A stretch of DNA of 64,000 bases, taken from the NCBI GenBank assembly GCA_903828515.1, contig CAIKMD010000003.1, positions 62,001 to 126,000 on the forward strand, written 5' to 3'. The position numbers were made by a program, and so were the translations under genes. Origin of the DNA: an uncultured Rhodospirillales bacterium (lineage in GTDB: Bacteria; Pseudomonadota; Alphaproteobacteria; ATCC43930; CGMCC-115725). The notes beneath the pieces are model-generated. The model did not search any database and was not told the DNA's origin. It saw nothing but the letters and a program-made list of their open reading frames with translations. Shown here piece by piece: positions 1 through 64,000 of the stretch (position 1 is the stretch's first letter; each line of letters opens with the position of its first letter).

Positions 1-594
1 GCAGGTGCTGTTGCCCATCGGGTCGTCGAAATCGAACACGATCTTGGCGTCGTGACCGCGCATCGCCATGCCGATCACGTCGTTGACCTGAACCTCGCGG
101 CAGGCGCGGACGCAAAGATTGCACTGGATGCAGGCATCGAGCTGAACCGCCATCGCCGGATGCGAGCGGTCGGGCGCGGGCTGTTCACGCGCCGGGAACC
201 GGCTGCTCGCGACGCCCACCGCATCAGCATGTTTCCAGAATTCCGATTGCGGATCGTGCGCGTGCGCGCGTTCGGGTTGGTCGGCGACCAGCAATTCGAA
301 GACGAGCTTGCGGTTGCTGACCGCGCGTTCGCTGGCGGTTTTGACCTTCATGCCCGGCGTGGGCTTGCGGATGCACGAGGCGGCGAGCACGCGCTCGCCC
401 TCGACCTCGACCATGCAGGCGCGGCAATTGCCGTCGGGGCGATAGCCGGGCGACGGCTTGAAGCAGAGATGCGGCAGATCGACGTCGTAGCGTTTCGCCG
501 CGCGCCAGATGGTCTCGCCGGGATTGGCCTCGACCTCGATACCATCGAGGAAGAATTTGATGCCTTCGACCAGAACGCCCGATCCGTCGCTCAT
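1..594 (-). CDS. fdhA: NAD-dependent formate dehydrogenase, catalytic alpha subunit (N-terminal part)
   Basis: This is the first 198 residues of the molybdenum- or tungsten-dependent subunit that oxidises formate to CO2; the rest lies beyond the window edge. The sequence shows a plant-type ferredoxin domain with 2Fe-2S ligands C44, C57, C60 and C74. A second cluster follows with the spacing C155-x2-C158-x2-C161-x3-C165, typical of the 4Fe-4S segment ahead of the molybdopterin domain. The ATG at 594 is the natural start, 19 bases after the brnA stop. It is the last gene of the oxc-frc-sucCD-fdhB-brnTA run, so it should be made together with them. Whether the metal is Mo or W cannot be seen. 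The closest known arrangement is the two-subunit Fdh1 of methylotrophs. Confidence 0.9.
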   Translation of the reverse strand, partial: MSDGSGVLVEGIKFFLDGIEVEANPGETIWRAAKRYDVDLPHLCFKPSPGYRPDGNCRACMVEVEGERVLAASCIRKPTPGMKVKTASERAVSNRKLVFELLVADQPERAHAHDPQSEFWKHADAVGVASSRFPAREQPAPDRSHPAMAVQLDACIQCNLCVRACREVQVNDVIGMAMRGHDAKIVFDFDDPMGNSTC

Positions 595-613
595 GACATT
601 GTCCTGCTTTGCA

Positions 614-973
614 TCAGGCGACCTTTTTACGCCGTGTCCATTGCGCCAACCAGGCGTTGAGCCTTGTCTGCCATCCGGGGCCTTCGGCACGCAGAGCGGC
701 CACGATCTCCGGATCGAGCCGGATCGTCACCGCGACCTTCTTTCGCTCGGAAACCGGCCGCCCGCGCGAGCGGCGAATCACCTTTGCGATCTCGGCGACC
801 TGCCCGCGCGACAGCTTTTTCCGCTCGAAGAAAGCATCGGTCAACAATGGCGCGTCGGGGTCCGATCGCGCGGCCTTGGTGATCGCGCGATCTTCCTCCA
901 CCGAAATCGCTTTCAGGGAGCGAAGCGAACGGCGTTTCGCTTCAGCAGAGGTTTCTTTACTTGCTTTCACCAT
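614..973 (-). CDS. brnA: BrnA family antitoxin
   Basis: A 119-residue basic protein that fits the BrnA family, the DNA-binding antitoxin that neutralises the RNase toxin BrnT and represses their shared promoter. The C-terminal half has a ribbon-helix-helix-like pattern (VTIRLDPEIVAALRAEG followed by a Trp-containing helix), as in BrnA. The first 55 residues are a charged extension. It overlaps the end of brnT by 17 bases, the usual translational coupling of toxin first, antitoxin second. It lies between fdhB and fdhA on the same strand. The family call is by motif and gene order; activity is inferred. Confidence 0.85.
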   Translation of the reverse strand: MVKASKETSAEAKRRSLRSLKAISVEEDRAITKAARSDPDAPLLTDAFFERKKLSRGQVAEIAKVIRRSRGRPVSERKKVAVTIRLDPEIVAALRAEGPGWQTRLNAWLAQWTRRKKVA

Positions 974-1226
974 ACCTCCGTACCTCGCGACGATTCGCCT
1001 TGCGCAGCCCGATCACGCGAACCTCGTTTTTGCGCCGCGTATAGACGAGCACATGTAGCCGACCACGAATGAAGCCAATGGCGATGAAACGCAATTCGCC
1101 ATAATCCCGCCGCTCATCCACGACGATACTTGCCGTATCCCATTCGAAAGCATCGATCGATTCAAAATCGACCCCGTGTTTTTCGAAATTCGCACGGCGC
1201 TTTTCCTCATCCCAAATTGGCGCCAT
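957..1226 (-). CDS. brnT: BrnT family ribonuclease toxin
   Basis: An 89-residue protein with the BrnT layout: an N-terminal block with WDEEKRRANFEKHGVDF, a central GELRFIAIGFIRGR block and a C-terminal run (VYTRRKNEVRVIGLRKA, then a conserved Arg and Tyr) typical of this RelE-like fold. BrnT toxins cleave mRNA and stop growth until bound by BrnA. The ATG at 1226 lies 87 bases after fdhB. That gap is AT-rich (around 1227-1260) and probably holds a promoter and operator of its own, but I could not assign clear -35/-10 boxes. The position inside a formate dehydrogenase operon is unusual. Confidence 0.87.
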   Translation of the reverse strand: MAPIWDEEKRRANFEKHGVDFESIDAFEWDTASIVVDERRDYGELRFIAIGFIRGRLHVLVYTRRKNEVRVIGLRKANRREVRRYGESK

Positions 1227-1313
1227 CTAATTTCCGTACATACAAAAATAGAACGGGCAACGCTCAATGTCGAGAAGAATACCGGCACCGGTCCCGAGTA
1301 CAGACGATCCGCC

Positions 1314-3014
1314 TTACGACACATCCTTCGGAAAATGTTTCAGCACCATCTTCACCGGATTCATCGCCGCCTGACCCAGGCCGCAGATCGAAGAATCGGT
1401 CATCACCTTGGCCAGCTCGGTCAGCAGTTCGGCGTTCCATGTCCGCTCGGCCATGAGATGCACGGCCTTTTCGGTGCCGACGCGGCACGGCGTGCATTGG
1501 CCGCAGCTTTCGTCCTCGAAGAATTTCAGAAGATTGAGCGCGACGTCGCGCATGTTGTCCTGATCCGACAGCACGACGACCGCAGCCGAGCCGATCAACG
1601 CGCCGTGTTGTTCGAGCGTGCCGAAATCCAGCGGCAGATCGGCCATCGAGGCCGGCAGGATGCCGCCCGAGGCGCCGCCGGGCAGATAACCCTTGAAGAC
1701 ATGGCCGTCGAGCATGCCGTCGCAATATTCGTCGATCAGTTCCCGCACGGTCACGCCGGCCGGCGCCAGTTTCACGCCGGGCGATTTGACCCGGCCCGAG
1801 ACCGAGAAGCTGCGCGGTCCCTTGCGGCCGCGACGACCATGGCTTTCGAACCAGGCCGGACCTTTCTCGACGATGTCGCGCACCCAGAACAAGGTCTCGA
1901 TATTGTTGATGAGCGTGGGCCGTCCGAACAATCCGACCTGCGACGGATAAGGCGGCTTGTGACGCGGCAGGCCGCGTTTTCCCTCGATCGATTCGAGCAT
2001 CGCCGATTCCTCGCCGCAGATATAAGCGCCGGCGCCGCGACGAAGATGAATCTTGGTATGACGGGACAGGCCGGCCGCTTCGAGTTTCGGCAACTCGACG
2101 AGCAGGATTTCACGAACATGCGGGTACTCGTCGCGCAGGTAGATATAGACCTCGGGCGCCTCGACCACCCACGCGGCGATCAGCATGCCTTCCAGGAAAC
2201 GGTGCGGATCGGTTTCGAGATAGACGCGGTCCTTGAACGTGCCCGGCTCGCCTTCGTCGCCGTTGACCGCCATGAGGCGCGGCGCCTTTTCGGCCAGCAC
2301 CGCGCGCCATTTGCGCCCGGTCGGAAATCCGGCGCCGCCAAGGCCGCGCAACTGCGCATCATCGAGCGTCTTGAGCATCGTCTCGACCGTGGTCTTGCCC
2401 GCGAGACAGGATTCGAGCAGGCGATAACCGCCCGCCGCGCGATAAGCGTCGAGATCGGAAAAGGCCGGCGGCGCGGCATGTCCGCCCTGGGTCACCGCAT
2501 CGACGACGCTCGCCACCGTCGCGTGTTCGTGAAGCGCGTGGCCGACCGAAACAACCGGCGCATTATGACAGCCGCCCATGCAGGGCGCGCGCGTGACGCG
2601 GACGCCTGTCCCCACCGCCACCGGAAGATCGGCGAGAAGTTTCTCGGCCCCGAACAGCGCGCAGGAAAGACTGTCGCAGACCCGCACGGTGACCGGCGGC
2701 GGCACCTCTTCGCCATCCATCACGATGTCGAAATGCGCGTAGAACGAAGCCACCTCGTAGACCTCGACCAGCGCGAGCTTCATCTCCTGCGCCAGCGCGG
2801 TGAGATGGCGCGCGTGAAGGCAGCGATAGCGATCCTGGAGAAGGTGGAGAAACTCGATCAGCAGATCGCGGCGCCGGGGCTGTTGGCCCAGGAGCGCCTG
2901 AACTTCCTCGAGTGAATCGGCATCGACCTGACGGCCGCGTGGAAGATTGCGGCCGGGCTTCCGTCCCGAACCGGGATGGATTTGGCGCGCGACATCGTTT
3001 CGCGCCGTGGCCAT
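1314..3014 (-). CDS. fdhB: Formate dehydrogenase beta subunit, NuoE-NuoF fused diaphorase
   Basis: A 566-residue subunit that passes electrons from the catalytic subunit to NAD+. Residues 30-165 form a NuoE-like unit with 2Fe-2S ligands C113, C118, C145 and C149. Residues 220-566 form a NuoF-like unit with a GGAGFPTG flavin/nucleotide loop near 226-233, the NGDEGEPGTFKDR motif near 251, GAYICGEESA near 329, and 4Fe-4S ligands C504, C507, C510 and C544. Having both modules in one chain matches HoxF and the Fdh1B protein of methylotrophs rather than the split FdsG/FdsB form. The start is only 3 bases from the sucD stop, so the two are tightly coupled. Confidence 0.93.
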   Translation of the reverse strand: MATARNDVARQIHPGSGRKPGRNLPRGRQVDADSLEEVQALLGQQPRRRDLLIEFLHLLQDRYRCLHARHLTALAQEMKLALVEVYEVASFYAHFDIVMDGEEVPPPVTVRVCDSLSCALFGAEKLLADLPVAVGTGVRVTRAPCMGGCHNAPVVSVGHALHEHATVASVVDAVTQGGHAAPPAFSDLDAYRAAGGYRLLESCLAGKTTVETMLKTLDDAQLRGLGGAGFPTGRKWRAVLAEKAPRLMAVNGDEGEPGTFKDRVYLETDPHRFLEGMLIAAWVVEAPEVYIYLRDEYPHVREILLVELPKLEAAGLSRHTKIHLRRGAGAYICGEESAMLESIEGKRGLPRHKPPYPSQVGLFGRPTLINNIETLFWVRDIVEKGPAWFESHGRRGRKGPRSFSVSGRVKSPGVKLAPAGVTVRELIDEYCDGMLDGHVFKGYLPGGASGGILPASMADLPLDFGTLEQHGALIGSAAVVVLSDQDNMRDVALNLLKFFEDESCGQCTPCRVGTEKAVHLMAERTWNAELLTELAKVMTDSSICGLGQAAMNPVKMVLKHFPKDVS

Positions 3015-3017
3015 CGC

Positions 3018-3892
3018 TTATCCTTTAAGTCGCTTCAGCATGGTCGAGCCGAGTTCGGCGGGCGATTCGGTGACCATGAAGCCGGCGGCGCGCATCGCAT
3101 CCATCTTGCTCGACGCCGTGCCGGCGCCGCCCGAGATGATCGCGCCGGCATGGCCCATGCGGCGTCCCGGCGGCGCGGTCGCCCCGGCGATGAAACCGAC
3201 CATCGGCTTTTTGACCTTGTTCTGCTTGACGAAATCTGCGGCCTCTTCCTCGGCCGAGCCGCCGATTTCGCCGATCATGATGATCGATTCGGTTTCCGGA
3301 TCGGCGAGAAACAGCTCGAGCACGTCGATAAAATTGGTGCCGTTCACCGGATCGCCGCCGATGCCGACGCAGGTCGACTGGCCGAGACCGACCGCCGTGG
3401 TCTGCGCCACGGCTTCATAGGTCAGCGTGCCGGAGCGCGAGACGATGCCGACATGGCCTTTCTTGTGGATGTGGCCGGGCATGATGCCGATCTTGCATTC
3501 GCCGGGCGTGATCACGCCGGGGCAGTTCGGACCGATGAGCCGCGTCTTCGAGCCGACGAGCGCACGCTTCACCGTCACCATGTCGATGACCGGAATGCCT
3601 TCGGTGATGCAGATGACGAGCGGCAGCTCGGCGTCGATCGCTTCGAGGATCGCCTCGGCCGCGAACGGCGGCGGCACGTAGATCACGCTGGCATTGGCGC
3701 CGGTGGCCTTGACCGCGTCGCTGACGGTATCGAAGACCGGCAGGTCGAGATGCTTGGTGCCGCCTTTGCCCGGCGTCACGCCGCCGACCATCTTGGTGCC
3801 GTAGGCGATCGCCTGTTCGGAGTGGAAGGTCCCTTGCGAGCCGGTAAAGCCCTGACAGATGACCTTGGTATTCGCGTTGATCAGAACGGACA

Positions 3893-3893
<1 letters not shown>
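3018..3893 (-). CDS. sucD: Succinyl-CoA synthetase alpha subunit (ADP-forming)
   Basis: A 291-residue CoA-binding and phosphohistidine subunit of succinate-CoA ligase. Visible features are the CoA-binding Rossmann start ([14 protein letters not shown]), the [11 protein letters not shown] block, SRSGTLTYE and the catalytic His248 in [10 protein letters not shown]. The start overlaps the sucC stop by one base (TGATG). Malate thiokinase of the serine cycle is a close relative; the wording of the motifs looks like ordinary SucD, but sequence alone does not fully exclude malate. Unusually, it sits between oxalate and formate genes instead of next to mdh or sucAB. Confidence 0.93.
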
Positions 3894-5089
<1,196 letters not shown>

Positions 5090-5193
5090 GGTGTTTGGTA
5101 ACTCTCGCTGCCAATGCGGCGGAACGCGACAGGCATAGGCCGGAACGGGGCGAAGGTAAAGATGCTGCGTTGCAGCACTATCCGACCCGCCCC

Positions 5194-6474
5194 TTACTCG
5201 GCCGCCGCTGTCGGTTTGCCCCCGCCGATCGCCCCCGAGGCCTTGATTTCGGCGACTTTTTTGTCGTCGTAGCGCAGGACCTGGCGGAGGATTTCCTCGG
5301 TGTGTTCGCCCAGCAAGGGCGAACGGAGCACGTCGGTCGGGCTGTCCGACAGCTTGATCGGATTGCCGACCGTCAGATATTTGCCGCGCGTCGGGTGGTC
5401 GACCTCGACGATGGTCCCGGTCTCGCGCAGGGACGGCTCCTCGGCCAATTCCTTCATCGAGAGGATCGGGCCGCAGGGAATGTCGTCCTTGTTCAGGATG
5501 TCCATCGCCTCGAACTTGGTCTTGGTCATGGTCCATTGTTCGATCGTGTCGAAGATATGCTTCAGACGCGGGAGCCGCGCATCGGGTTTGGCATAGTCGG
5601 GATGGGTGATCCATTCCTCTTTGCCGATCACCTTGCAGATCTCGGCCCAGACCGGCGCCTGGGTGATGAAATAGATGTAGGCGTTGGGGTCGGTTTCCCA
5701 GCCTTTGCATTTGAGGATCCAGCCCGGCTGGCCGCCGCCCGAATCGTTGCCGGCGCGCGGCGTCGCGTCGCCGAACGCCACGCCCTCGCCGTACTGGCTG
5801 AATTCCTTGAGCGGTCCATGCGCCAGACGCTGCTGGTCGCGCAATTTGACGCGGCAGAGATTGAGCACGCCGTCCTGCATCGCCGCTTGTACGCGCTGGC
5901 CCTTGCCGGTCACCGTGCGCTGATAAAGCGCGGTGACGATGCCGAGCGCGAGATGAAGCCCGGTGCCGCTGTCGCCGATCTGCGCCCCGGTCACCAGCGG
6001 CGGGCCATCGCGGAACCCCGTCGTCGAGGCGGAGCCGCCGGTGCATTGCGCGACATTCTCGTAGACCTTGCAGTCCTCATAGGGACCGGGGCCGAAGCCT
6101 TTGACCGATGCATAGATCAGGCGCGGATTGAGCTGTTGCAGGCGCTCCCAGGTGAACCCCATGCGATCGAGGACGCCGGGGCCGAAATTCTCGACGAGCA
6201 CGTCGCAGGCCTTGACCAGGCCTTCGAGCAGTTCCTTGCCCTGTGCGTGCTTGGCGTCGATCGTGATCGAGCGCTTGTTGTGATTGAGCATGGTGAAATA
6301 GAGACTGTCGGCATTGGGCACGTCGCGGAGTTGCCCGCGCGTCACGTCGCCGGCGCCGGGCCGCTCGACCTTGATGCAGTCGGCGCCGAACCACGCCAGG
6401 AGCTGCGTGCAGGTCGGTCCCGACTGCACATGGGTGAAATCGAGAATGCGAACGCCGTCGAGTGCCTTACCCAT
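5194..6474 (-). CDS. frc: Formyl-CoA:oxalate CoA-transferase
   Basis: A 426-residue class III CoA-transferase that moves CoA from formyl-CoA to oxalate, giving oxalyl-CoA and free formate. The sequence begins [20 protein letters not shown], standard for Frc, and carries the catalytic aspartate in QIGDSGTG (D168, equivalent to Asp169 of the Oxalobacter enzyme). The length is normal for Frc. It is 90 bases after oxc on the same strand, and its product formate is the substrate of the fdhBA enzyme further on. Some class III transferases use other acids, but the oxc neighbour makes oxalate the best assignment. Confidence 0.93.
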
Positions 6475-6564
6475 TATTCTTCTCCCGAATTCCGCCGTTG
6501 CGTCCCTTTGATGAATCTCTTTGCGGCAACCCCCCTCAGGCGATGCCGCAAGCCGAATGACGTC

Positions 6565-8307
6565 CTATTTCTTCTTCAGCACGCTTTGCGGGTTGAGATT
6601 GCCGATACGTCCGCTCTCGCTGCCTGCCGCCGGATCGAGGACCGCGTTGATGAGCGTGGGCCTGCCCGAATCCATCGCCGCGTTGACGGCGCGCTTCAGC
6701 TCGTCGGGCGTCGTCGCGTTGACGCCGACGCCGCCGAACGCCTCCATCATCTTGTCGTAGCGCGCGCCTTTGACGAACACGGTGGGCGCGGGATCCTTGC
6801 TCACCGCATTGACGTCGGTGCCGCGATAGATGCCGTCGTTGTTGAAGACGACGATGCAGACCGGCAGCTCATAACGGCAGATCGTCTCGACCTCCATGCC
6901 GGAGAAGCCGAAGGCGCTATCGCCCTCGATCGCCAGCACCGGCTTGCCGGTTTCGACCGCAGCGGCGATGCACTGGCCCATGCCGATGCCCATCACGCCC
7001 CAGGTGCCGACGTCGAGCCGCTTGCGCGGCTTGTACATGTCGATCACGCCACGCGTGAGGTCGAGCGTGTTGGCGCCTTCGTTGACCAGGATCGCGTCGG
7101 GGCGTTCCTTGATGACCGTGCGCAGCACGCCCAGCGCGCCGTGATAGTCCATCGGATTGTTGTTGTTCATGAGACGCGGCGCCATTTTGGCGACGTTCTC
7201 CTCGCGCTTGGCCGCGACCGTGCCGGTCCAGTCGGCGGGCGCGGCGTTCCACTTGGCACCCATGCCATCGAGAAGAGCCGCAACACAGGAACCGATATCG
7301 CCGACCACGGGAGCGACGATCTCGACGTTGCTGTCCATCTCCTTGGGTTCGATATCGATCTGGATGAATTTCTTGGGTGCATCGCCCCAGGCCTTGCCCT
7401 TGCCGTGCGACAGCAGCCAGTTGAGCCGGGCGCCGATCAGCATGACCACGTCGGAGTCTTTCAGCACGGTCGAGCGCGCGGCACCGGCGCATTGCGGATG
7501 CGTGTCGGGCAGCAGGCCCTTGGCCATGCTCATCGGCAGGAACGGCACGCCGCTCTTTTCGACCAGCGCCTTGATCGCCTCGTCGGCCTGGGCATAGGCA
7601 GCCCCCTTGCCGAGGATGATCAGCGGGCGCTTGGCGCTCTTCAACACGTCGAGTGCGCGCGCGATCGCGGACGGCGCCGGAATCTGAGCGGGTGCCGCGT
7701 CGATCACCTTGACCAGCGACTTCCGACCGGCCTCCGCGTTCATCACCTGGCCGAACAGCTTAGCCGGCAGGTCGAGATAGACACCGCCCGGCCGACCCGA
7801 CACCGACGCGCGGATCGCGCGCGCAACGCCGATGCCGATGTCAGCGGCATGCAGCACGCGGAACGCCGCTTTGCACAGCGACTTGGCGATGGCGAGTTGA
7901 TCCATCTCCTCATAATCGCCCTGCTGCAGGTCGACGACCTCGCGCTCGGACGAGCCGGAGATCAGGATCATCGGGTAGCAATTGGTCGTGGCGTGCGCGA
8001 GCGCGGTGAGGCCGTTCAGAAATCCGGGCGCCGACACGGTGAGACAGATGCCCGGCTTCTTGGTCAGGAAGCCGGCGATGGCGGCGGCGTAACCGGCGTT
8101 CTGTTCGTGGCGGAACGAGAGCACGCGGATGCCTTCGGCCTGCGCCATGCGGCCGAAATCCGTGATCGGAATGCCGGGCACGCCATAGATCGTGGTGAGA
8201 CCGTTGAGCTTGAGCGCATCGATGACGAGATGAAAACCGTCGGTCAGCTCCGGCTCATCGCCCCCCGCGGTCTTCGGCTGCTCGTTCAGCGTCGTCGCTT
8301 GCGCCAT
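6565..8307 (-). CDS. oxc: Oxalyl-CoA decarboxylase
   Basis: A 580-residue thiamin diphosphate enzyme that converts oxalyl-CoA to formyl-CoA and CO2. The N-terminal ThDP half has [11 protein letters not shown] and the proton-relay glutamate in [11 protein letters not shown] (E68). The C-terminal half has the ThDP/Mg motif beginning [11 protein letters not shown] and ending in FNNDGIY. The start at 8307 gives [10 protein letters not shown], as expected for the family; an in-frame extension reaching 8433 is judged not translated. It heads the minus-strand oxalate-formate operon. It lies back to back with hss across a 146-base divergent gap that must hold both promoters. Confidence 0.95.
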
Positions 8308-8415
8308 GTGGTTCCTTTGCGCGAAAAATCGCAATAAATCCGCCACGTTTCTAGCACATCCGTGCCGAATCGAAAGGCTTGCGTGACTCGACCATGCCGC
8401 ACTGCAACACGGTTC

Positions 8416-8444
8416 TTGACACCCGCTCATCACGCCTTTAGAGC
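8416..8444 (+). promoter_or_regulatory. Probable promoter of hss
   Basis: TTGACA at 8416-8421 is followed after 17 bases by TAGAGC at 8439-8444. The -35 box is perfect and the -10 is weak. A transcript from here would begin about 8451, only a few bases before the hss ATG at 8454, so the mRNA would be nearly leaderless. Confidence 0.45.
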
Positions 8445-8453
8445 GCTCGCGTC

Positions 8454-9872
8454 ATGGCGCGCGATAAAAAATTCGTCAAATTCAAAGGCCGACTTGTGAT
8501 TGTCGGCTTCGGCAGCATCGGTCAGGGCATTCTTCCGCTCATCCTGCGCCACATCGACTTGAAGCCGTCGCAGATCACCATCGTTACCGCCGAAGCCGAG
8601 GGCGACGACGAGGCGAGAACCTTGCGGACGCGTTTCGTCATCGAACCGTTGACCGAGCAGAATTACGTCTCGGTGCTCGACCCGCTGATCGAAGCCGGCG
8701 ATTTCCTTCTCAACGTCTCGGTCGAGGTATCGAGTCTCGCCTTGGCCGCCTTCTGTCGCGAGAAAGGCGCCCTCTATCTCGACACGTGCATCGAGCCATG
8801 GCCGGGCGGCTATACGGATCGGAACCTCACGCCATCGCTGCGATCGAATTATGCGCTGCGCGAGAAAGCGCTGGCGATGCGCGCGGCCAGCCCCGGCGGG
8901 CCGACCGCCTTGTTGACCCATGGCGCCAATCCCGGCCTCGTTCAGCATTTTCTGAAAGTCGCGTTGCTCGATCTCGCCAAGGTGACCGGCATCAACGCGC
9001 CGGCGCCCAAGGGCCGCGCCGAATGGGCGGCGCTCGCCGAAACGCTCGGCGTGAAAGTGATTCATATCGCCGAGCGCGATACGCAGGTGTCGCGCAACCC
9101 GAAGCGACCCGGCGAATTCGTCAACACCTGGTCGGTCGACGGCTTCGTCGCCGAGGGCATGCAGCCTGCCGAACTCGGCTGGGGCACGCATGAACGGCAT
9201 TTCCCAACCGATGGCGGCCGGCACGATTTCGGCTGCGGCGCCGCGATCTATCTCAACCGGCCCGGCGCCGCGACCCGCGTGCGAAGCTGGACACCGCTCG
9301 AAGGGCCTTATCACGGCTTCTTGATCACCCATTCCGAGGCGATTTCGATCGCGGATTATCTGACCGTCCGCGAGGGCGACAAGACGCGTTATCGTCCGAC
9401 CGTGCATTACGCCTATCACCCGTGCGACGGCGCGGTGCTGTCGCTGCACGAGATCGCCGGTAAGAATTTCCAGGTCCAGGAATCGAAGCGCCTGATCGTC
9501 GACGAGATCGATCACGGCCTCGACGAACTGGGCGTCCTCCTGCTCGGTCATCCGAAGGGTGCTTACTGGTACGGTTCGCGCCTCTCGGTCGAAGAGGCGC
9601 GCCGCCTGGTGCGCTTCAACAACGCGACGTCGCTGCAGGTCACCATCACCGCGCTCGCCGGCATGATCTGGGCGATGGAAAACCCCGAGGCGGGCATCGT
9701 CGAGGCTGACGAGATCGATCACGAGCGGATTCTCGAAATCTGCCGGCCCTATCTCGGCGAAGTCTCGGGCCATTACAGCGACTGGACGCCGCTACTCGAT
9801 CGCGAGCGGCTGTTCGAGGAAGACCTCGATCGCGGCGATCCGTGGCAGTTCAAGAATTTCCGCGTGATCTGA
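8454..9872 (+). CDS. hss: Homospermidine synthase
   Basis: A 472-residue NAD-dependent enzyme that builds sym-homospermidine from putrescine, the long polyamine used by many Alphaproteobacteria. The N-terminal Rossmann motif IVGFGSIGQG lies at about residues 15-24. Family blocks such as LLNVSVEVSS, YLDTCIEPW, THGANPGLV and HYAYHPCDGA are present, and the length is typical. There is no convincing ribosome binding site ahead of the ATG, and a TTGACA promoter lies so close that the transcript may be leaderless. It is transcribed away from oxc and converges on the Rieske/EVE/Tam genes. Confidence 0.95.
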   Translation: MARDKKFVKFKGRLVIVGFGSIGQGILPLILRHIDLKPSQITIVTAEAEGDDEARTLRTRFVIEPLTEQNYVSVLDPLIEAGDFLLNVSVEVSSLALAAFCREKGALYLDTCIEPWPGGYTDRNLTPSLRSNYALREKALAMRAASPGGPTALLTHGANPGLVQHFLKVALLDLAKVTGINAPAPKGRAEWAALAETLGVKVIHIAERDTQVSRNPKRPGEFVNTWSVDGFVAEGMQPAELGWGTHERHFPTDGGRHDFGCGAAIYLNRPGAATRVRSWTPLEGPYHGFLITHSEAISIADYLTVREGDKTRYRPTVHYAYHPCDGAVLSLHEIAGKNFQVQESKRLIVDEIDHGLDELGVLLLGHPKGAYWYGSRLSVEEARRLVRFNNATSLQVTITALAGMIWAMENPEAGIVEADEIDHERILEICRPYLGEVSGHYSDWTPLLDRERLFEEDLDRGDPWQFKNFRVI

Positions 9873-9887
9873 ACGCCGCGACGCGGC

Positions 9888-10232
9888 TCAGCCGTACTCG
9901 TCGAGCCAGAAGATATTTCCGTCCTCGACGCTGATCTCGATCGGCTCGATCGAACGGCGCGCGCAGGGGCCGGCGATGCAGTAGCCGTCCTCGGGCCGGA
10001 ACACGGCGCCATGCGTGGCGCACATCAGCTTCTCGCCGGCATTGTCGAAGAACTTGTTCTCGGGCCAGTCGATCGGCGCGCCGATATGCGGGCATTCGTT
10101 GCGATAGCCGTGCAGTATCCCCTGCCACCGGATGACGAAGACCGCTTCGCGCGTGGTATCGGCGCCGAAGACGAAGCCGCGCCCCGCGCCCTCGACGATC
10201 TCGCCTTCCGCACAGAGCAGCCGTGGCGTCAC
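9888..10232 (-). CDS. Rieske [2Fe-2S] ferredoxin-like protein
   Basis: A roughly 114-residue single-domain Rieske protein. The ligand pair C47-P-H49 and C71-x2-H74 (numbered from the GTG start) is complete, so it should bind a Rieske cluster. I chose GTG at 10232 because it overlaps the EVE stop as GTGA, a common coupled start; an ATG at 10268 in the same frame would lengthen it by 12 residues and overlap EVE by 40 bases. The role could be electron carrier for an oxygenase or a nitrite-reductase-small-subunit-like ferredoxin. No oxygenase lies beside it; the nearest is 16 kb away. Confidence 0.85.
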   Translation of the reverse strand: MTPRLLCAEGEIVEGAGRGFVFGADTTREAVFVIRWQGILHGYRNECPHIGAPIDWPENKFFDNAGEKLMCATHGAVFRPEDGYCIAGPCARRSIEPIEISVEDGNIFWLDEYG

Positions 10233-10642
10233 GGTTTCACGCCGGCCATCTTGCAAATCAGCTTCCATTCCTCGGCGCTCACCGGCGACACCGAGAGGCG
10301 CGATTGTTTGACGAGGCCGAGATCCTTGAGCTTGGGCTCGGCCTTGATCGCGGCGAGCCTGACCGGCGTCTTGACCGGACCGACCGGCTTCACATCGACC
10401 ATGACGAAGCGGCCCGCCTTGTCGCTGGGATCGGGATAGGCGGCCTTCACGATCTCCATGATGCCGACGACGTCGAGGCCTTCGTTCGAATGATAGAAGA
10501 AGGCGCGGTCGCCCGGCTTCATCGCCTTGAGATTATTCGCGGCCTGATAGTTGCGCACGCCGCTCCAGTTCGTTCGCCCGTCCTTGACGAGTTGGTCCCA
10601 CGAATAGGCGCTGGGTTCGGATTTCATCAGCCAATAAGCCAT
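10229..10642 (-). CDS. EVE domain-containing protein
   Basis: A 137-residue EVE/PUA-like protein. It begins MAYWLMKSEPSAYSWDQL and has the family blocks GVRNYQAANNL, MKPGDRAFFYHS and a VDVKPV strand, which together mark the EVE fold. EVE domains bind modified bases in nucleic acids; the ligand here is unknown. The ATG at 10642 gives the family N-terminus exactly. It follows tam by 14 bases and overlaps the downstream Rieske gene by four. Confidence 0.92.
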   Translation of the reverse strand: MAYWLMKSEPSAYSWDQLVKDGRTNWSGVRNYQAANNLKAMKPGDRAFFYHSNEGLDVVGIMEIVKAAYPDPSDKAGRFVMVDVKPVGPVKTPVRLAAIKAEPKLKDLGLVKQSRLSVSPVSAEEWKLICKMAGVKP

Positions 10643-10656
10643 CGCATTCCCCCTTG

Positions 10657-11454
10657 TCAGGCGCGCGCCACGATAAAGAGGCGGCGAAAATTGAGCAGCG
10701 TCTTGCCGTCGGGCCCGCGCGGAAACGCGCGGCGCAGCTTTTCGGCATAGGACGCGAGAAACCCGTCGCGCGCCGATGCATCGAGCGCGTCGAGGATCGG
10801 CCGCAGCGTGGTGCCGTGCATCCACTCGAGCACCGCGTCATCGCCGGCCAATTGATGGACATATTCGGTCAGCCAGAGATCGATACCGCCCGAGGCAAGC
10901 GGCGCCAACAGATCGTAATAAAATCGCGCCGTGCCGACCGGATCAGGTCGCAAGAGAGAGGGTGTTTCGATCTGCGGATCGAACAGTGGCGCCAAATTCG
11001 CGGCCCATGGTCCATCGAGCGCCGTGTCGCGCAGCAGCGTCTGCGACGGGTCGTCGAAATTGCGCGGCATCTGCACCGCGAGCACGCCGCCCGGCACGAG
11101 ATCGGCGAGCAGGCGCGGGAACAGCGTCTCGTGATGGGTGAGCCATTGCAGCGTCGCGTTGGAATAGATGAGCGCCGCCTTGGGCGCGGCGCGCCACTGC
11201 CGGATGTCGGCCTCGACCCAGCGTATCGACGGTTCGCTTTGCCGGGCCTCGGCCAGCATCGACGCCGAACTGTCGAGCCCGATCAGATCGCGATCCGGCC
11301 AACGCGCGGCGATGGCGCGCGCGTGAATTCCCGTGCCGCACCCCAAATCGACCAGGGGACCCGGCGGCAAGTCATTGATTTGGGCCAGGAGATCGAAGCC
11401 CGGGCGCTGCCTTTCGCCACCAAATTTAAGATATTGTTGAACATTCCAAGTCAT
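10657..11454 (-). CDS. tam: Trans-aconitate 2-methyltransferase-like SAM methyltransferase
   Basis: A 265-residue class I methyltransferase. SAM motif I is VDLGCGTGIHA, followed by LIGLDSSASML, a WVEADIRQW acidic loop and LIYSNATLQWL, the pattern of Tam, which methylates trans-aconitate to detoxify it. MTWNVQQYLKFGGERQRP is the usual Tam N-terminus, so I placed the start at 11454; an ATG two codons upstream at 11460 is also possible. Substrate is by family only. It starts a three-gene minus-strand run with EVE and Rieske. Confidence 0.85.
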   Translation of the reverse strand: MTWNVQQYLKFGGERQRPGFDLLAQINDLPPGPLVDLGCGTGIHARAIAARWPDRDLIGLDSSASMLAEARQSEPSIRWVEADIRQWRAAPKAALIYSNATLQWLTHHETLFPRLLADLVPGGVLAVQMPRNFDDPSQTLLRDTALDGPWAANLAPLFDPQIETPSLLRPDPVGTARFYYDLLAPLASGGIDLWLTEYVHQLAGDDAVLEWMHGTTLRPILDALDASARDGFLASYAEKLRRAFPRGPDGKTLLNFRRLFIVARA

Positions 11455-11541
11455 AACCATTCGAGCATAAAGCGGTCGGCGATGCGACGCAGCAGCGTTT
11501 TGCACCCCGTCCGAACTCGGATCGATGAGAAGGGACAAACA

Positions 11542-11814
11542 ATGACGAATTGGGCCGCGACGATCGCCGCAGGGTTGAGTTTGACCCTCGTAGTGTTCAA
11601 TGCCGTGTTGGTTTACGGCAACGATTCAAGCCAGATTTCGGTCACGCAGCGTCAGCAGCTCATCAATCAGGGCACCAACCTCCTGCGTATCGAGCAGGCG
11701 ATGGTGCGCAGCGCCGCCTCGGCCGCCAATCCCAAGGACGACGCGTTCAACCAATTGCTGAGCCGCTACAACATCAAAGTTGCGGCCGCTCCCGCCACCC
11801 CGGAGAAAAAGTAA
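11542..11814 (+). CDS. Small single-span membrane protein
   Basis: A 90-residue protein that I do not recognise. Residues 5-25 (ATIAAGLSLTLVVFNAVLVY) form one hydrophobic segment, and the rest is a polar Gln/Asn-rich segment with a short Ala-Pro-Lys tail. It begins MTNWAATIAAG after a purine-rich site (AGAAGGGACAAAC). The stop overlaps the start of the next gene as TAATG, so the two are translated together and probably work together. Its polar region (NQGTNLLRIEQAM) resembles that of its neighbour (LNTMIAGQEQAV) in amphipathic character. Confidence 0.7.
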   Translation: MTNWAATIAAGLSLTLVVFNAVLVYGNDSSQISVTQRQQLINQGTNLLRIEQAMVRSAASAANPKDDAFNQLLSRYNIKVAAAPATPEKK

Positions 11815-12143
11815 TGACCGTCTTCGAGAAATTCCTTCCGCGCACCGAGGGCGGGCCGTCGCTCACCCTTCCCGTTGCCTTGCTGGCCGTCGCGTTCCTC
11901 GTCGCGATCGGTTTCCAGACCGTGCAGCTCATGCATCAGCGCAGCAATCTCAACACCATGATCGCCGGCCAGGAGCAGGCCGTGCAGCAGACCGTGCGTC
12001 TGCGCACCAGCATCGATGCCTTCGCCGGCGAGACCGCGGCCCTGGCCGATAAAGGCGACAACAGCGCCAAACAGGTCGTCGAGGCCCTCCGCGTCCAGAA
12101 CATCAATATCAAAAACAACAATCCGCCGGTCGCCGCGAAATAA
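11814..12143 (+). CDS. Small single-span membrane protein, partner of the preceding gene
   Basis: A 109-residue protein of unknown function. One hydrophobic span (about residues 16-36, LTLPVALLAVAFLVAIGFQTV) follows a short N-terminus that contains a charged stretch; a helical Gln-rich segment (probably coiled coil) follows, with a KNNNPPVAAK end. The start overlaps the stop of the previous small gene by one base, and a strong terminator follows 15 bases after the stop. The pair is therefore a self-contained two-gene unit. No enzymatic motif is visible. Confidence 0.72.
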   Translation: MTVFEKFLPRTEGGPSLTLPVALLAVAFLVAIGFQTVQLMHQRSNLNTMIAGQEQAVQQTVRLRTSIDAFAGETAALADKGDNSAKQVVEALRVQNINIKNNNPPVAAK

Positions 12144-12158
12144 CAGACCGTTGATTTG

Positions 12159-12190
12159 AAAGGCGTTTCTTCGGAAGCGCCTTTCTTTTG
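12159..12190 (+). terminator. Rho-independent terminator after the small membrane-protein pair
   Basis: AAAGGCGTTTC, a TTCG tetraloop and GAAGCGCCTTT form an 11-bp stem (one T-G wobble), followed by CTTTTG. It ends the two-gene unit at 11542-12143. Confidence 0.85.
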
Positions 12191-12227
12191 CCGATATATT
12201 ACATATATAAAATGTTATTTTGTTATA

Positions 12228-12256
12228 TTGAAACTGAGCGTGGTGTGAAATAGATT
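12228..12256 (+). promoter_or_regulatory. Probable sigma-70 promoter of the sulfite reductase operon
   Basis: TTGAAA (12228-12233), 17 bases, TAGATT (12251-12256), with the start codon 31 bases downstream of the -10. A very AT-rich stretch lies directly upstream (12193-12226), unlike anything around it, and could be an UP element or a regulator site. Confidence 0.55.
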
Positions 12257-12286
12257 GGGCTTGTCTGAATAATTGCCGAGCCCGCC

Positions 12287-12916
12287 ATGCTGCCGCTTGT
12301 GATCGATCTCGCAAGGCTGCGCCTCGCCCTGATCGGGCGCGGCGACGCCGCCATGCGTCGTTTGGCGAGCCTCGACGAGGCCGGCGCCGTCGACCTGATC
12401 GTCTTTTCCACCGACCCGGAATCCGCCTTGGCCGAAGCCGCCGGCGCGCGCCTCCAGCGCCGCCAGCCCACGGCTGAAGATTTCGCCGGGCTTCATGTCG
12501 TCTTCGTCGCCGACGTGCCGGAACCCGAGCGCACCATGCTGGTCGACCGGGCACGCCAAGCAGGCGCCATCGTGCACGCCGAGGATGCCCCGACGCTGAC
12601 CGATATTCATGCGCCCTCGGTTCTCCGCCGGGGCGATCTCACCATCGCGGTTTCAACCGGCGGCAAGGCACCTGGGCTTGCCGTCGAAATCCGTGCTTTC
12701 CTCGGCACGATCTTCGGGCCCGAGTGGAGCGAACGGGTTCGCGCGATGGCGGCGTTGCGCCAACGTTGGCGCGCAGCCGGCGAACAAGCCGGCGCGGTCG
12801 GTCGCTTGACCACGGCGCAACTGGCCCGCTACGGCTGGCTCACGCATAAGGATGCGGTGGTCGCCAACGACCACGATGAGTCAACCGATGAAAGAGGAGA
12901 CAGCACATGTCCTTGA
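12287..12916 (+). CDS. Precorrin-2 dehydrogenase / sirohydrochlorin ferrochelatase (CysG N-terminal type)
   Basis: A 209-residue protein equivalent to the N-terminal half of CysG (Met8p-like). It oxidises precorrin-2 with NAD+ and inserts iron to make siroheme, the cofactor of the reductase encoded downstream. The nucleotide-binding segment LALIGRGDAAMRRL and the active-site segment TLTDIHAPSVLRRGDLTIAV ending in STGGKAPGLA are clear. There is no uroporphyrinogen methyltransferase domain, so that activity must come from another gene. Its last ten bases overlap the peroxiredoxin start. Confidence 0.9.
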   Translation: MLPLVIDLARLRLALIGRGDAAMRRLASLDEAGAVDLIVFSTDPESALAEAAGARLQRRQPTAEDFAGLHVVFVADVPEPERTMLVDRARQAGAIVHAEDAPTLTDIHAPSVLRRGDLTIAVSTGGKAPGLAVEIRAFLGTIFGPEWSERVRAMAALRQRWRAAGEQAGAVGRLTTAQLARYGWLTHKDAVVANDHDESTDERGDSTCP

Positions 12917-13563
12917 GGCTCAACGAAACGGCACCGGATTTCACCCAGAATTCGTCCGTCGGTCCGATCCACTTTTACGAATGGGCGGGCGATTCCTGGG
13001 TCGTCCTGTTTTCGCACCCGAAGGATTTCACCCCGGTCTGCACCACCGAACTCGGCACGGTCGCGCGGCTCAAGGGCGAGTTCGACAAGCGCGGCGTCAA
13101 AGTGATTGGTCTCTCGGTCGATTCGACCGACGACCATGTCCGCTGGGCCAATGACATCAAAGAGACGCAAGGCACGGCGCCGAACTATCCGATCCTCGCC
13201 GACGCCGATTTCAAGGTGTCGAAGCTCTATGACATGCTGCCGGCCGAAGTATCGGGCGATCCGAGCAAGCGCACGCCCGCCGACAATCAGACCGTGCGCA
13301 ACGTGTTCATCATCGGCCCCGACAAGAAGATCAAATTGATCCTGGTCTATCCGATGGCGACCGGGCGCAATTTCGACGAGATCCTGCGCGTGATCGATTC
13401 GATGCAGCTCACCGTCGCGCACAAGGTGGCGACACCGGCGAACTGGAAACAGGGCGACGACGTCATCATCACCACGGCGGTCAGCGACGAGGAAGCCAAG
13501 ACCAAGTTCCCGAAGGGCTTCAAGACGCTGCGGCCCTATCTCCGGCTCACGCCGCAACCCTGA
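12907..13563 (+). CDS. 1-Cys peroxiredoxin (Prx6 type)
   Basis: A 218-residue peroxiredoxin that reduces peroxides through the cysteine C45 in the motif FTPVCTTELG. The length, the long C-terminal domain and a conserved arginine further on match the Prx6/AhpC2 group, which uses one catalytic cysteine. No second resolving cysteine is obvious. An AAAGAGGAGA ribosome site lies upstream. It overlaps the siroheme gene and is followed after 19 bases by the DUF2849 gene, so it is embedded in the sulfite/nitrite reductase operon, which is not a usual place for it. Confidence 0.93.
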   Translation: MSLRLNETAPDFTQNSSVGPIHFYEWAGDSWVVLFSHPKDFTPVCTTELGTVARLKGEFDKRGVKVIGLSVDSTDDHVRWANDIKETQGTAPNYPILADADFKVSKLYDMLPAEVSGDPSKRTPADNQTVRNVFIIGPDKKIKLILVYPMATGRNFDEILRVIDSMQLTVAHKVATPANWKQGDDVIITTAVSDEEAKTKFPKGFKTLRPYLRLTPQP

Positions 13564-13582
13564 TCGGAATGCGTCGCCCATC

Positions 13583-13882
13583 ATGCAACTGGTGACCGGC
13601 AATCGGCTGCGCGACGGCGTGCCGGTCTATTTTATCGAGGGCGGGCGATGGTCGCCCGCCCTCGACGACGCGAGTCTGGTCGACGACTCGAAAGCCGATT
13701 CTCTTTTGGCTGAAGCGCTCGGCGGGCCGAAGCCATTGCCGGTGGTCGCCCCGATACTGATCGAGGCGACGCGACAGAACGGACATATCGAAGGTTTGAG
13801 CCTGCGCGAGCGCATCCGGGCGCAAGGTCCGACGACCGGACCGATGACCCATCAGCGTCTCGTGATCCCCGGAGCATCCTGA
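13583..13882 (+). CDS. DUF2849 family protein
   Basis: A 99-residue protein with the DUF2849 pattern (QLVTGNRLRDGVPVYF, GGRWSPALDDA, followed by LREXIRAXGPT-like residues near 74-83). In Alphaproteobacteria this small family sits directly ahead of the siroheme-dependent sulfite/nitrite reductase; its role is unknown, perhaps assembly or regulation. Here it is four bases from cysI, the expected position. Confidence 0.85.
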   Translation: MQLVTGNRLRDGVPVYFIEGGRWSPALDDASLVDDSKADSLLAEALGGPKPLPVVAPILIEATRQNGHIEGLSLRERIRAQGPTTGPMTHQRLVIPGAS

Positions 13883-13886
13883 CCTC

Positions 13887-15536
13887 ATGTACCGTTACGA
13901 CGACTTCGATCATCGCTTCATCGACGAGCGCGTCGCGCAATACCGCGACCAGGTGCGCCGCCGCCTTGCCGGACAATTGAGCGAAGACGAGTTCCGCCCG
14001 CTGCGGCTGATGAACGGGCTCTATCTCCAGCTTCACGCCTACATGCTGCGGGTCGCGATTCCTTACGGCGTGCTCTCCTCGAATCAGCTCAGGAAGCTCG
14101 CGCAGATCGGGCGGCGCTTCGATCGCGGCTATGGGCATTTCACCACGCGGCAGAACATCCAGTTCCATTGGATCAAGCTCGAGGAGACGCCGGATATCCT
14201 GGCCGAACTCGCGAGCGTCGAGATGCACGCGATCCAGACCAGCGGTAATTCCTTCCGCAACACCACCACCGATCCATTCGCCGGCGCTGCCGCCGACGAG
14301 ATCGAGGATCCGCGCACCTATGCCGAGATCATCCGGCAATGGTCGACGCTGCATCCCGAGTTCTCGTTCCTGCCGCGCAAGTTCAAGATCGCGATCTCGG
14401 CGGCGACCGAAGACCGCGCCGCGGTGAAGATGCACGATCTTGGGCTTTACCTGCGCCGCAACGAGGCCGGCGAGATCGGTTTCGAGGTCATGGTCGGCGG
14501 CGGGCTTGGCCGCACGCCGCTGCTCTCGCACACGATCAATCCGTTCGTGCCGCGCCGCCACCTCTTCTCGTATCTCGAAGCGGTTTTGCGCGTCTACAAC
14601 CAGTATGGCCGGCGCGACAATCTTTATAAGTCGCGCATCAAGATTCTGGTTCAGAGCCTCGGCCCGAAGAAATTCGCCGAGGAAGTCGAGGCGGAATGGA
14701 ATGCCTCGGATCGCGAAGCCGTGGCCTTGCCCGATACCTATGTGCGCGAAATCGCCGCTGCCTTCGCGCCGCCGAATTATGACCGTTCGCCGACCGATGA
14801 AGGCGCGATCACGCGCGACGCCGCCGGCAACTCCGGCTTCGCGCGCTGGCTCAAGCACAACATTGCCACCCACAAAGTGCCCGACCACGCGATCGTCACG
14901 ATCTCGCTCAAACCGATCGGCGAGACGCCGGGCGACTGCACCTCGGATCAGATGGACCTGATCGCCGCTCTCGCCGACGAATTGGGCCATGGCGAGATTC
15001 GCGTCACCTACGAGCAGAACCTGGTGCTGCCGCATGTCCGGCGCGACAGGCTCTTCACCTTGTGGCAGAAGCTCGACGCAGCCGGTCTCGGCTCGTCCAA
15101 TATCGGATTGATCAGCGACATCATCTGCTGCCCCGGCATGGATTATTGCAGCCTCGCCACCGCGCGCTCGATTCCGGTGGCGCAGGATCTGTCGCGCCAT
15201 CTCGCCGCGCGCGAAGAGGCGATCGGCAATTTCAGCATCAAGATTTCCGGCTGCATCAACGCGTGCGGCCATCATCATCTCGGCAATATCGGCATCCTGG
15301 GCGTCGATAAGAACGGCGAGGAGGTCTATCAGATCACGCTCGGGGGCGACGCCGGCAACGACGCCGCGATCGGCGCCATCTTGGGGCCGGCGGTCAAAAG
15401 CGGCGAAGTCACCGCGTCGATCGACAAGCTGATCGATGTCTATCTGGACCGGCGCGAGGGCAGCGAACGCTTTCCCGAAACCTATCGCCGCATCGGCGCC
15501 AAGCCCTTCAAGGACGCGCTCTATGCTCCTCGTTGA
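13887..15536 (+). CDS. cysI: Siroheme-dependent sulfite/nitrite reductase (ferredoxin-type)
   Basis: A 549-residue reductase that takes six electrons to turn sulfite into sulfide (or nitrite into ammonia). Two ferredoxin-like half domains are recognised (YGHFTTRQNIQFHWIK near residue 80), and the 4Fe-4S/siroheme cysteines occur as CPGMDYC (C-x5-C) and SGCINACG (C-x3-C). The DUF2849 and DUF934 neighbours favour sulfite; the sequence alone does not settle sulfite against nitrite. No separate cysJ flavoprotein is nearby, so ferredoxin is the likely donor. Confidence 0.92.
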   Translation: MYRYDDFDHRFIDERVAQYRDQVRRRLAGQLSEDEFRPLRLMNGLYLQLHAYMLRVAIPYGVLSSNQLRKLAQIGRRFDRGYGHFTTRQNIQFHWIKLEETPDILAELASVEMHAIQTSGNSFRNTTTDPFAGAAADEIEDPRTYAEIIRQWSTLHPEFSFLPRKFKIAISAATEDRAAVKMHDLGLYLRRNEAGEIGFEVMVGGGLGRTPLLSHTINPFVPRRHLFSYLEAVLRVYNQYGRRDNLYKSRIKILVQSLGPKKFAEEVEAEWNASDREAVALPDTYVREIAAAFAPPNYDRSPTDEGAITRDAAGNSGFARWLKHNIATHKVPDHAIVTISLKPIGETPGDCTSDQMDLIAALADELGHGEIRVTYEQNLVLPHVRRDRLFTLWQKLDAAGLGSSNIGLISDIICCPGMDYCSLATARSIPVAQDLSRHLAAREEAIGNFSIKISGCINACGHHHLGNIGILGVDKNGEEVYQITLGGDAGNDAAIGAILGPAVKSGEVTASIDKLIDVYLDRREGSERFPETYRRIGAKPFKDALYAPR

Positions 15537-16020
15537 GGACGGCACGCTCGGCGAGGATCGCTGGCGTCATCTTGAGGACGACGAAGCCGTGCCCGAAGAC
15601 CCGGCGATCACCGTGTCGCTCGCGCGCTGGCTAAAGACGCGCGACACGCTGCGCACGCATAACGGCAAGCTCGGCCTGCGCCTGCCCAACAATGCCGCGC
15701 CCGAGGAGATCGCACCCGATCTCGACCGGCTCGACCTCATCGTCCTGAATTTTCCGAAATTCACCGACGGCCGCGCCTATTCGCAAGCGCGATTGCTGCG
15801 CGACCGTTTTGGCTACAAGGGCGAGTTGCGCGCCACCGGCGACGTGTTGCGCGACCAGTTGCTGTTCATGCGGCGATGCGGCTTCAACAGCTTCGTCGTC
15901 GGCGAGCGCGCGGTCGCCGAAGAATGGGGCAAGGCTTTCGGCGAAGTCGACGTGTTCTATCAGAAAGCCGCCGACGGCACGCCCTGGGTCATGCGGCAAC
16001 GGCTCGGCAAACCAAACTAA
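15523..16020 (+). CDS. DUF934 domain protein, sulfite reductase operon
   Basis: A 165-residue DUF934 protein (segments LPNNAAPEEI, LIVLNFPKFTDGRAYSQARLLRDRFGYKGELRATGDVLRDQL). In many Alphaproteobacteria this family lies between cysI and cysH and is annotated as an oxidoreductase partner; a biochemical role is not established. The ATG at 15523 overlaps the end of cysI by 14 bases. No cysH follows; the operon ends at a terminator at 16141-16196. Confidence 0.9.
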   Translation: MLLVEDGTLGEDRWRHLEDDEAVPEDPAITVSLARWLKTRDTLRTHNGKLGLRLPNNAAPEEIAPDLDRLDLIVLNFPKFTDGRAYSQARLLRDRFGYKGELRATGDVLRDQLLFMRRCGFNSFVVGERAVAEEWGKAFGEVDVFYQKAADGTPWVMRQRLGKPN

Positions 16021-16140
16021 TCACGGTTAACCGATCCTTCACTTCACCCTTCGTTAGTGCCTTGGGCCTATCGTTTCAGTGCCGGGAAAGACTTGGTATC
16101 GAGGGTTGAGGCCCGGCTGTTATGAGTTTTCGCGCGCGAT

Positions 16141-16196
16141 GGCCGCGACCGGGACGGTCCCCCCTCAGCCACCCCGGTCGCGGCCGCTTTCTTTTT
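16141..16196 (+). terminator. Rho-independent terminator of the sulfite reductase operon
   Basis: Perfect 13-bp stem GGCCGCGACCGGG / CCCGGTCGCGGCC (16141-16153 and 16173-16185) with a 19-base loop, followed by CTTTCTTTTTC. It lies about 120 bases after the DUF934 stop; no gene is seen in the bases before it. Confidence 0.85.
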
Positions 16197-16212
16197 CAAG
16201 CGCCGCTCACAC

Positions 16213-16737
16213 TCATCCCAATCGATAATCCTGCTGGTCTTCGTAGATCGAACCGCTTTTCGTGAGATAGCTCGCGATGAGGGTGAAGTGCCGCACCGCG
16301 AAGGGTGCGGCACGAAACAGTCCATGCTCGGCGAGATAGGCCGGCAACCGTGTTTCGGAGGGACGTTTCAATCGCGCCAGCGTGACATGCGGCGTGTAAC
16401 GGCGTTCGTCGGGCACGAAGCCGAGACGGTTGATCGCGCTGTCGACTTTTTCCTGGAGATGCAGAAGCGCCGGATTGCGCTCGACCCCGACAAAGAGCTG
16501 ACGCAGGCCGAAATGCCCGACGCCGGCGAGCGCGAGATCGAAACCGGGTGCGTGAATACGCGCGAGCGCCGCGTCGATATCGACCGCCTGACCTTCGTCG
16601 ACTTCGCCGATGAAGCGCAGCGTCAGGTGATAATTCCCCGGATCGACCCATTTGGCACCCGGCACGCCACCGGCCAGGAGCGACAATCTGAGTTTCAATT
16701 CCGGCGGCAACCCGATGCCGACGAAGAGACGCAGCAT
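16213..16737 (-). CDS. thpR: RNA 2',3'-cyclic phosphodiesterase
   Basis: A 174-residue member of the 2H phosphoesterase superfamily (LigT/ThpR), which opens 2',3'-cyclic phosphate ends of RNA. Both catalytic H-x-T-x motifs are present: HLTL in YHLTLRFIG and HVTL in TPHVTLARL. MLRLFVGIGLPPELK is the usual N-terminus. It follows tesA on the minus strand with a 4-base gap. Confidence 0.92.
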   Translation of the reverse strand: MLRLFVGIGLPPELKLRLSLLAGGVPGAKWVDPGNYHLTLRFIGEVDEGQAVDIDAALARIHAPGFDLALAGVGHFGLRQLFVGVERNPALLHLQEKVDSAINRLGFVPDERRYTPHVTLARLKRPSETRLPAYLAEHGLFRAAPFAVRHFTLIASYLTKSGSIYEDQQDYRLG

Positions 16738-16741
16738 GGTG

Positions 16742-17419
16742 TCAGCCCGTGGGCTTCGGCAGCAAGCGTTCCACCGCCGGCGCGATCCGCCCGACGATCA
16801 CGGCGACGCCCGCCGGGTTGGGATGAAGCATATCCGGCTGATTGAGCGCGGGATCGAACGCCACGCCGTCGAGATAGAACGGATAGAGCGGCACGCCGTA
16901 TTTTTTGGCGAGATCGGGATAGATCGCATCAAAGTCGCGCGCGTAATCGGCGCCCCAATTGTTCGGCGCGCGCATCCCGATCAACAGCACCTTGATCTTC
17001 GCCGCCGTCAGCTTCGCCAGCATGGCATCGAGATTGTCGCGTGCCTGTTTCGGATCGAGGCCGCGCAGCATGTCGTTGGCGCCGAGTTCGAGCAGCACGA
17101 GATCGGGGCGCGAGCCGAGCGCCCAGTCGAGCCGCGCCTTGCCGCCCGCGGTGGTGTCGCCCGACACGCCGGCATTGTCGATCTCGACCGCATAGCCGTC
17201 AGCTTTCAAGCGTTCGGCCAGACGCACCGGAAACGCGTCCGACGGGCCAACACCGTAACCGGCGGTGAGACTGTCGCCGAAAGCGACGATGCGCGTCGTC
17301 GCCCACGCCGAAAGCGGCATTAACAAAAGCGTGATCGCCACCAGGAAACCGCCGCTTCGTTTGACAAAGGCGGCGGCGCCACCATAACCCCGGTGCGTGG
17401 AGACGAGACGGTAAAGCAT
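16742..17419 (-). CDS. tesA: Arylesterase / acyl-CoA thioesterase I, GDSL family (TesA-like)
   Basis: A SGNH/GDSL hydrolase. The nucleophile block is IVAFGDSLTAGYG, block III is LELGANDMLRG, and the catalytic Asp-His pair is in DMLHPNPAG. A hydrophobic segment ending in PLSAWA just before the catalytic domain looks like a signal peptide, so the enzyme is probably periplasmic. The start is unsure: ATG at 17419 gives 225 residues but shares its bases with the start codon of the divergent ABC gene, while GTG near 17341 would leave a short signal peptide. The gene lies back to back with a YbbA/YbbP pair, the same order as E. coli tesA-ybbAP. Confidence 0.9.
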   Translation of the reverse strand: MLYRLVSTHRGYGGAAAFVKRSGGFLVAITLLLMPLSAWATTRIVAFGDSLTAGYGVGPSDAFPVRLAERLKADGYAVEIDNAGVSGDTTAGGKARLDWALGSRPDLVLLELGANDMLRGLDPKQARDNLDAMLAKLTAAKIKVLLIGMRAPNNWGADYARDFDAIYPDLAKKYGVPLYPFYLDGVAFDPALNQPDMLHPNPAGVAVIVGRIAPAVERLLPKPTG

Positions 17420-18098
17420 GGAAAAGCCGCTGATCCTCTTGGAGGATGTACGCCTGACACTGGCGAGCGCGGCGGGCCCCGTCAACGTCCTGCGCGGCGT
17501 CTCGCTGGCGATCGAACCGGGCCTCACGATCGGCCTGGTCGGCCCGTCGGGTTCCGGCAAATCGACCTTGATGATGGTGATGGGCGGGCTCGAACGCGCC
17601 AGCGCCGGCAAGGTCGAGATCGCGGGCCACGATCTCAACGCTCTCGACGAAGACGGCCTCGCGCGGTTTCGCCGCGACAATGTCGGCATCGTCTTTCAAT
17701 CTTTTCATCTCATCCCGACCATGACCGCGCTTGAAAACGTGGCGGTGCCCCTGGAACTGGGCGGGCGCGACGACGCGTTCGCCGCCGCGCGCGCGGGATT
17801 GGAAGCCGTCGGGCTCGGCGCGCGCGTGCTCCACTATCCCTCGCAACTCTCGGGCGGCGAGCAGCAGCGCGTCGCCATCGCCCGCGCCTTTGCCTCACGG
17901 CCGAAAGTCCTGCTGGCCGATGAGCCGACCGGCAATCTCGATGGCGCGACCGGACGTCAGGTGATGGACCTTCTGTTTCAGCTTCATCGCGACGCCGGCA
18001 GCACGTTCCTGCTGATCACCCACGATCCCGAATTGGCCAAGCGATGCGACCGGATCATCAGTCTGGTCGACGGACAGATCGCGGGCGGCGAAACCTGA
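17418..18098 (+). CDS. ABC transporter ATP-binding protein, YbbA/LolD type
   Basis: A 226-residue ATPase of the MacB/LolD/YbbA branch. The motifs are complete: Walker [11 protein letters not shown]-loop [18 protein letters not shown], signature [14 protein letters not shown], Walker [13 protein letters not shown] and the H-loop LLITHDP. The stop overlaps the start of the permease gene (ATGA). The tesA neighbour points to the YbbA group rather than LolD, which would be paired with LolC/E. Confidence 0.93.
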
Positions 18099-20620
18099 TG
18101 GCGATGGCAGGCCTCGCCTTGCGCCTGGCGCGGCGCGAATTGCGCGGCGGCCTCAAGGGATTTCGCATCTTCCTCGCCAGCCTGACGCTGGGTGTCGCGG
18201 TGATCGCGGGCGTCGGCTCTCTGTCCAGCGCGGTCAATGCCGGTCTTACCGGCGACGCGCGCGCCATTCTCGGCGGCGATGTCGAGTTTCATCTGGCCCA
18301 GCGCCCGGCCGGCGAGGCCGAGCGCGGCTTTCTCGCCAATGAAGGCACGTTGTCCGCAACCACACAATTGCGCGCGATGGCGATCACCAGCGACGGCAAT
18401 CAGCGCAGCCTGATCGAATTGAAATCGGTCGATAGCGCTTATCCGCTCTACGGCGCGGTCACGCTCGACCCGCCGCAGGATTTCGCGGCGGCCTTGGCGC
18501 AGCGCGACGGGGTATGGGGCGCCGTGGCGGCGCAGGCGTTGCTCGACCGCCTGAAACTCAAACTCGGCGACGCGATCCGTGTCGGCACCGGCAGCGTCGT
18601 CCTGCGCGCCGTGATTACCCACGAACCCGACAATGTCAGCGGCATCTATGAGCTGGGTCCACGCGTGATCGTGGCGCGCGGCGCGCTGGCCGCGACCGGA
18701 TTATTGGCACCCGGCACGCTCGCCGAATATTCCTATCGCTTGAGACTGCCCGCCGGTGTCGCGGTCCCGACCGTCATCGCGGCGGCCCAGGCCAAATTCC
18801 CCGAAGCGGGTTGGCGCATTCGCAGCTTCGGCGATTCCGCCCCGAGCCTTCAGCTGCTTCTCGATCGGGTGACCGTGTTCATGACGCTGGTCGGATTGAC
18901 CGCGCTGATGGTCGGCGGGGTCGGCGTCGGCAACGCGGTCGAGAGTTATCTCGCGGGCAAGACCGCCACCATCGCGACGCTGAAATGTCTGGGCGCGCCG
19001 CGCGGCCTCGTCTTCTCGATCTATCTCGCCCAGATCATGGCGCTGGCGGTGATCGGCATCGCGGTCGGCGTGGCCCTCGGCGCGGCGGTTCCTTTCATCG
19101 CCGTGCCGCTCCTGCCGGCCGTCCTGCCGATCGAGGCAAAGATCGCGGTCTATCCGACGCCGCTCCTGCTGGCCGGCGTCTATGGGTTTCTGGCGACGCT
19201 CGCTTTCGCCGCGTGGCCGGTCGGCCGTGCGTGCGAGACGCGCGCCGCGAGTCTCTTCCGCAATCTGGTCGAGCCCGAGCAAACGCGGCCCGGCCTCCTG
19301 CCCGGCGCGCTGGCGGCCTCGAGCGCTTTGGCGCTGGCGGCTTTGGCGTTCTTCAGCGCGCCCGACCGCACGATCGCGACGTGGTTCATCCTCGGCGCCG
19401 GCGGCGCGTTGATCGTGTTCCGTCTCGCCGCGCAGGCGATGATCTATGCCGCACGCCGCGCCGGGCGACCGCGCCAGCCGAGCCTGCGCCTCGCGCTCGC
19501 CAATCTCTATCGGCCGGGTGCCGCGACCATCGGCGTCGTCGTATCCCTCGGCCTCGGTCTCGCCGTGCTGGTCGCGGTGACGCTGGTGCGCGGCAATCTT
19601 GCCGACGAGATCGAGGGCGGCATTCCGCAACGCGCGCCGTCTTTCTTCTTCATCGACCTGCAGCCCGATCAGATCGATGCGTTCGACCGGCTGCTCGCGG
19701 GAATGCCCGCCGTCACCGACGTGCATCAGGTGCCGAGCCTGCGCGGACGCATCGCCGCGTTGAACGGGGTGCCGGTCGAGCGCGCGCTGGTCGGACCCGA
19801 TGCGCGCTGGGCCACCAACTCGGAGCGCGGCCTGACCTATGCCGCGAGCCTGCCGCCGGGATCGCGGCTGGTCGGCGGGCAATGGTGGGCGACCGATTAT
19901 CGCGGACCGCCGCTCGTCTCCTTCGCCGCCGATCTGGCGCGCGGCATGAAGCTCACCATCGGCGACACGATCACGGTCAACGTGCTGGGCCGCGACGTGA
20001 CCGCGACCATCGCCAGCCTGCGCGAGATCGACTGGAACTCGCTCAACATCAATTTCGCGATGGTGTTCTCGCCCGGCACACTCGATGGCGCGCCGCAAAG
20101 CTTCATTGCCACCGCGCGCACCCCGACGGCGAACGAGATCGCGCTCGAACGCGCGGTCACCGATACGTTCCCCAACGTCTCGGCAATCGGCGTCAAGGAC
20201 GCGCTGGCCACGCTGAACGAGATCGTCACCGCGATCGCCGCGGCGATCCGCATCACGGCGGGTGTGACCCTGGTGTCCGGCGCGCTGGTTCTGGCGGGCG
20301 CCATCGCCGCCGGGCATCGGCGCCGCGTCTATGAGGCCGTGGTTCTCAAAGTGTTGGGCGCGACACGACGCCAGGTCGCTCACACGTTTTTGATCGAATA
20401 CGGACTTTTAGGTCTGGCTTCCTCGCTCATCGCTGCGATCATCGGCAGCGTGGCAGCGTATTTCGTGCTGACCCGGGTCATGCACGCACCTTGGAGCTTC
20501 ATGGCGGGCAGTGTCGCGATCACGACACTGGGCGCCACGGCGTTCACCCTGGTGGCCGGGTTTGCCGGAACGTGGCACGCACTGGGCGCCAAGGCAGCGC
20601 CGTTTCTCAGAAACGAATAA
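18098..20620 (+). CDS. FtsX-like ABC transporter permease, YbbP type
   Basis: An 840-residue inner membrane protein with two FtsX-type domains. A hydrophobic span follows residue 20 (FRIFLASLTLGVAVIAGVG), three more lie around residues 260-400, a second set in the middle, and a final group at the C-terminus (near 720-830). Large soluble periplasmic segments lie between. The length matches YbbP (about 800) and not LolC/E (about 400). The protein begins [18 protein letters not shown], with the ATG overlapping the ATPase stop. The substrate is unknown. Confidence 0.9.
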   Translation: MAMAGLALRLARRELRGGLKGFRIFLASLTLGVAVIAGVGSLSSAVNAGLTGDARAILGGDVEFHLAQRPAGEAERGFLANEGTLSATTQLRAMAITSDGNQRSLIELKSVDSAYPLYGAVTLDPPQDFAAALAQRDGVWGAVAAQALLDRLKLKLGDAIRVGTGSVVLRAVITHEPDNVSGIYELGPRVIVARGALAATGLLAPGTLAEYSYRLRLPAGVAVPTVIAAAQAKFPEAGWRIRSFGDSAPSLQLLLDRVTVFMTLVGLTALMVGGVGVGNAVESYLAGKTATIATLKCLGAPRGLVFSIYLAQIMALAVIGIAVGVALGAAVPFIAVPLLPAVLPIEAKIAVYPTPLLLAGVYGFLATLAFAAWPVGRACETRAASLFRNLVEPEQTRPGLLPGALAASSALALAALAFFSAPDRTIATWFILGAGGALIVFRLAAQAMIYAARRAGRPRQPSLRLALANLYRPGAATIGVVVSLGLGLAVLVAVTLVRGNLADEIEGGIPQRAPSFFFIDLQPDQIDAFDRLLAGMPAVTDVHQVPSLRGRIAALNGVPVERALVGPDARWATNSERGLTYAASLPPGSRLVGGQWWATDYRGPPLVSFAADLARGMKLTIGDTITVNVLGRDVTATIASLREIDWNSLNINFAMVFSPGTLDGAPQSFIATARTPTANEIALERAVTDTFPNVSAIGVKDALATLNEIVTAIAAAIRITAGVTLVSGALVLAGAIAAGHRRRVYEAVVLKVLGATRRQVAHTFLIEYGLLGLASSLIAAIIGSVAAYFVLTRVMHAPWSFMAGSVAITTLGATAFTLVAGFAGTWHALGAKAAPFLRNE

Positions 20621-20643
20621 GCCGATGCGGGAGAAATACGTCG

Positions 20644-21105
20644 ATGAGCGAAGAATCAGTCGATCCGAAGCGCCTCGTCTTTCCGGGATTGGCCGGGCTC
20701 TATAACGCCGGTTCGCGCTATTCCTATGCGTTCATGCGCTTTTGCACCGGCGCGGTCCTGGTCCCGCACGGAATCCAGAAGCTGATGTTGTTGCCGCCCG
20801 ACCGCTATGTCGCGAACATCGCGCAGCACGCAATTCCGGGCGCGACGCTGCTGGCCTGGCTGATGGTCTTCACCGAATCCTTCTGTGCCGCTTTCCTCGC
20901 GCTTGGGCTGTTCACCCGCTTTGCCGCCGCCGCGATCTGGATCGAGATGGCGGTCATCATCGTCCTGTTCCAATGGCAGTTCGGCTATTTCTGGACCAAC
21001 CGCGGCATCGAATACGCGCTGCTCTGGCTGCTGCTCTGCACTGCGATCCTGTTTCGCGGCGGCGGCCGCTATTCGCTCGATCACTATCTCGGGCGGGAGC
21101 TTTAA
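20644..21105 (+). CDS. DoxX family membrane protein
   Basis: A 153-residue four-span protein of the DoxX/SURF4-like family. Features include GLYNAGSRYSYAFMRFCTGAVLVPHGIQK and hydrophobic stretches around residues 65-85, 90-110 and 115-140. Members are linked with thiosulfate oxidation or redox stress, but no specific role can be read here. It lies 23 bases after the permease gene and may share its transcript. Confidence 0.85.
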   Translation: MSEESVDPKRLVFPGLAGLYNAGSRYSYAFMRFCTGAVLVPHGIQKLMLLPPDRYVANIAQHAIPGATLLAWLMVFTESFCAAFLALGLFTRFAAAAIWIEMAVIIVLFQWQFGYFWTNRGIEYALLWLLLCTAILFRGGGRYSLDHYLGREL

Positions 21106-21111
21106 CGCGGA

Positions 21112-21420
21112 TCAGACTTCCGCGTGATCGAACAGCAGCATCGAGACGCGGTTGCCCGAGAAGGTTGCCGCATCGGCCGCCGCGGCCTGGCCTTCGGGAC
21201 TGGCGAAGGCTGCCTTGATCGCGGCCATGTCGTCGAAATGCAAAACGGCGACGAGGTGGAACGGCGACGGTCCGGCGGGCGTTGCCACCATGCCGCGACT
21301 CACTTCGTATTTTTTGAGGCCGGGAATTTTCTTCGCGAGCGGGACGTGAACCTCGAAGTAATGCTTGTCGAACGCCGCCGGATTCGCGGGCATGTCATAG
21401 GTCACCACCATACGCGCCAT
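21112..21420 (-). CDS. EthD family protein
   Basis: A 102-residue ferredoxin-like-fold protein (dimeric alpha-beta barrel, EthD group). Typical segments are VTYDMPANPAAFDKHYFEVHVPLAKKIPGL and the C-terminal LLFDHAEV. Some EthD proteins assist cytochrome P450 systems, others are monooxygenases or isomerases; nothing here decides. It follows the SRPBCC gene by 28 bases and may be part of the ArsR-controlled unit. Confidence 0.85.
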   Translation of the reverse strand: MARMVVTYDMPANPAAFDKHYFEVHVPLAKKIPGLKKYEVSRGMVATPAGPSPFHLVAVLHFDDMAAIKAAFASPEGQAAAADAATFSGNRVSMLLFDHAEV

Positions 21421-21448
21421 TCGATTTCTCCCTGTTGACTGACGTGAA

Positions 21449-21886
21449 TTAAGCCGCGAGCAATTTGTCGAGACAGTTGAGCGTGGAATTCCAGCCCCAG
21501 CCATGCTGGTCGCGACTCTCGACCGACTCGAATTCCTTTTGGGCGATGACGAGCTTGGTCCCGCCCGGTGCCGCCTCGAAAGTCACGGTGACTTCGGTTT
21601 CATGCCCGCGCGCACCTTTGTCGTCTTCCCAGGCCCAGGTGAAGACGAGACGCCGGGGCGCTTCGATCGTGCGATACATGCCGCTCACCGTCATGCGCTT
21701 GCCCTCGGGTCCGCCCATCGTCGTGCGCCATTGACCGCCGGGCCGAATATCGAGGGCGTGCACCGGAATGTCGAAGCCCTCGGGCCCCCACCATTTGATC
21801 AGAAGCTCGGGCTTCGTCCAATGCGCGAAGACGCGTTCGGGGGGCGCCGCGATCAGCCGTTCGAGATGCAGTTCGGTATCGCTCAT
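21449..21886 (-). CDS. SRPBCC/AHSA1 domain protein
   Basis: A 145-residue START-like ligand-binding protein of the activator-of-Hsp90 homology type ([22 protein letters not shown], then [13 protein letters not shown] and the C-terminal [16 protein letters not shown]). The start overlaps the ArsR stop by four bases. ArsR plus AHSA1-type protein is a common two-gene unit in Proteobacteria. Ligand unknown. Confidence 0.92.
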
Positions 21887-22230
21887 GATTTCCTCCGGTT
21901 CGGTGTATCAGACGCCAGCACGGCTTCGAGTCGATCGAGCGCCGCGTTCCAGTGCGCGCGCTGATGCGTGATCCAGGATTCAGCAGCTTCCAGCGCCTCA
22001 GGCCGCGCGCGGATCAGGCGGCGCTGACGATCGGCGCGGCGCTCGATCAGGCCGGCCCGCTGCAACACGGCAAGGTGCCGCGAGATCGCCGGCATGCTGA
22101 CGGCAAACGGCGCCGCGATATCGCCGACCGCGAGTTCACCCTTGGCCAGAAGCCGCTCGACGATCGCGCGGCGGATCGGATCGGCCAGCGCGCCGAAGAC
22201 GCGGTCGAGGGGAACGGACGCAGCGCTCAT
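21883..22230 (-). CDS. ArsR family transcriptional regulator
   Basis: A 115-residue winged-helix regulator. It shows the ArsR pattern [51 protein letters not shown] with no metal-binding cysteines, so it is not an arsenic or metal sensor. It is probably autoregulated, because a perfect palindrome lies 13 bases upstream of its start. It is transcribed with the SRPBCC gene and likely the EthD gene. Confidence 0.93.
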
Positions 22231-22242
22231 CGCGGGGTTTCA

Positions 22243-22266
22243 TTATTTAACATTATTGTTAAATAA
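22243..22266. promoter_or_regulatory. Palindromic operator for the ArsR-type regulator
   Basis: Perfect 10-bp inverted arms TTATTTAACA and TGTTAAATAA with the spacer TTAT, 13 bases upstream of the arsR start. A flawless AT-rich palindrome directly ahead of a dimeric winged-helix regulator is the expected autorepression site. Confidence 0.75.
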
Positions 22267-22507
22267 CACGCGGCCCCCAGCGGCGTCAATTGCGTCGTCG
22301 CGCCATGCGGTTTTCCGGGCCTTTGCGGCATTATGGTGCCGCGAATAACGATTAAATCCCCGTCACGCGGAACACCGGGTCAGAGAAGTCAAACAATATC
22401 AATAAGTTGTGGTAACGTTGACCGCTTCGACCATCATTGAATTCGGTACGGAACCTGCCAATATCCTTCCCAGTTCCCGTCACGCGCATAACCCATCAGG
22501 GGGATTC

Positions 22508-23230
22508 ATGTCATTCGATTCGGGCAACCGCTGGACCTCCAGCGCCAATACGGCCATTCCGCAAGTCGGAGTCGACGCCGGACTGCGCAGCTACATGCTG
22601 CGGGTTTACAATTACATGGCCATCGGCCTCGCGCTCACCGGCATCGTCGCTTATGGCGCGGTCGCGACCGGCCTCTATCAGGCGATCGCCGGCACGTTCA
22701 TTTACTGGATCGTGATCTTCGCGCCGCTCGGCCTCGTGTTGCTGCTGAGCTTCCGCATCCAGAGCATGAGTCTTCCCGCCGCCCAGGCCAGCTTCTGGGG
22801 TTATGCGGCGCTGGTCGGTCTATCGCTCGCCGGATTGCTTCTGGTCTATACCGGCGAAAGCGTCGCGCGCGTCTTCTTCATCACGGCCGCAACGTTCCTC
22901 GCCATGAGCCTTTACGGCTACACCACCAAGACCGATCTCGCGAAGTTCGGATCCTTCCTGTTCATGGGGCTGATCGGCATCGTCATCGCCTCGGTGGTGA
23001 ACATCTTCCTCGCCTCGTCCGCGCTGCAGTTCATGATCTCAGTGATCGGCGTGATCGTGTTCACCGGCCTGACCGCCTGGGACACGCAGAACATAAAAGA
23101 GATGTATTGGGCGGGCGACGACGACGTGGTCGCCGGCAAGAAGGCGGTGATGGGTGCGTTGAGGCTCTATCTCGATTTCATCAACCTCTTCGTCATGCTG
23201 ATGCAGTTGATGGGAAATCGCCGCGACTGA
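22508..23230 (+). CDS. Bax inhibitor-1/YccA family membrane protein
   Basis: A 240-residue BI-1 family protein with about seven hydrophobic segments starting at residue 37 (MAIGLALTGIVAYGAVATGL). The family marks include the ending with the TAWDTQNIKEMY block and GALRLYLDFINLFVMLMQLMG. Bacterial relatives act as pH-sensitive calcium leak channels or interact with FtsH. It is preceded by 277 bases that hold the ArsR operator at their left end; AT-rich sequence around 22390-22450 probably holds its promoter, though no clean boxes are seen. A terminator follows. Confidence 0.94.
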   Translation: MSFDSGNRWTSSANTAIPQVGVDAGLRSYMLRVYNYMAIGLALTGIVAYGAVATGLYQAIAGTFIYWIVIFAPLGLVLLLSFRIQSMSLPAAQASFWGYAALVGLSLAGLLLVYTGESVARVFFITAATFLAMSLYGYTTKTDLAKFGSFLFMGLIGIVIASVVNIFLASSALQFMISVIGVIVFTGLTAWDTQNIKEMYWAGDDDVVAGKKAVMGALRLYLDFINLFVMLMQLMGNRRD

Positions 23231-23256
23231 CGCGGGGCCCTATTCGATCTCACGCG

Positions 23257-23288
23257 AAGGCCCGGGAGCACCAGCTTCCGGGCCTTTT
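23257..23288 (+). terminator. Rho-independent terminator after the BI-1 gene
   Basis: AAGGCCCGG / CCGGGCCTT stem with a short loop and TTTT tail, 26 bases after the stop of the BI-1 gene. Confidence 0.8.
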
Positions 23289-23298
23289 GCTTGCGCGA

Positions 23299-23997
23299 TC
23301 AGGCGCGGCCGTAAACGGGAACGATCGCGCCGCTGGTGATCTTGTTTTCCGGCGACGCCAACTGACAGATCATCGCGGCGACCTCTTCGACCTTGGGCCA
23401 GGTCGCGTAATCCGCCTTGGGCATCGCCTGGCGGTTGCTGGGCGTATCCATGATCGAGGGCGCGACGGCGTTGACCAGAATGTTATCGTTGACGACTTCG
23501 ACCGCCAAAGCCTGGGTCAGCACGACGACGCCGCCCTTGCTGGCGGCATAAGCGACCGAGCCGGCCCCGAGACGCGGTTCGAGCGCGGGCCGGGCCGCGA
23601 CGTTGACGATGCGGCCGCCGCCGGTGCGCTTCATCCGCCGCACCGCCGCCGAACAACAGAGGAAAGACGTCACGAGATTGTTGCGCAGCATGCCCATCAA
23701 TTCGGCTTCATCGGTCTCCGCCACCAACGACGCGGCAAAGCCACCCGCGAGATGGATCGAAGCCCACAGCTTCGGCACACCGTCATAGATCCGTTCGACC
23801 ACGGTCTGCGACGTGATGTTGGCGCCGGCGACGAGCTTCACGCGCGGATGCGCGCGATGCACATAATTGCGCTCTTCCAGATCGATGTAATACGGCACGT
23901 GGCAGGTCGCGCCGCTCTTCAGCAGGATGCTCACGACCGCGGCGCCCAGGGCGCCGGTGCCGCCCGTCACGATCACGTTCCGGTCGCGGAAATCCAT
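23299..23997 (-). CDS. Short-chain dehydrogenase/reductase
   Basis: A 232-residue SDR enzyme. The NAD(P)-binding motif is TGGTGALGAAV at residues 9-19, and the catalytic triad region has YAASKGGV (Tyr and Lys). The usual NNAG motif is replaced by LAGG (IHLAGGFAA), so it belongs to a divergent SDR group. The start at 23997 (MDFRDRNVIVTGG) gives the family N-terminus. The DUF1674 gene lies directly upstream on the same strand. Substrate unknown. Confidence 0.88.
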   Translation of the reverse strand: MDFRDRNVIVTGGTGALGAAVVSILLKSGATCHVPYYIDLEERNYVHRAHPRVKLVAGANITSQTVVERIYDGVPKLWASIHLAGGFAASLVAETDEAELMGMLRNNLVTSFLCCSAAVRRMKRTGGGRIVNVAARPALEPRLGAGSVAYAASKGGVVVLTQALAVEVVNDNILVNAVAPSIMDTPSNRQAMPKADYATWPKVEEVAAMICQLASPENKITSGAIVPVYGRA

Positions 23998-23998
23998 C

Positions 23999-24151
23999 TC
24001 AGAAATCCGTGCAGCGGCCGTTGAACTCCCAATCGCCGTGACGCGTCGGCTCGGGACCCGGTGGGCCGCCGATTTCACGCGGTTCGGGTTTGGACGCCGC
24101 CGGCGCGGGCGTCGGTTTGGTATCGGATTTCGCAGGTTCGGGCTTGCTCAT
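23999..24151 (-). CDS. DUF1674 protein, succinate dehydrogenase assembly factor 4-like
   Basis: A 50-residue protein that ends with the DUF1674/SDHAF4 signature: EIGGPPGPEPTRHGDWEFNG followed by RCTDF. The family helps load FAD onto the succinate dehydrogenase flavoprotein. The N-terminal part is a flexible Lys/Pro/Ala segment. The start ATG at 24151 gives MSKPEP; a start at 24187 would add 12 residues. The gene ends one base before the SDR start. Confidence 0.88.
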   Translation of the reverse strand: MSKPEPAKSDTKPTPAPAASKPEPREIGGPPGPEPTRHGDWEFNGRCTDF

Positions 24152-24217
24152 GCCCTTTATATGAGACCAAGCCCGCTCTTTTGCCAAGAGCGCGCCGCCC
24201 GTATCCTGTATAGAGCG

Positions 24218-24889
24218 ATGATGAATGCACCGTCACCGCTGACCGCCGAGCCTGTCGAGGATTGTCCGCGCTGCGGCAAGCCGCCCGCGCTGTGCGTCTG
24301 CGCGGATATCACAACGATCGACAACCGCGTCGCGGTCTTGATCCTGCAGCACCCGCAGGAGCAGGACCGCGAACTCGGCTCGGCACGATTGGCCGCGCTG
24401 TCGCTCACCCATGCCACGCTCAAGACCGGCCTGTCCTGGCCGAGCCTTCCCAAAGCACTGGGCAAGCAAGTCGATCCGAAGCGCTGGGCGATTCTCTATC
24501 TCGGCTCGGCATCGGCGGAGACGCTGCCGCGCGACCGCGAGATCGTGGCGCTCGACGCCAAGGGCGTCGCCTTGCCGGATCGCGATCAGGCGAAACTGCT
24601 CGGCGATATCCAGGGGATCATCGTGATCGACGGAAGCTGGAGCCAGGCGAAAACCTTGTGGTGGCGGAACGCCTGGGTGTTGAAGTGCCGGCGCGTGGCG
24701 CTCAACCCGAAACGCAAATCGCTTTACGGAAAACTGCGTCGCGAACCACGCCGCGAAGGCCTCGCCACGATCGAAGCCATCGGTCTGGCCTTGTCGCTGA
24801 TCGAACGACGTCCCGAGATCGCAACGAAGCTCGATGGAAATTTTATGCGGCTGCTTAACCGCTTTCACACAAAAGCCGCGCAAACGTGA
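24218..24889 (+). CDS. tRNA-uridine aminocarboxypropyltransferase, DTW domain
   Basis: A 223-residue DTW-domain protein (TapT/YfiP group), which adds a 3-amino-3-carboxypropyl group to uridine 47 of tRNA using SAM. Visible: the zinc-knuckle-like CPRCGKPPALCVC, LILQHPQE near residue 45, and the family motif as IDGSWSQAKTL. The start is ATG at 24218 (a second ATG follows immediately). Its last codons form part of a terminator hairpin at 24871-24907. Confidence 0.92.
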   Translation: MMNAPSPLTAEPVEDCPRCGKPPALCVCADITTIDNRVAVLILQHPQEQDRELGSARLAALSLTHATLKTGLSWPSLPKALGKQVDPKRWAILYLGSASAETLPRDREIVALDAKGVALPDRDQAKLLGDIQGIIVIDGSWSQAKTLWWRNAWVLKCRRVALNPKRKSLYGKLRREPRREGLATIEAIGLALSLIERRPEIATKLDGNFMRLLNRFHTKAAQT

Positions 24890-24907
24890 ACGAAGCGCGG
24901 CTTTTTT
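24871..24907 (+). terminator. Rho-independent terminator overlapping the stop codon of the DTW gene
   Basis: AAAAGCCGCGC (24871-24881) pairs with GCGCGGCTTTT (24895-24905) and leads into a T6 run. The 5' arm is coding sequence of the DTW gene and its stop codon is in the loop. Confidence 0.85.
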
Positions 24908-24997
24908 CGGGCGAAACTAAGAAAATCAAAAGGTATTGAAGCGGTCACGATAAAACGCCAGCTACAGATGATGCGTAGTGCGTTTAATGTACAAGCC

Positions 24998-26287
24998 ATG
25001 ACCAGCCCACCTTCCGCGCGCGGCGCCGCTCTCGACCTGATCGGCGCCGTGCTTCGTCAGAAGCATCCACTCGACGAAGCGATCGATGAGCATAGCGCGC
25101 TCGCCGAGTTGCCGCCGCGCGATCGGGCCTTCGCGCGGCTTCTGCTCGCTACCGTACTGAGACGCCTGGGTCAGATCGATGCGCTGATCGCGCATTGCCT
25201 CGAGAAGCCGCTGCCGGCGCGCGCCGCCGTGACACAGGATCTGCTGCGCCTCGGTTTGGCGCAGTTGTTGTTTTTGCGAACCCCACCGCATGCGGCGGTC
25301 GCGACGACCGTCGATCTCGCCGAGGCGCGCGGTTTTCTTTCCTACAAGGGACTCGTCAACGCGGTGCTGCGCCGCTTGAGCCAGGAAGGCGCGGCGCTGG
25401 TCGAAGCGCAAGACCAGGCCCGCCTCAACACACCGCAATGGCTGTGGCGGAATTGGTGCGAGGCCTATGGCGAGCCGACCGCGCACGCGATCGCCATCGC
25501 CCATCTTCACGAAGCGCCGCTCGACATTTCCGTCCGCAGCGATCCGCAAGCGTGGTGCGAGCGTCTCGACGCGACGCTGCTCTCGACCGGCACGTTGCGC
25601 CGGCAAGCCGGTGGTCCGATCGCCAGCCTCCCCGGTTATGGCGACGGCGAATGGTGGGTGCAGGACGCCGCCGCCGCCTTGCCGGTCAAACTCCTCGGCA
25701 ACATCGCCAACGAAACCGTGATCGATCTCTGTGCCGCACCGGGCGGCAAGACCGCGCAGATCGCCGCCGCGGGCGCGCACGCGATCGCGCTCGATCGCTC
25801 GCCACGCCGGGTCGAGCGTCTCGCCAGCAATCTCGCCCGGCTCAAGCTCACGGTCGAAACCCAGGTCGCCGATGCGATTCAGTGGCGGCCGCCCGAACCG
25901 GTCAAGTTCATCCTGTTGGATGCGCCGTGTACCGCGACCGGCGCGATCCGCCGGCATCCCGACGTGCCGCATCTCAAAACCATGGACGACGTGGGCCGGT
26001 TGGCCGGGGTTCAGGAACGGCTTCTGCATGCCGCGGTCGAGATGTTGGCGCCGGGCGGAATCCTGGTTTATTGCACCTGCTCGCTGGAACCCCAGGAAGG
26101 CCGGATGCAGATCGAGCGGTTGTTGGGCAAGGGCGCACCGGTCGTCCGCGTCCCCCTCGACGCGGCCGAAATCGGCGGGCTGAGCGAGTGCATCAGCCCG
26201 GACGGCGACCTGCGCACCCTGCCCTGTCACATGGCCGACAAGGAAGGCCTCGACGGATTTTTCGCGGCGCGACTCCGCCGCGCTTGA
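24998..26287 (+). CDS. rsmB: 16S rRNA (cytosine-967 C5)-methyltransferase RsmB-like
   Basis: A 429-residue RNA m5C methyltransferase. The N-terminal half is a NusB-like RNA-binding domain (LDEAIDEHSALAELPPRDRA), and the C-terminal half a SAM domain with DLCAAPGGKT at 243-252, LDAPCTATG with C311 and the nucleophile C361 in YCTCSLEPQEG. The start ATG at 24998 (MTSPPSARGAALDL) fits the family; ATGs at 24968/24971 in frame would add ten residues. In related bacteria this gene often heads a cluster with rpe, a heparinase-like gene and purH; here the next 7 kb are catabolic genes. Confidence 0.93.
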   Translation: MTSPPSARGAALDLIGAVLRQKHPLDEAIDEHSALAELPPRDRAFARLLLATVLRRLGQIDALIAHCLEKPLPARAAVTQDLLRLGLAQLLFLRTPPHAAVATTVDLAEARGFLSYKGLVNAVLRRLSQEGAALVEAQDQARLNTPQWLWRNWCEAYGEPTAHAIAIAHLHEAPLDISVRSDPQAWCERLDATLLSTGTLRRQAGGPIASLPGYGDGEWWVQDAAAALPVKLLGNIANETVIDLCAAPGGKTAQIAAAGAHAIALDRSPRRVERLASNLARLKLTVETQVADAIQWRPPEPVKFILLDAPCTATGAIRRHPDVPHLKTMDDVGRLAGVQERLLHAAVEMLAPGGILVYCTCSLEPQEGRMQIERLLGKGAPVVRVPLDAAEIGGLSECISPDGDLRTLPCHMADKEGLDGFFAARLRRA

Positions 26288-26320
26288 CACCTCCCTTCCG
26301 TCCCTGTCTGCTCGCGGGCG

Positions 26321-27562
26321 ATGAAAAACGAACCGCCGCGCATTGACTGGCCCGAAGAGGGCCCGACCCGTTCACCCTATCGGGTGATGAACGATCCCGA
26401 GATTTACCGCCAGGAGATGCAGCGCATCTTTCGCGGGCCGGTCTGGCATTATCTCTGCCTCGATTGCGAGATTCCCAACGCGGGCGATTTCCGCACCACC
26501 TTCATCGGCGAGAATCCGATCATCGTGACCCGCGATGCCGACGGCGGCATCAACGCGATGGTCAATCGCTGCGCCCACAAGGGCGCGCTGCTCTGCATCG
26601 ATCCGTGCGGCAATCGCAAGGAATTCGCCTGCGTCTATCATGCCTGGACCTACAGCCTCAAAGGCGACCTGACCGCCGTCGCGTTTCAGCGCGGGCTTGC
26701 CGGCACCGGCGGCATGCCGTCCGACTTCGATCTGAAGCAGCACGGACTCGAGCGTGTGCGCGTCGAGAATTTCTGCGGCATGGTCTACGGCACGTTCGAC
26801 GACAAGCTCGAAGACGTCGAAACCTATCTCGGCCCCGAGATGTCCGCGCATGTCCGCCGCATCTTCAACCGGCCGGTCGAGGTGATCGGCTATTCGCACC
26901 AGTTGCTGCCGAACAACTGGAAACTCTACATGGAGAATTCGCGCGACCCCTATCACGCGACGATCCTTCATGCCTTCTATGCGACGTTCAAACTCAACCG
27001 CCTCTCGATGCAGGGCGGCGTCGCGCTCGGCCATAATGGCTGGCACAATTTGCTTTATTCGGCGGCGGAACGCGACATCCAGAAGGACGATTACCAGGGC
27101 AAGGGATTGCGCTCGGTGATCAAGGATGTCGGTCTCGAAGACAGCTCGTTCCTGACCCGGCTGCAGGAATTCGACGACGGCATCACCGTCGCGATCCAGT
27201 CGATCTTTCCGACCTGCAACACGCAGCAGATCTACAACACGCTGGCGATCCGCCAGACCGTGCCGCTCGGCCTGACCAAGTCCGAACTGCACGTCACCTG
27301 CTTCGGCTACAAGGACGACGACGCCGAGTTGCGCCGCATGCGCAATCAGCAGGCCAATCTGATCGGCCCGGCCGGTTATGTCTCGATGGAGGACGGCTCG
27401 GTCGGCGGCTATGTCCAGCGCGGCATCGCCGGCGCGGACAAGGATGAGGCCTCGATCATGGAAATGGGCGGCCGCGACATCAAACAGTCGCCCGGCGTGC
27501 GCGCGACCGAAGTGGCGTTGCGCGGCTTCTGGCAAGCCTATCGCGAGCTGATGGGTTTCTGA
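26321..27562 (+). CDS. Aromatic ring-hydroxylating dioxygenase, alpha subunit
   Basis: A 413-residue Rieske non-heme iron oxygenase subunit. Rieske ligands are C84-x-H86 and C104-x2-H107. The mononuclear iron site has the bridging Asp209, H212 and H217 in ENSRDPYHATILH. The layout resembles anthranilate/salicylate-type (group II) oxygenases, which act on aromatic carboxylic acids, but the substrate cannot be told. It needs a reductase and ferredoxin; none is in the operon. It begins 33 bases after rsmB and its beta subunit follows after two bases, so it may also be read from the rsmB transcript. Confidence 0.92.
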   Translation: MKNEPPRIDWPEEGPTRSPYRVMNDPEIYRQEMQRIFRGPVWHYLCLDCEIPNAGDFRTTFIGENPIIVTRDADGGINAMVNRCAHKGALLCIDPCGNRKEFACVYHAWTYSLKGDLTAVAFQRGLAGTGGMPSDFDLKQHGLERVRVENFCGMVYGTFDDKLEDVETYLGPEMSAHVRRIFNRPVEVIGYSHQLLPNNWKLYMENSRDPYHATILHAFYATFKLNRLSMQGGVALGHNGWHNLLYSAAERDIQKDDYQGKGLRSVIKDVGLEDSSFLTRLQEFDDGITVAIQSIFPTCNTQQIYNTLAIRQTVPLGLTKSELHVTCFGYKDDDAELRRMRNQQANLIGPAGYVSMEDGSVGGYVQRGIAGADKDEASIMEMGGRDIKQSPGVRATEVALRGFWQAYRELMGF

Positions 27563-27564
27563 TC

Positions 27565-28050
27565 ATGGCGAAAGCAACGCTCGACGACGCCACGCGGCGG
27601 AAGATCACCGACCTCAACGATTCCTATATCCGCGCGATCGACGACGACCGGCTCGAAGAATGGCCGGTACTGTTCACCGAGAAATGCCTTTATCGCATCA
27701 CCACGCGCGAGAATTACGCGCGCGGCTTCGAGATGCCGCTGATGGAAGGCATCAGCCGCGGCATGCTGATCGATCGCGTCACCGGCTATCGCCGCGTCAA
27801 TATCTATGAGCCGCATCGTTACACGCACATGGTGTCGGGCCTTGCCGTCGAAAAAATCGACGGCAACCGCGTCACCTGCCGCCAGAACTATCTCGTCATC
27901 CGCACCATGATCAACGGCGAGATGACCGTGTTCTCGGCCGGCATCTATTACGACAAGATCCTGCTCGGCGCCGACGGCGCGATGTTCGAGGAGCGGATCG
28001 TGGTGCAGGAATCCTGCCGGGTCGATACGCTTCTCGTGATTCCGCTTTGA
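27565..28050 (+). CDS. Aromatic ring-hydroxylating dioxygenase, beta subunit
   Basis: A 161-residue small subunit of the NTF2-like fold. The sequence has DLNDSYIRAIDDDRLEEWPVLF, ITTRENYARGFEMPL and RQNYLVIRT, the normal blocks of the beta subunits of two-component dioxygenases. It has a structural role in the alpha3-beta3 hexamer. Its stop codon is overlapped by the TTG start of the next gene, so the dioxygenase and the dehydrogenase-like pair are coupled. Confidence 0.92.
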   Translation: MAKATLDDATRRKITDLNDSYIRAIDDDRLEEWPVLFTEKCLYRITTRENYARGFEMPLMEGISRGMLIDRVTGYRRVNIYEPHRYTHMVSGLAVEKIDGNRVTCRQNYLVIRTMINGEMTVFSAGIYYDKILLGADGAMFEERIVVQESCRVDTLLVIPL

Positions 28051-28625
28051 CCGACGGCGGCGCGACCCTGACCGCCGCGGAAGCGGCGTTCCTCGTTGCC
28101 GCCGCCGACACGATCATTCCCGCCGACGAACTCTCGCCCTCGGGCAGCCAGTGCGGCGTGGTCGATTTCATCGACCGCGAATTGGCGGGACCCTACGGCC
28201 AGGGCGTGCGACTGTACCGCGACGGGCCCATCGTCAAAGGCAAGAAAGAGCACGGCTATCAATTGGGCCTCGCCCCGCGCGACTTCTTTCGCATCGGGAT
28301 CGAAGCGGCTGACGATTGGACCCGCGCGACCTATCAGAAGAATTTCGCTGAACTCGACGAGGCCGGGCGCCAGGCCGCCCTGACCGCGATGGAAACCGGC
28401 AAAGCAGCGTTCGAGAATTTCAACGCGCGCGAATTCTTCGAGGCATTGATCGCGATCGTGATGGAAGGGTTCTTCGCCGATCCGATCCATGGCGGCAATC
28501 GCGACGGGGCCGGATGGAAGATGGTCGGCTATCCCGGCCTGCCCGCCGATTACCGGGCGACGATCGAACCCAATCGCGGCAAGCGCCTTGATATCGTGCC
28601 GCGCGGAATCGCGGATCGTCGATAG
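28047..28625 (+). CDS. Gluconate 2-dehydrogenase subunit 3-like protein without export signal (copy 1)
   Basis: A 192-residue protein of the gluconate 2-dehydrogenase subunit 3 family, which pairs with a GMC flavoprotein and normally carries it across the membrane. Family blocks: ADTIIPADELSPSGSQCGVVDFIDREL and EGFFADPIHGGNRDGAGWKMVGYPG. It starts at TTG 28047, overlapping the dioxygenase beta stop, and has no twin-arginine signal or hydrophobic segment, unlike the paralogue at 30490. No other start exists upstream that would add one. The pair with the next gene is probably cytoplasmic, or depends on the other subunit for export. Confidence 0.87.
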   Translation: MTDGGATLTAAEAAFLVAAADTIIPADELSPSGSQCGVVDFIDRELAGPYGQGVRLYRDGPIVKGKKEHGYQLGLAPRDFFRIGIEAADDWTRATYQKNFAELDEAGRQAALTAMETGKAAFENFNAREFFEALIAIVMEGFFADPIHGGNRDGAGWKMVGYPGLPADYRATIEPNRGKRLDIVPRGIADRR

Positions 28626-28628
28626 ATC

Positions 28629-30401
28629 ATGGTCACGCGGCTCAAGGAAACCGATGCGGTGGTGATCGGAATCGGCTGGACTGGTTCGATCCTCGCGCTG
28701 GAACTCGCCAAGGCCGGATTGAATGTCGTGGGTCTCGAACGCGGCGCCGCGCGTCGGCCCGATAAGGATTTCGCGACACCGGAAATTCGCGACGAACTCA
28801 CTTACGCCGTGCGGCAGAAACTGGTGCAGGACCCGGCGGTCGAAACTTTCACCATGCGCCACGAGAGCGGCGAGACGGCGCTGCCGATCCGCCGCTTCGG
28901 CGCGTTCCTGCCCGGCATGGGATTGGGCGGTGCCGGCACGATCTGGAACGGGCTGACCTGGCGCTTCCTGCCGTTCGATCATCAATTGCGCAGCCGGATC
29001 GAAGCGCGTTACGGCAAAAGCGCGATCCCCGTCGACATGACGATTGCCGATTGGCAGATGAGCTATGACGAACTCGAACCGTTCTATGAGCGGTTCGAGA
29101 AATTATGCGGCACCTCGGGTAAGGCAGGCAATCTCCGTGGCACGCGGATCGACGGCGGCAATATCTTCGAAGGTCCGCGCCAATCCGATTACCCCAACCG
29201 GCCGCTCACCCAATCGCAGGCCGGCGCCTTGTTCGAACGCGCGGCCAAGAGCCTCGGCTATCATCCCTATCCGACTCCGGCCAGCACGATCAGCGCCGCC
29301 TATACCAATCCCGAAGGCGCGGTAATGGGCGCTTGCGAATATTGCGGGCATTGCGACCGCTTCGGGTGTGCGGTCAACGCCAAGGCCAGCCCCAACGCCT
29401 CGGTCTTGCCGATCCTCCTGCAGGATCGTCACTTCACGTTGCGCGCCGATTCGTTCGTGACGCAGATCGTCTATGACAAGGCATCGCGCAAGGCGACCGC
29501 CGTGCGTTATGTCGATATGAACACCGGCCAGGAATTCGAACAGCCGGCCGGACTGATCGCGCTGTGCTCCTACACATTCAGCAACACGCGCCTCATGCTG
29601 CTGTCCGGCATCGGCACGCCTTACGACCCGCAGACGATGACCGGCGCGGTCGGCAAGAATTACTGCTATCAGGTCACGGCACCGCAGCATCTCTTCTTCG
29701 CCGATGAAGAGATCAACCCGTTCATGGCAACCGGCGCGCATGCGATGAACATCGACGATTTCAACGGCGACAATTTCGATCACGAGGGTCTGGGATTCTT
29801 CGGCGGTGCGTTGATCTTCGCCGGACCGACCCATGGCCGGCCAATCATGGGCCGCGCCTTGCCGCCCGGCACGCCGCGCTGGGGCCGCGCGTGGAAGCAG
29901 GCGACGGCCCAATGGTACAACCACAGTTTCTCGATCCATGCCTCGGGTGCGAGCTATGCGCATCGCGGCAATTACCTCGATCTCGATCCGACCTATCGCG
30001 ACAGACTGGGCCGGCCGCTTTTGCGCATGACCTATAATTTCCGCGACAACGACCGGAAGCTCTCGGCCTACGTCGCGGAAAAAGCATCCGGCCTGGCCAA
30101 GGCCATGAACCCGACCGTGATGGGGCCGGCGCAGCCGCGACGCGGCGATTTCGACGTCGCGCCCTATCAGTCGACGCACAATACCGGCGGCACGATCATG
30201 GGGGCCGATCCGAAGACCAGCGTGGTCAACCGCTATCTCCAATCCTGGGACGCCGACAACCTCTTCATCCTCGGCGCGTCGGTCTTTCCGCAGAACCCCG
30301 CCCATCCGCCGACCGGCGCGGTCGGGGCGCTGGCCTATTGGGCGGCGCAGGCGATCACCACGCGCTATCTCAAATCGCCGGGAAAACTCGTCTCGGCCTG
30401 A
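28629..30401 (+). CDS. GMC family oxidoreductase, gluconate 2-dehydrogenase flavoprotein type (copy 1)
   Basis: A 590-residue FAD enzyme. The dinucleotide motif is VVIGIGWTGS near residues 11-20, then VVGLERG. A four-cysteine cluster C236-x2-C239-x2-C242-x4-C247 (CEYCGHCDRFGC) probably binds an Fe-S cluster, as in FAD-glucose dehydrogenases. The active-site His appears as STHNTGGTIMG (H517), but the place where GMC enzymes have the catalytic Asn reads AHPPTG (P560), whereas the paralogue has HNPTG. Substrate unknown. It follows the subunit-3 gene after three bases. Confidence 0.9.
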   Translation: MVTRLKETDAVVIGIGWTGSILALELAKAGLNVVGLERGAARRPDKDFATPEIRDELTYAVRQKLVQDPAVETFTMRHESGETALPIRRFGAFLPGMGLGGAGTIWNGLTWRFLPFDHQLRSRIEARYGKSAIPVDMTIADWQMSYDELEPFYERFEKLCGTSGKAGNLRGTRIDGGNIFEGPRQSDYPNRPLTQSQAGALFERAAKSLGYHPYPTPASTISAAYTNPEGAVMGACEYCGHCDRFGCAVNAKASPNASVLPILLQDRHFTLRADSFVTQIVYDKASRKATAVRYVDMNTGQEFEQPAGLIALCSYTFSNTRLMLLSGIGTPYDPQTMTGAVGKNYCYQVTAPQHLFFADEEINPFMATGAHAMNIDDFNGDNFDHEGLGFFGGALIFAGPTHGRPIMGRALPPGTPRWGRAWKQATAQWYNHSFSIHASGASYAHRGNYLDLDPTYRDRLGRPLLRMTYNFRDNDRKLSAYVAEKASGLAKAMNPTVMGPAQPRRGDFDVAPYQSTHNTGGTIMGADPKTSVVNRYLQSWDADNLFILGASVFPQNPAHPPTGAVGALAYWAAQAITTRYLKSPGKLVSA

Positions 30402-30489
30402 ACGCGAAATCGTTGCTGCGTTCGCGTGGGCAATCGGTTTATCCTCCCTACAACGAAACGGTGCATGACACCGACGAAAGGGGGAGACG

Positions 30490-31215
30490 ATGGTCGATCA
30501 AACCATTCCGCGCCGCAATTTTTTGAAGGGCGCGGGGGTCGCCGGCACTGCCGTCGCGGCCACATTATCGAGCGGTTTGGCCGCTTGTGCCGACGGGCAG
30601 ACACCCAGCGCGGCCGCCGCCAAACCGGCAACCCCGCCCAGCGAGCCGCTTCTGACCCTCACGCCCGGCGAGGCGGCGTTCCTGTCGGCGGTCTACGACA
30701 CCTTCATTCCCGCCGACCAGTTCTCGCCCTCGGGGACCGATTGTGGGCTGGTCGTCTATATCGACCGCCAGTTGGCCGGGGCCTGGGGCCAGGGCGCGCG
30801 TTTCTATCGCATGGGTCCCTTCCTTCCGGGTAAGCCCGAGCAGGGTTATCAGCTGCCCCTGACGCCGCGCGAATATTTCGCCAACGGCATTGCCGCCGCC
30901 AATGCGTGGTCGCGCAAGACCTATGGCACGCCGTTCGACCAACTCAGCCCGGCCGACCGCGACGCCGCGCTCAAGACCATGGACGGCGGCAAGGCCGAGT
31001 TCGTCGACTTCAATTCAAAGCGGTTTCTCGAAACACTTTATCAGTCGGCGATGGAGGGGTTCTTCGCCGATCCGATCTATGGCGGCAATCGCGACAAGGT
31101 CTCGTGGAAGATGGTGAACTATCCCGGCCTGCCGGCGACCTATGCCACCAAGGCGGCCGAGTATCGCGGCAAGAAGGTCAACCTGTCGCCGCAATCCATC
31201 GCCGATCTCAACTGA
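30490..31215 (+). CDS. Gluconate 2-dehydrogenase subunit 3-like protein with Tat signal (copy 2)
   Basis: A 241-residue subunit 3 homologue. It begins MVDQTIPRRNFLKGAGVAGT, a clear twin-arginine signal (RRNFLKG), and a possible lipobox (GLAAC, near residue 36) suggests it may be lipid-anchored in the periplasm. An Ala-Pro linker leads to the family domain (YDTFIPADQFSPSGTDCGL). It probably takes its GMC partner, encoded 11 bases downstream, through the Tat system. It is the paralogue of the gene at 28047, which lacks the signal. Confidence 0.92.
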   Translation: MVDQTIPRRNFLKGAGVAGTAVAATLSSGLAACADGQTPSAAAAKPATPPSEPLLTLTPGEAAFLSAVYDTFIPADQFSPSGTDCGLVVYIDRQLAGAWGQGARFYRMGPFLPGKPEQGYQLPLTPREYFANGIAAANAWSRKTYGTPFDQLSPADRDAALKTMDGGKAEFVDFNSKRFLETLYQSAMEGFFADPIYGGNRDKVSWKMVNYPGLPATYATKAAEYRGKKVNLSPQSIADLN

Positions 31216-31226
31216 GGGGAACCGTC

Positions 31227-32996
31227 ATGGCGAAGACGATGAAACACGTCGATGCGGTATGCGTCGGCATGGGTTGGACCGGCAGCATCATGGCGCGCGA
31301 ACTGACCAAGGCGGGTTTGACCGTGGTCGGATTGGAACGCGGCGCCAACCGCACGCCGGCGGAGAATTTCGTCCTGCCGACGGTGCGCGACGAACTCAAA
31401 TACCGACTGCGGCTCGACACCATGCTCGACACCTCGGTCGAGACGATCACCATGCGCCACGAACCCGGCGAGACCGCTTTGCCGATGCGACGCTGGGAAA
31501 CCTTCAACATGGGCGACGGGCTCGGCGGATCGGGGCTGCATTGGAACGGCATCACCTGGCGCTTCGCGCCCAGCGAGTTCGTGCTCCGCAGTCACCTCAC
31601 GCAACGCTATGGCAAGAACGCGATCCCCGCCGACGTGACGATTCAGGATTGGGGCATCACCTATGACGAACTTGAGCCGCATTACGACCGGTTCGAGAAG
31701 CTTTGCGGCGTGTCGGGCAAGGCCGGCAACCTCAAAGGCCAGATCGTCGAGGGCGGCAATCCGTTCGAAGGCCCGCGCCAGAACGAATATCCCAACAAGC
31801 CGCTGATCCTGTCGCAAGGCGGCGCGATGTTCATGAAGGCGGCGCAGGGCCTGGGCTATCACCCGTTCCAGACGCCGGCCTCGAATTCCAGCGCGCCCTA
31901 TACCAACCCCGAGGGCCTGACCATCGGCCAATGCCAGTATTGCGGCCATTGCGAATTCTTCGGCTGTGAATCGAACGCCAAGGCGAGCCCCAATGTCTGC
32001 GTTCTGCCGGCCCTGATGCGCGATTCGAAATTCGAACTGCGCACCGACTCTTATGTCAGCCGGCTGATCTACGACAAGCACGCCCGGAAAGTGACCGGCG
32101 TCGTCTATATCGACCGTCGCACCGGCGAGGAAATCACTCAGACCGCCGATATCGTCATCCTCTCGGCCTATCCGTTCAACAACACGCTGCTCCTGCTGCT
32201 GGCAGGGATCGGGCAGCCCTATGACCCGCATACCGGCAAGGGGACCGTCGGCAAGAACTACTGCTATCAGACCATCGGCGGCGTCAGTCTGTTCGTCGAG
32301 GAAGAGATCAATCCGTGGATCGGCACCGGCACCTCCGCCGCGTCGATCGACGATTTCCAGGCCGACAATTTCGATCACGGTGGTCTCGGCTTCTTCGGCG
32401 GCGGTTATATCTGCGTGTCGGGCAGTGGCGGCCGGCCGATCCAGGTTCGCGCGACCCCACCAGGCACGCCGCGCTGGGGCACCGCGTGGAAAGAGGCGAA
32501 TGCCAAGTGGTACAACCACAATCTCAGCCTCACCTCGCATGGCTGCAATTACGCACATCGCAACAATTATCTCGATCTCGATCCGACCTATAAAGACGCG
32601 ATCGGCCGGCCTTTGGTGCGCCAGACCTATAATTACCGCGACAACGACTACAAAATGTCGGCTTACGTCACGGCAAAGGCGGCCGAGATCGCCAAGGCGA
32701 TGGGCGCCAAGATCGTCAATCCGCCGCAGCCGCGCACCGGCAATTTCGGCGCCACCAACGGCCAGGCGACGCATCACACCGGCGGCTGCATCATGGGCAC
32801 CGATCCGAAGACCAGCGTGGTGAACCGCTATCTCCAGAACTGGAACGCGAGCAATCTTTTCGTGATGGGCGGCGCGGTCTATCCGCAAAATGCCGGGCAC
32901 AATCCGACCGGCACGATGGGCGCACTTGCCTATTGGTCGGCGAACGCGATCGTGAACCAGTATCTCAAATCGCCGGGGGCATTGGTTCACGCGTGA
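31227..32996 (+). CDS. GMC family oxidoreductase, gluconate 2-dehydrogenase flavoprotein type (copy 2)
   Basis: A 589-residue FAD enzyme, paralogue of the protein at 28629 and alignable along its whole length with hardly any gaps. It has the flavin motif VCVGMGWTGS, the cysteine cluster C236, C239, C242, C247 (CQYCGHCEFFGC), the active-site His in HHTGGCIMG (516-517) and the catalytic Asn559 in HNPTG, all complete. The partner subunit has a Tat signal and a c-type cytochrome follows with a four-base overlap, so electrons from the substrate probably go to the respiratory chain in the periplasm. Substrate unknown; sugar acids and alcohols are the known range of the family. Confidence 0.92.
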   Translation: MAKTMKHVDAVCVGMGWTGSIMARELTKAGLTVVGLERGANRTPAENFVLPTVRDELKYRLRLDTMLDTSVETITMRHEPGETALPMRRWETFNMGDGLGGSGLHWNGITWRFAPSEFVLRSHLTQRYGKNAIPADVTIQDWGITYDELEPHYDRFEKLCGVSGKAGNLKGQIVEGGNPFEGPRQNEYPNKPLILSQGGAMFMKAAQGLGYHPFQTPASNSSAPYTNPEGLTIGQCQYCGHCEFFGCESNAKASPNVCVLPALMRDSKFELRTDSYVSRLIYDKHARKVTGVVYIDRRTGEEITQTADIVILSAYPFNNTLLLLLAGIGQPYDPHTGKGTVGKNYCYQTIGGVSLFVEEEINPWIGTGTSAASIDDFQADNFDHGGLGFFGGGYICVSGSGGRPIQVRATPPGTPRWGTAWKEANAKWYNHNLSLTSHGCNYAHRNNYLDLDPTYKDAIGRPLVRQTYNYRDNDYKMSAYVTAKAAEIAKAMGAKIVNPPQPRTGNFGATNGQATHHTGGCIMGTDPKTSVVNRYLQNWNASNLFVMGGAVYPQNAGHNPTGTMGALAYWSANAIVNQYLKSPGALVHA

Positions 32997-33364
32997 GCAG
33001 GGTCAGAACACGTGTCGCTTGTATCGCCATCGCCTTCGCACTGACCGGTGTGCCGCCATCGTGGGCGACCGACGCGCAGCATGGCGCGGCGGTGTTCGAA
33101 AGCTGCAAGGCCTGTCACAACGACCAGGATGACGCGCTGGGCCCCAATCTGATCGGCGTGTTCGGCCGCAAGGCCGGTACGTTGCCCGGCTTTCACTATT
33201 CGAACGCGATGAAGAACGCGGGCTTCGTCTGGACCGCCGCCAATCTCAAGGATTATCTCACCGACCCGCAGGCCAAGGTCAAAGGCAACCGGATGCCGTT
33301 TTCGGGCCTGGCCAATCCCGGCGATCTCGACGATCTCATCGCCTATCTGCAAACCCTGAAATAG
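32993..33364 (+). CDS. Periplasmic class I c-type cytochrome
   Basis: A 123-residue cytochrome c starting with GTG at 32993, four bases inside the GMC gene. A signal peptide ends in SWA before residue 26. The haem motif is C38-K-A-C41-H42 and the axial Met is M101 in GNRMPF, giving the c2/c550 pattern with GPNLIGVFGRKAG in between. It is the natural electron acceptor for the Tat-exported dehydrogenase. The operon ends here; rpe starts 61 bases on. Confidence 0.92.
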   Translation: MSRVRTRVACIAIAFALTGVPPSWATDAQHGAAVFESCKACHNDQDDALGPNLIGVFGRKAGTLPGFHYSNAMKNAGFVWTAANLKDYLTDPQAKVKGNRMPFSGLANPGDLDDLIAYLQTLK

Positions 33365-33425
33365 CGGATTTTCGGCCCGGCCCGCGCGCCTTGCCCCCGC
33401 GCCCCATCCCTGATACCAAACCGGT

Positions 33426-34088
33426 ATGCAGCAGAAAGTTCGCATCGCGCCCTCGATCCTGTCGGCCGATTTCGCCCGTTTGGGCGAGGAGGTCCGCGCG
33501 ATCGAGACGGCGGGGGCGGATTATGTGCATGTCGATGTGATGGACGGGCATTTCGTGCCCAATCTCACCATCGGGCCGAATGTCGTGAAGGCCCTGCGGT
33601 CGCATTCGAAATTGCCCTTCGACGTCCATCTGATGATCGCGCCGGTCGATCCCTACGTCGCCGAATTCGCCGCGGCCGGCGCCGACATCATCACCCTCCA
33701 TCCCGAGGCCGGACCGCATCTCCACCGCACGCTGCAACTCATCAAAAGCCACGGCAAAAAAGCGGGCGTGGCGCTCAACCCGGCGACGCCGGTCGATGCG
33801 GTGGATTACGTCATGGACGCCGTCGATCTCATTCTGGTGATGAGCGTCAATCCGGGCTTCGGCGGCCAGAGCTTCATTCCCGAGGCGCTGGAGAAAATCA
33901 AAATTCTTCGCGCCCGCATCGACAAGTCGGGCCGCGCGATCGATCTCGAAGTCGATGGCGGCATCAACGACGACACCGCGCGCGCCGCGATCGCCGCGGG
34001 CGCCGACGTTCTGGTCGCGGGCACCGCGACGTTTACCGGTGGCGCCGGCGCCTATGCCGGCAACATCCGACGCTTGCGCGGCGGATAA
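33426..34088 (+). CDS. rpe: Ribulose-phosphate 3-epimerase
   Basis: A 220-residue TIM-barrel enzyme that interconverts D-ribulose 5-phosphate and D-xylulose 5-phosphate. The motifs are complete: [44 protein letters not shown] and EVDGGIN. It lies downstream of the cytochrome c gene and directly ahead of the heparinase-like gene. The order rpe-heparinase-purH is often seen in this class. Confidence 0.95.
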
Positions 34089-34092
34089 CCCG

Positions 34093-35718
34093 GTGACCGA
34101 GACCATGCGCTCGCTCTATCACGGCTCGGCGGTCTATCACCTGAGCCTGTGGAGCCGGACGCCCCGCGAATTGGCGTTACGGCTCGAGCCGTGGCCCGGC
34201 GATCCGGCGCGCGGCGAGGCGATCCTCGCCGGCGAGTTTCGCTTCGAGAACGAATCGGTCCGCGCCCCGTCACCACCATGGCGCGCGAGCGCCAGCGAAG
34301 AATGGGGCGCGGCGCTCAACGGGTTTCAATGGCTGAGCGATCTCGCGGCGGTCGGCACCGACGCGGCCTGGGATGCGGCGCGGCTATGGACCGCCGAATG
34401 GCTCGAGCGGTTCGAGCTCTATGATCGGGTCGCCTGGCGCGCGGACGTCGTGGCCGATCGCCTGGTCGCCTGGCTCGAGCATTTCGACAGGCTCGCCACC
34501 GATCCGAAATTGCAGCGCGCCCTGGTGCGCAGCTTCACGCGGCAGACCAAGCATCTCGCCCGCGTCGCCCATCGCGAGGAGCCCGGACTGAAACGTCTCG
34601 GTGCGTTGCGCGGCCTGATCGCCGCGCAAGCCGCCGAGGCACGGGAGCGTCCGCTGACCCGCGCGCTGCAGCATTTCGCGCGCGAGATCGAGTTCCAGAT
34701 TCTGCCCGATGGCGGCCACGCATCGCGCAATCCGGCGGCGCAACTCTTGGCGCTGCGCTATCTGGTCGACGCGCGCGCCGCGCTGATCGCGTCGCATAAC
34801 GAGATCCATGGCGCGGTACAGCAGGCGATCGACCGCGCCGCGCCGATGTTGCGTTTCTTTCGCCACGGCGACGGTCGTTTCGCGCTCTTCAACGGCTCGG
34901 ACGAGGGCGACGGCGCAGTAATCGACCGCGTGCTGTCGCGCGCCGACGCCAAGGGCCGCGCGCCCATTACCGCGCCGCATACCGGCTATGAACGCTTGCG
35001 CGCGGGGCATTCGCTCGTGCTGTTCGATTGCGGCAAGCCGCCGCCGCCCGGACTCGATACCGAGGCGCATGCCGGCATCCTCGCCTTCGAAATGAGTTAC
35101 GGGCGCGAACGCCTGATCGTCAATTGCGGGTCCTATCAGGGACCCAGCATCGAGTGGCGCGGCGCGATGCGGGCAACCGCCGCACATTCGACCGTGGTCG
35201 CCGCCGACACCAGCGCGCTCGAACTGCGCCCCGAAGGCGGTGTCCTCGCCGGCCCGAGCGAAGTCACCTCGATGCGCGCGGAAGACGCCGGCGCGCAATG
35301 GGTCGCGGCGAGCCATGACGGCTATAAGAAGACGCTGGGCCTCACCCATGCGCGGCAATTGTTTCTCGCCGCCGACGGCGAGGATCTGCGCGGCGAAGAT
35401 CGGCTGACCGGTCGCGCGGGTCAGGGCTTTGCCATTCGCTTTCATCTTCATCCCGGCGTGACCGCGTCGCTGACCCAGGACGGCAACGCGGTACTGCTGC
35501 GTCTGCCGAGCGGCATCGGCTGGCGCCTGCGCACGCAAGGCGCGGTCCTCAGCATGGGCGAAAGCGTCTATCTGGGCGGCGGCGACGTCAAGAAGACACG
35601 TCAGGTCGTGCTCGACGGCCATGTCGGCAGCAACGGCGCCACGGTCAAATGGGGCATCCGCCGCGAGGCCAGGAAGCCCAACGAAAATCCCGAACCGGCT
35701 TTGGCCGAGGAACTCTAA
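34093..35718 (+). CDS. Heparinase II/III family protein
   Basis: A 541-residue protein with an alpha/alpha toroid N-terminal domain (WDAARLWTAEWLERFELYDRVAWRAD; PDGGHASRNPAAQL, a typical Asn-rich active-site stretch) and a beta-sandwich C-terminal domain (TAAHSTVVAADTSALEL). Start is GTG at 34093 (ATG at 34105 also possible). There is no signal peptide, as in most alphaproteobacterial members found next to purH. Whether it cleaves a polysaccharide is unknown. Confidence 0.9.
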   Translation: MTETMRSLYHGSAVYHLSLWSRTPRELALRLEPWPGDPARGEAILAGEFRFENESVRAPSPPWRASASEEWGAALNGFQWLSDLAAVGTDAAWDAARLWTAEWLERFELYDRVAWRADVVADRLVAWLEHFDRLATDPKLQRALVRSFTRQTKHLARVAHREEPGLKRLGALRGLIAAQAAEARERPLTRALQHFAREIEFQILPDGGHASRNPAAQLLALRYLVDARAALIASHNEIHGAVQQAIDRAAPMLRFFRHGDGRFALFNGSDEGDGAVIDRVLSRADAKGRAPITAPHTGYERLRAGHSLVLFDCGKPPPPGLDTEAHAGILAFEMSYGRERLIVNCGSYQGPSIEWRGAMRATAAHSTVVAADTSALELRPEGGVLAGPSEVTSMRAEDAGAQWVAASHDGYKKTLGLTHARQLFLAADGEDLRGEDRLTGRAGQGFAIRFHLHPGVTASLTQDGNAVLLRLPSGIGWRLRTQGAVLSMGESVYLGGGDVKKTRQVVLDGHVGSNGATVKWGIRREARKPNENPEPALAEEL

Positions 35719-35746
35719 GCCGTTCGGACGTCACGGGAGGAAAACG

Positions 35747-37399
35747 ATGCCGCTCGACGCGGCGGTCATCATCGTCGGTGGCGGCCCCGCCGGGCTGATG
35801 CTGGCGAACGAGCTGGGCCAGCGCGGCATCGCGACGCTGTTGCTGTGCGACCGGCCCTCGACCAGCCCGCATCCCCAGGCCAATGCGACCCAGGCGCGCA
35901 CGATGGAATTCTATCGCCGTCTCGGTTTCTCCGAAACGCTGCGCCAACGCGGCCTGCCATCCGATCACCCGACCGACATCGCCTATTTCACCCGCGCCAC
36001 GCGCCATGAACTCGCGCGGCTCGAACAGCCGCCGGCGCGCGACGCGCAGAAACTGATCAAGACAATGTCGGGCGCGTGGAGCGCCGCCGAACTGCCGCAT
36101 CGCTGCTCGCAAATGTATATCGAACAGGTGCTGCTGCAGGAGGCGAAGAAGCATCAATCGGTGACGCTCGACTTCGGCTGGCGCGTCACCGGATTGACCG
36201 ATCATGGCGGCCAGGTCGAGGTCGAAGCCGAGCGCGTCGCCGACGGCGCCAAACGCAGCGTCAGCGCGCTCTATCTCGCCGGTTGCGACGGACCGCGCAG
36301 CACGGTGCGCCATCTGCTCGACATTCACTACGAAGGCGAGGCGCAAGCCGACCGGCCCTATATGAGCGGCCGGCAACTGACGACGTATCTGCGTGCGCCC
36401 AAGGTCTATGAGGTCATCAAGTTCAAGCGCGCCTGGCAATACTGGTCGATGAATCACGGCCAGCGCGGCACCATGGTGACGATCGACGGCAAGGGCGAAT
36501 TCACCTTCGGCATGCAATTGCCGAAAGGCAAAGAGGAAAGCGATATTCCCTTCGCCGAAAGCATATCGCGGTTTCAGACCATGCTCGGCGCAGACGTGCC
36601 GGTCGAGATCATCAATCGCTCGTCGTGGCATGCGGGCTATGCGCTGGTGGCGCCGTCCTATCAGCGCGGTCGCGTGTTCATGGCGGGCGACGCCGTGCAT
36701 CTGTTCACGCCGACCGGCGGCCTCGGCTACAACACGGCGATCGAGGACGTGGTCAATCTCGCATGGAAACTGGCCGCGTCGGTGCAGGGCTGGGGCGGCG
36801 CGGGTTTGCTGGACACGTATGAAACCGAACGCCGCCGCGTCGCCTTGCGCAATACCGGCTTTGCCCGTTACTTCGCTGATTCGATCGGGCGGTTCGTGGC
36901 GCCGCCCGAGATCGAGGACGACACGCCAGAAGGCCAGGCCGCGCGCGACCGCGCCGGTGTCTATCTCAATCGTCATGTTCGCGAGGAGTTCAACATCCCC
37001 GGCATCACCTTCGGAGCGCGCTATGACGGATCGGCCATTATCGCGGGCGATGGCGCGACACCGCCGCCCGACGCGATGAACGATTACGTGCCGAGCGCCA
37101 TCCCCGGCGGCCGCGCGCCGCATGCCTGGCTCGCCGATGGGCGCTCGCTTTACGACACGTTGGGTTTCGAATTCTCGCTGTTACGGCTGGGGACGACAGC
37201 GCCCGATGGATCGGCGTTCGTCAAAGCCGCCGCGTCGCGCGGCATGCCGCTGACCGTGGTCGACCGGCCCGAGGCGGAACTGCGCGATCTTTATGGCGCC
37301 GACCTTGCGCTCATCCGTCCGGACCAGATCGTCGCGTGGCGCGGCAATCGAATGCCCGACGATGCCGGCGCGCTGCTTGCCACCGTGACCGGCGGATGA
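35747..37399 (+). CDS. FAD-dependent aromatic monooxygenase (phenol hydroxylase/MhpA family), copy 1
   Basis: A 550-residue group A flavoprotein hydroxylase. The FAD motif is VGGGPAGLMLANELGQRG at the N-terminus, the second flavin motif is GDAVHLFTPTGGLGYN near residue 320, and a thioredoxin-like C-terminal domain ends in LALIRPDQIVAWRG. An AGGAGGAAAACG-type ribosome site (GGGAGG) precedes the ATG. The family hydroxylates phenolic rings with NAD(P)H and O2. It is the first of a tandem pair; the next copy starts in its stop codon. Substrate not known. Confidence 0.9.
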   Translation: MPLDAAVIIVGGGPAGLMLANELGQRGIATLLLCDRPSTSPHPQANATQARTMEFYRRLGFSETLRQRGLPSDHPTDIAYFTRATRHELARLEQPPARDAQKLIKTMSGAWSAAELPHRCSQMYIEQVLLQEAKKHQSVTLDFGWRVTGLTDHGGQVEVEAERVADGAKRSVSALYLAGCDGPRSTVRHLLDIHYEGEAQADRPYMSGRQLTTYLRAPKVYEVIKFKRAWQYWSMNHGQRGTMVTIDGKGEFTFGMQLPKGKEESDIPFAESISRFQTMLGADVPVEIINRSSWHAGYALVAPSYQRGRVFMAGDAVHLFTPTGGLGYNTAIEDVVNLAWKLAASVQGWGGAGLLDTYETERRRVALRNTGFARYFADSIGRFVAPPEIEDDTPEGQAARDRAGVYLNRHVREEFNIPGITFGARYDGSAIIAGDGATPPPDAMNDYVPSAIPGGRAPHAWLADGRSLYDTLGFEFSLLRLGTTAPDGSAFVKAAASRGMPLTVVDRPEAELRDLYGADLALIRPDQIVAWRGNRMPDDAGALLATVTGG

Positions 37400-39036
37400 C
37401 GATGGACGCACAGGTGATCATCGCCGGCGGCGGGCCGGCCGGGCTGATGCTGGCGAACGAGCTGGGGCGACGCGGCATCAAGACGCTGCTGCTGTGCGAC
37501 CGGCCATCGACCACCAGTTTCCCGCAAGCGAACGCCACCCAGGCGCGCACGATGGAGCACTACCGGCGCCTGGGCTTTGCCGACAAAGTCCGGACGGTCG
37601 GCCTGCCGCCGGATTATCCGACCGACGTCGCCTATTTCACCCGCATCGGACAGCACGAACTGGCGCGCTTCGCCTTGCCGTCGGCGAAAGAAACCGGCGA
37701 CCTGATCAAATCCTTGTCAGGGTCGTGGAGCGCCGCCGAACTGCCGCATCGCGTCTCGCAGCTTTATGTCGAGCGCGTGCTGCGCGAGGAAGCCGAAAAG
37801 CTTCCGTCGGTCACGCTGCGCTTCGGCTGGCGCGTCGACGGCTTCACGCAAAACGCCGAGAGCGTGACGGTCGAAGCGACCTGCGTCGCCGACGGCACGA
37901 AACACCATTTCACCGGGTCCTATCTTGCCGGCTGCGATGCGGCGCGCGGCGCGGTGCGCCGGCAACTCGGGTTCCGCTATCGCGGCGAGGCGGGCACGGC
38001 GCGCGACTACATGGGCGGCCGGATGCTGTCGATCTGGTTTCGTGCGCCCAAACTCTATGACCTCATCCCGTTCAAGCGCGCCTGGCAATACTGGGCGGTC
38101 AACGCCGAACAACGCGGCCTCATCGTCGCGATCGACGGCAAGTCCGAATTCATCTTCATGTTTCAACTGAAGCCCGGTGCCGACGAAGGCGCGATTGCCG
38201 ACGATTGGGCGAAGGCCGCGCTTTACGCCGCGCTCGGCTGTCCGTGCGACATCGAGATCATCGACCGCGTGCCGTGGACAGCCGGATTGGCCCTGGTATC
38301 CGAACGCTTTCAGGACGGACGCGTGTTCCTTGCCGGCGATGCCGTGCATCTGTTCACCCCGACCGGCGGGCTTGGCTACAACACCGCGATCGAGGACGCG
38401 GTCAATCTCGGCTGGAAGCTTGCCGCGACCTTGAAGGGTTGGGGCGGAGCGAACCTGCTCGCCAGTTACGAACGCGAGCGTCTGCCGGTGGCCGAGCGCA
38501 ACACCGGCTTCGCGCGCTATTACGCCAATTCCATCGGCAACGCCCCCGCCCCGTCCGAACTCGAGGACGACAGCGAAGCGGGCGAGGCCGCGCGCAACGC
38601 GGCAGGAGTCTATCTCAACCGGCATGCGCGCGAGGAATTCAACATTCCGGGGATTACCTTCGGCGCACGTTACGACGGATCGCCGTTGATCCTCGGCGAC
38701 GGCAGCACCCCGCCACCCGATCAGGCCAATACCTATGTTCCTTCCGCCGTCCCCGGCGGCCGTGCACCGCATGCGTGGCTGAGCGACGGGCGCTCGCTCT
38801 ACGATACGTTCGGTTTCGAGTTCACCTTGCTGCGGCTCGGCAAAAATCCGCCCGATGCCGGCGCTTTCGCCAAGGCAAGCATGCCCGTCACCCTTGTCGA
38901 TTGCAGCGAGCCGGGATTACGCGATCTCTATGACGCCGATCTCGTGTTGATCCGTCCCGACCAGATCGTCGCCTGGCGCGGCGACCGCGTGCCGGAAGAT
39001 GTGGATAAGCTCCTCGCGACGGTGACCGGCGCTTGA
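37396..39036 (+). CDS. FAD-dependent aromatic monooxygenase (phenol hydroxylase/MhpA family), copy 2
   Basis: A 546-residue paralogue of the preceding gene with the same architecture: GGGPAGLMLANELGRRG, the GDAVHLFTPTGGLGYN motif and the C-terminal LVLIRPDQIVAWRG. Long identical blocks (for example GITFGARYDGS) show recent duplication, while the substrate-facing middle differs. The start overlaps the stop of copy 1 (ATGA). Tandem copies suggest two related substrates or two subunits of one enzyme. Confidence 0.9.
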   Translation: MTMDAQVIIAGGGPAGLMLANELGRRGIKTLLLCDRPSTTSFPQANATQARTMEHYRRLGFADKVRTVGLPPDYPTDVAYFTRIGQHELARFALPSAKETGDLIKSLSGSWSAAELPHRVSQLYVERVLREEAEKLPSVTLRFGWRVDGFTQNAESVTVEATCVADGTKHHFTGSYLAGCDAARGAVRRQLGFRYRGEAGTARDYMGGRMLSIWFRAPKLYDLIPFKRAWQYWAVNAEQRGLIVAIDGKSEFIFMFQLKPGADEGAIADDWAKAALYAALGCPCDIEIIDRVPWTAGLALVSERFQDGRVFLAGDAVHLFTPTGGLGYNTAIEDAVNLGWKLAATLKGWGGANLLASYERERLPVAERNTGFARYYANSIGNAPAPSELEDDSEAGEAARNAAGVYLNRHAREEFNIPGITFGARYDGSPLILGDGSTPPPDQANTYVPSAVPGGRAPHAWLSDGRSLYDTFGFEFTLLRLGKNPPDAGAFAKASMPVTLVDCSEPGLRDLYDADLVLIRPDQIVAWRGDRVPEDVDKLLATVTGA

Positions 39037-39068
39037 TCGTGGGCAGGCGCGCGCCTTAAGGTCGCGCC

Positions 39069-40652
39069 ATGACCGACACGCTTCGCCCGATCACGCGGGC
39101 CCTGATCTCCGTTTCCGACAAAACGGGACTTCTTCCCTTTGCCCGCGCACTCGCGGCGCAAGGCGTGAAGCTGGTTTCGACCGGCGGCACCGCCAAGACG
39201 CTGGCCGAAGCCGGGCTCGACGTCGCCGACGTCGCGTCGGTCACGGGATTTCCCGAGATGCTCGACGGGCGCGTCAAAACGCTGCATCCCGCGATCCATG
39301 GCGGCATCCTCGCGCGTCGCGATCTGGTCGCGCATCTCGATGCCATCGCACAGCACAAGATCGCGCCGATCGATCTGGTCGTGGTCAATCTCTATCCGTT
39401 TGCCGAAACCTTGGCGCGCGGCGGCAATTTCGACGAATGCCTCGAGAACATCGACATCGGCGGACCCGCACTGATCCGCGCCGCCGCGAAGAATCACGAC
39501 GGCGTCGTTGTTGCCACCAGCCCCGACGATTACGAGCCGATCCTCGCCGAGATGAAAGCGCATGGCGGTGCCACGACACTGGCGCTGCGCCGCAAGCTCG
39601 CCGGTCTCGCCTTCGCGCGCACCTCGGCTTACGACGCGGACGTCTCGGGCTGGTTCGCCGATCTCGAAGGCGAGCGCTTTCCGAAGACGCTCAACCTGTC
39701 GGGTCAGTTGAAGGAGGTTCTGCGCTATGGCGAGAACCCCCATCAGCAGGCGGCTTTCTATCTCAACGGCTCGGCGCGGCCCGGCATCGCCTCGGGCAAG
39801 CAGTTACAGGGCAAGGAGCTGTCCTACAACAACTTGAACGACACCGACGCCGCCTATGAATGCGTCGCCGAGTTCGACGCGCCCGCCGTCGCGATCATCA
39901 AACACGCCAACCCGTGCGGCGTCGCCATCGGCAGCGATCTGCGCGACGCTTTCGTCAAGGCGCTCGCCTGCGATCCGGTCAGCGCCTATGGTGGCATCCT
40001 CGCGGTCAACCGGCCGCTCGACGCGGCAACCGTCGAGGCGATCGGCAAGCTGTTCCTCGAAGTCATCATCGCGCCGAGCGTGACGCCGGAAGCCCAGGCG
40101 CTGCTGGCGAAGAAAACCAATCTGCGCGTACTCGAAGCAGGCGCCGTGCCCGATCCGCGCTGGCCCGGCATGACGGTGCGCACCGTCGCCGGCGGTTATC
40201 TGGTGCAGACGCGCGACAATGGCGTGATCGGCGCCGCCGACCTGAAGCTCGTCACCAAGCGCGCGCCGACGACGCGCGAGCAGGCCGATCTGCTCTTCGC
40301 GTTTCATGTGGCGAAGCACGTGAAGTCGAACGCGATCGTCTATGCGAAGAACGGCGCCACGGTCGGCATCGGCGCCGGACAGATGAGCCGGGTCGACAGC
40401 TCGCGCATCGCCGCCTCGAAGGCCGATGATGCCGCCAAGGCGGCGGGGCTCGCCGAAAGCCAGACCAAGGGCTCGGCCGTCGCCTCCGACGCCTTCTTCC
40501 CCTTCGCCGACGGGCTCGAGGCCGCCGTCGCAGCGGGCGCCACAGCGGTCATTCAACCCGGCGGATCGATCCGCGATGCGGACGTCATCGCGGCTGCCGA
40601 CAAGGCCGGAATTGCCATGGTTTTCACAGGGATGCGACACTTCCGGCATTAA
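39069..40652 (+). CDS. purH: Bifunctional AICAR formyltransferase / IMP cyclohydrolase
   Basis: A 527-residue enzyme for the last two steps of purine synthesis. The N-terminal MGS-like IMP cyclohydrolase domain starts around [14 protein letters not shown], and the C-terminal transformylase domain has the KHANPCGVA motif and the ending FTGMRHFRH. Length and motifs are normal. The start at 39069 is the first ATG after the monooxygenase pair. Confidence 0.97.
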
Positions 40653-40715
40653 TTTCTGGCGTCGCGGCCGGCGGAATCATACAATCCTTGCGGGCATCTA
40701 CCCGGAGGAAACCGC

Positions 40716-41726
40716 ATGACCACACCCGATAACGGACCGGTCGTCGTCGAACGCGACACGCAACGGACCCAAGGCCTTTATCCCATCGACATCGCCTTCG
40801 CCGATTACGACCGCACGCGGCCGATCATCGACGGGCGCGTCAAGCCGCAGGGCATCGCGCTGAAAGCGAACACCGCGTGGATCGGCGATTTCTGTACCCG
40901 CCCCGTCTATGAGGATTACGACGCGGCCGAGATGTCGTTCTCGTGGTATCTCGCGGCGCGCGATCGCGGCGAGCCCTGCCTGGCGATCCCGGTCTTCCCG
41001 CTGCGCATGGCCGTCTGGGCCTATTGCTTCGTGCGCGCGGATTCGGGCATCACCAAGCCGAGCGACCTGATCGGCAAGCGCATCGGCGTGCAAGGCTATC
41101 GCTACACGGTTCATCTCTGGCTGCGCGGCCTCTTCAAGGAGCATTACGGCTTCTCGCCCGAGCAGGCGAACTGGGTCAGCAGCGAGACCGAAGGCGCGGG
41201 CTATGTCGTGCCGAAGGGCATTAACGTCGAGATCCGCAAGGGCAGCACGCCCGAAGAGAAACTGGAGAGCGGCGAAGTCGACGCGATCTGGTTGACCTCG
41301 GTGGCGAAGCCTTTCCTCGACGGCAAGCCGTGGATCCGCCGCCTCTTCCCCGACACGCAGGGCGAGATGCAGAGCTTCGTGAAGCGCACCGGCATCATGC
41401 CGATCACCCACACGATCGTCTTGAAGAAGCAGCTCGCCGAACGCGAGCCGTGGATCGCCAAGAGCCTCTACACCATGTTCGCCGACGCGCAGCGCAGCGC
41501 CGACGAAATCTATCAGGGCGATCCGAAGCTCAGTTCGCTGTATGATTCGGTCTTCATCGAAGAACAGCAGAAAGCCGCCTACGGCGCCAACCCCTATGCC
41601 CAGGGGCTTGGTGGACCCAACCGCAAGATCGTCGAGACCTTCGTGCGTTACGCGCATGATCAGGGCTACATCTCGCGGCGCATTCCGGTCGAAGAACTTT
41701 TCGTTCCCGGCACGCTCGACCTTTAA
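40716..41726 (+). CDS. 4,5-dihydroxyphthalate decarboxylase-like / periplasmic-binding-fold protein
   Basis: A 336-residue protein of the type II periplasmic-binding-protein fold (LAIPVFPLRM, DLIGKRIGVQGYRYTVHLWLRG, ESGEVDAIWLTSV). Close annotations are 4,5-dihydroxyphthalate decarboxylase (Pht5) and ABC substrate-binding proteins. There is no signal peptide, which favours a cytoplasmic enzyme over a transport protein. GAGGAAACCGC ahead of the ATG is a good ribosome site. It has no transporter genes nearby. A strong terminator follows. Confidence 0.75.
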   Translation: MTTPDNGPVVVERDTQRTQGLYPIDIAFADYDRTRPIIDGRVKPQGIALKANTAWIGDFCTRPVYEDYDAAEMSFSWYLAARDRGEPCLAIPVFPLRMAVWAYCFVRADSGITKPSDLIGKRIGVQGYRYTVHLWLRGLFKEHYGFSPEQANWVSSETEGAGYVVPKGINVEIRKGSTPEEKLESGEVDAIWLTSVAKPFLDGKPWIRRLFPDTQGEMQSFVKRTGIMPITHTIVLKKQLAEREPWIAKSLYTMFADAQRSADEIYQGDPKLSSLYDSVFIEEQQKAAYGANPYAQGLGGPNRKIVETFVRYAHDQGYISRRIPVEELFVPGTLDL

Positions 41727-41745
41727 GCCACGCCACGTCGTTCAG

Positions 41746-41782
41746 CGCCCTCTTCCCTCACGGGGAGAGGGCGTTTTGTTTT
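41746..41782 (+). terminator. Strong Rho-independent terminator
   Basis: CGCCCTCTTCCC / GGGGAGAGGGCG, a 12-bp stem with one wobble pair and TCAC loop, followed by TTTTGTTTT. It ends the transcript of the decarboxylase-like gene. Confidence 0.9.
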
Positions 41783-41808
41783 AGAATCTTGTCATAAGGG
41801 GAGTCGAC

Positions 41809-42228
41809 ATGAAGGGGGCGCGTAAACCGGCATATGTCGCTCTTCTCGCATTGTTTTCGCTTGTTGGGTGTTCAATTCAGCGCGCGCAAGAAGCGAGTAC
41901 CGCTCAGGCAGCGATGATCGGAATGCCGAAAGAGCAAGTACTCGCTTGCATGGGCGCGCCCGCCGCTTCGGCATCAGTCGGCAGCACCGAAGTATGGAGT
42001 TATAATTCAGGCAACGGTCGTACCAATACTGTTGCAACAGCAAATGCCATCGGCGGGCCTTCTTCCGCCACAGCTATCGCTTCAAGTGTTTCGACGTCAA
42101 GATTTTGCAAGGTAGACGTTGTAATGACTGACGGCCGCGTCAGCCGAATTAATTATAGTGGTCCCACAGGCGGACTACTGACGCAAGGCGAGCAATGTGC
42201 ATACGCCGTCCAGAATTGCCTCCATTAA
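41809..42228 (+). CDS. Small lipoprotein, SmpA/OmlA-like
   Basis: A 139-residue protein with a lipoprotein signal peptide (hydrophobic segment and the lipobox LVGC, Cys21). The following MIGMPKEQVLACMGAPA resembles the SmpA/BamE-like start found in small outer membrane lipoproteins. The middle is Ser/Thr/Ala rich. Codon choice and base composition look less GC-rich than in neighbours, so it may be acquired. GGGGAG is the ribosome site. Function unknown. Confidence 0.82.
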   Translation: MKGARKPAYVALLALFSLVGCSIQRAQEASTAQAAMIGMPKEQVLACMGAPAASASVGSTEVWSYNSGNGRTNTVATANAIGGPSSATAIASSVSTSRFCKVDVVMTDGRVSRINYSGPTGGLLTQGEQCAYAVQNCLH

Positions 42229-42309
42229 ACTAAAAGAACCGTCCTACCCGAGCAGATTTACTCGCCAAATTGCCAGACGCGTCGCCCGCCCATTTATGGA
42301 TTGGACAAG

Positions 42310-42405
42310 CATCCTGCCCCCTTCGACAGGCTCAGGGTGAGGCAGATTTTCTTGATGCCATAAGCATTTTATCCTCAGCCTGAGCCTGTCGAAGGCCGCA
42401 GGATG
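42310..42405. repeat. REP-like inverted repeat between convergent genes
   Basis: Two 33-base arms (42310-42342 and 42373-42405) are complementary at 30 of 33 positions and separated by 30 bases. The core is CTTCGACAGGCTCAGG, a sequence seen as an intergenic repeat in many Alphaproteobacteria. It lies between the lipoprotein gene and the end of the convergent SDR gene. Confidence 0.85.
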
Positions 42406-42432
42406 TGGATGCAGCGATGTTAATTCGAGCGC

Positions 42433-43197
42433 TCAGATACACCGCCCGCCATCGACTTCGAGCGCGACACCGGTGATGAACGCGGCTTCATCCGAGGCGA
42501 GATAAAGCGCGGCGTTGGCGACGTCTTTCGGCATCGAGAGCCGACCGAGCGGCACGGTCGCGATGAATTTCTGGCGATGCGCCTCGGTGCTGCCGCCGAG
42601 GAAACTCGGCAGCAAGGGCGTGTCACCCGCCACCGGACATAAAGCGTTCACGCGAATCTGGTCGGGGCCCAGTTCGGCGGCCATGCCTTTGGTCAGCGTG
42701 ATCACCGCGCCCTTCGAACCGTTGTACCAGACGAGGCCCGGACGCGGACGGATGCCGGCGGTCGACGCCGTGTTGATGATCGCGCCGCCGGTGCCCTGTT
42801 TGCGCAATACCGGCACGAGATGTTTCGCCGCGAGATAGATCGCCTTCACGTTGACCGCGAAGATGCGATCGAATTCCGCCTCGCCGACATCGAGCATCGG
42901 CTGGTTCACATGGGTGATGCCGGCATTATTGACCATGATGTCGATACGGCCGTAGCGATCGAGGCTCGCTTTGATCAGCGCCGCCACATCTTCGTTGCGC
43001 GAGACATCGGCGCGGACGTAGATCGCGCTGCCCTGGCCCTGGGCACCCTCGATCTCCCGCGCCACCCGCGTGCCACCGGCATCGTCGATATCGTTGACGA
43101 CGAGCTTGGCGCCTTCCTCGGCAAAGCGCTTGGCGATCGCCTCGCCGAAGCCCGAGCCGCCGCCGGTGACGATGGCGACCTTGTCCTTCAACCGCAT
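42433..43197 (-). CDS. Short-chain dehydrogenase/reductase (FabG/glucose dehydrogenase-like)
   Basis: A 254-residue classical SDR. TGGGSGFGEAI is the cofactor motif, NNAG is present, the active-site Tyr-Lys occurs in YNGSKGAV, and the C-terminal VALEVDGGRCI is normal. An Asp after the second strand (NDID) suggests NAD(H) preference. Start at 43197. The gene lies alone; substrate not determined. Confidence 0.92.
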   Translation of the reverse strand: MRLKDKVAIVTGGGSGFGEAIAKRFAEEGAKLVVNDIDDAGGTRVAREIEGAQGQGSAIYVRADVSRNEDVAALIKASLDRYGRIDIMVNNAGITHVNQPMLDVGEAEFDRIFAVNVKAIYLAAKHLVPVLRKQGTGGAIINTASTAGIRPRPGLVWYNGSKGAVITLTKGMAAELGPDQIRVNALCPVAGDTPLLPSFLGGSTEAHRQKFIATVPLGRLSMPKDVANAALYLASDEAAFITGVALEVDGGRCI

Positions 43198-43255
43198 TGT
43201 TCCCTCCCACGCCCGAATGGGGCGCAGTCTGGCATGACGGCCGGAGAGCGGAAAG

Positions 43256-43456
43256 TCAGACGGTGATGTTGATGATCTGGCCGCGGCCGCCGCGCGGATT
43301 GGGCGGGGTTTGCGCCTGTGCCTGCGTCGGTGCCGGCGCCGGCGCCGCAACGGCAGCCGCCGGGGCGGGTTTGGCCACGGCGGTTTGCGCGCGCAGGGCC
43401 TGGATGGCGGCGATTTGGGAGGGCGAAAGGCCGCCGGTGATCGGGGAAAGAGCCAT
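43256..43456 (-). CDS. Small hypothetical Ala/Pro-rich protein
   Basis: A 66-residue reading frame, MALSPITGGLSPSQIAAIQ, followed by an Ala-Pro-Gln-Thr linker and ending GGRGQIINITV. Start may also be at 43477. It has a reasonable coding pattern and an amphipathic N-terminal helix but no family I recognise, and it could be spurious. Confidence 0.4.
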   Translation of the reverse strand: MALSPITGGLSPSQIAAIQALRAQTAVAKPAPAAAVAAPAPAPTQAQAQTPPNPRGGRGQIINITV

Positions 43457-43500
43457 GACCGGAGCTTGGCAAATCATGGTTAATGCCGGGTTAACCGTTC

Positions 43501-43529
43501 TTGTTGCAGCGCCGAAGGCAGTTTATTTT
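43501..43529 (+). promoter_or_regulatory. Probable sigma-70 promoter of acs
   Basis: TTGTTG (43501-43506), 17 bases, TATTTT (43524-43529). The start codon of acs lies at 43559, after the ribosome site AAGGGA at 43545-43550. Confidence 0.55.
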
Positions 43530-43558
43530 AGGTCGCAACGCCTCAAGGGAGCCCAGCC

Positions 43559-45499
43559 ATGTCGGACACCAGTATTTTCCCGGTCCCCGCGAAAACCGCC
43601 GCCAACGCGTGGATCGACGAGGCGAAATATGCCGCGATGTACGAGGCGTCGGTCGCCGATCCGGACAAGTTCTGGGGCGATCACGGCAAGCGCGTCGACT
43701 GGATCAAGCCCTATACCAAGGTCAAGAACACGTCCTTTCTCGGCGACGTCTCGATCAAATGGTTCGAGGACGGCACGCTCAACGCTTCCTACAACTGCAT
43801 CGACCGCCACGCCAAAACCCGTCCCGACCAGACCGCGATCCTGTGGGAAGGCGACAATCCGTCCGAGCACAAACACATCTCGTTCAGCGAGCTGCACGAG
43901 AATGTCTGCCGCCTCGCCAATGTGATGAAGTCCCAGGGCGTCAAAAAAGGCGACCGGGTCACGATCTATCTGCCGATGATCCCCGAGGCCGCCTACGCGA
44001 TGCTCGCCTGCGCGCGGATCGGCGCGGTGCATTCGGTCGTGTTCGGCGGCTTCTCGCCCGACAGCCTGATCGGCCGCATCCAGGATTGCGATTCGACCTA
44101 TGTCATCACCGCTGATGAAGGCTTGCGCGGCGGCAAGAAAGTGCCGCTCAAGGCCAATGCCGACGAGGCGCTCAAATCCTGCCCCGGCGTCAAGACCGTC
44201 CTCGTCGTGCGGCGCACCGGCGGCGGCATCGGCTGGGTCGATGGTCGCGACATCTGGTATCACGACGCGTTGAGCAAGGCGTCGTCGGATTGCCCGCCGA
44301 CCGAGATGAGCGCCGAGGATCCGCTTTTCATTCTCTACACCTCGGGCTCGACCGGCAAACCCAAGGGCGTGCTGCACACCACCGGCGGCTATCTCGTCTA
44401 TGCCGCGATGACGCATCAATACGTGTTCGATTATCACGACGGCGACATCTATTGGTGCACCGCCGATGTCGGCTGGGTCACCGGCCACAGCTATATCATC
44501 TATGGGCCGCTCGCCAATGGGGCCACCACGCTGATGTTCGAGGGCGTGCCGAATTATCCCGATGCCTCGCGCTGCTGGCAGGTCATCGACAAGCACAAGG
44601 TCAATATCTTCTATACCGCGCCGACGGCGCTGCGCGCGCTGATGCGCGAGGGCGATCACTTCGTCAAAAAGACCTCGCGCGCATCGTTGCGTTTATTGGG
44701 TTCGGTCGGCGAGCCGATCAATCCCGAAGCCTGGCTGTGGTATTACCGCGTCGTCGGTGATGAGCGCGTGCCGATCGTCGATACGTGGTGGCAGACCGAG
44801 ACCGGCGGCATCCTGATCACGCCGTTGCCCGGTGCCACAGCGTTGAAGCCGGGTTCCGCGACGCTGCCGTTCTTCGGCGTGAAGCCAGAGATCGTCGACG
44901 GCGAAGGCAATGTGTTGGAAGGCGCCACCGAGGGCAATCTTTGCATCACCGATAGCTGGCCCGGTCAGATGCGCACGGTGTTCGGCGATCACGAGCGATT
45001 CATCCAGACCTATTTCTCGACCTTCAAGGGCAAATACTTCACCGGCGACGGCGCGCGCCGCGACGAGGACGGATATTACTGGATCACCGGACGCGTCGAT
45101 GACGTGATCAACGTCGCCGGCCATCGTCTCGGCACCGCCGAGGTGGAAAGCGCGCTGGTCGGCAACACCAAAGTCGCCGAAGCCGCCGTCGTCGGCTATC
45201 CGCACGACATCAAGGGCACCGGCATCTATGCCTATGTCACGTTGAAGGCGGGGATCGATCCCAGCGACCCGTTGCGTCAGGAATTGATCCAATGGGTGAG
45301 GAAGCAGATCGGACCGATCGCGACGCCCGATCTCATTCAGTGGGCGCCCGGCCTGCCGAAGACGCGATCCGGCAAGATCATGCGCCGCATCCTCCGCAAG
45401 ATCGCCGCCAACGAGCACGACGCGCTGGGCGATACCTCGACCCTCGCCGACCCGAGCGTGGTCACGGATCTGGTCGATAACCGGATGAATCGGGGCTGA
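43559..45499 (+). CDS. acs: Acetyl-CoA synthetase
   Basis: A 646-residue AMP-forming acyl-CoA ligase that activates acetate through acetyl-AMP. The P-loop-like [10 protein letters not shown] is at about residue 260, the adenylate motif WWQTETGG near 405, and the C-terminal acetylatable lysine lies in [11 protein letters not shown]. The length fits Acs rather than propionyl-CoA synthetase. Confidence 0.97.
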
Positions 45500-45667
45500 G
45501 TCCGCGAATACCGCCGATTTCCGGGGGCTCCGGCCGACCCGGCCCGGCATGTTCCTCGATTGCATAAGTGCTACAGTGGAATTGCAGTTCCGCTCTCTCC
45601 GGCACGCTGTTATGCGAGGGAGAGCAACATCCGGCGTATTGGCACGACGAAGTCTAGGACCCGCTTT

Positions 45668-46270
45668 GTGAAAACATTATCCGCCAGTTTCGACCGGTTG
45701 CCGCCCGAGGGATTGTTCCTGGCGCGGTGGCTCAAAGCTCCGCATCGGATCGGCGCCCTCGCTCCCGCTAGCCGCCATCTCGCTCGCGCGATGGCCGACC
45801 AGATCGGGCCGAGCGAAGCCATGGTCATCGAGCTGGGCGGCGGCACCGGCAGCGTGACCAGCGCCCTTCTCGATTCCGGTCTCGACCCCAAGCGCCTCGT
45901 GGTGATCGAGCATGACCGTGTGTTTCACGCCCTTTTGACGCGGCGGTTTCCGCTCGTCACCGTCATCCGCGGCGACGCCGCCGACCTTCGCGCGTTGCTG
46001 GCGCCGCTCGGAATCGATCATTGCTCGGCGGTGGTATCGAGCCTGCCGCTGCTGAGCTTGCCGAAGCCGCAGCGCCTGAAAATCGTCGCCGAGGCTTTCG
46101 CGCTGTTGGGCGAGCGCGGCCGGTTCATCCAATACACGTATGGTGCGTTCTCGCCGCTACGGCGGCGCGAGACCGGACTGAAGGGTGAAGTCGCCGAGCG
46201 CGTGTGGCTTAATTTTCCGCCGGCCGCGGTGTGGCGATTCCGCCGCCGCGAAGCGATCGAAGCGGCGTAA
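45668..46270 (+). CDS. SAM-dependent methyltransferase, phospholipid N-methyltransferase-like
   Basis: A 200-residue class I methyltransferase. Motif I is VIELGGGTGSVT near residues 55-66, with LVVIEHDRVFHALL after it, a pattern of the PmtA/rRNA adenine methyltransferase-like group. Start GTG at 45668 is in frame and gives a short N-terminus (VKTLSASFDRLPPEG). In PmtA, phosphatidylethanolamine is methylated to phosphatidylcholine; this exact substrate is only suggested. Confidence 0.82.
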   Translation: MKTLSASFDRLPPEGLFLARWLKAPHRIGALAPASRHLARAMADQIGPSEAMVIELGGGTGSVTSALLDSGLDPKRLVVIEHDRVFHALLTRRFPLVTVIRGDAADLRALLAPLGIDHCSAVVSSLPLLSLPKPQRLKIVAEAFALLGERGRFIQYTYGAFSPLRRRETGLKGEVAERVWLNFPPAAVWRFRRREAIEAA

Positions 46271-46273
46271 ACT

Positions 46274-47050
46274 TTACGCGCGACGATCCGTGCGCGGTCG
46301 CGTGGTCGGAACATTGTCCGACAATCCGAGGCCCAGGGCCGGACGCAAAGCCTCTTTGGGCACCGAAGCCACCTGACGCTCGGGCACGTCGAGCCGAGCC
46401 TGAATTTTCTGATAGACCGCCGCGACCGATTGCGCGTTGCGCGTCCCATGCGCGTAGAACAGCCCCGGATTCTGACGCGCCGCCGCCGGAAACACTTTGG
46501 CGGCATTCTGTTTCTCGTTGACGTCTTGCGCCTTGATAAACCGCACGGCGCCATGCGGGCCGAGCAGATGCGCGAGATGGAGTTCGGCCACACTGGGCTT
46601 GTGACCCGTCGCCGCCTCGAGCTTGGCGCCGTTGGTTTTGGCGTATTCCGCCGCAAACAACGACGAGAGATGATTGTCGTGCCGCAAGTCGAGCACGCGC
46701 TTCTCGGTTTCCTTATCGGCCGCGACCACCGCACCGTTGCGCGTGACGTTGAGACGCTTGGCCAGATCGGCATGGCCGTATTTGGCGCCGTGATCGTGCA
46801 TCATCTTCAGCCAGGTGCCGCCGGTGAACTGGAACAGTCCCATCGCGCTGCCCTTGGCCGCATGGGCGTTGCCGCGAAAGCCGCTTTCGAAGCCCGCCTG
46901 CGACACGAGGTAATCGAAATCGACGCCGGTCTTGGTCGATGCGTCGCGCAGACTCTGCAGCACGTCATTGGGCAACCGCGATGCCGCGGTCGGCTGTGAC
47001 GTCGTTGCTCGCTGCGCGTTGTGGTGCGCAGGATGATGAATCTGGGTCAT
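46274..47050 (-). CDS. Lytic transglycosylase domain protein
   Basis: A 258-residue SLT-fold protein. The catalytic glutamate E55 is in AGFESGFRG, and MGLFQFTGGTWLKM is the matching family block. No signal peptide or transmembrane segment is seen; the N-terminus is a His/Gln/Thr-rich tail. The protein could be exported by another route or belong to a flagellar or phage-derived set. It converges with the methyltransferase gene, three bases apart. Confidence 0.85.
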   Translation of the reverse strand: MTQIHHPAHHNAQRATTSQPTAASRLPNDVLQSLRDASTKTGVDFDYLVSQAGFESGFRGNAHAAKGSAMGLFQFTGGTWLKMMHDHGAKYGHADLAKRLNVTRNGAVVAADKETEKRVLDLRHDNHLSSLFAAEYAKTNGAKLEAATGHKPSVAELHLAHLLGPHGAVRFIKAQDVNEKQNAAKVFPAAARQNPGLFYAHGTRNAQSVAAVYQKIQARLDVPERQVASVPKEALRPALGLGLSDNVPTTRPRTDRRA

Positions 47051-47246
47051 GCCACGGCCTCCTCGATCTTGGCCGAACGGGCCGGCAACACCCCTCTTGC
47101 GTGGTTGCTGCGCCTGTCGTGTCTCATCCGGTCCGGCGATCCTTAATCGGTCTTCATACTATGCAGTCCGCCGCATCCCAGGCAAGGCCGCCGAATCCGC
47201 CAGCGTTTACTGAACGTTAAGCATACCGGCCCATCCTCGCCGGAGC

Positions 47247-48659
47247 ATGGATAAGAACGCGCAACTCCGCACGGCCCTAGGCTGCCTGAACGCCAAGCAG
47301 GCGGTCGCGCTGGCGAACGCGGTCGAGATTCAGCGCGCGATGGGCACCGAGACCCTGCCGGCCGGGCCGATTCTCGATGCCCTGCGGGCGCGGCTGCGCG
47401 AAGAGCGGCCGGCACGCATTCCCGATCTCCGCCGGCTGGTGGTCAACGCACTCGAAGAATTTTTGACCGACCGGAGCGATGAACCGCGCGTCGATGGCCT
47501 GATCCCGCGTGCGACGATCCTGCCGTGGTGGGACGCGGTCCGACTGCTTGTCCCGACCGAGGTCGATGCGATGGCCGTCCGTCTCAAGGACGCGATTGCC
47601 AAGGATCCGGTCGCCGGCGCCGCCGGGCTTCAGGCCGACGCCTACCAGGAAGCCGCCAAATGGGCGGCCCTCGTCGCCGCCGAACTCGCCAAGCCGAAAT
47701 CCGATTTGCCGGTCAAGAAGCTGCTCCGCGGCCTGTTGGCCGACGACGCCAAAATCATCGCCGAGATACTGTCGATCGCCAAACCGCTGACGACCGCGAT
47801 CCGCGCGATGAATCGCGTGCTCACCCATATGCGGCTGATCGAGGAACGCCGCATCCTCGATCTCGCGCCCGACGCGATTACCAGTCTCAAGCAGAACTAT
47901 CTCGCTTTGTCGGAGGCTCACGGCATGTCGGCGCGTTATCTCGCGCTCGGCGTGCTCAACCGGTTGACCCAGCCCAATCAGATCTTGCGGCTCGGCCGCG
48001 CCTTGTCGTGGAAGTCCAACGACACGCTGGTCTCCGGCACCGAATTCGGCTGCGTCGGCGCCCGTCTCATCGCCGATCTGCAGCGCGCGAGCCAGGAAAT
48101 CAGCGCCCAGGTTTCGCTCCGCGGCCCCCTGCCGCCGGTGGACGAACTCAGCCAGCGCCTGTCGCGTTATTTCGACGAGTGCGAAGGCCTCTTGGCGGAA
48201 ATGGGTTTGCGACGCGATTCGCCGTGGGGCGAGGCAATCTTGAAAAGCCGGGCCACCGCCGCCGACGCGATCAATCGCGGCATCCTCGATCGGTACACCC
48301 AGGTCGCGCTCGCGATCATGCCTCAACTGAAAGACGGCGAAGCCGACGTGAGCGCGACGCCGCCACGCGGCAGCATTCCGGACGCGATGGCGATTGGGCA
48401 TTTCCTGCAACTCCTCACCCAACGCGGGCAACGTCACGGCTTCGCCCAGGCCGCCCGCGAGGCGATCGACGCGCTCGGCACCGAAATCGAAACCCGCACC
48501 GCCGATCTGATCGGAGAGGTCCGCGAGACGCCGGTCCACGCGGCGACCATCGAGGCCCAGATCGATGCCGGCGCCAAATTATGCGAGCTATTGTTCGACG
48601 ACGGCCGGGGCCAGCTGATGCGCCGCCGGCTCGCCAACGCCATGCGCGCCACGGCCTAG
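47247..48659 (+). CDS. Hypothetical protein of unknown function
   Basis: A 470-residue protein that I do not recognise. It is almost entirely helical and soluble, without signal peptide or membrane segment: many Leu/Ala/Arg heptad-like stretches, for example LLADDAKIIAEILSIAKPL and ASQEISAQVSLRGPLPP. No catalytic motif is visible. It stands between the lytic transglycosylase and a small membrane protein. Confidence 0.8.
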   Translation: MDKNAQLRTALGCLNAKQAVALANAVEIQRAMGTETLPAGPILDALRARLREERPARIPDLRRLVVNALEEFLTDRSDEPRVDGLIPRATILPWWDAVRLLVPTEVDAMAVRLKDAIAKDPVAGAAGLQADAYQEAAKWAALVAAELAKPKSDLPVKKLLRGLLADDAKIIAEILSIAKPLTTAIRAMNRVLTHMRLIEERRILDLAPDAITSLKQNYLALSEAHGMSARYLALGVLNRLTQPNQILRLGRALSWKSNDTLVSGTEFGCVGARLIADLQRASQEISAQVSLRGPLPPVDELSQRLSRYFDECEGLLAEMGLRRDSPWGEAILKSRATAADAINRGILDRYTQVALAIMPQLKDGEADVSATPPRGSIPDAMAIGHFLQLLTQRGQRHGFAQAAREAIDALGTEIETRTADLIGEVRETPVHAATIEAQIDAGAKLCELLFDDGRGQLMRRRLANAMRATA

Positions 48660-48752
48660 CCCCCTCTGACCAGCCCCACCAACCCGGCATTGCAACCGGC
48701 CGTCGTAAAACTTAGACTCACGCGATAATCGCGCAGGCGCGGAGCGGGCGTT

Positions 48753-48974
48753 TTGGAACTCACGTTCACCAATGTACTGTGGGCCGCGATTGCCTCGATC
48801 GAGATCATCTTGGTCGTTTTGCGGATATTGACGCCGCTTGGGCCCCAGCGCGTCATCATGGCGGTCAGCATCCCGGCGCTGATCATCCTCGGCGCGATCA
48901 TCAACGCGATCTACAACCGCATCACCATCGGCCGTATCCTCGACGAGCCGCCGCCGCGGGAACGCCATTCCTGA
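48753..48974 (+). CDS. Small two-span membrane protein
   Basis: A 73-residue protein that starts with TTG at 48753 in the sequence and reads MELTFTNVLWAAIASIEIILVVL, followed by a second hydrophobic span (VIMAVSIPALIILGAIINAIY) and a basic, Pro-rich tail. A GGAGCGGGCG segment upstream could serve as the ribosome site. No family is recognised. Confidence 0.6.
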   Translation: MELTFTNVLWAAIASIEIILVVLRILTPLGPQRVIMAVSIPALIILGAIINAIYNRITIGRILDEPPPRERHS

Positions 48975-49094
48975 CCCCGAGGCGCGGCGCTTGACTCTGC
49001 GCCGTCGCGGTCCAAAATCACGGCTAAACTAGCCAATTAACGCCGGATTCTGGCTCTTCAGACCCTCCGGCCCGCTCACCCGAGGAGACCCCCC

Positions 49095-50159
49095 ATGGCA
49101 AACGATGGTTTGGCTCATACCGTCAACCGCGAAGCAGAAAGCGGCCGGATGGAATTCTATGGCCGGGCCAACCAGCAGCACCTCGCCCCGCTCTGGCGCG
49201 TGCTCGGCGGCCTGGTGCTCGAATCGCCCAAAAGCCCGTGCATTCCGGCACTGTGGAAATGGTCCGATGTGCGGCCCTATCTCATGGAAGCCTGCCAGAT
49301 CATCACCGCCGAAGAGGCCGAGCGCCGCGTGCTCGTGCTGGAGAACCCCGGCATGCCGGGCGAGTCGCGCATCACCCGCAGCATGTTCGCCGGGATGCAG
49401 ATCATCCTCCCCGGCGAAGTGGCGCCCGCCCATCGCCATGTCGCCTCGGCGCTGCGTTTCGTGATCGAAGGCAAGAACGCCTATACCGCCGTCTCGGGCG
49501 AACGCACGATGATGGCGCCGGGCGATTTCGTCATCACCCCGTCCTGGACCTGGCACGACCACGGCAATCTCAGCACCGAACCGATGGTCTGGCTCGACGG
49601 GCTCGACATGCATCTGGTCAATTTGATGGATGCCGGATTCCGCGACGGCTATCCCGACAAGACCCATCCGGTCGTGCGCCCCGAAGGCGCCGCCGATGCC
49701 GAGTTCGGCTACAACCTGTTGCCGGTCGACTACAAGCCGGGCAGCCAGACCACGCCGATCTTCAACTATCCCTACACGCGCACACGCGAGGCGCTCGACC
49801 GGCTGGCGCGGTTCTATCCGATCGATCCGTGTTTCGGCTTCAAGATGAAATACGTCAATCCGATCGATGGCGGGTGGGCGATGCCGACGATCGCGACGTG
49901 GATGCAGCTCCTGCCCAAAGGGTTCAAGAGCATGCCTTATCGGTCAACCGATGGCGTGGTGTTCGTCTGCGTCGAGGGTTCGGGCAAGACCACGATCAAC
50001 GGCCAGGTTTTCAACTGGGGGCCGCACGACGTCTTCACCGTGCCGTCCTGGACGTTCTACGAACACGAAGCGTCGTCGGATGCGGTTCTGTTCAGTTTCT
50101 CGGATCGCGTCTCGCAGGAAAAGCTCGACTTCTTCCGCGAACAGCGCGGCAACGCCTAA
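49095..50159 (+). CDS. gtdA: Gentisate 1,2-dioxygenase
   Basis: A 354-residue double-cupin dioxygenase that opens the ring of gentisate to maleylpyruvate with Fe(II). The N-terminal cupin has the iron-binding HRHVASALRF block (APAHRHVASAL) and WTWHDHGN; the second cupin has GSGKTTINGQVF and SWTFYEHEA. The length is normal for the family. The upstream bases 48975-49094 show no clear promoter; a short inverted repeat GGCTA-AAC-TAGCC lies at 49022-49034. There is no maleylpyruvate isomerase or hydrolase nearby. Confidence 0.93.
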   Translation: MANDGLAHTVNREAESGRMEFYGRANQQHLAPLWRVLGGLVLESPKSPCIPALWKWSDVRPYLMEACQIITAEEAERRVLVLENPGMPGESRITRSMFAGMQIILPGEVAPAHRHVASALRFVIEGKNAYTAVSGERTMMAPGDFVITPSWTWHDHGNLSTEPMVWLDGLDMHLVNLMDAGFRDGYPDKTHPVVRPEGAADAEFGYNLLPVDYKPGSQTTPIFNYPYTRTREALDRLARFYPIDPCFGFKMKYVNPIDGGWAMPTIATWMQLLPKGFKSMPYRSTDGVVFVCVEGSGKTTINGQVFNWGPHDVFTVPSWTFYEHEASSDAVLFSFSDRVSQEKLDFFREQRGNA

Positions 50160-50377
50160 AAGCGGACCGGCCGATCGCCGACGGACTGCGCAGTCTGTAT
50201 CGTGCAGCGCGCGCCGTCTTGCATGGCGCAATCGTCGGCGCGCACCCATTCGGTCCAGGCCGTATGGAGCTGATCGCCGATCGCATCGAGCGCCGTCTGC
50301 GACGCGGGATGGCTCGCAACCAGGGCGGCAACGATCGTCAGCGGCGCCAGGATGCGAATCAGATAATCGGGCAACAC
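50156..50377 (-). CDS. Small hypothetical protein with N-terminal hydrophobic segment
   Basis: A frame of about 73 residues whose hydrophobic segment (LIRILAPLTIVAALVA) could be a signal or membrane anchor; it continues with paired cysteines (DDCAMQDGARC). The start is uncertain: GTG at 50377 or TTG at 50374, both after AGAGG; GTG at 50407 would be longer. It overlaps the gtdA stop tail to tail by four bases. Short and without relatives that I know. Confidence 0.5.
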   Translation of the reverse strand: MLPDYLIRILAPLTIVAALVASHPASQTALDAIGDQLHTAWTEWVRADDCAMQDGARCTIQTAQSVGDRPVRF

Positions 50378-50468
50378 ACACACCTCTGCCGGTCTCCGGC
50401 ACGACACGAATTCGTGCGCGGAGAATGGACGGCAAAAGGTTAAGCGAAGATGAAGAACGTCAGCGTGC

Positions 50469-52202
50469 TCAGAGGGTGACGATCACGTTGAGCACGGCTT
50501 GGCGCTTTTCCTCGCGCACGACCTTAATCGCACGCGCCAAGGCGGCGGGAAGATCGGCCGGCTTCTCGACGCGTTCGCCGTAGCCGCCGCTGGCTTCGAC
50601 CAGCTTCTCGAAGGCGGGTGACGGATTGAGATCGGCCAGGGTGTGGCCGTCATTCTCGGCCTGCGCCAGGCCTGTCGCGTACATCGCCAGGGTCGAACGA
50701 CGCACCGCGTTATAGACCGCGTTGTTGTTGATGACGGTGAGGATCGGCAGGTTATGCGCCTGCGCCGTCCAATGACACGCGGTCGGATTGGCGAACATGT
50801 AAGCGCCGTCGCCGACCGTGCAGACCACCAGCTTGTCCGGTGCCGCGAGCTTGGCGCCGAGCGCCGCGCCGACGCCCCAGCCGAGACCGCCCGCTGGGCC
50901 CGAACCATAAAGCGTTCCGGCTTTTTCGCGTTTGCAGAATTCGGTGCGCACCCAATACTCGTTGACGATCAGCGCATCGGGACCGACGGCCTCGCCGAGA
51001 CAATGATTGAGATATTCGATCTTGATCGAAGGCTCCGTCGCGGCTTTATCGAGCGTCGCCTTCCATTGCGCGCGCATCGCCTTCCAACGTTCGCCCAGGC
51101 GATTGCGTCGCGTCTCGACCTTCGCGCCCTTATCGAGGCCCTTCTCGCCCAACGCTTCGTCGAGCACGGTCAGCGCGGCGGTGGTTTCCGCGGTGATCGA
51201 GAGATCGCATTGAAAGCCGCGCATCGGATAGCGCGTGAAGGCCGGATCGTCGCCGATCTGGACGACCTTGCAGCCGGCCGGCGGACTTTCCTGCGAGGGA
51301 AACCACGGCGCGTCGCTATCCAGGATGATGACGAGATCGGCCTCGCTCAGGAACGGCTTCGGCACCGAGCCCATGTTCATCGGATGGCTCGACGGCAGGC
51401 AGACATAGCGCGCGTTGAACGAGACGACCGGAATGGCGAAACGTTCGGTCAGCCGCGCCAACGCCTCCACGGCCTGGTTGGTGCGGCCGGAGGCCGAGGT
51501 GATGATCAAGGGCCGTTCGGCCGCTTCGACCATCCCGGTCAGCGTCGCGATCGCGGCGGGATTGGGATAGGCCATGCTCGGATGCGCGCGCGCCATCATC
51601 GGCCGGTTCGAGGCGGGTACCGTGCCGCCCAAAGCTTCGCGCGGCAGGGTGAGATAGGCCGAGCCGCGCGGCGCGGTCATCATCACCTCGAGCGCGCGCG
51701 AGACGAGATCTTCTGCCTGCATCGGCAGCTTCATCTCGTAATCCCATTTGACGAACTCGCGCAGCATGCCGGCCTGATCGAACATTTCCTGGCCCCAATG
51801 GACCGGGCTGTTGCGCGAGCCGAGGACACCTTGTTCGGTGATCGGGGTGCGGCCGGCCATCAGAAGGATCGGCACGTTATCGCGATAGGCATCGGCCATG
51901 CAGTTGATCGTATTGGCGGTGCCGACATTCGTGTGGACCATCACCGCCTGGGGCTTGCCCGCCACCATGTAATAGCCATGCGCCATGGAGACGGCGCAGT
52001 TCTCATGCGGGATGACCATGAGTTGCGGGATGTCGGCCTTCTTGCGCTTGCTGGCGGCCAGTCCTTCGACCAGGGGCGCGAAATCGGTGCCGGGATTGAC
52101 GAACATGTGGTCGATGCCGCTGGCCTTCAGGGAACGCAACAGCACCTCGGCGGCGCTTTGGGTTCCCTCGGCGCTCGAGCCGGGAAAGACGGGGTCGGTC
52201 AT
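50469..52202 (-). CDS. Thiamin diphosphate-dependent enzyme, acetolactate synthase-like
   Basis: A 577-residue ThDP enzyme of the acetolactate synthase / benzoylformate decarboxylase superfamily. The pyrimidine-side glutamate is in VIPHENCAVSMAHGYY. The ThDP-Mg motif is GDGAYMFANPTACH, with the end TVINNN. The length and absence of a regulatory subunit gene suggest a catabolic decarboxylase or carboligase rather than biosynthetic IlvB. Substrate unknown; gtdA nearby hints at an aromatic keto acid, an inference only. Confidence 0.9.
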   Translation of the reverse strand: MTDPVFPGSSAEGTQSAAEVLLRSLKASGIDHMFVNPGTDFAPLVEGLAASKRKKADIPQLMVIPHENCAVSMAHGYYMVAGKPQAVMVHTNVGTANTINCMADAYRDNVPILLMAGRTPITEQGVLGSRNSPVHWGQEMFDQAGMLREFVKWDYEMKLPMQAEDLVSRALEVMMTAPRGSAYLTLPREALGGTVPASNRPMMARAHPSMAYPNPAAIATLTGMVEAAERPLIITSASGRTNQAVEALARLTERFAIPVVSFNARYVCLPSSHPMNMGSVPKPFLSEADLVIILDSDAPWFPSQESPPAGCKVVQIGDDPAFTRYPMRGFQCDLSITAETTAALTVLDEALGEKGLDKGAKVETRRNRLGERWKAMRAQWKATLDKAATEPSIKIEYLNHCLGEAVGPDALIVNEYWVRTEFCKREKAGTLYGSGPAGGLGWGVGAALGAKLAAPDKLVVCTVGDGAYMFANPTACHWTAQAHNLPILTVINNNAVYNAVRRSTLAMYATGLAQAENDGHTLADLNPSPAFEKLVEASGGYGERVEKPADLPAALARAIKVVREEKRQAVLNVIVTL

Positions 52203-52250
52203 GGCGTTCCTCCTGCCGGCACCGGAAGGTTCTCCGGGCCGAAGCGCGCG

Positions 52251-52278
52251 ATGGTAACCCCGGTTAGACCCGAGTCAA
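52251..52278 (-). promoter_or_regulatory. Probable sigma-70 promoter of the ThDP enzyme gene
   Basis: On the minus strand TTGACT, 16 bases, TACCAT, about 49 bases before the start codon at 52202. The -10 keeps four of six consensus positions. Confidence 0.5.
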
Positions 52279-52326
52279 AGCCGCTCGTTCAGGAAATATT
52301 AAGCATAGGGTTGCAAGCTTCGCCGC

Positions 52327-53016
52327 ATGAGGGACGGACAGCGGGCAATCTTTTTCGATCTGGACGGGACGCTTGCCGATAGCGTCGGCGTGATGCGCCG
52401 CATCTTCGCGCAATTCGCCGGCACGTTCGGCCGCGACGTGTCCGATGCCGATTTCGCCGCCTGCAATGGGCCGCCGATCGCGTTGTCGCTCGCCCGGCTC
52501 AAACGCGAATGGGTGTTGAAACCGAACCTCGACGAACTCACCAACCTCTATCAGTCATTGATCGATGCGGCCTATCTCGATGTGGTGCCCGCGCGGGGCG
52601 CGACCATCACGCTCGAAAGCGCGTTCCGGCACGGCTGGACGGTCGGCGTCGTCACGTCGAACAGCGGCGCCCGCACCCGTTCCTGGCTGGCCCGCTGCGG
52701 TCTTGCTCCTTTTGTCGATATCGTGGTCGGCGCCGAAGACGTGGTTCTCGGCAAGCCCGAACCCGAGCCTTATCTGATCGCGCTGGCGCGCAGCGGCACG
52801 CCGCGGCACGGCGTGATCGCGGTCGAGGACTCGCCGCAAGGCGCGCGCTCGGCGATCGGCGCGGGGCTGCGCACTTTCGGGATCATGGCCGATTGCGGTG
52901 ATTCCTCCTTCGGCACCGAGACCGATTGGCCGGAGCCGATCCGCCTGATCGGCGCGCTCGAAGAGTTACTGCCCGAATTGGGACGCGGACACCGGCGGGT
53001 CGCCGGAATTCGCTAA
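52327..53016 (+). CDS. HAD superfamily hydrolase
   Basis: A 229-residue HAD-IA phosphatase. Motif I is FFDLDGTLADS (nucleophile D11 and acid D13), motif II is VVTSNSG, motif III the Lys in GKPEPEP, and motif IV is VEDSPQGARSA. The cap is the small alpha-helical type between residues 15 and 85, like phosphoglycolate phosphatase. Substrate not determined. The stop shares an A with the ATG of the NUDIX gene. Confidence 0.9.
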   Translation: MRDGQRAIFFDLDGTLADSVGVMRRIFAQFAGTFGRDVSDADFAACNGPPIALSLARLKREWVLKPNLDELTNLYQSLIDAAYLDVVPARGATITLESAFRHGWTVGVVTSNSGARTRSWLARCGLAPFVDIVVGAEDVVLGKPEPEPYLIALARSGTPRHGVIAVEDSPQGARSAIGAGLRTFGIMADCGDSSFGTETDWPEPIRLIGALEELLPELGRGHRRVAGIR

Positions 53017-53702
53017 TGCTGCGCCTTCACCCGCTCGGGGACGATGTCAGCCTCGAGATCGTCCCGGCGCCGCCCATCGACACCACGACACACGATCTGA
53101 TTCGCGCGCTCTGGGCCCGCGAGCAGGCAGGCCGTGCTCAACCCATGTTCGACGGCAAACTGTTTTCGCTGATCGAGCGCAACGGCTCGATCCTGCGCGG
53201 CTGCTTCGTCGATTACAGCGCCTTCGTTGCCCAGCGCGCGCAACCGGCGTTACGCGAGGTTTTGGGAATCAGGATGCTGGCGGTGTCGGGCCTGTTGCGG
53301 TGCCCGGACGGAATCGTCTTCGGTCAACGCGCCGACCATGTCCTGCAGGACCCCGAACACTGGGAACTGGTTCCGTCGGGCGGCATCGACGGGACGCCCC
53401 TCGATCCGCGGGCAAAGCTCCTCGAAGAACTCGCCGAGGAAACCGGTTGTCCCGCGTCGGCGATCACCCGCAACCGCGTCTTCGCGCTGGCCGAGGACGA
53501 CGAAGCCCACGCGTTTGAAATCTGCATCGAACTCGAAACCGGTTTGTCCGCGAGCGAACTCACGAACCTCCACAACGCAACCGGCCGGATCGAGTATACG
53601 GCACTCGCCATCGTGTCGCCGGCCGCGCTGCCCGTTTTCAGCGCGACCCATCCAGTCGTCGAACTGTCCCGCGCGCTGTTGGCGAATCGCGGTCTGCTCT
53701 AA
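53016..53702 (+). CDS. NUDIX hydrolase domain protein
   Basis: A 228-residue protein with a NUDIX-like domain in its second half. The Nudix box reads GIDGTPLDPRAKLLEELAEETGC: the ELAEETG part is intact, but the first Glu and the Arg are replaced (L and E). Such changes may alter metal binding. The N-terminal half is a unique segment. It is translationally coupled to the HAD gene. Nucleotide-sugar or other substrate unknown. Confidence 0.82.
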   Translation: MLRLHPLGDDVSLEIVPAPPIDTTTHDLIRALWAREQAGRAQPMFDGKLFSLIERNGSILRGCFVDYSAFVAQRAQPALREVLGIRMLAVSGLLRCPDGIVFGQRADHVLQDPEHWELVPSGGIDGTPLDPRAKLLEELAEETGCPASAITRNRVFALAEDDEAHAFEICIELETGLSASELTNLHNATGRIEYTALAIVSPAALPVFSATHPVVELSRALLANRGLL

Positions 53703-53714
53703 GGCAGCGACCCG

Positions 53715-56165
<2,451 letters not shown>

Positions 56166-57293
56166 TCATGCAATGCGGGCATCGGCCACGGCGAAGAATT
56201 GCGCGTCCTGCCGGAGCGGCGAGAACAGCGCGGCATCGGTGCCGGTGAGCCAGGCTTGGGTTTTGAGATCGAGAATTTCATGATAGAGGGCGGCGCGACG
56301 TTCGGCGTCGAGATGGGCGGCCACTTCGTCCAGCAACATGATCGGCGCGTGGCCGCATTGCGCCGCGATCAACCGCGCCTGCGCGAGAAGAATCGCCAGG
56401 AGCAGCGCCTTTTGTTCGCCGGTCGAACAAATCCCGGCCGGCATCCCGTTGCCGAGATGCGCCACCGCCAGATCGGCGCGATGCGGGCCGAAACAGGTCG
56501 CACCGGATTCGGCATCGACGCGGCGATGCGCGGCGAGGCGCCGGCGGACTTCGTCTTCGACAGCCAGCGCCGGCATGCGTTCGAGCAAGGCCTCGACCTC
56601 GCCTTCGATGACCAGTCGCGCTTGCGGGAACGGCCCGCGCGCTTCGCCGCAGGCGCGATCGAGCCGCATGACGCAATGCGCCCGCGCCGCGGCAAGCGCC
56701 ACGCCATGCGCCGCCATTTCTTCTTCGAGCGCATTCAGCCACGACGCATCGCCGGTGCCGTCGCGCAACAGCCGCAGCCGATCGCGCATCGCGCGTTCGT
56801 AAGAGCCGAGGCGCGCGGCATGTTCGGAATCGAAGCCGAGGACCAGGCGATCGAGAAAGCGCCGGCGCGCGCTGGCGGCTTCGGTGAAGAGCCGATCCAT
56901 CTGCGGCGTGAGCCAGATCAGGCTCGCGAGCCGCGCGAGTTCGGTTTGGCTTTTGGCCGGCGCACCGTCGATCCGCACCAGGCGGCGCTCGCCCGATTCG
57001 CTTTTGCCGTCGCGGCCGGTGCCGATCTGGACCGGACCATCCGACGTCGACATCTCGATCGAGAGCGCCCAGGAACCGCCGCCGCGACGATCGATCTCGG
57101 AAAGCTTGGCGCGGCGCAGCCCGCGGCCCGGCGCGAGGAACGAGACCGCTTCCAGCAGATTGGTTTTGCCCGCGCCGTTCGGGCCGGTGAGCACCACGGG
57201 CACCGGCGCCACCGTCAGGCGCGCTTCGGCATAGCAACGAAAATCCGTCAGCACGAGCCGCGCGAGCGCCGGCCCGGTGCTATGGGCACTCAC
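56166..57293 (-). CDS. recF: DNA recombination and repair protein RecF
   Basis: A 375-residue SMC-like ATPase that loads RecA at gaps with RecO and RecR. The Walker A is GPNGAGKTNLLEA near residue 37, the signature STGEQKALLL near 290, and Walker B LLDEVAAHLD. I chose GTG at 57293 because it gives a normal length; a TTG at 57329 would add 12 residues. It lies 50 bases after dnaN. Confidence 0.95.
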   Translation of the reverse strand: MSAHSTGPALARLVLTDFRCYAEARLTVAPVPVVLTGPNGAGKTNLLEAVSFLAPGRGLRRAKLSEIDRRGGGSWALSIEMSTSDGPVQIGTGRDGKSESGERRLVRIDGAPAKSQTELARLASLIWLTPQMDRLFTEAASARRRFLDRLVLGFDSEHAARLGSYERAMRDRLRLLRDGTGDASWLNALEEEMAAHGVALAAARAHCVMRLDRACGEARGPFPQARLVIEGEVEALLERMPALAVEDEVRRRLAAHRRVDAESGATCFGPHRADLAVAHLGNGMPAGICSTGEQKALLLAILLAQARLIAAQCGHAPIMLLDEVAAHLDAERRAALYHEILDLKTQAWLTGTDAALFSPLRQDAQFFAVADARIA

Positions 57294-57343
57294 CTCGAAC
57301 TCGATGGCCTCGTTGGCTGTTGCCCGCAACGGTGCTTCGACCC

Positions 57344-58462
57344 TCAGACCCGCATCGGCATAAGCACGTAGAGCGCGCTCGCATCGGCGCTGTCGCGAAC
57401 CACGGTCGGCGACGCCGCGTCGGCCAAGGCAAAGCGCGCGCCCTCGCCTTCGATCTGCTCGGCAATATCGAGCAGGTAGCGCGAATTGAAGCCGATCTCC
57501 AAAGGCTGCGCGGAGTAGCGCACTTCGAGTTCTTCGGTCGCGGTGCCGTTCTCGGGGCTGGTCGCCGAAAGCGTGAGGCTGCCGCGTTCGATCGCGAGTT
57601 TCACCGCGCGGCTCTTTTCGGTCGAAATGGTCGACACGCGATCGACCGCTTCGGCGAAGAGCTTGCAGTCGACTTCGAGGATGCGATCGTTGCCCGACGG
57701 AATGACCCGGTCGTAATCCGGGAACGTTCCATCGATCAGTTTCGAGGTCAGCACCGTCTCGGCGAAGGTGAACCGAATCTTGGTGTCGGAGAGCGACACC
57801 GAAACATCGTCCTGCATCTCGTCGAGAAGCTTCCTGAGTTCCATCACCGTTTTGCGCGGGACGATCACGCCCGGCATGCCGGCGGCGCCCTCGGGCAGCG
57901 GAATTTCCATGCGCGCCAGGCGATGGCCGTCAGTCGCGACCGCGCGCAACATGTCGACCTGGTCGGATTTGGCGGCATGGAGATAGATGCCGTTGAGGTA
58001 GTAGCGGGTTTCCTCGGTCGAGATGGCGAACCGCGTGCGGTCGATCAGGCGTTTCAGATCGCCGGCCGAGAGCAGGAAATTATGCGCGAGTTCGCCGCCC
58101 GCCATCAGCGGATAATCTTCCGGCGGCAGGCAGGACAGGGTGAAGGTCGAGCGGCCCGAGCGCAGGGTCATCAACCCCTTTTCGCCCGTCGTCTCGAGTT
58201 CGATCTGCGAGCCGTCGCGCAGCTTACGGATGATGTCGTAGAGCGTGTGAGCGGGAACCGTGGTTGCCCCCGACTTGCTGACCTGAGCGACGAGCGACGC
58301 CACCATCTCGATGTCCATGTCGGTCGCGGAGAGCGACAATTTCGTGCCCTCGGCCCGCAGCAGGACGTTCGAGAGGATGGGAATGGTGTTGCGCCGTTCG
58401 ACAACACTCTGCACGTGACCCAGGGCGCGGAGTAGTGCTGCGCGTTCGATTGTGAGTTTCAT
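57344..58462 (-). CDS. dnaN: DNA polymerase III beta subunit (sliding clamp)
   Basis: A 372-residue processivity clamp with three repeated domains. It begins MKLTIERAALLRALGHVQSVVERRNTIPILSN, the usual opening, and ends with the YVLMPMRV C-terminal consensus. The start is the ATG at 58462; the frame continues upstream but codes for no family sequence. A gap of 210 bases separates it from dnaA and may hold a promoter. Confidence 0.97.
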   Translation of the reverse strand: MKLTIERAALLRALGHVQSVVERRNTIPILSNVLLRAEGTKLSLSATDMDIEMVASLVAQVSKSGATTVPAHTLYDIIRKLRDGSQIELETTGEKGLMTLRSGRSTFTLSCLPPEDYPLMAGGELAHNFLLSAGDLKRLIDRTRFAISTEETRYYLNGIYLHAAKSDQVDMLRAVATDGHRLARMEIPLPEGAAGMPGVIVPRKTVMELRKLLDEMQDDVSVSLSDTKIRFTFAETVLTSKLIDGTFPDYDRVIPSGNDRILEVDCKLFAEAVDRVSTISTEKSRAVKLAIERGSLTLSATSPENGTATEELEVRYSAQPLEIGFNSRYLLDIAEQIEGEGARFALADAASPTVVRDSADASALYVLMPMRV

Positions 58463-58672
58463 GGCTGGCGGGTTCACGCTCGTTGGAGGCGGCTTCCGGC
58501 ATCCCGGAAAGCTTCGGGAAACCCCGCCCAACCCGGCCCGAACGGCCGGGGCGGAACGGGAAGAAATCATAGCATAACCGAGCCAGCCGGTACACCCTTA
58601 CGCAGGGCCGGAAAGCTTCAAAAACTGCCTGATTTTCGGCCTTTTCGGCCGCTCGGTCGCGCCGGCCGCAGC

Positions 58673-60058
58673 TTAGGTTTCGAGCATCCGGCGCAGCAGC
58701 TCGATATCCTCGGCCATGACCCGATCCGAGGCCCGCAATTCCTCGATCTTGCGAACCGCGTGCATGACCGTGGTGTGGTCGCGGCCGCCGAATTTCCGGC
58801 CGATTTCCGGCAGCGAGCGCGGCGTCAGCTGCTTGCAGAGATACATCGCGACCTGGCGCGGCCGGGCAACCGCGCGGGCGCGGCGGGCGGAATGCATGTC
58901 GGCGAGGCGGATATTGTAATGCTCGGCGACCCGCTTCTGGATCTCGTCGATAGTGACGCGGCGGTCATTCGCGCGCAGCAGATCGTGCAGCACTTCCGCC
59001 GAGCTTTCGAGCGTGACCTCGCGCCCGACCAACTGCGTATGGGCGTAGATGCGGTTGAGCGCGCCTTCCAACTCGCGAACGTTCGAGGTGATGCGATGGG
59101 CGAGAAATTCCAGCACCTTGGGCGGCACCGTGGCGCGGCTGTTCTCGGCCTTCGACTGCAGAATCCCGAGCCGCAATTCATAGGTCGTCGGGTGGACGTC
59201 GGCGACCAGGCCCCAGCCCAGGCGCGACCGCATCCGCTCTTCCATGCCTTCGAGATCGGTCGGCGACTTATCGGCGGAAATCACGATCTGGCGGTTCTGG
59301 TCGACCAGCGCGTTGAAAGTATGGAAGAACTCCTCCTGCGTGGTGTCCTTGCCCGAGATGAACTGGACGTCGTCGATCATCAGCACGTCGACCGAGCGGA
59401 ACTGCGCCTTGAACGCCATCGTGTCCTTGAAGCGCAGGGCACGAATGAACTGGTACATGAATTTTTCGGCCGAGAGATAGATCACCCGGCGCTTCGGATC
59501 GTGGGTGCGGATATGCCAGGCGATCGCATGCATGAGATGCGTCTTGCCCAGGCCAACGCCGCCGTAAAGAAACAGCGGATTGAACGGTACCGAGCGATTG
59601 GGCCCGACTTGCGACTCGGCGACGCGGCGCGCGGCGGCGTGGGCCAACTCGTTCGGCTTGCCGACGACGAAATTATCGAAGGTGAAGCGCGGGTCGAGCG
59701 GCGCGCTGATGTTTTTGTCGTCGGCGGATTCGGCGCTTTCGCGCGTCGGCGCTTCGCGAACCTGCGGTTCCGGCGCCTCTTCGGCTGCCGCGCCAATGAC
59801 GAGAATCTCGACGTTCGCCACGTCACCGTTCTCGGCATTCCACAACGAGCGAATGCGATCGGCGTAGTGACCGGCAACCCAGTCACGCAGAAATCGGGTC
59901 GGCACCGCGATTTTGACGCAGCCGTCCTCGATCGTGTGCAAACTCATATTGCGGAGCCAGCTGCGATACGCCGCGTCGCCGAATTCGGTACGCAACCGAG
60001 CGCGTACCCTCGCCCATTGGGACTGGGCCTCGTTGCCGCGTCCCAAGGATTCCGCCAT
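58673..60058 (-). CDS. dnaA: Chromosomal replication initiator protein DnaA
   Basis: A 461-residue initiator. Domain I is at the N-terminus ([16 protein letters not shown]), a Glu/Pro-rich linker spans about residues 85-115, the AAA+ Walker A is [11 protein letters not shown] and the sensor [11 protein letters not shown] follows, and domain IV ends with [18 protein letters not shown]. It is transcribed toward dnaN. The region ahead shows no clear DnaA boxes. Confidence 0.98.
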
Positions 60059-60393
60059 GCCTCACTCCCCCAGAAGCAAAAGCGCCGAACGTCGGGCGCG
60101 CAAGCTACACGCGACGGAAACGAGGAATACTCCCCACCTCACGCCGTCTCGTCACGAACCGCAGCGGCTAGTTACCGTTCAACCCTCAAGCAAACCGTAC
60201 TAGCACGCTGTTAAACACTTGTTTGGAAACCGCCTCACCGTCGCGTCGTGCGTGCCGATATGTTTTTCTCGATCACGTTCGCCGTTCGACGACCAGACAA
60301 CATTACCTAAGCGCGAAGGCTCATGGCAACATCTCTGAAAAAAAATTGACGCAGAATTATTTTGAAGTGGCCGCGAAGCCACGCTTCGCGTGT
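60059..60393. other. Gene-free region between dnaA and rpsT
   Basis: This 335-base gap holds no gene that I can support. It must contain the dnaA promoter (minus strand). Visible structure: a hairpin CGCGAAGC-CAC-GCTTCGCG at 60372-60390 just after the rpsT stop, an A8 run at 60337-60345 (T8 on the minus strand) that may help end rpsT transcription, and a palindrome AAACACTTGTTT at 60213-60224. No TTATCCACA-type DnaA box was found, so it is not an obvious origin. Confidence 0.6.
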
Positions 60394-60654
60394 TTAGAGC
60401 GCCTTGATACGCGCGGACAGACGCGAGAGCTTGCGCGAGACGGTGCGATGATGCAGCACGCCTTTGCCGACGCCGCGTTGAAGCTCGGGCGCCCCTTCAG
60501 CGAAGGCTTGCTTCGCCGCGTTCTTGTCGCCGGACGAGATCGCCGTCTCGATCTTCTTCACGAAAGTGCGGATGCGGCTCATGCGCGCGCGGTTAACGTC
60601 CGTGCGACGCTCAGTCTGCCGAATACGCTTTTCTGCCGAAGGATGATTAGCCAT
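60394..60654 (-). CDS. rpsT: 30S ribosomal protein S20
   Basis: An 86-residue basic protein beginning [27 protein letters not shown], typical of S20, which binds 16S rRNA early in small-subunit assembly. Positively charged all along, with the usual [15 protein letters not shown] end. It has its own strong promoter and precedes dnaA on the same strand, a frequent order in Alphaproteobacteria. Confidence 0.98.
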
Positions 60655-60689
60655 CGTCGCCCTGTCGAAAAGTATAAAGAGAAGGGCGG

Positions 60690-60718
60690 TTTATACCGAT
60701 CGCACGCGGTGCGGTCAA
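60690..60718 (-). promoter_or_regulatory. Strong sigma-70 promoter of rpsT
   Basis: On the minus strand TTGACC (60718-60713), 17 bases, TATAAA (60695-60690), with the start codon 36 bases downstream of the -10. This is the clearest promoter of the window, as expected for a ribosomal protein gene. Confidence 0.8.
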
Positions 60719-60750
60719 GCTGCCCGTGAAAGGGCAAAAACCCTTGCCGC

Positions 60751-61527
60751 TCAACGGTTTTTAAACGCTGGTTTACGCTTCTCGACAAAGGCGGCCATGC
60801 CTTCTTTCTGATCATCGGTCGCGAACATCGCGTGAAACAGGCGCCGTTCGAAACGAACGCCTTCGGCAAGCGTCGTCTCGAACGCGCGATTGACCGCCTC
60901 TTTGCCCGCAAGCACCGATGCCCGCGACAGCGACGCGATCTTGTCGGCGAGCTTCATCGCCTCTTCCATGAGTTTGTCGTTCGGCACGATGCGGCTGACG
61001 AGACCGCTGCGTTCGGCCTCGGCCGCATCCATCATGCGGCCCGAGAGCACCATTTCCATTGCCTTCGCCTTGCCGACGGCGCGCGTCAGGCGCTGCGTGC
61101 CGCCGGAACCCGGAATGATGCCGAGCGTGATCTCCGGTTGTCCGAATTTCGCGCTTTCGGCGGCAATGATCGTATCGCACATCATCGCCATCTCGCAGCC
61201 GCCGCCCAGGGCAAAGCCGGCGACCGCCGCGATCACCGGTTTGCGGCATTGCGTCACCCGCTCCCAGCCATCGGTGATGAAGTCCTGCACATAGCAGTCG
61301 ACAAAGCTTTTGCCCGCCATTTCCTTGATGTCGGCGCCCGCCGCGAAGGCTTTTTCGCTTCCGGTGATCACGATGGCGCCGATTTCGGCATCCGCCTCGA
61401 ACGTATCGAGCGCGGTACCCAATTCGCGCACCAGGGCATCGCACAACGCATTAAGCGCCTGCGGCCGGTTGAACGTGATGAGGCCGACGCGCCCGCGCGT
61501 TTCGACCAGGATGTTTTCATACGTCAT
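60751..61527 (-). CDS. Enoyl-CoA hydratase
   Basis: A 258-residue crotonase-fold enzyme for beta-oxidation. It has [16 protein letters not shown], the oxyanion-hole segments [12 protein letters not shown] and [11 protein letters not shown], and [14 protein letters not shown] with the usual active-site residues (glutamates in the two helices). Short-chain acyl-CoA is the likely substrate. It is third in a run mutM - 61542 gene - hydratase. Confidence 0.95.
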
Positions 61528-61541
61528 GGATTCATGCTCCG

Positions 61542-61892
61542 TCAGTGCGGCGATAGGGTAAAGCCGACCGTGAGGCGGCCGTCCTGACCCCGGAAATCGA
61601 GTTTCAGATGTTCGGCGTCACGCTGCCATTGATCGGCACCGGTCTTCTTCCAGCCAAGCTGGGGCAAACTGTCGGTATAGAAGTGTCTGACATCGGCGCG
61701 GCTCTCATTGCCCTGGGCTTGTGCTTCGACGATACGACCCTCGGGTTTGTCGAAAATCAGCGACGAGCCTTTGACCGGTTTCAGCCCCGGCATCAACGGA
61801 ATATCCTCGGTGCCATCGACGAATTCGGCGGCGCGCAAGCGCGACGCGGCGATAAGACACAACGGCAGGGCGAGGAGAAGACGCCGATACAT
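61542..61892 (-). CDS. Exported hypothetical protein
   Basis: A 116-residue protein with a signal peptide ([21 protein letters not shown], cleavage around residue 22). The mature part has [22 protein letters not shown] and [14 protein letters not shown], a pattern of small periplasmic proteins found next to mutM in Alphaproteobacteria. Function unknown. It lies 14 bases from mutM and 14 from the hydratase, so all three are probably co-transcribed. Confidence 0.82.
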
Positions 61893-61906
61893 CCGCAAAC
61901 CTAGCC

Positions 61907-62740
61907 TCAGCGCTGACGCTTCGCACAGAAAAAAGTCGACCGGCCGCTTTGGACAATCCGCTTGATGCTCTTGCCGCAGTCGCAGCCGGGACAAGGTTCG
62001 CCCTCCTTGCCATAGACCGCCCAGTGATGCTGGAAATAGCCCAATTCGCCGGACGCCTGGACGTAATCCCGTAGCGAACTGCCACCAGCAGCAATCGCGC
62101 GCGTCAGGACGTCGCGGATCGCGGTCACCAATCGTTCGGCGCGTTCGCCCTGTACCTGCGCAGCGAGGCGTTTAGGCGAAATCCCCGCGCCATGGAGCGC
62201 TTCGCAGACATAGATATTGCCGAGCCCGGCCACAACCTGTTGATCCAGCAACGCCGCCTTGATCGGTGTTTTCTTTCCGGCGAGCGCCACCGCGAGAGCG
62301 GGGCCGTTGAAATCATTGCCTAAAGGTTCGGGCCCCAGCAGACGAAATCGCTCATAGTCGGGGAATGCCGTTGCGTCCGCATAATCCAGCATGCCGAAGC
62401 GACGCGCGTCGTTGAAGCGAAGTTCGGTGCCGTCCTCGAAGCGGAACACCGCGTGATCGTGTTTCGCCCGCGGCACAGCGGCGTCGGGCGCGACGATGAT
62501 CATGCGCCCCGACATGCCGAGATGCGCGATGACCACGCCGCCGTCTTCGATATGCATCAGGATGTATTTGGCCCGGCGCGAAAAGCGCTCGATCCGGCGT
62601 TGTTCGAGCCGGTTCGCCAGGCCCGGCGGGATCGCGCTGCGCAAATCCGGACGTGCCAGATCGAGACGCGCCAGGCGTTTGCCGGCAAGTGCGGCGGACA
62701 GGCCGCGCACCACGGTCTCGACTTCGGGAAGTTCAGGCAT
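61907..62740 (-). CDS. mutM: Formamidopyrimidine-DNA glycosylase
   Basis: A 277-residue base-excision repair enzyme for 8-oxoguanine and formamidopyrimidines. It begins MPELPEVETVVRGL, which gives the catalytic Pro2 and Glu3 after Met removal. The C-terminal zinc finger reads CPGCDCGKSIKRIVQSGRST with FFCAKRQR at the end; the first cysteine pair is C-x2-C and the second has one clear cysteine in FFC, with the earlier DCGK giving the other. It is divergent from ubiE, 44 bases apart. Confidence 0.95.
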   Translation of the reverse strand: MPELPEVETVVRGLSAALAGKRLARLDLARPDLRSAIPPGLANRLEQRRIERFSRRAKYILMHIEDGGVVIAHLGMSGRMIIVAPDAAVPRAKHDHAVFRFEDGTELRFNDARRFGMLDYADATAFPDYERFRLLGPEPLGNDFNGPALAVALAGKKTPIKAALLDQQVVAGLGNIYVCEALHGAGISPKRLAAQVQGERAERLVTAIRDVLTRAIAAGGSSLRDYVQASGELGYFQHHWAVYGKEGEPCPGCDCGKSIKRIVQSGRSTFFCAKRQR

Positions 62741-62784
62741 CGGCGGCGTTTGGCGGGGGTTGGAGGGTGGGCTATCGTAGCGCG

Positions 62785-63555
62785 ATGGCGAGCAAGATAG
62801 CAGGGGCGGCCCAAAAAGACCGAGCCGACTTCGGTTTCCGCGAAGTCGGCGCCGACGAGAAGACGAAGCTCGTCCGCGACGTGTTCGACAATGTCGCGCG
62901 GCGTTACGACCTGATGAACGATCTGATGAGTGGCGGCGTCCATCGTTTGTGGAAAGCCGAGCTGATCGATCTGCTGGCGCCGCAACCTAGGCAAACGCTG
63001 CTCGACCTCGCCGGCGGAACCGGCGACGTCGCCAGCCGGTTCCTGGCCTGCGTCGATGGCGACGCGACCGCCATCGTCTGCGACATCAATGAAAGCATGG
63101 TCTCCCAGGGCCGCGATCGCGCGATCGATAACGGCGCGCTGACCGGCGTGACCTGGATGACCGGCGATGCGGAGAATCTGCCGATCGCCAGCGCCAGCGT
63201 CGATGCCTGCACGATTTCTTTCGGGCTGCGCAACGTCACGCGAAAAGAGCGCGCGCTTGCCGAGGCCCATCGGGTCCTGAAACCCGGCGGCCGTTTCCTT
63301 TGTCTCGAATTCAGCCGGGTTCAGGCGCCGCTCTTGCGCCGCGCCTACGATCTCTATTCGTTCGCGGTCCTGCCGCGCCTCGGTCAGGTCGTCGCCCGCG
63401 ACCGCGATTCCTATCAATATCTGGTCGAGAGCATTCGCCGGTTTCCGCCGCAACCCGAACTCGCCGCGATGATGGGCGCCGTCGGGTTCGAACAGGTGAC
63501 GTGGCGCAACCTGATGGGTGGCATTGCCGCCCTCCACTCCGGCTGGCGATTGTAA
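62785..63555 (+). CDS. ubiE: Ubiquinone/menaquinone biosynthesis C-methyltransferase
   Basis: A 256-residue SAM methyltransferase that methylates the benzoquinol ring in ubiquinone synthesis. SAM motif DLAGGTGDVAS is near residue 73, and the family signatures RYDLMNDLMSGGVHRLWK and GLRNVTRKERALAEAHRVLKPGGR are complete. The ATG at 62785 gives MASKIAGAAQKDRADFGF, an alphaproteobacterial form. It is divergent from mutM. Confidence 0.96.
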   Translation: MASKIAGAAQKDRADFGFREVGADEKTKLVRDVFDNVARRYDLMNDLMSGGVHRLWKAELIDLLAPQPRQTLLDLAGGTGDVASRFLACVDGDATAIVCDINESMVSQGRDRAIDNGALTGVTWMTGDAENLPIASASVDACTISFGLRNVTRKERALAEAHRVLKPGGRFLCLEFSRVQAPLLRRAYDLYSFAVLPRLGQVVARDRDSYQYLVESIRRFPPQPELAAMMGAVGFEQVTWRNLMGGIAALHSGWRL

Positions 63556-63567
63556 TAGCGACGAAAG

Positions 63568-63595
63568 TTGCACACTGCCGCTAGTGTTCTATAGT
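63568..63595 (+). promoter_or_regulatory. Probable sigma-70 promoter of coaBC
   Basis: TTGCAC (63568-63573), 16 bases, TATAGT (63590-63595), followed 24 bases later by the GTG start and the ribosome site AAGGAG. Both boxes fit the consensus well. Confidence 0.6.
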
Positions 63596-63619
63596 GAGGC
63601 CAGGCTCAAGGAGAGCACA

Positions 63620-64000
63620 GTGCTTCACGGCCGGCGCATCCTGTTGATCGTCTCGGGCGGCATCGCCGCCTATAAGAGTCTCGATCTCATTCGCCGCCTC
63701 AGGGCGCGCGGCGCAACGGTGCGCTGCATCCTCACCGCCGGCGCGCAACAATTCATCACACCACTCTCGGCATCCGCCCTCTCGGGCGAAAAAGCCTATA
63801 CCGATCTCTTCTCGCTGACCGACGAAAGCGAGATGGGTCATCTGCGCCTCGCGCAGGAATCCGACCTGCTCGTCGTGGCGCCGGCCTCGGCCGATCTCAT
63901 CGCCAAGATGGCCGGCGGTCTGGCCGACGATCTTGCCTCGACCGCGTTGCTCGCGACCGACAAGCCGATCCTGATCGCGCCCGCGATGAATTTCCGCATG
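63620..64000 (+). CDS. coaBC: Phosphopantothenoylcysteine decarboxylase / phosphopantothenate-cysteine ligase (N-terminal part)
   Basis: The first 127 residues of the bifunctional CoA-synthesis enzyme, cut by the window edge. The CoaC flavoprotein part is clear: ILLIVSGGIAAYKSLDLIRRL, then PLSALSG-like segments, VVAPASADLIAKMAGG and the active-site PAMNFRM. Start is GTG at 63620 with an AAGGAG site seven bases before. In many relatives ubiB lies between ubiE and coaBC; here it does not. Confidence 0.93.
   Translation, partial: MLHGRRILLIVSGGIAAYKSLDLIRRLRARGATVRCILTAGAQQFITPLSASALSGEKAYTDLFSLTDESEMGHLRLAQESDLLVVAPASADLIAKMAGGLADDLASTALLATDKPILIAPAMNFRM

Follow-up and report, generated by a model that had tools for sequence, protein, structure and literature searches.

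The window analysed here, a 64,000-nucleotide stretch of DNA from an uncultured Rhodospirillales bacterium, carries a block of seven genes between rsmB and rpe. This block is composed of two units, namely unit A, with the alpha and beta subunits of a Rieske oxygenase, a subunit 3 protein (sub3-1) and a GMC flavoprotein (GMC1), and unit B, with a second subunit 3 protein (sub3-2), a second GMC protein (GMC2) and a cytochrome c:

24968..26287, plus strand: rsmB, 16S rRNA methyltransferase, upstream flank (Pfam Methyltr_RsmB-F, 5e-41; NusB, 2e-25)
26321..27562, plus strand: alpha subunit of a Rieske oxygenase, TphA2/AndAc type (Pfam Rieske, 2e-15; Ring_hydroxyl_A, 2e-11)
27565..28050, plus strand: oxygenase beta subunit, SnoaL fold (Pfam SnoaL_4, 1e-9, above the cut-off)
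28047..28625, plus strand: sub3-1, gluconate 2-dehydrogenase subunit 3 family, without export signal, TTG start (Pfam Gluconate_2-dh3, 4e-31)
28629..30401, plus strand: GMC1, GMC flavoprotein (Pfam GMC_oxred_C, 2e-18)
30402..30489, plus strand: 88-base gap between units A and B, from the coordinates
30490..31215, plus strand: sub3-2, subunit 3 with a Tat signal, RRNFLKG (Pfam Gluconate_2-dh3, 7e-29; TAT_signal, 23.4 bits, cut-off 22.7)
31227..32996, plus strand: GMC2, large subunit of an FAD dehydrogenase, motifs intact (GMC_oxred_C, 6e-21; fructose dehydrogenase 7w2j, 6.8e-30)
32993..33364, plus strand: single-haem cytochrome c, GTG start at 32993 (Pfam Cytochrom_C, 1.4e-8; one CxxCH in 123 amino acids)
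33426..34088, plus strand: rpe, ribulose-phosphate 3-epimerase, downstream flank (Pfam, 5e-86)

Apart from the 88-base gap, neighbouring genes within the block are separated by 2-11 bases or overlap by 4 bases, the latter being the case for beta and sub3-1 in the window. The original prediction had placed these seven genes on one strand with a gap of this length between the two pairs, and both the coordinates and the Pfam matches agree with it. The plus-strand run continues past the block, with rsmB ending 33 bases before alpha and rpe starting 61 bases after the cytochrome c. The count of promoter- and terminator-like sites between 26250 and 33450 is not above that in shuffled sequences, and all such sites are on the minus strand.

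The oxygenase and its electron partners

By sequence, the oxygenase most resembles terephthalate dioxygenase. The best PDB match of the alpha subunit is TphA2 (7vju/7q04, 477 bits), followed by NagG (7c8z, 297 bits), and it shares with TphA2A3 the iron ligands H210, H215 and D356, the carboxylate arginine of the family, R309, as well as I290, N224 and R390. PMC9060491 describes the roles of the TphA2 residues, including Arg309 and those of the second-carboxylate motif, and indicates that the characterized members of this oxygenase family act on aryl carboxylates. Unlike in TphA2, however, S243 of the second-carboxylate motif N224/S243/R390 is replaced by Leu, both in the window and in the sister genome (G001, the sole other genome of the genus searched), leaving two of the three positions intact; this argues against terephthalate itself being the substrate. 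The beta subunit falls below the cut-offs of Ring_hydroxyl_B (24.9 of 27 bits) and of the NCBIfam AndAd model (2e-47, 160.6 bits, cut-off 230), and its top PDB matches are 7vju (chain B, 2.5e-30) and 3eby.

A further difference from the TphA2A3 system is that neither TphB nor TphA1 is encoded in the block. Domain searches recovered no ferredoxin or reductase gene inside it, as had been noted originally, and neither a TphA1 homologue nor TphB in the window as a whole; a Fer2 match at about 382-543, on the minus strand within a 967-aa frame, lies 26 kb away. In the genome to which the window belongs, no TphA1-type reductase stands out (best E-value 2.7e-6) and there is a single PdxA-family gene. 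The same genome has 12 Fer2 matches, a reductase on C7 combining Fer2 and NAD-binding domains, which could serve any oxygenase, and 16 LigB-family matches.

An operon of Variovorax (CP063167) had suggested that sub3-1 and GMC1, which in the window stand after the homologues of A2 and A3, replaced tphB-tphA1. Among 20 neighbourhoods of related alpha genes from 17 genomes (mostly the best of a longer match list, with the lower-ranked same-family loci of G010 and G012 added), TphB occurs beside alpha in none and TphA1 in one (L069). The replacement idea, which derived from that one operon, was therefore demoted to a weak hint.

Loss of the export signal and of two active-site residues in unit A

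The subunit 3 protein of FAD dehydrogenase complexes is described in PMC6719666 as a hitchhiker that its partner needs in order to fold and be secreted. In unit A, sub3-1 starts seven residues ahead of the conserved core, and no ATG, GTG or TTG is present farther upstream in frame. Across 48 subunit 3 genes, the combination of RR or KR with a hydrophobic stretch is absent in just four, namely sub3-1, its counterpart in the sister genome, L044 and L038.

The subunit 3 and GMC pairing, the catalytic His and the Cys loop are features that unit A shares with the known FAD dehydrogenase complexes; it lacks their Tat signal, FAD-linking His and catalytic Asn. In GMC1, His105, which links the FAD, is changed to Ile and the catalytic Asn560 to Pro, both changes being shared with the sister genome, while the catalytic His517 is retained, as are the four Cys in the cluster loop, CEYCGHCDRFGC, which might bind an Fe-S cluster. 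A proposed loss of the catalytic His was rejected, as the alignment with fructose dehydrogenase, which has low sequence identity to the GMC proteins of the window, matches it to the leading His of the motif, a residue that GMC1 keeps; only the Asn is lost. In 43 relatives, 118 columns are conserved; GMC1, its sister-genome counterpart and L044 jointly alter exactly two of these, the positions of the FAD-linking His and of the catalytic Asn, each of which is present in 43/43 of the other relatives. GMC1 by itself alters three of the 118, as against zero to seven in the intact relatives.

The three proteins form one clade (99/96) in the GMC tree, which was midpoint-rooted, comprises 41 of 51 rows (three fragments and seven near-duplicates or relatives being omitted) and has long branches for L083 and L085; in the subunit 3 tree, stars mark only 3 of the 14 inner forks. 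A Fisher test of signal loss against Asn loss (4/4 versus 0/43) counts related rows as if they were independent; placed on the tree, signal and Asn were lost together in two events, one in the clade with GMC1 and one in L038. The Tat rows for this test were compiled by hand, the signal of L031 being judged by eye together with the RR/KR pattern. Four loci were omitted from the count (L040, L041, L042 and L086), there being no subunit 3 assigned beside them, and L040-L042 are also broken or cut. At L044, the signal-less pair overlaps a gene for a TPP enzyme, with HpaD-like dioxygenase, MarR and fumarylacetoacetase genes nearby, which by their annotation constitute an aromatic context.

The absence of an export signal together with the two active-site losses suggests that GMC1 probably works within the cell beside the oxygenase and that sub3-1 and GMC1 are probably cytoplasmic. 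As reported in PMC4148704, a model GMC enzyme without the FAD-linking His has a lower flavin potential and retains activity, and PMC4950071 assigns the role of catalytic base to the His that is kept here. In model GMC enzymes (including those of these two sources), loss of the FAD-linking His or of the second catalytic residue slows the reaction by roughly one to three orders of magnitude, such that GMC1 may have little or no activity towards alcohols.

Unit B as a probable conventional exported dehydrogenase

In unit B, by comparison, sub3-2 has a Tat signal where sub3-1 has none, and GMC2 displays the FAD-linking His, the His/Asn pair and the Cys cluster. Together with the cytochrome c, whose N-terminal signal was judged by eye, it resembles an ordinary FAD dehydrogenase exported by Tat, comparable to fructose dehydrogenase (7w2j) and to the glucose dehydrogenase of PMC6719666 in combining a Tat subunit 3, a GMC protein and a c-type cytochrome. 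Its cytochrome has one haem motif, whereas the corresponding subunit of L032 has three haems and belongs to a cluster represented at 10 of 28 loci; relatives of the short cytochrome also adjoin GMC genes at six loci (L035, L045, L082, L083, L081 and L089). The original prediction that subunit 3, GMC and cytochrome form a periplasmic dehydrogenase is thus supported for the second pair and the cytochrome but not for the first pair, which lacks the signal in both genomes and has lost the two residues. That the two pairs arose by recent tandem duplication was also rejected, since GMC2 branches outside L043, L044 and L045 (five-row set, 98/88).

Conservation of the two units

Unit A is present in the sister genome as well, with the same flanks, rsmB and rpe, whereas the second pair and the cytochrome c are missing at that locus, and a single GMC match was found in that genome. 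The cytochrome is absent beside unit A there, and in the window it comes only after unit B. Identities between the window and the sister genome are 82% for rsmB (at the same position), 82% for alpha, 67% for beta, 75% for GMC1 and 84% for rpe. The tight spacing of the four unit A genes is kept across the two species at a dS of about 0.7-0.8, and their dN/dS ratios of 0.17-0.34, with that of GMC1 similar to those of its neighbours, indicate that the genes are under purifying selection. The stretch between rsmB and purH also holds two FAD monooxygenase genes in the window, and PHO4 and PhoD in the sister genome.

In the set of genomes searched, this strain alone has the seven-gene order, and linkage of alpha and beta to subunit 3 and GMC occurs in two genomes of one genus. 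No subunit 3 or GMC gene was found near alpha in any of the 20 other neighbourhoods; six further sampled genomes have both alpha and GMC, but at different places. The sister genome retains alpha, beta, subunit 3 and GMC1 without the second pair or the cytochrome, which agrees in part with what the original prediction had itself named as counting against it, a gene order confined to this strain. A combined Rieske, GMC and subunit 3 system was not found in the open PMC literature.

Functional interpretation of the locus

We tentatively favour, at somewhat below even probability, a reading in which unit A serves as an aromatic-acid module in the cytoplasm and unit B is a separate, conventional exported dehydrogenase that is not conserved with it. 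The terephthalate dioxygenase-like enzyme would hydroxylate an aryl carboxylate in the cytoplasm, and GMC1, a non-exported relative of exported FAD dehydrogenases, would oxidize, in that compartment, either the oxygenase product or an alcohol from which the oxygenase substrate derives. The preferred product would be a cis-diol carboxylate, which could be dehydrogenated, lose CO2 and undergo ring cleavage by the LigB-type extradiol dioxygenases of the genome. Unit B would pass electrons from a hydroxylated substrate to its cytochrome c outside, by virtue of Tat export. The sequence of GMC1 is best read as that of a flavin dehydrogenase that has been re-tooled and works next to the oxygenase. 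A possible functional analogy is offered by NADH-recycling dehydrogenases such as TsaC/TsaD (PMC10579966), which are encoded together with a Rieske oxygenase and recover reducing power by acting on what it produces; TsaC, however, is an NAD-linked SDR, whereas GMC1 is a flavoprotein. A far-reaching and highly improbable extension is a closed loop, in which sub3-1/GMC1 would oxidize the cis-diol carboxylate and deliver the two electrons via the putative Fe-S cluster directly to the alpha-subunit Rieske centre, thereby standing in for the NAD-linked dihydrodiol dehydrogenase as well as the reductase; loss of the FAD-linking His would then lower the flavin potential towards what is needed, with the Cys cluster as the exit wire.

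GMC1 and sub3-1 might instead be a pseudo-enzyme, an FAD-binding scaffold or a stabilizer of the oxygenase without substrate turnover. The residues lost are those that the model enzymes, in the sources cited above, need for fast flavin reduction, and the few altered columns, within the range of intact relatives, would fit such a role; the retained His517 base and four cluster-loop Cys, along with a dN/dS like that of the neighbours, speak against it and make this appear unlikely. Only slightly more doubtful is the notion that the units are unrelated catabolic genes with unconnected substrates, which came to lie at a permissive site bounded by rsmB and purH. The FAD monooxygenase genes there, PHO4 and PhoD in the sister genome, the 0/20 neighbourhoods and the separate locations of alpha and GMC in six genomes are in line with it, but it sits poorly with the maintenance of unit A as four close-set genes in two species at that dS, and with the 4-base overlap of beta and sub3-1.

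The original prediction had both GMC pairs oxidizing an aromatic alcohol, aldehyde or glycoside outside, with the oxygenase hydroxylating the imported product. An aromatic substrate accords with the aryl carboxylates reported for the oxygenase family in PMC9060491, and the outside-then-inside route is possible in this strain, but it is not common to the two genomes. By its features, unit B is indeed a full exported dehydrogenase that includes a cytochrome c and follows unit A on this strand after 88 bases, and a Xanthobacteraceae MAG (L043) has two Tat-type subunit 3 genes that lie 2.3 kb from each other and flank one GMC gene, indicating that two exported pairs may adjoin each other. Nevertheless, sub3-1 is without a signal, the sister genome offers no sub3-2 that might carry it, and GMC1 has lost two invariant residues, rendering export of both pairs improbable.

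The locus thus reveals a lineage in which a subunit 3 protein lacks its export signal, and its partner lacks the two residues that tie the flavin and complete the catalytic pair, the two being kept beside a probably cytoplasmic oxygenase. If GMC1 is active, it would represent an exported sugar-type dehydrogenase kept indoors and re-tooled, and would be a flavin-linked candidate for the step that follows a Rieske oxygenase.

Distribution of the two parts of the block

Sequence and domain searches placed the seven genes on one strand at 26321-33364, with the expected 88-base gap, between rsmB and rpe. Unit A comprises the Rieske oxygenase alpha and beta genes, a member of the gluconate 2-dehydrogenase subunit 3 family (sub3-1) and its partner GMC1; unit B comprises sub3-2, GMC2 and cytochrome c, the last two of which start as follows:

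31227, + strand: GMC2
32993, + strand: cytochrome c

A genome search recovered no more than two subunit 3 genes, both in the block. The seven-gene order of the original prediction recurs only in part. The sister genome G001, the sole other genome of the genus searched, has the order rsmB-alpha-beta-sub3-GMC1, with rpe next after 0.8 kb that contains neither GMC2 nor a cytochrome, and the whole genome (95% complete) yields a single GMC match; thus, unit A is common to both genomes, whereas unit B is not. Between the two species, dN/dS is 0.17 for alpha, 0.34 for beta, 0.28 for sub3-1 and 0.23 for GMC1, with 0.17 and 0.16 for the flanking rpe and rsmB.

A class sample of 385 genomes, which does not include G001, contains 50 with an alpha homologue at E to 1e-60 and 15 with a GMC homologue at E to 1e-100, own genome counted each time; at most four alpha and three GMC candidates were scored per genome, making within-genome counts lower bounds. 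Six further genomes appear in both lists (G073, G105, G201, G254, G269, G298), with the two genes on separate contigs in every case but G105, where 1.7 Mb lies between them. Subunit 3, GMC and cytochrome genes are absent from all 20 alpha neighbourhoods, alpha is labelled at the window and G001 only among 28 GMC loci (window included), and the three loci returned by a contig scan with GMC1 (L043-L045) lack alpha/beta. Plasmid records contain 136 GMC relatives (E to 1e-30) and 75 alpha relatives (E to 1e-60). L043 (4219-7896, a Xanthobacteraceae MAG) carries a Tat-type sub3-GMC pair and then, where the contig ends, another Tat-type sub3. In the sub3 tree, the one in the pair clusters with sub3-1 (85/90, not starred) and the other falls outside that group, a pattern suggesting that tandem pairs may predate this genus.

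Elsewhere in the window, gyrB and dnaA (53715-60058, minus strand) indicate that it may lie near the replication origin. Two neighbouring genes for PRK06126-type FAD-dependent monooxygenases (35621-39036) are flanked by a heparinase-like gene and purH; a single relative (73%) occurs in G001, 3' of its own heparinase-like gene and after a PHO4 phosphate transporter and a PhoD-like phosphatase.

Missing export signal and altered active-site residues

In 44 of the 48 subunit 3 genes examined, a hydrophobic stretch comes after a twin arginine (or KR); the four without such a motif are sub3-1, its G001 counterpart, L044 (from a Hyphomicrobiales MAG) and L038 (from a genome of the same family). The GMC alignment holds 48 proteins, three fragments having been dropped; setting aside GMC1, its signal-less counterparts in G001 and L044, and the pair L038/L086 leaves a comparison set of 43, in which conservation reaches 93% or more at 118 columns. 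GMC1, G001 and L044 alter 3, 4 and 4 of these, seven different columns in all (single comparison-set rows, each against the rest, alter 0-7), and only two columns are altered in all three: His105, replaced by Ile/Ile/Val, and Asn560, replaced by Pro/Pro/Ala, each invariant in the other 43. In an alignment, His105 falls on the fructose dehydrogenase His of the same motif, and the 43-residue His517-Asn560 spacing equals that of His476-Asn519 in Burkholderia glucose dehydrogenase, in which His105 carries the FAD and His476/Asn519 are the likely catalytic pair, as described in PMC6719666; this mapping of GMC1 rests on motif and spacing rather than direct alignment. L038 and L086 share an Asn to Gly change at the Asn560 position and keep the FAD-His, with one Cys of the cluster loop missing. 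GMC1, G001 and L044 form one supported clade (99/96) whose nearest tree rows are exported, intact pairs; the His and Asn losses would be derived, assuming a root outside this clade.

Substrate and electron supply of the oxygenase

The best match of alpha is TphA2 of terephthalate dioxygenase (477 bits), followed by salicylate 5-hydroxylase (297 bits), and beta is closest to TphA3; the NCBIfam models AndAc and AndAd score well under their cut-offs, and hence neither subunit is named. Judged by the residue roles given for terephthalate dioxygenase in PMC9060491, the window alpha retains the iron ligands, R309, I290, N224 and R390, with S243 replaced by Leu, and G001 has the identical pattern. 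The full N224/S243/R390 set occurs in 11 of 20 other alpha loci of the class and is missing in the five least similar (L069-L073). The substrate would thus be an aryl carboxylate that probably carries a para substituent and is not necessarily terephthalate. In a same-family genome, L073 (G012, 8007-11507), the three-component form is complete, a related alpha/beta standing beside a Rieske ferredoxin and a pyridine-nucleotide reductase, whereas the window block lacks the ferredoxin/reductase part; the rpe near L073 adjoins a RuBisCO large-subunit gene.

Genome-wide, we found one PdxA-family gene, 12 Fer2 matches (including a 322-aa reductase encoded on C7), and neither a strong TphA1 homologue nor an intradiol dioxygenase; 16 LigB-family matches indicate that ring cleavage is available. 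Nine of 13 Ring_hydroxyl_A matches cluster at C6:564969-625328 (~60 kb), interspersed with two LigB-family matches, in a region that is probably an aromatic island. From the PdxA-family, TphA1 and Fer2 searches, a tph-type dihydrodiol dehydrogenase and reductase are not obvious. This leaves room for an electron loop, wherein GMC1 would oxidise the dioxygenase product and return electrons to the Rieske centre, a reading we consider very improbable; an unlinked reductase could serve the oxygenase.

Functional implications of the altered pair

Agaricus pyranose dehydrogenase without its FAD-linking His still binds FAD at a lowered potential, with flavin reduction ~1000-fold slower and efficiency down about one order (PMC4148704); changing its second catalytic residue lowers efficiency by two to three orders, the first His being the only base (PMC4950071). 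In pyranose 2-oxidase, N593C cuts DCPIP turnover by 94%, while retaining 58% of DCPIP efficiency and 0.06% of oxygen efficiency (PMC4190269). Therefore, by analogy, GMC1 could either be inactive or act as a dehydrogenase that is slow or re-specialised and has a flavin of lower potential.

At L044, the last 4 bases of a PRK06154-type TPP enzyme gene also belong to the signal-less sub3 gene, and the surroundings include an HpaD-like extradiol dioxygenase, a MarR regulator, an NtaA-type monooxygenase and a fumarylacetoacetase; the window also has a TPP-dependent enzyme gene (50469-52202, minus strand). L038 (359-4914) is a separate second signal-less pair, with the catalytic Asn changed to Gly and an FMO-like flavoprotein gene upstream on the same strand. 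The neighbouring enzymes at both loci are soluble and cytoplasmic by family, surroundings that fit, and do not prove, a cytoplasmic aromatic role for signal-less pairs.

With the unit A pair signal-less and altered in its active site, and unit B ordinary and exported, a joint pathway oxidising a substrate outside and hydroxylating it inside, as originally proposed, is not the best account of the block. Instead, the variant is real and somewhat surprising: a dioxygenase operon includes a non-exported, active-site-altered member of an otherwise exported family, which in this strain is then followed by an ordinary exported dehydrogenase.
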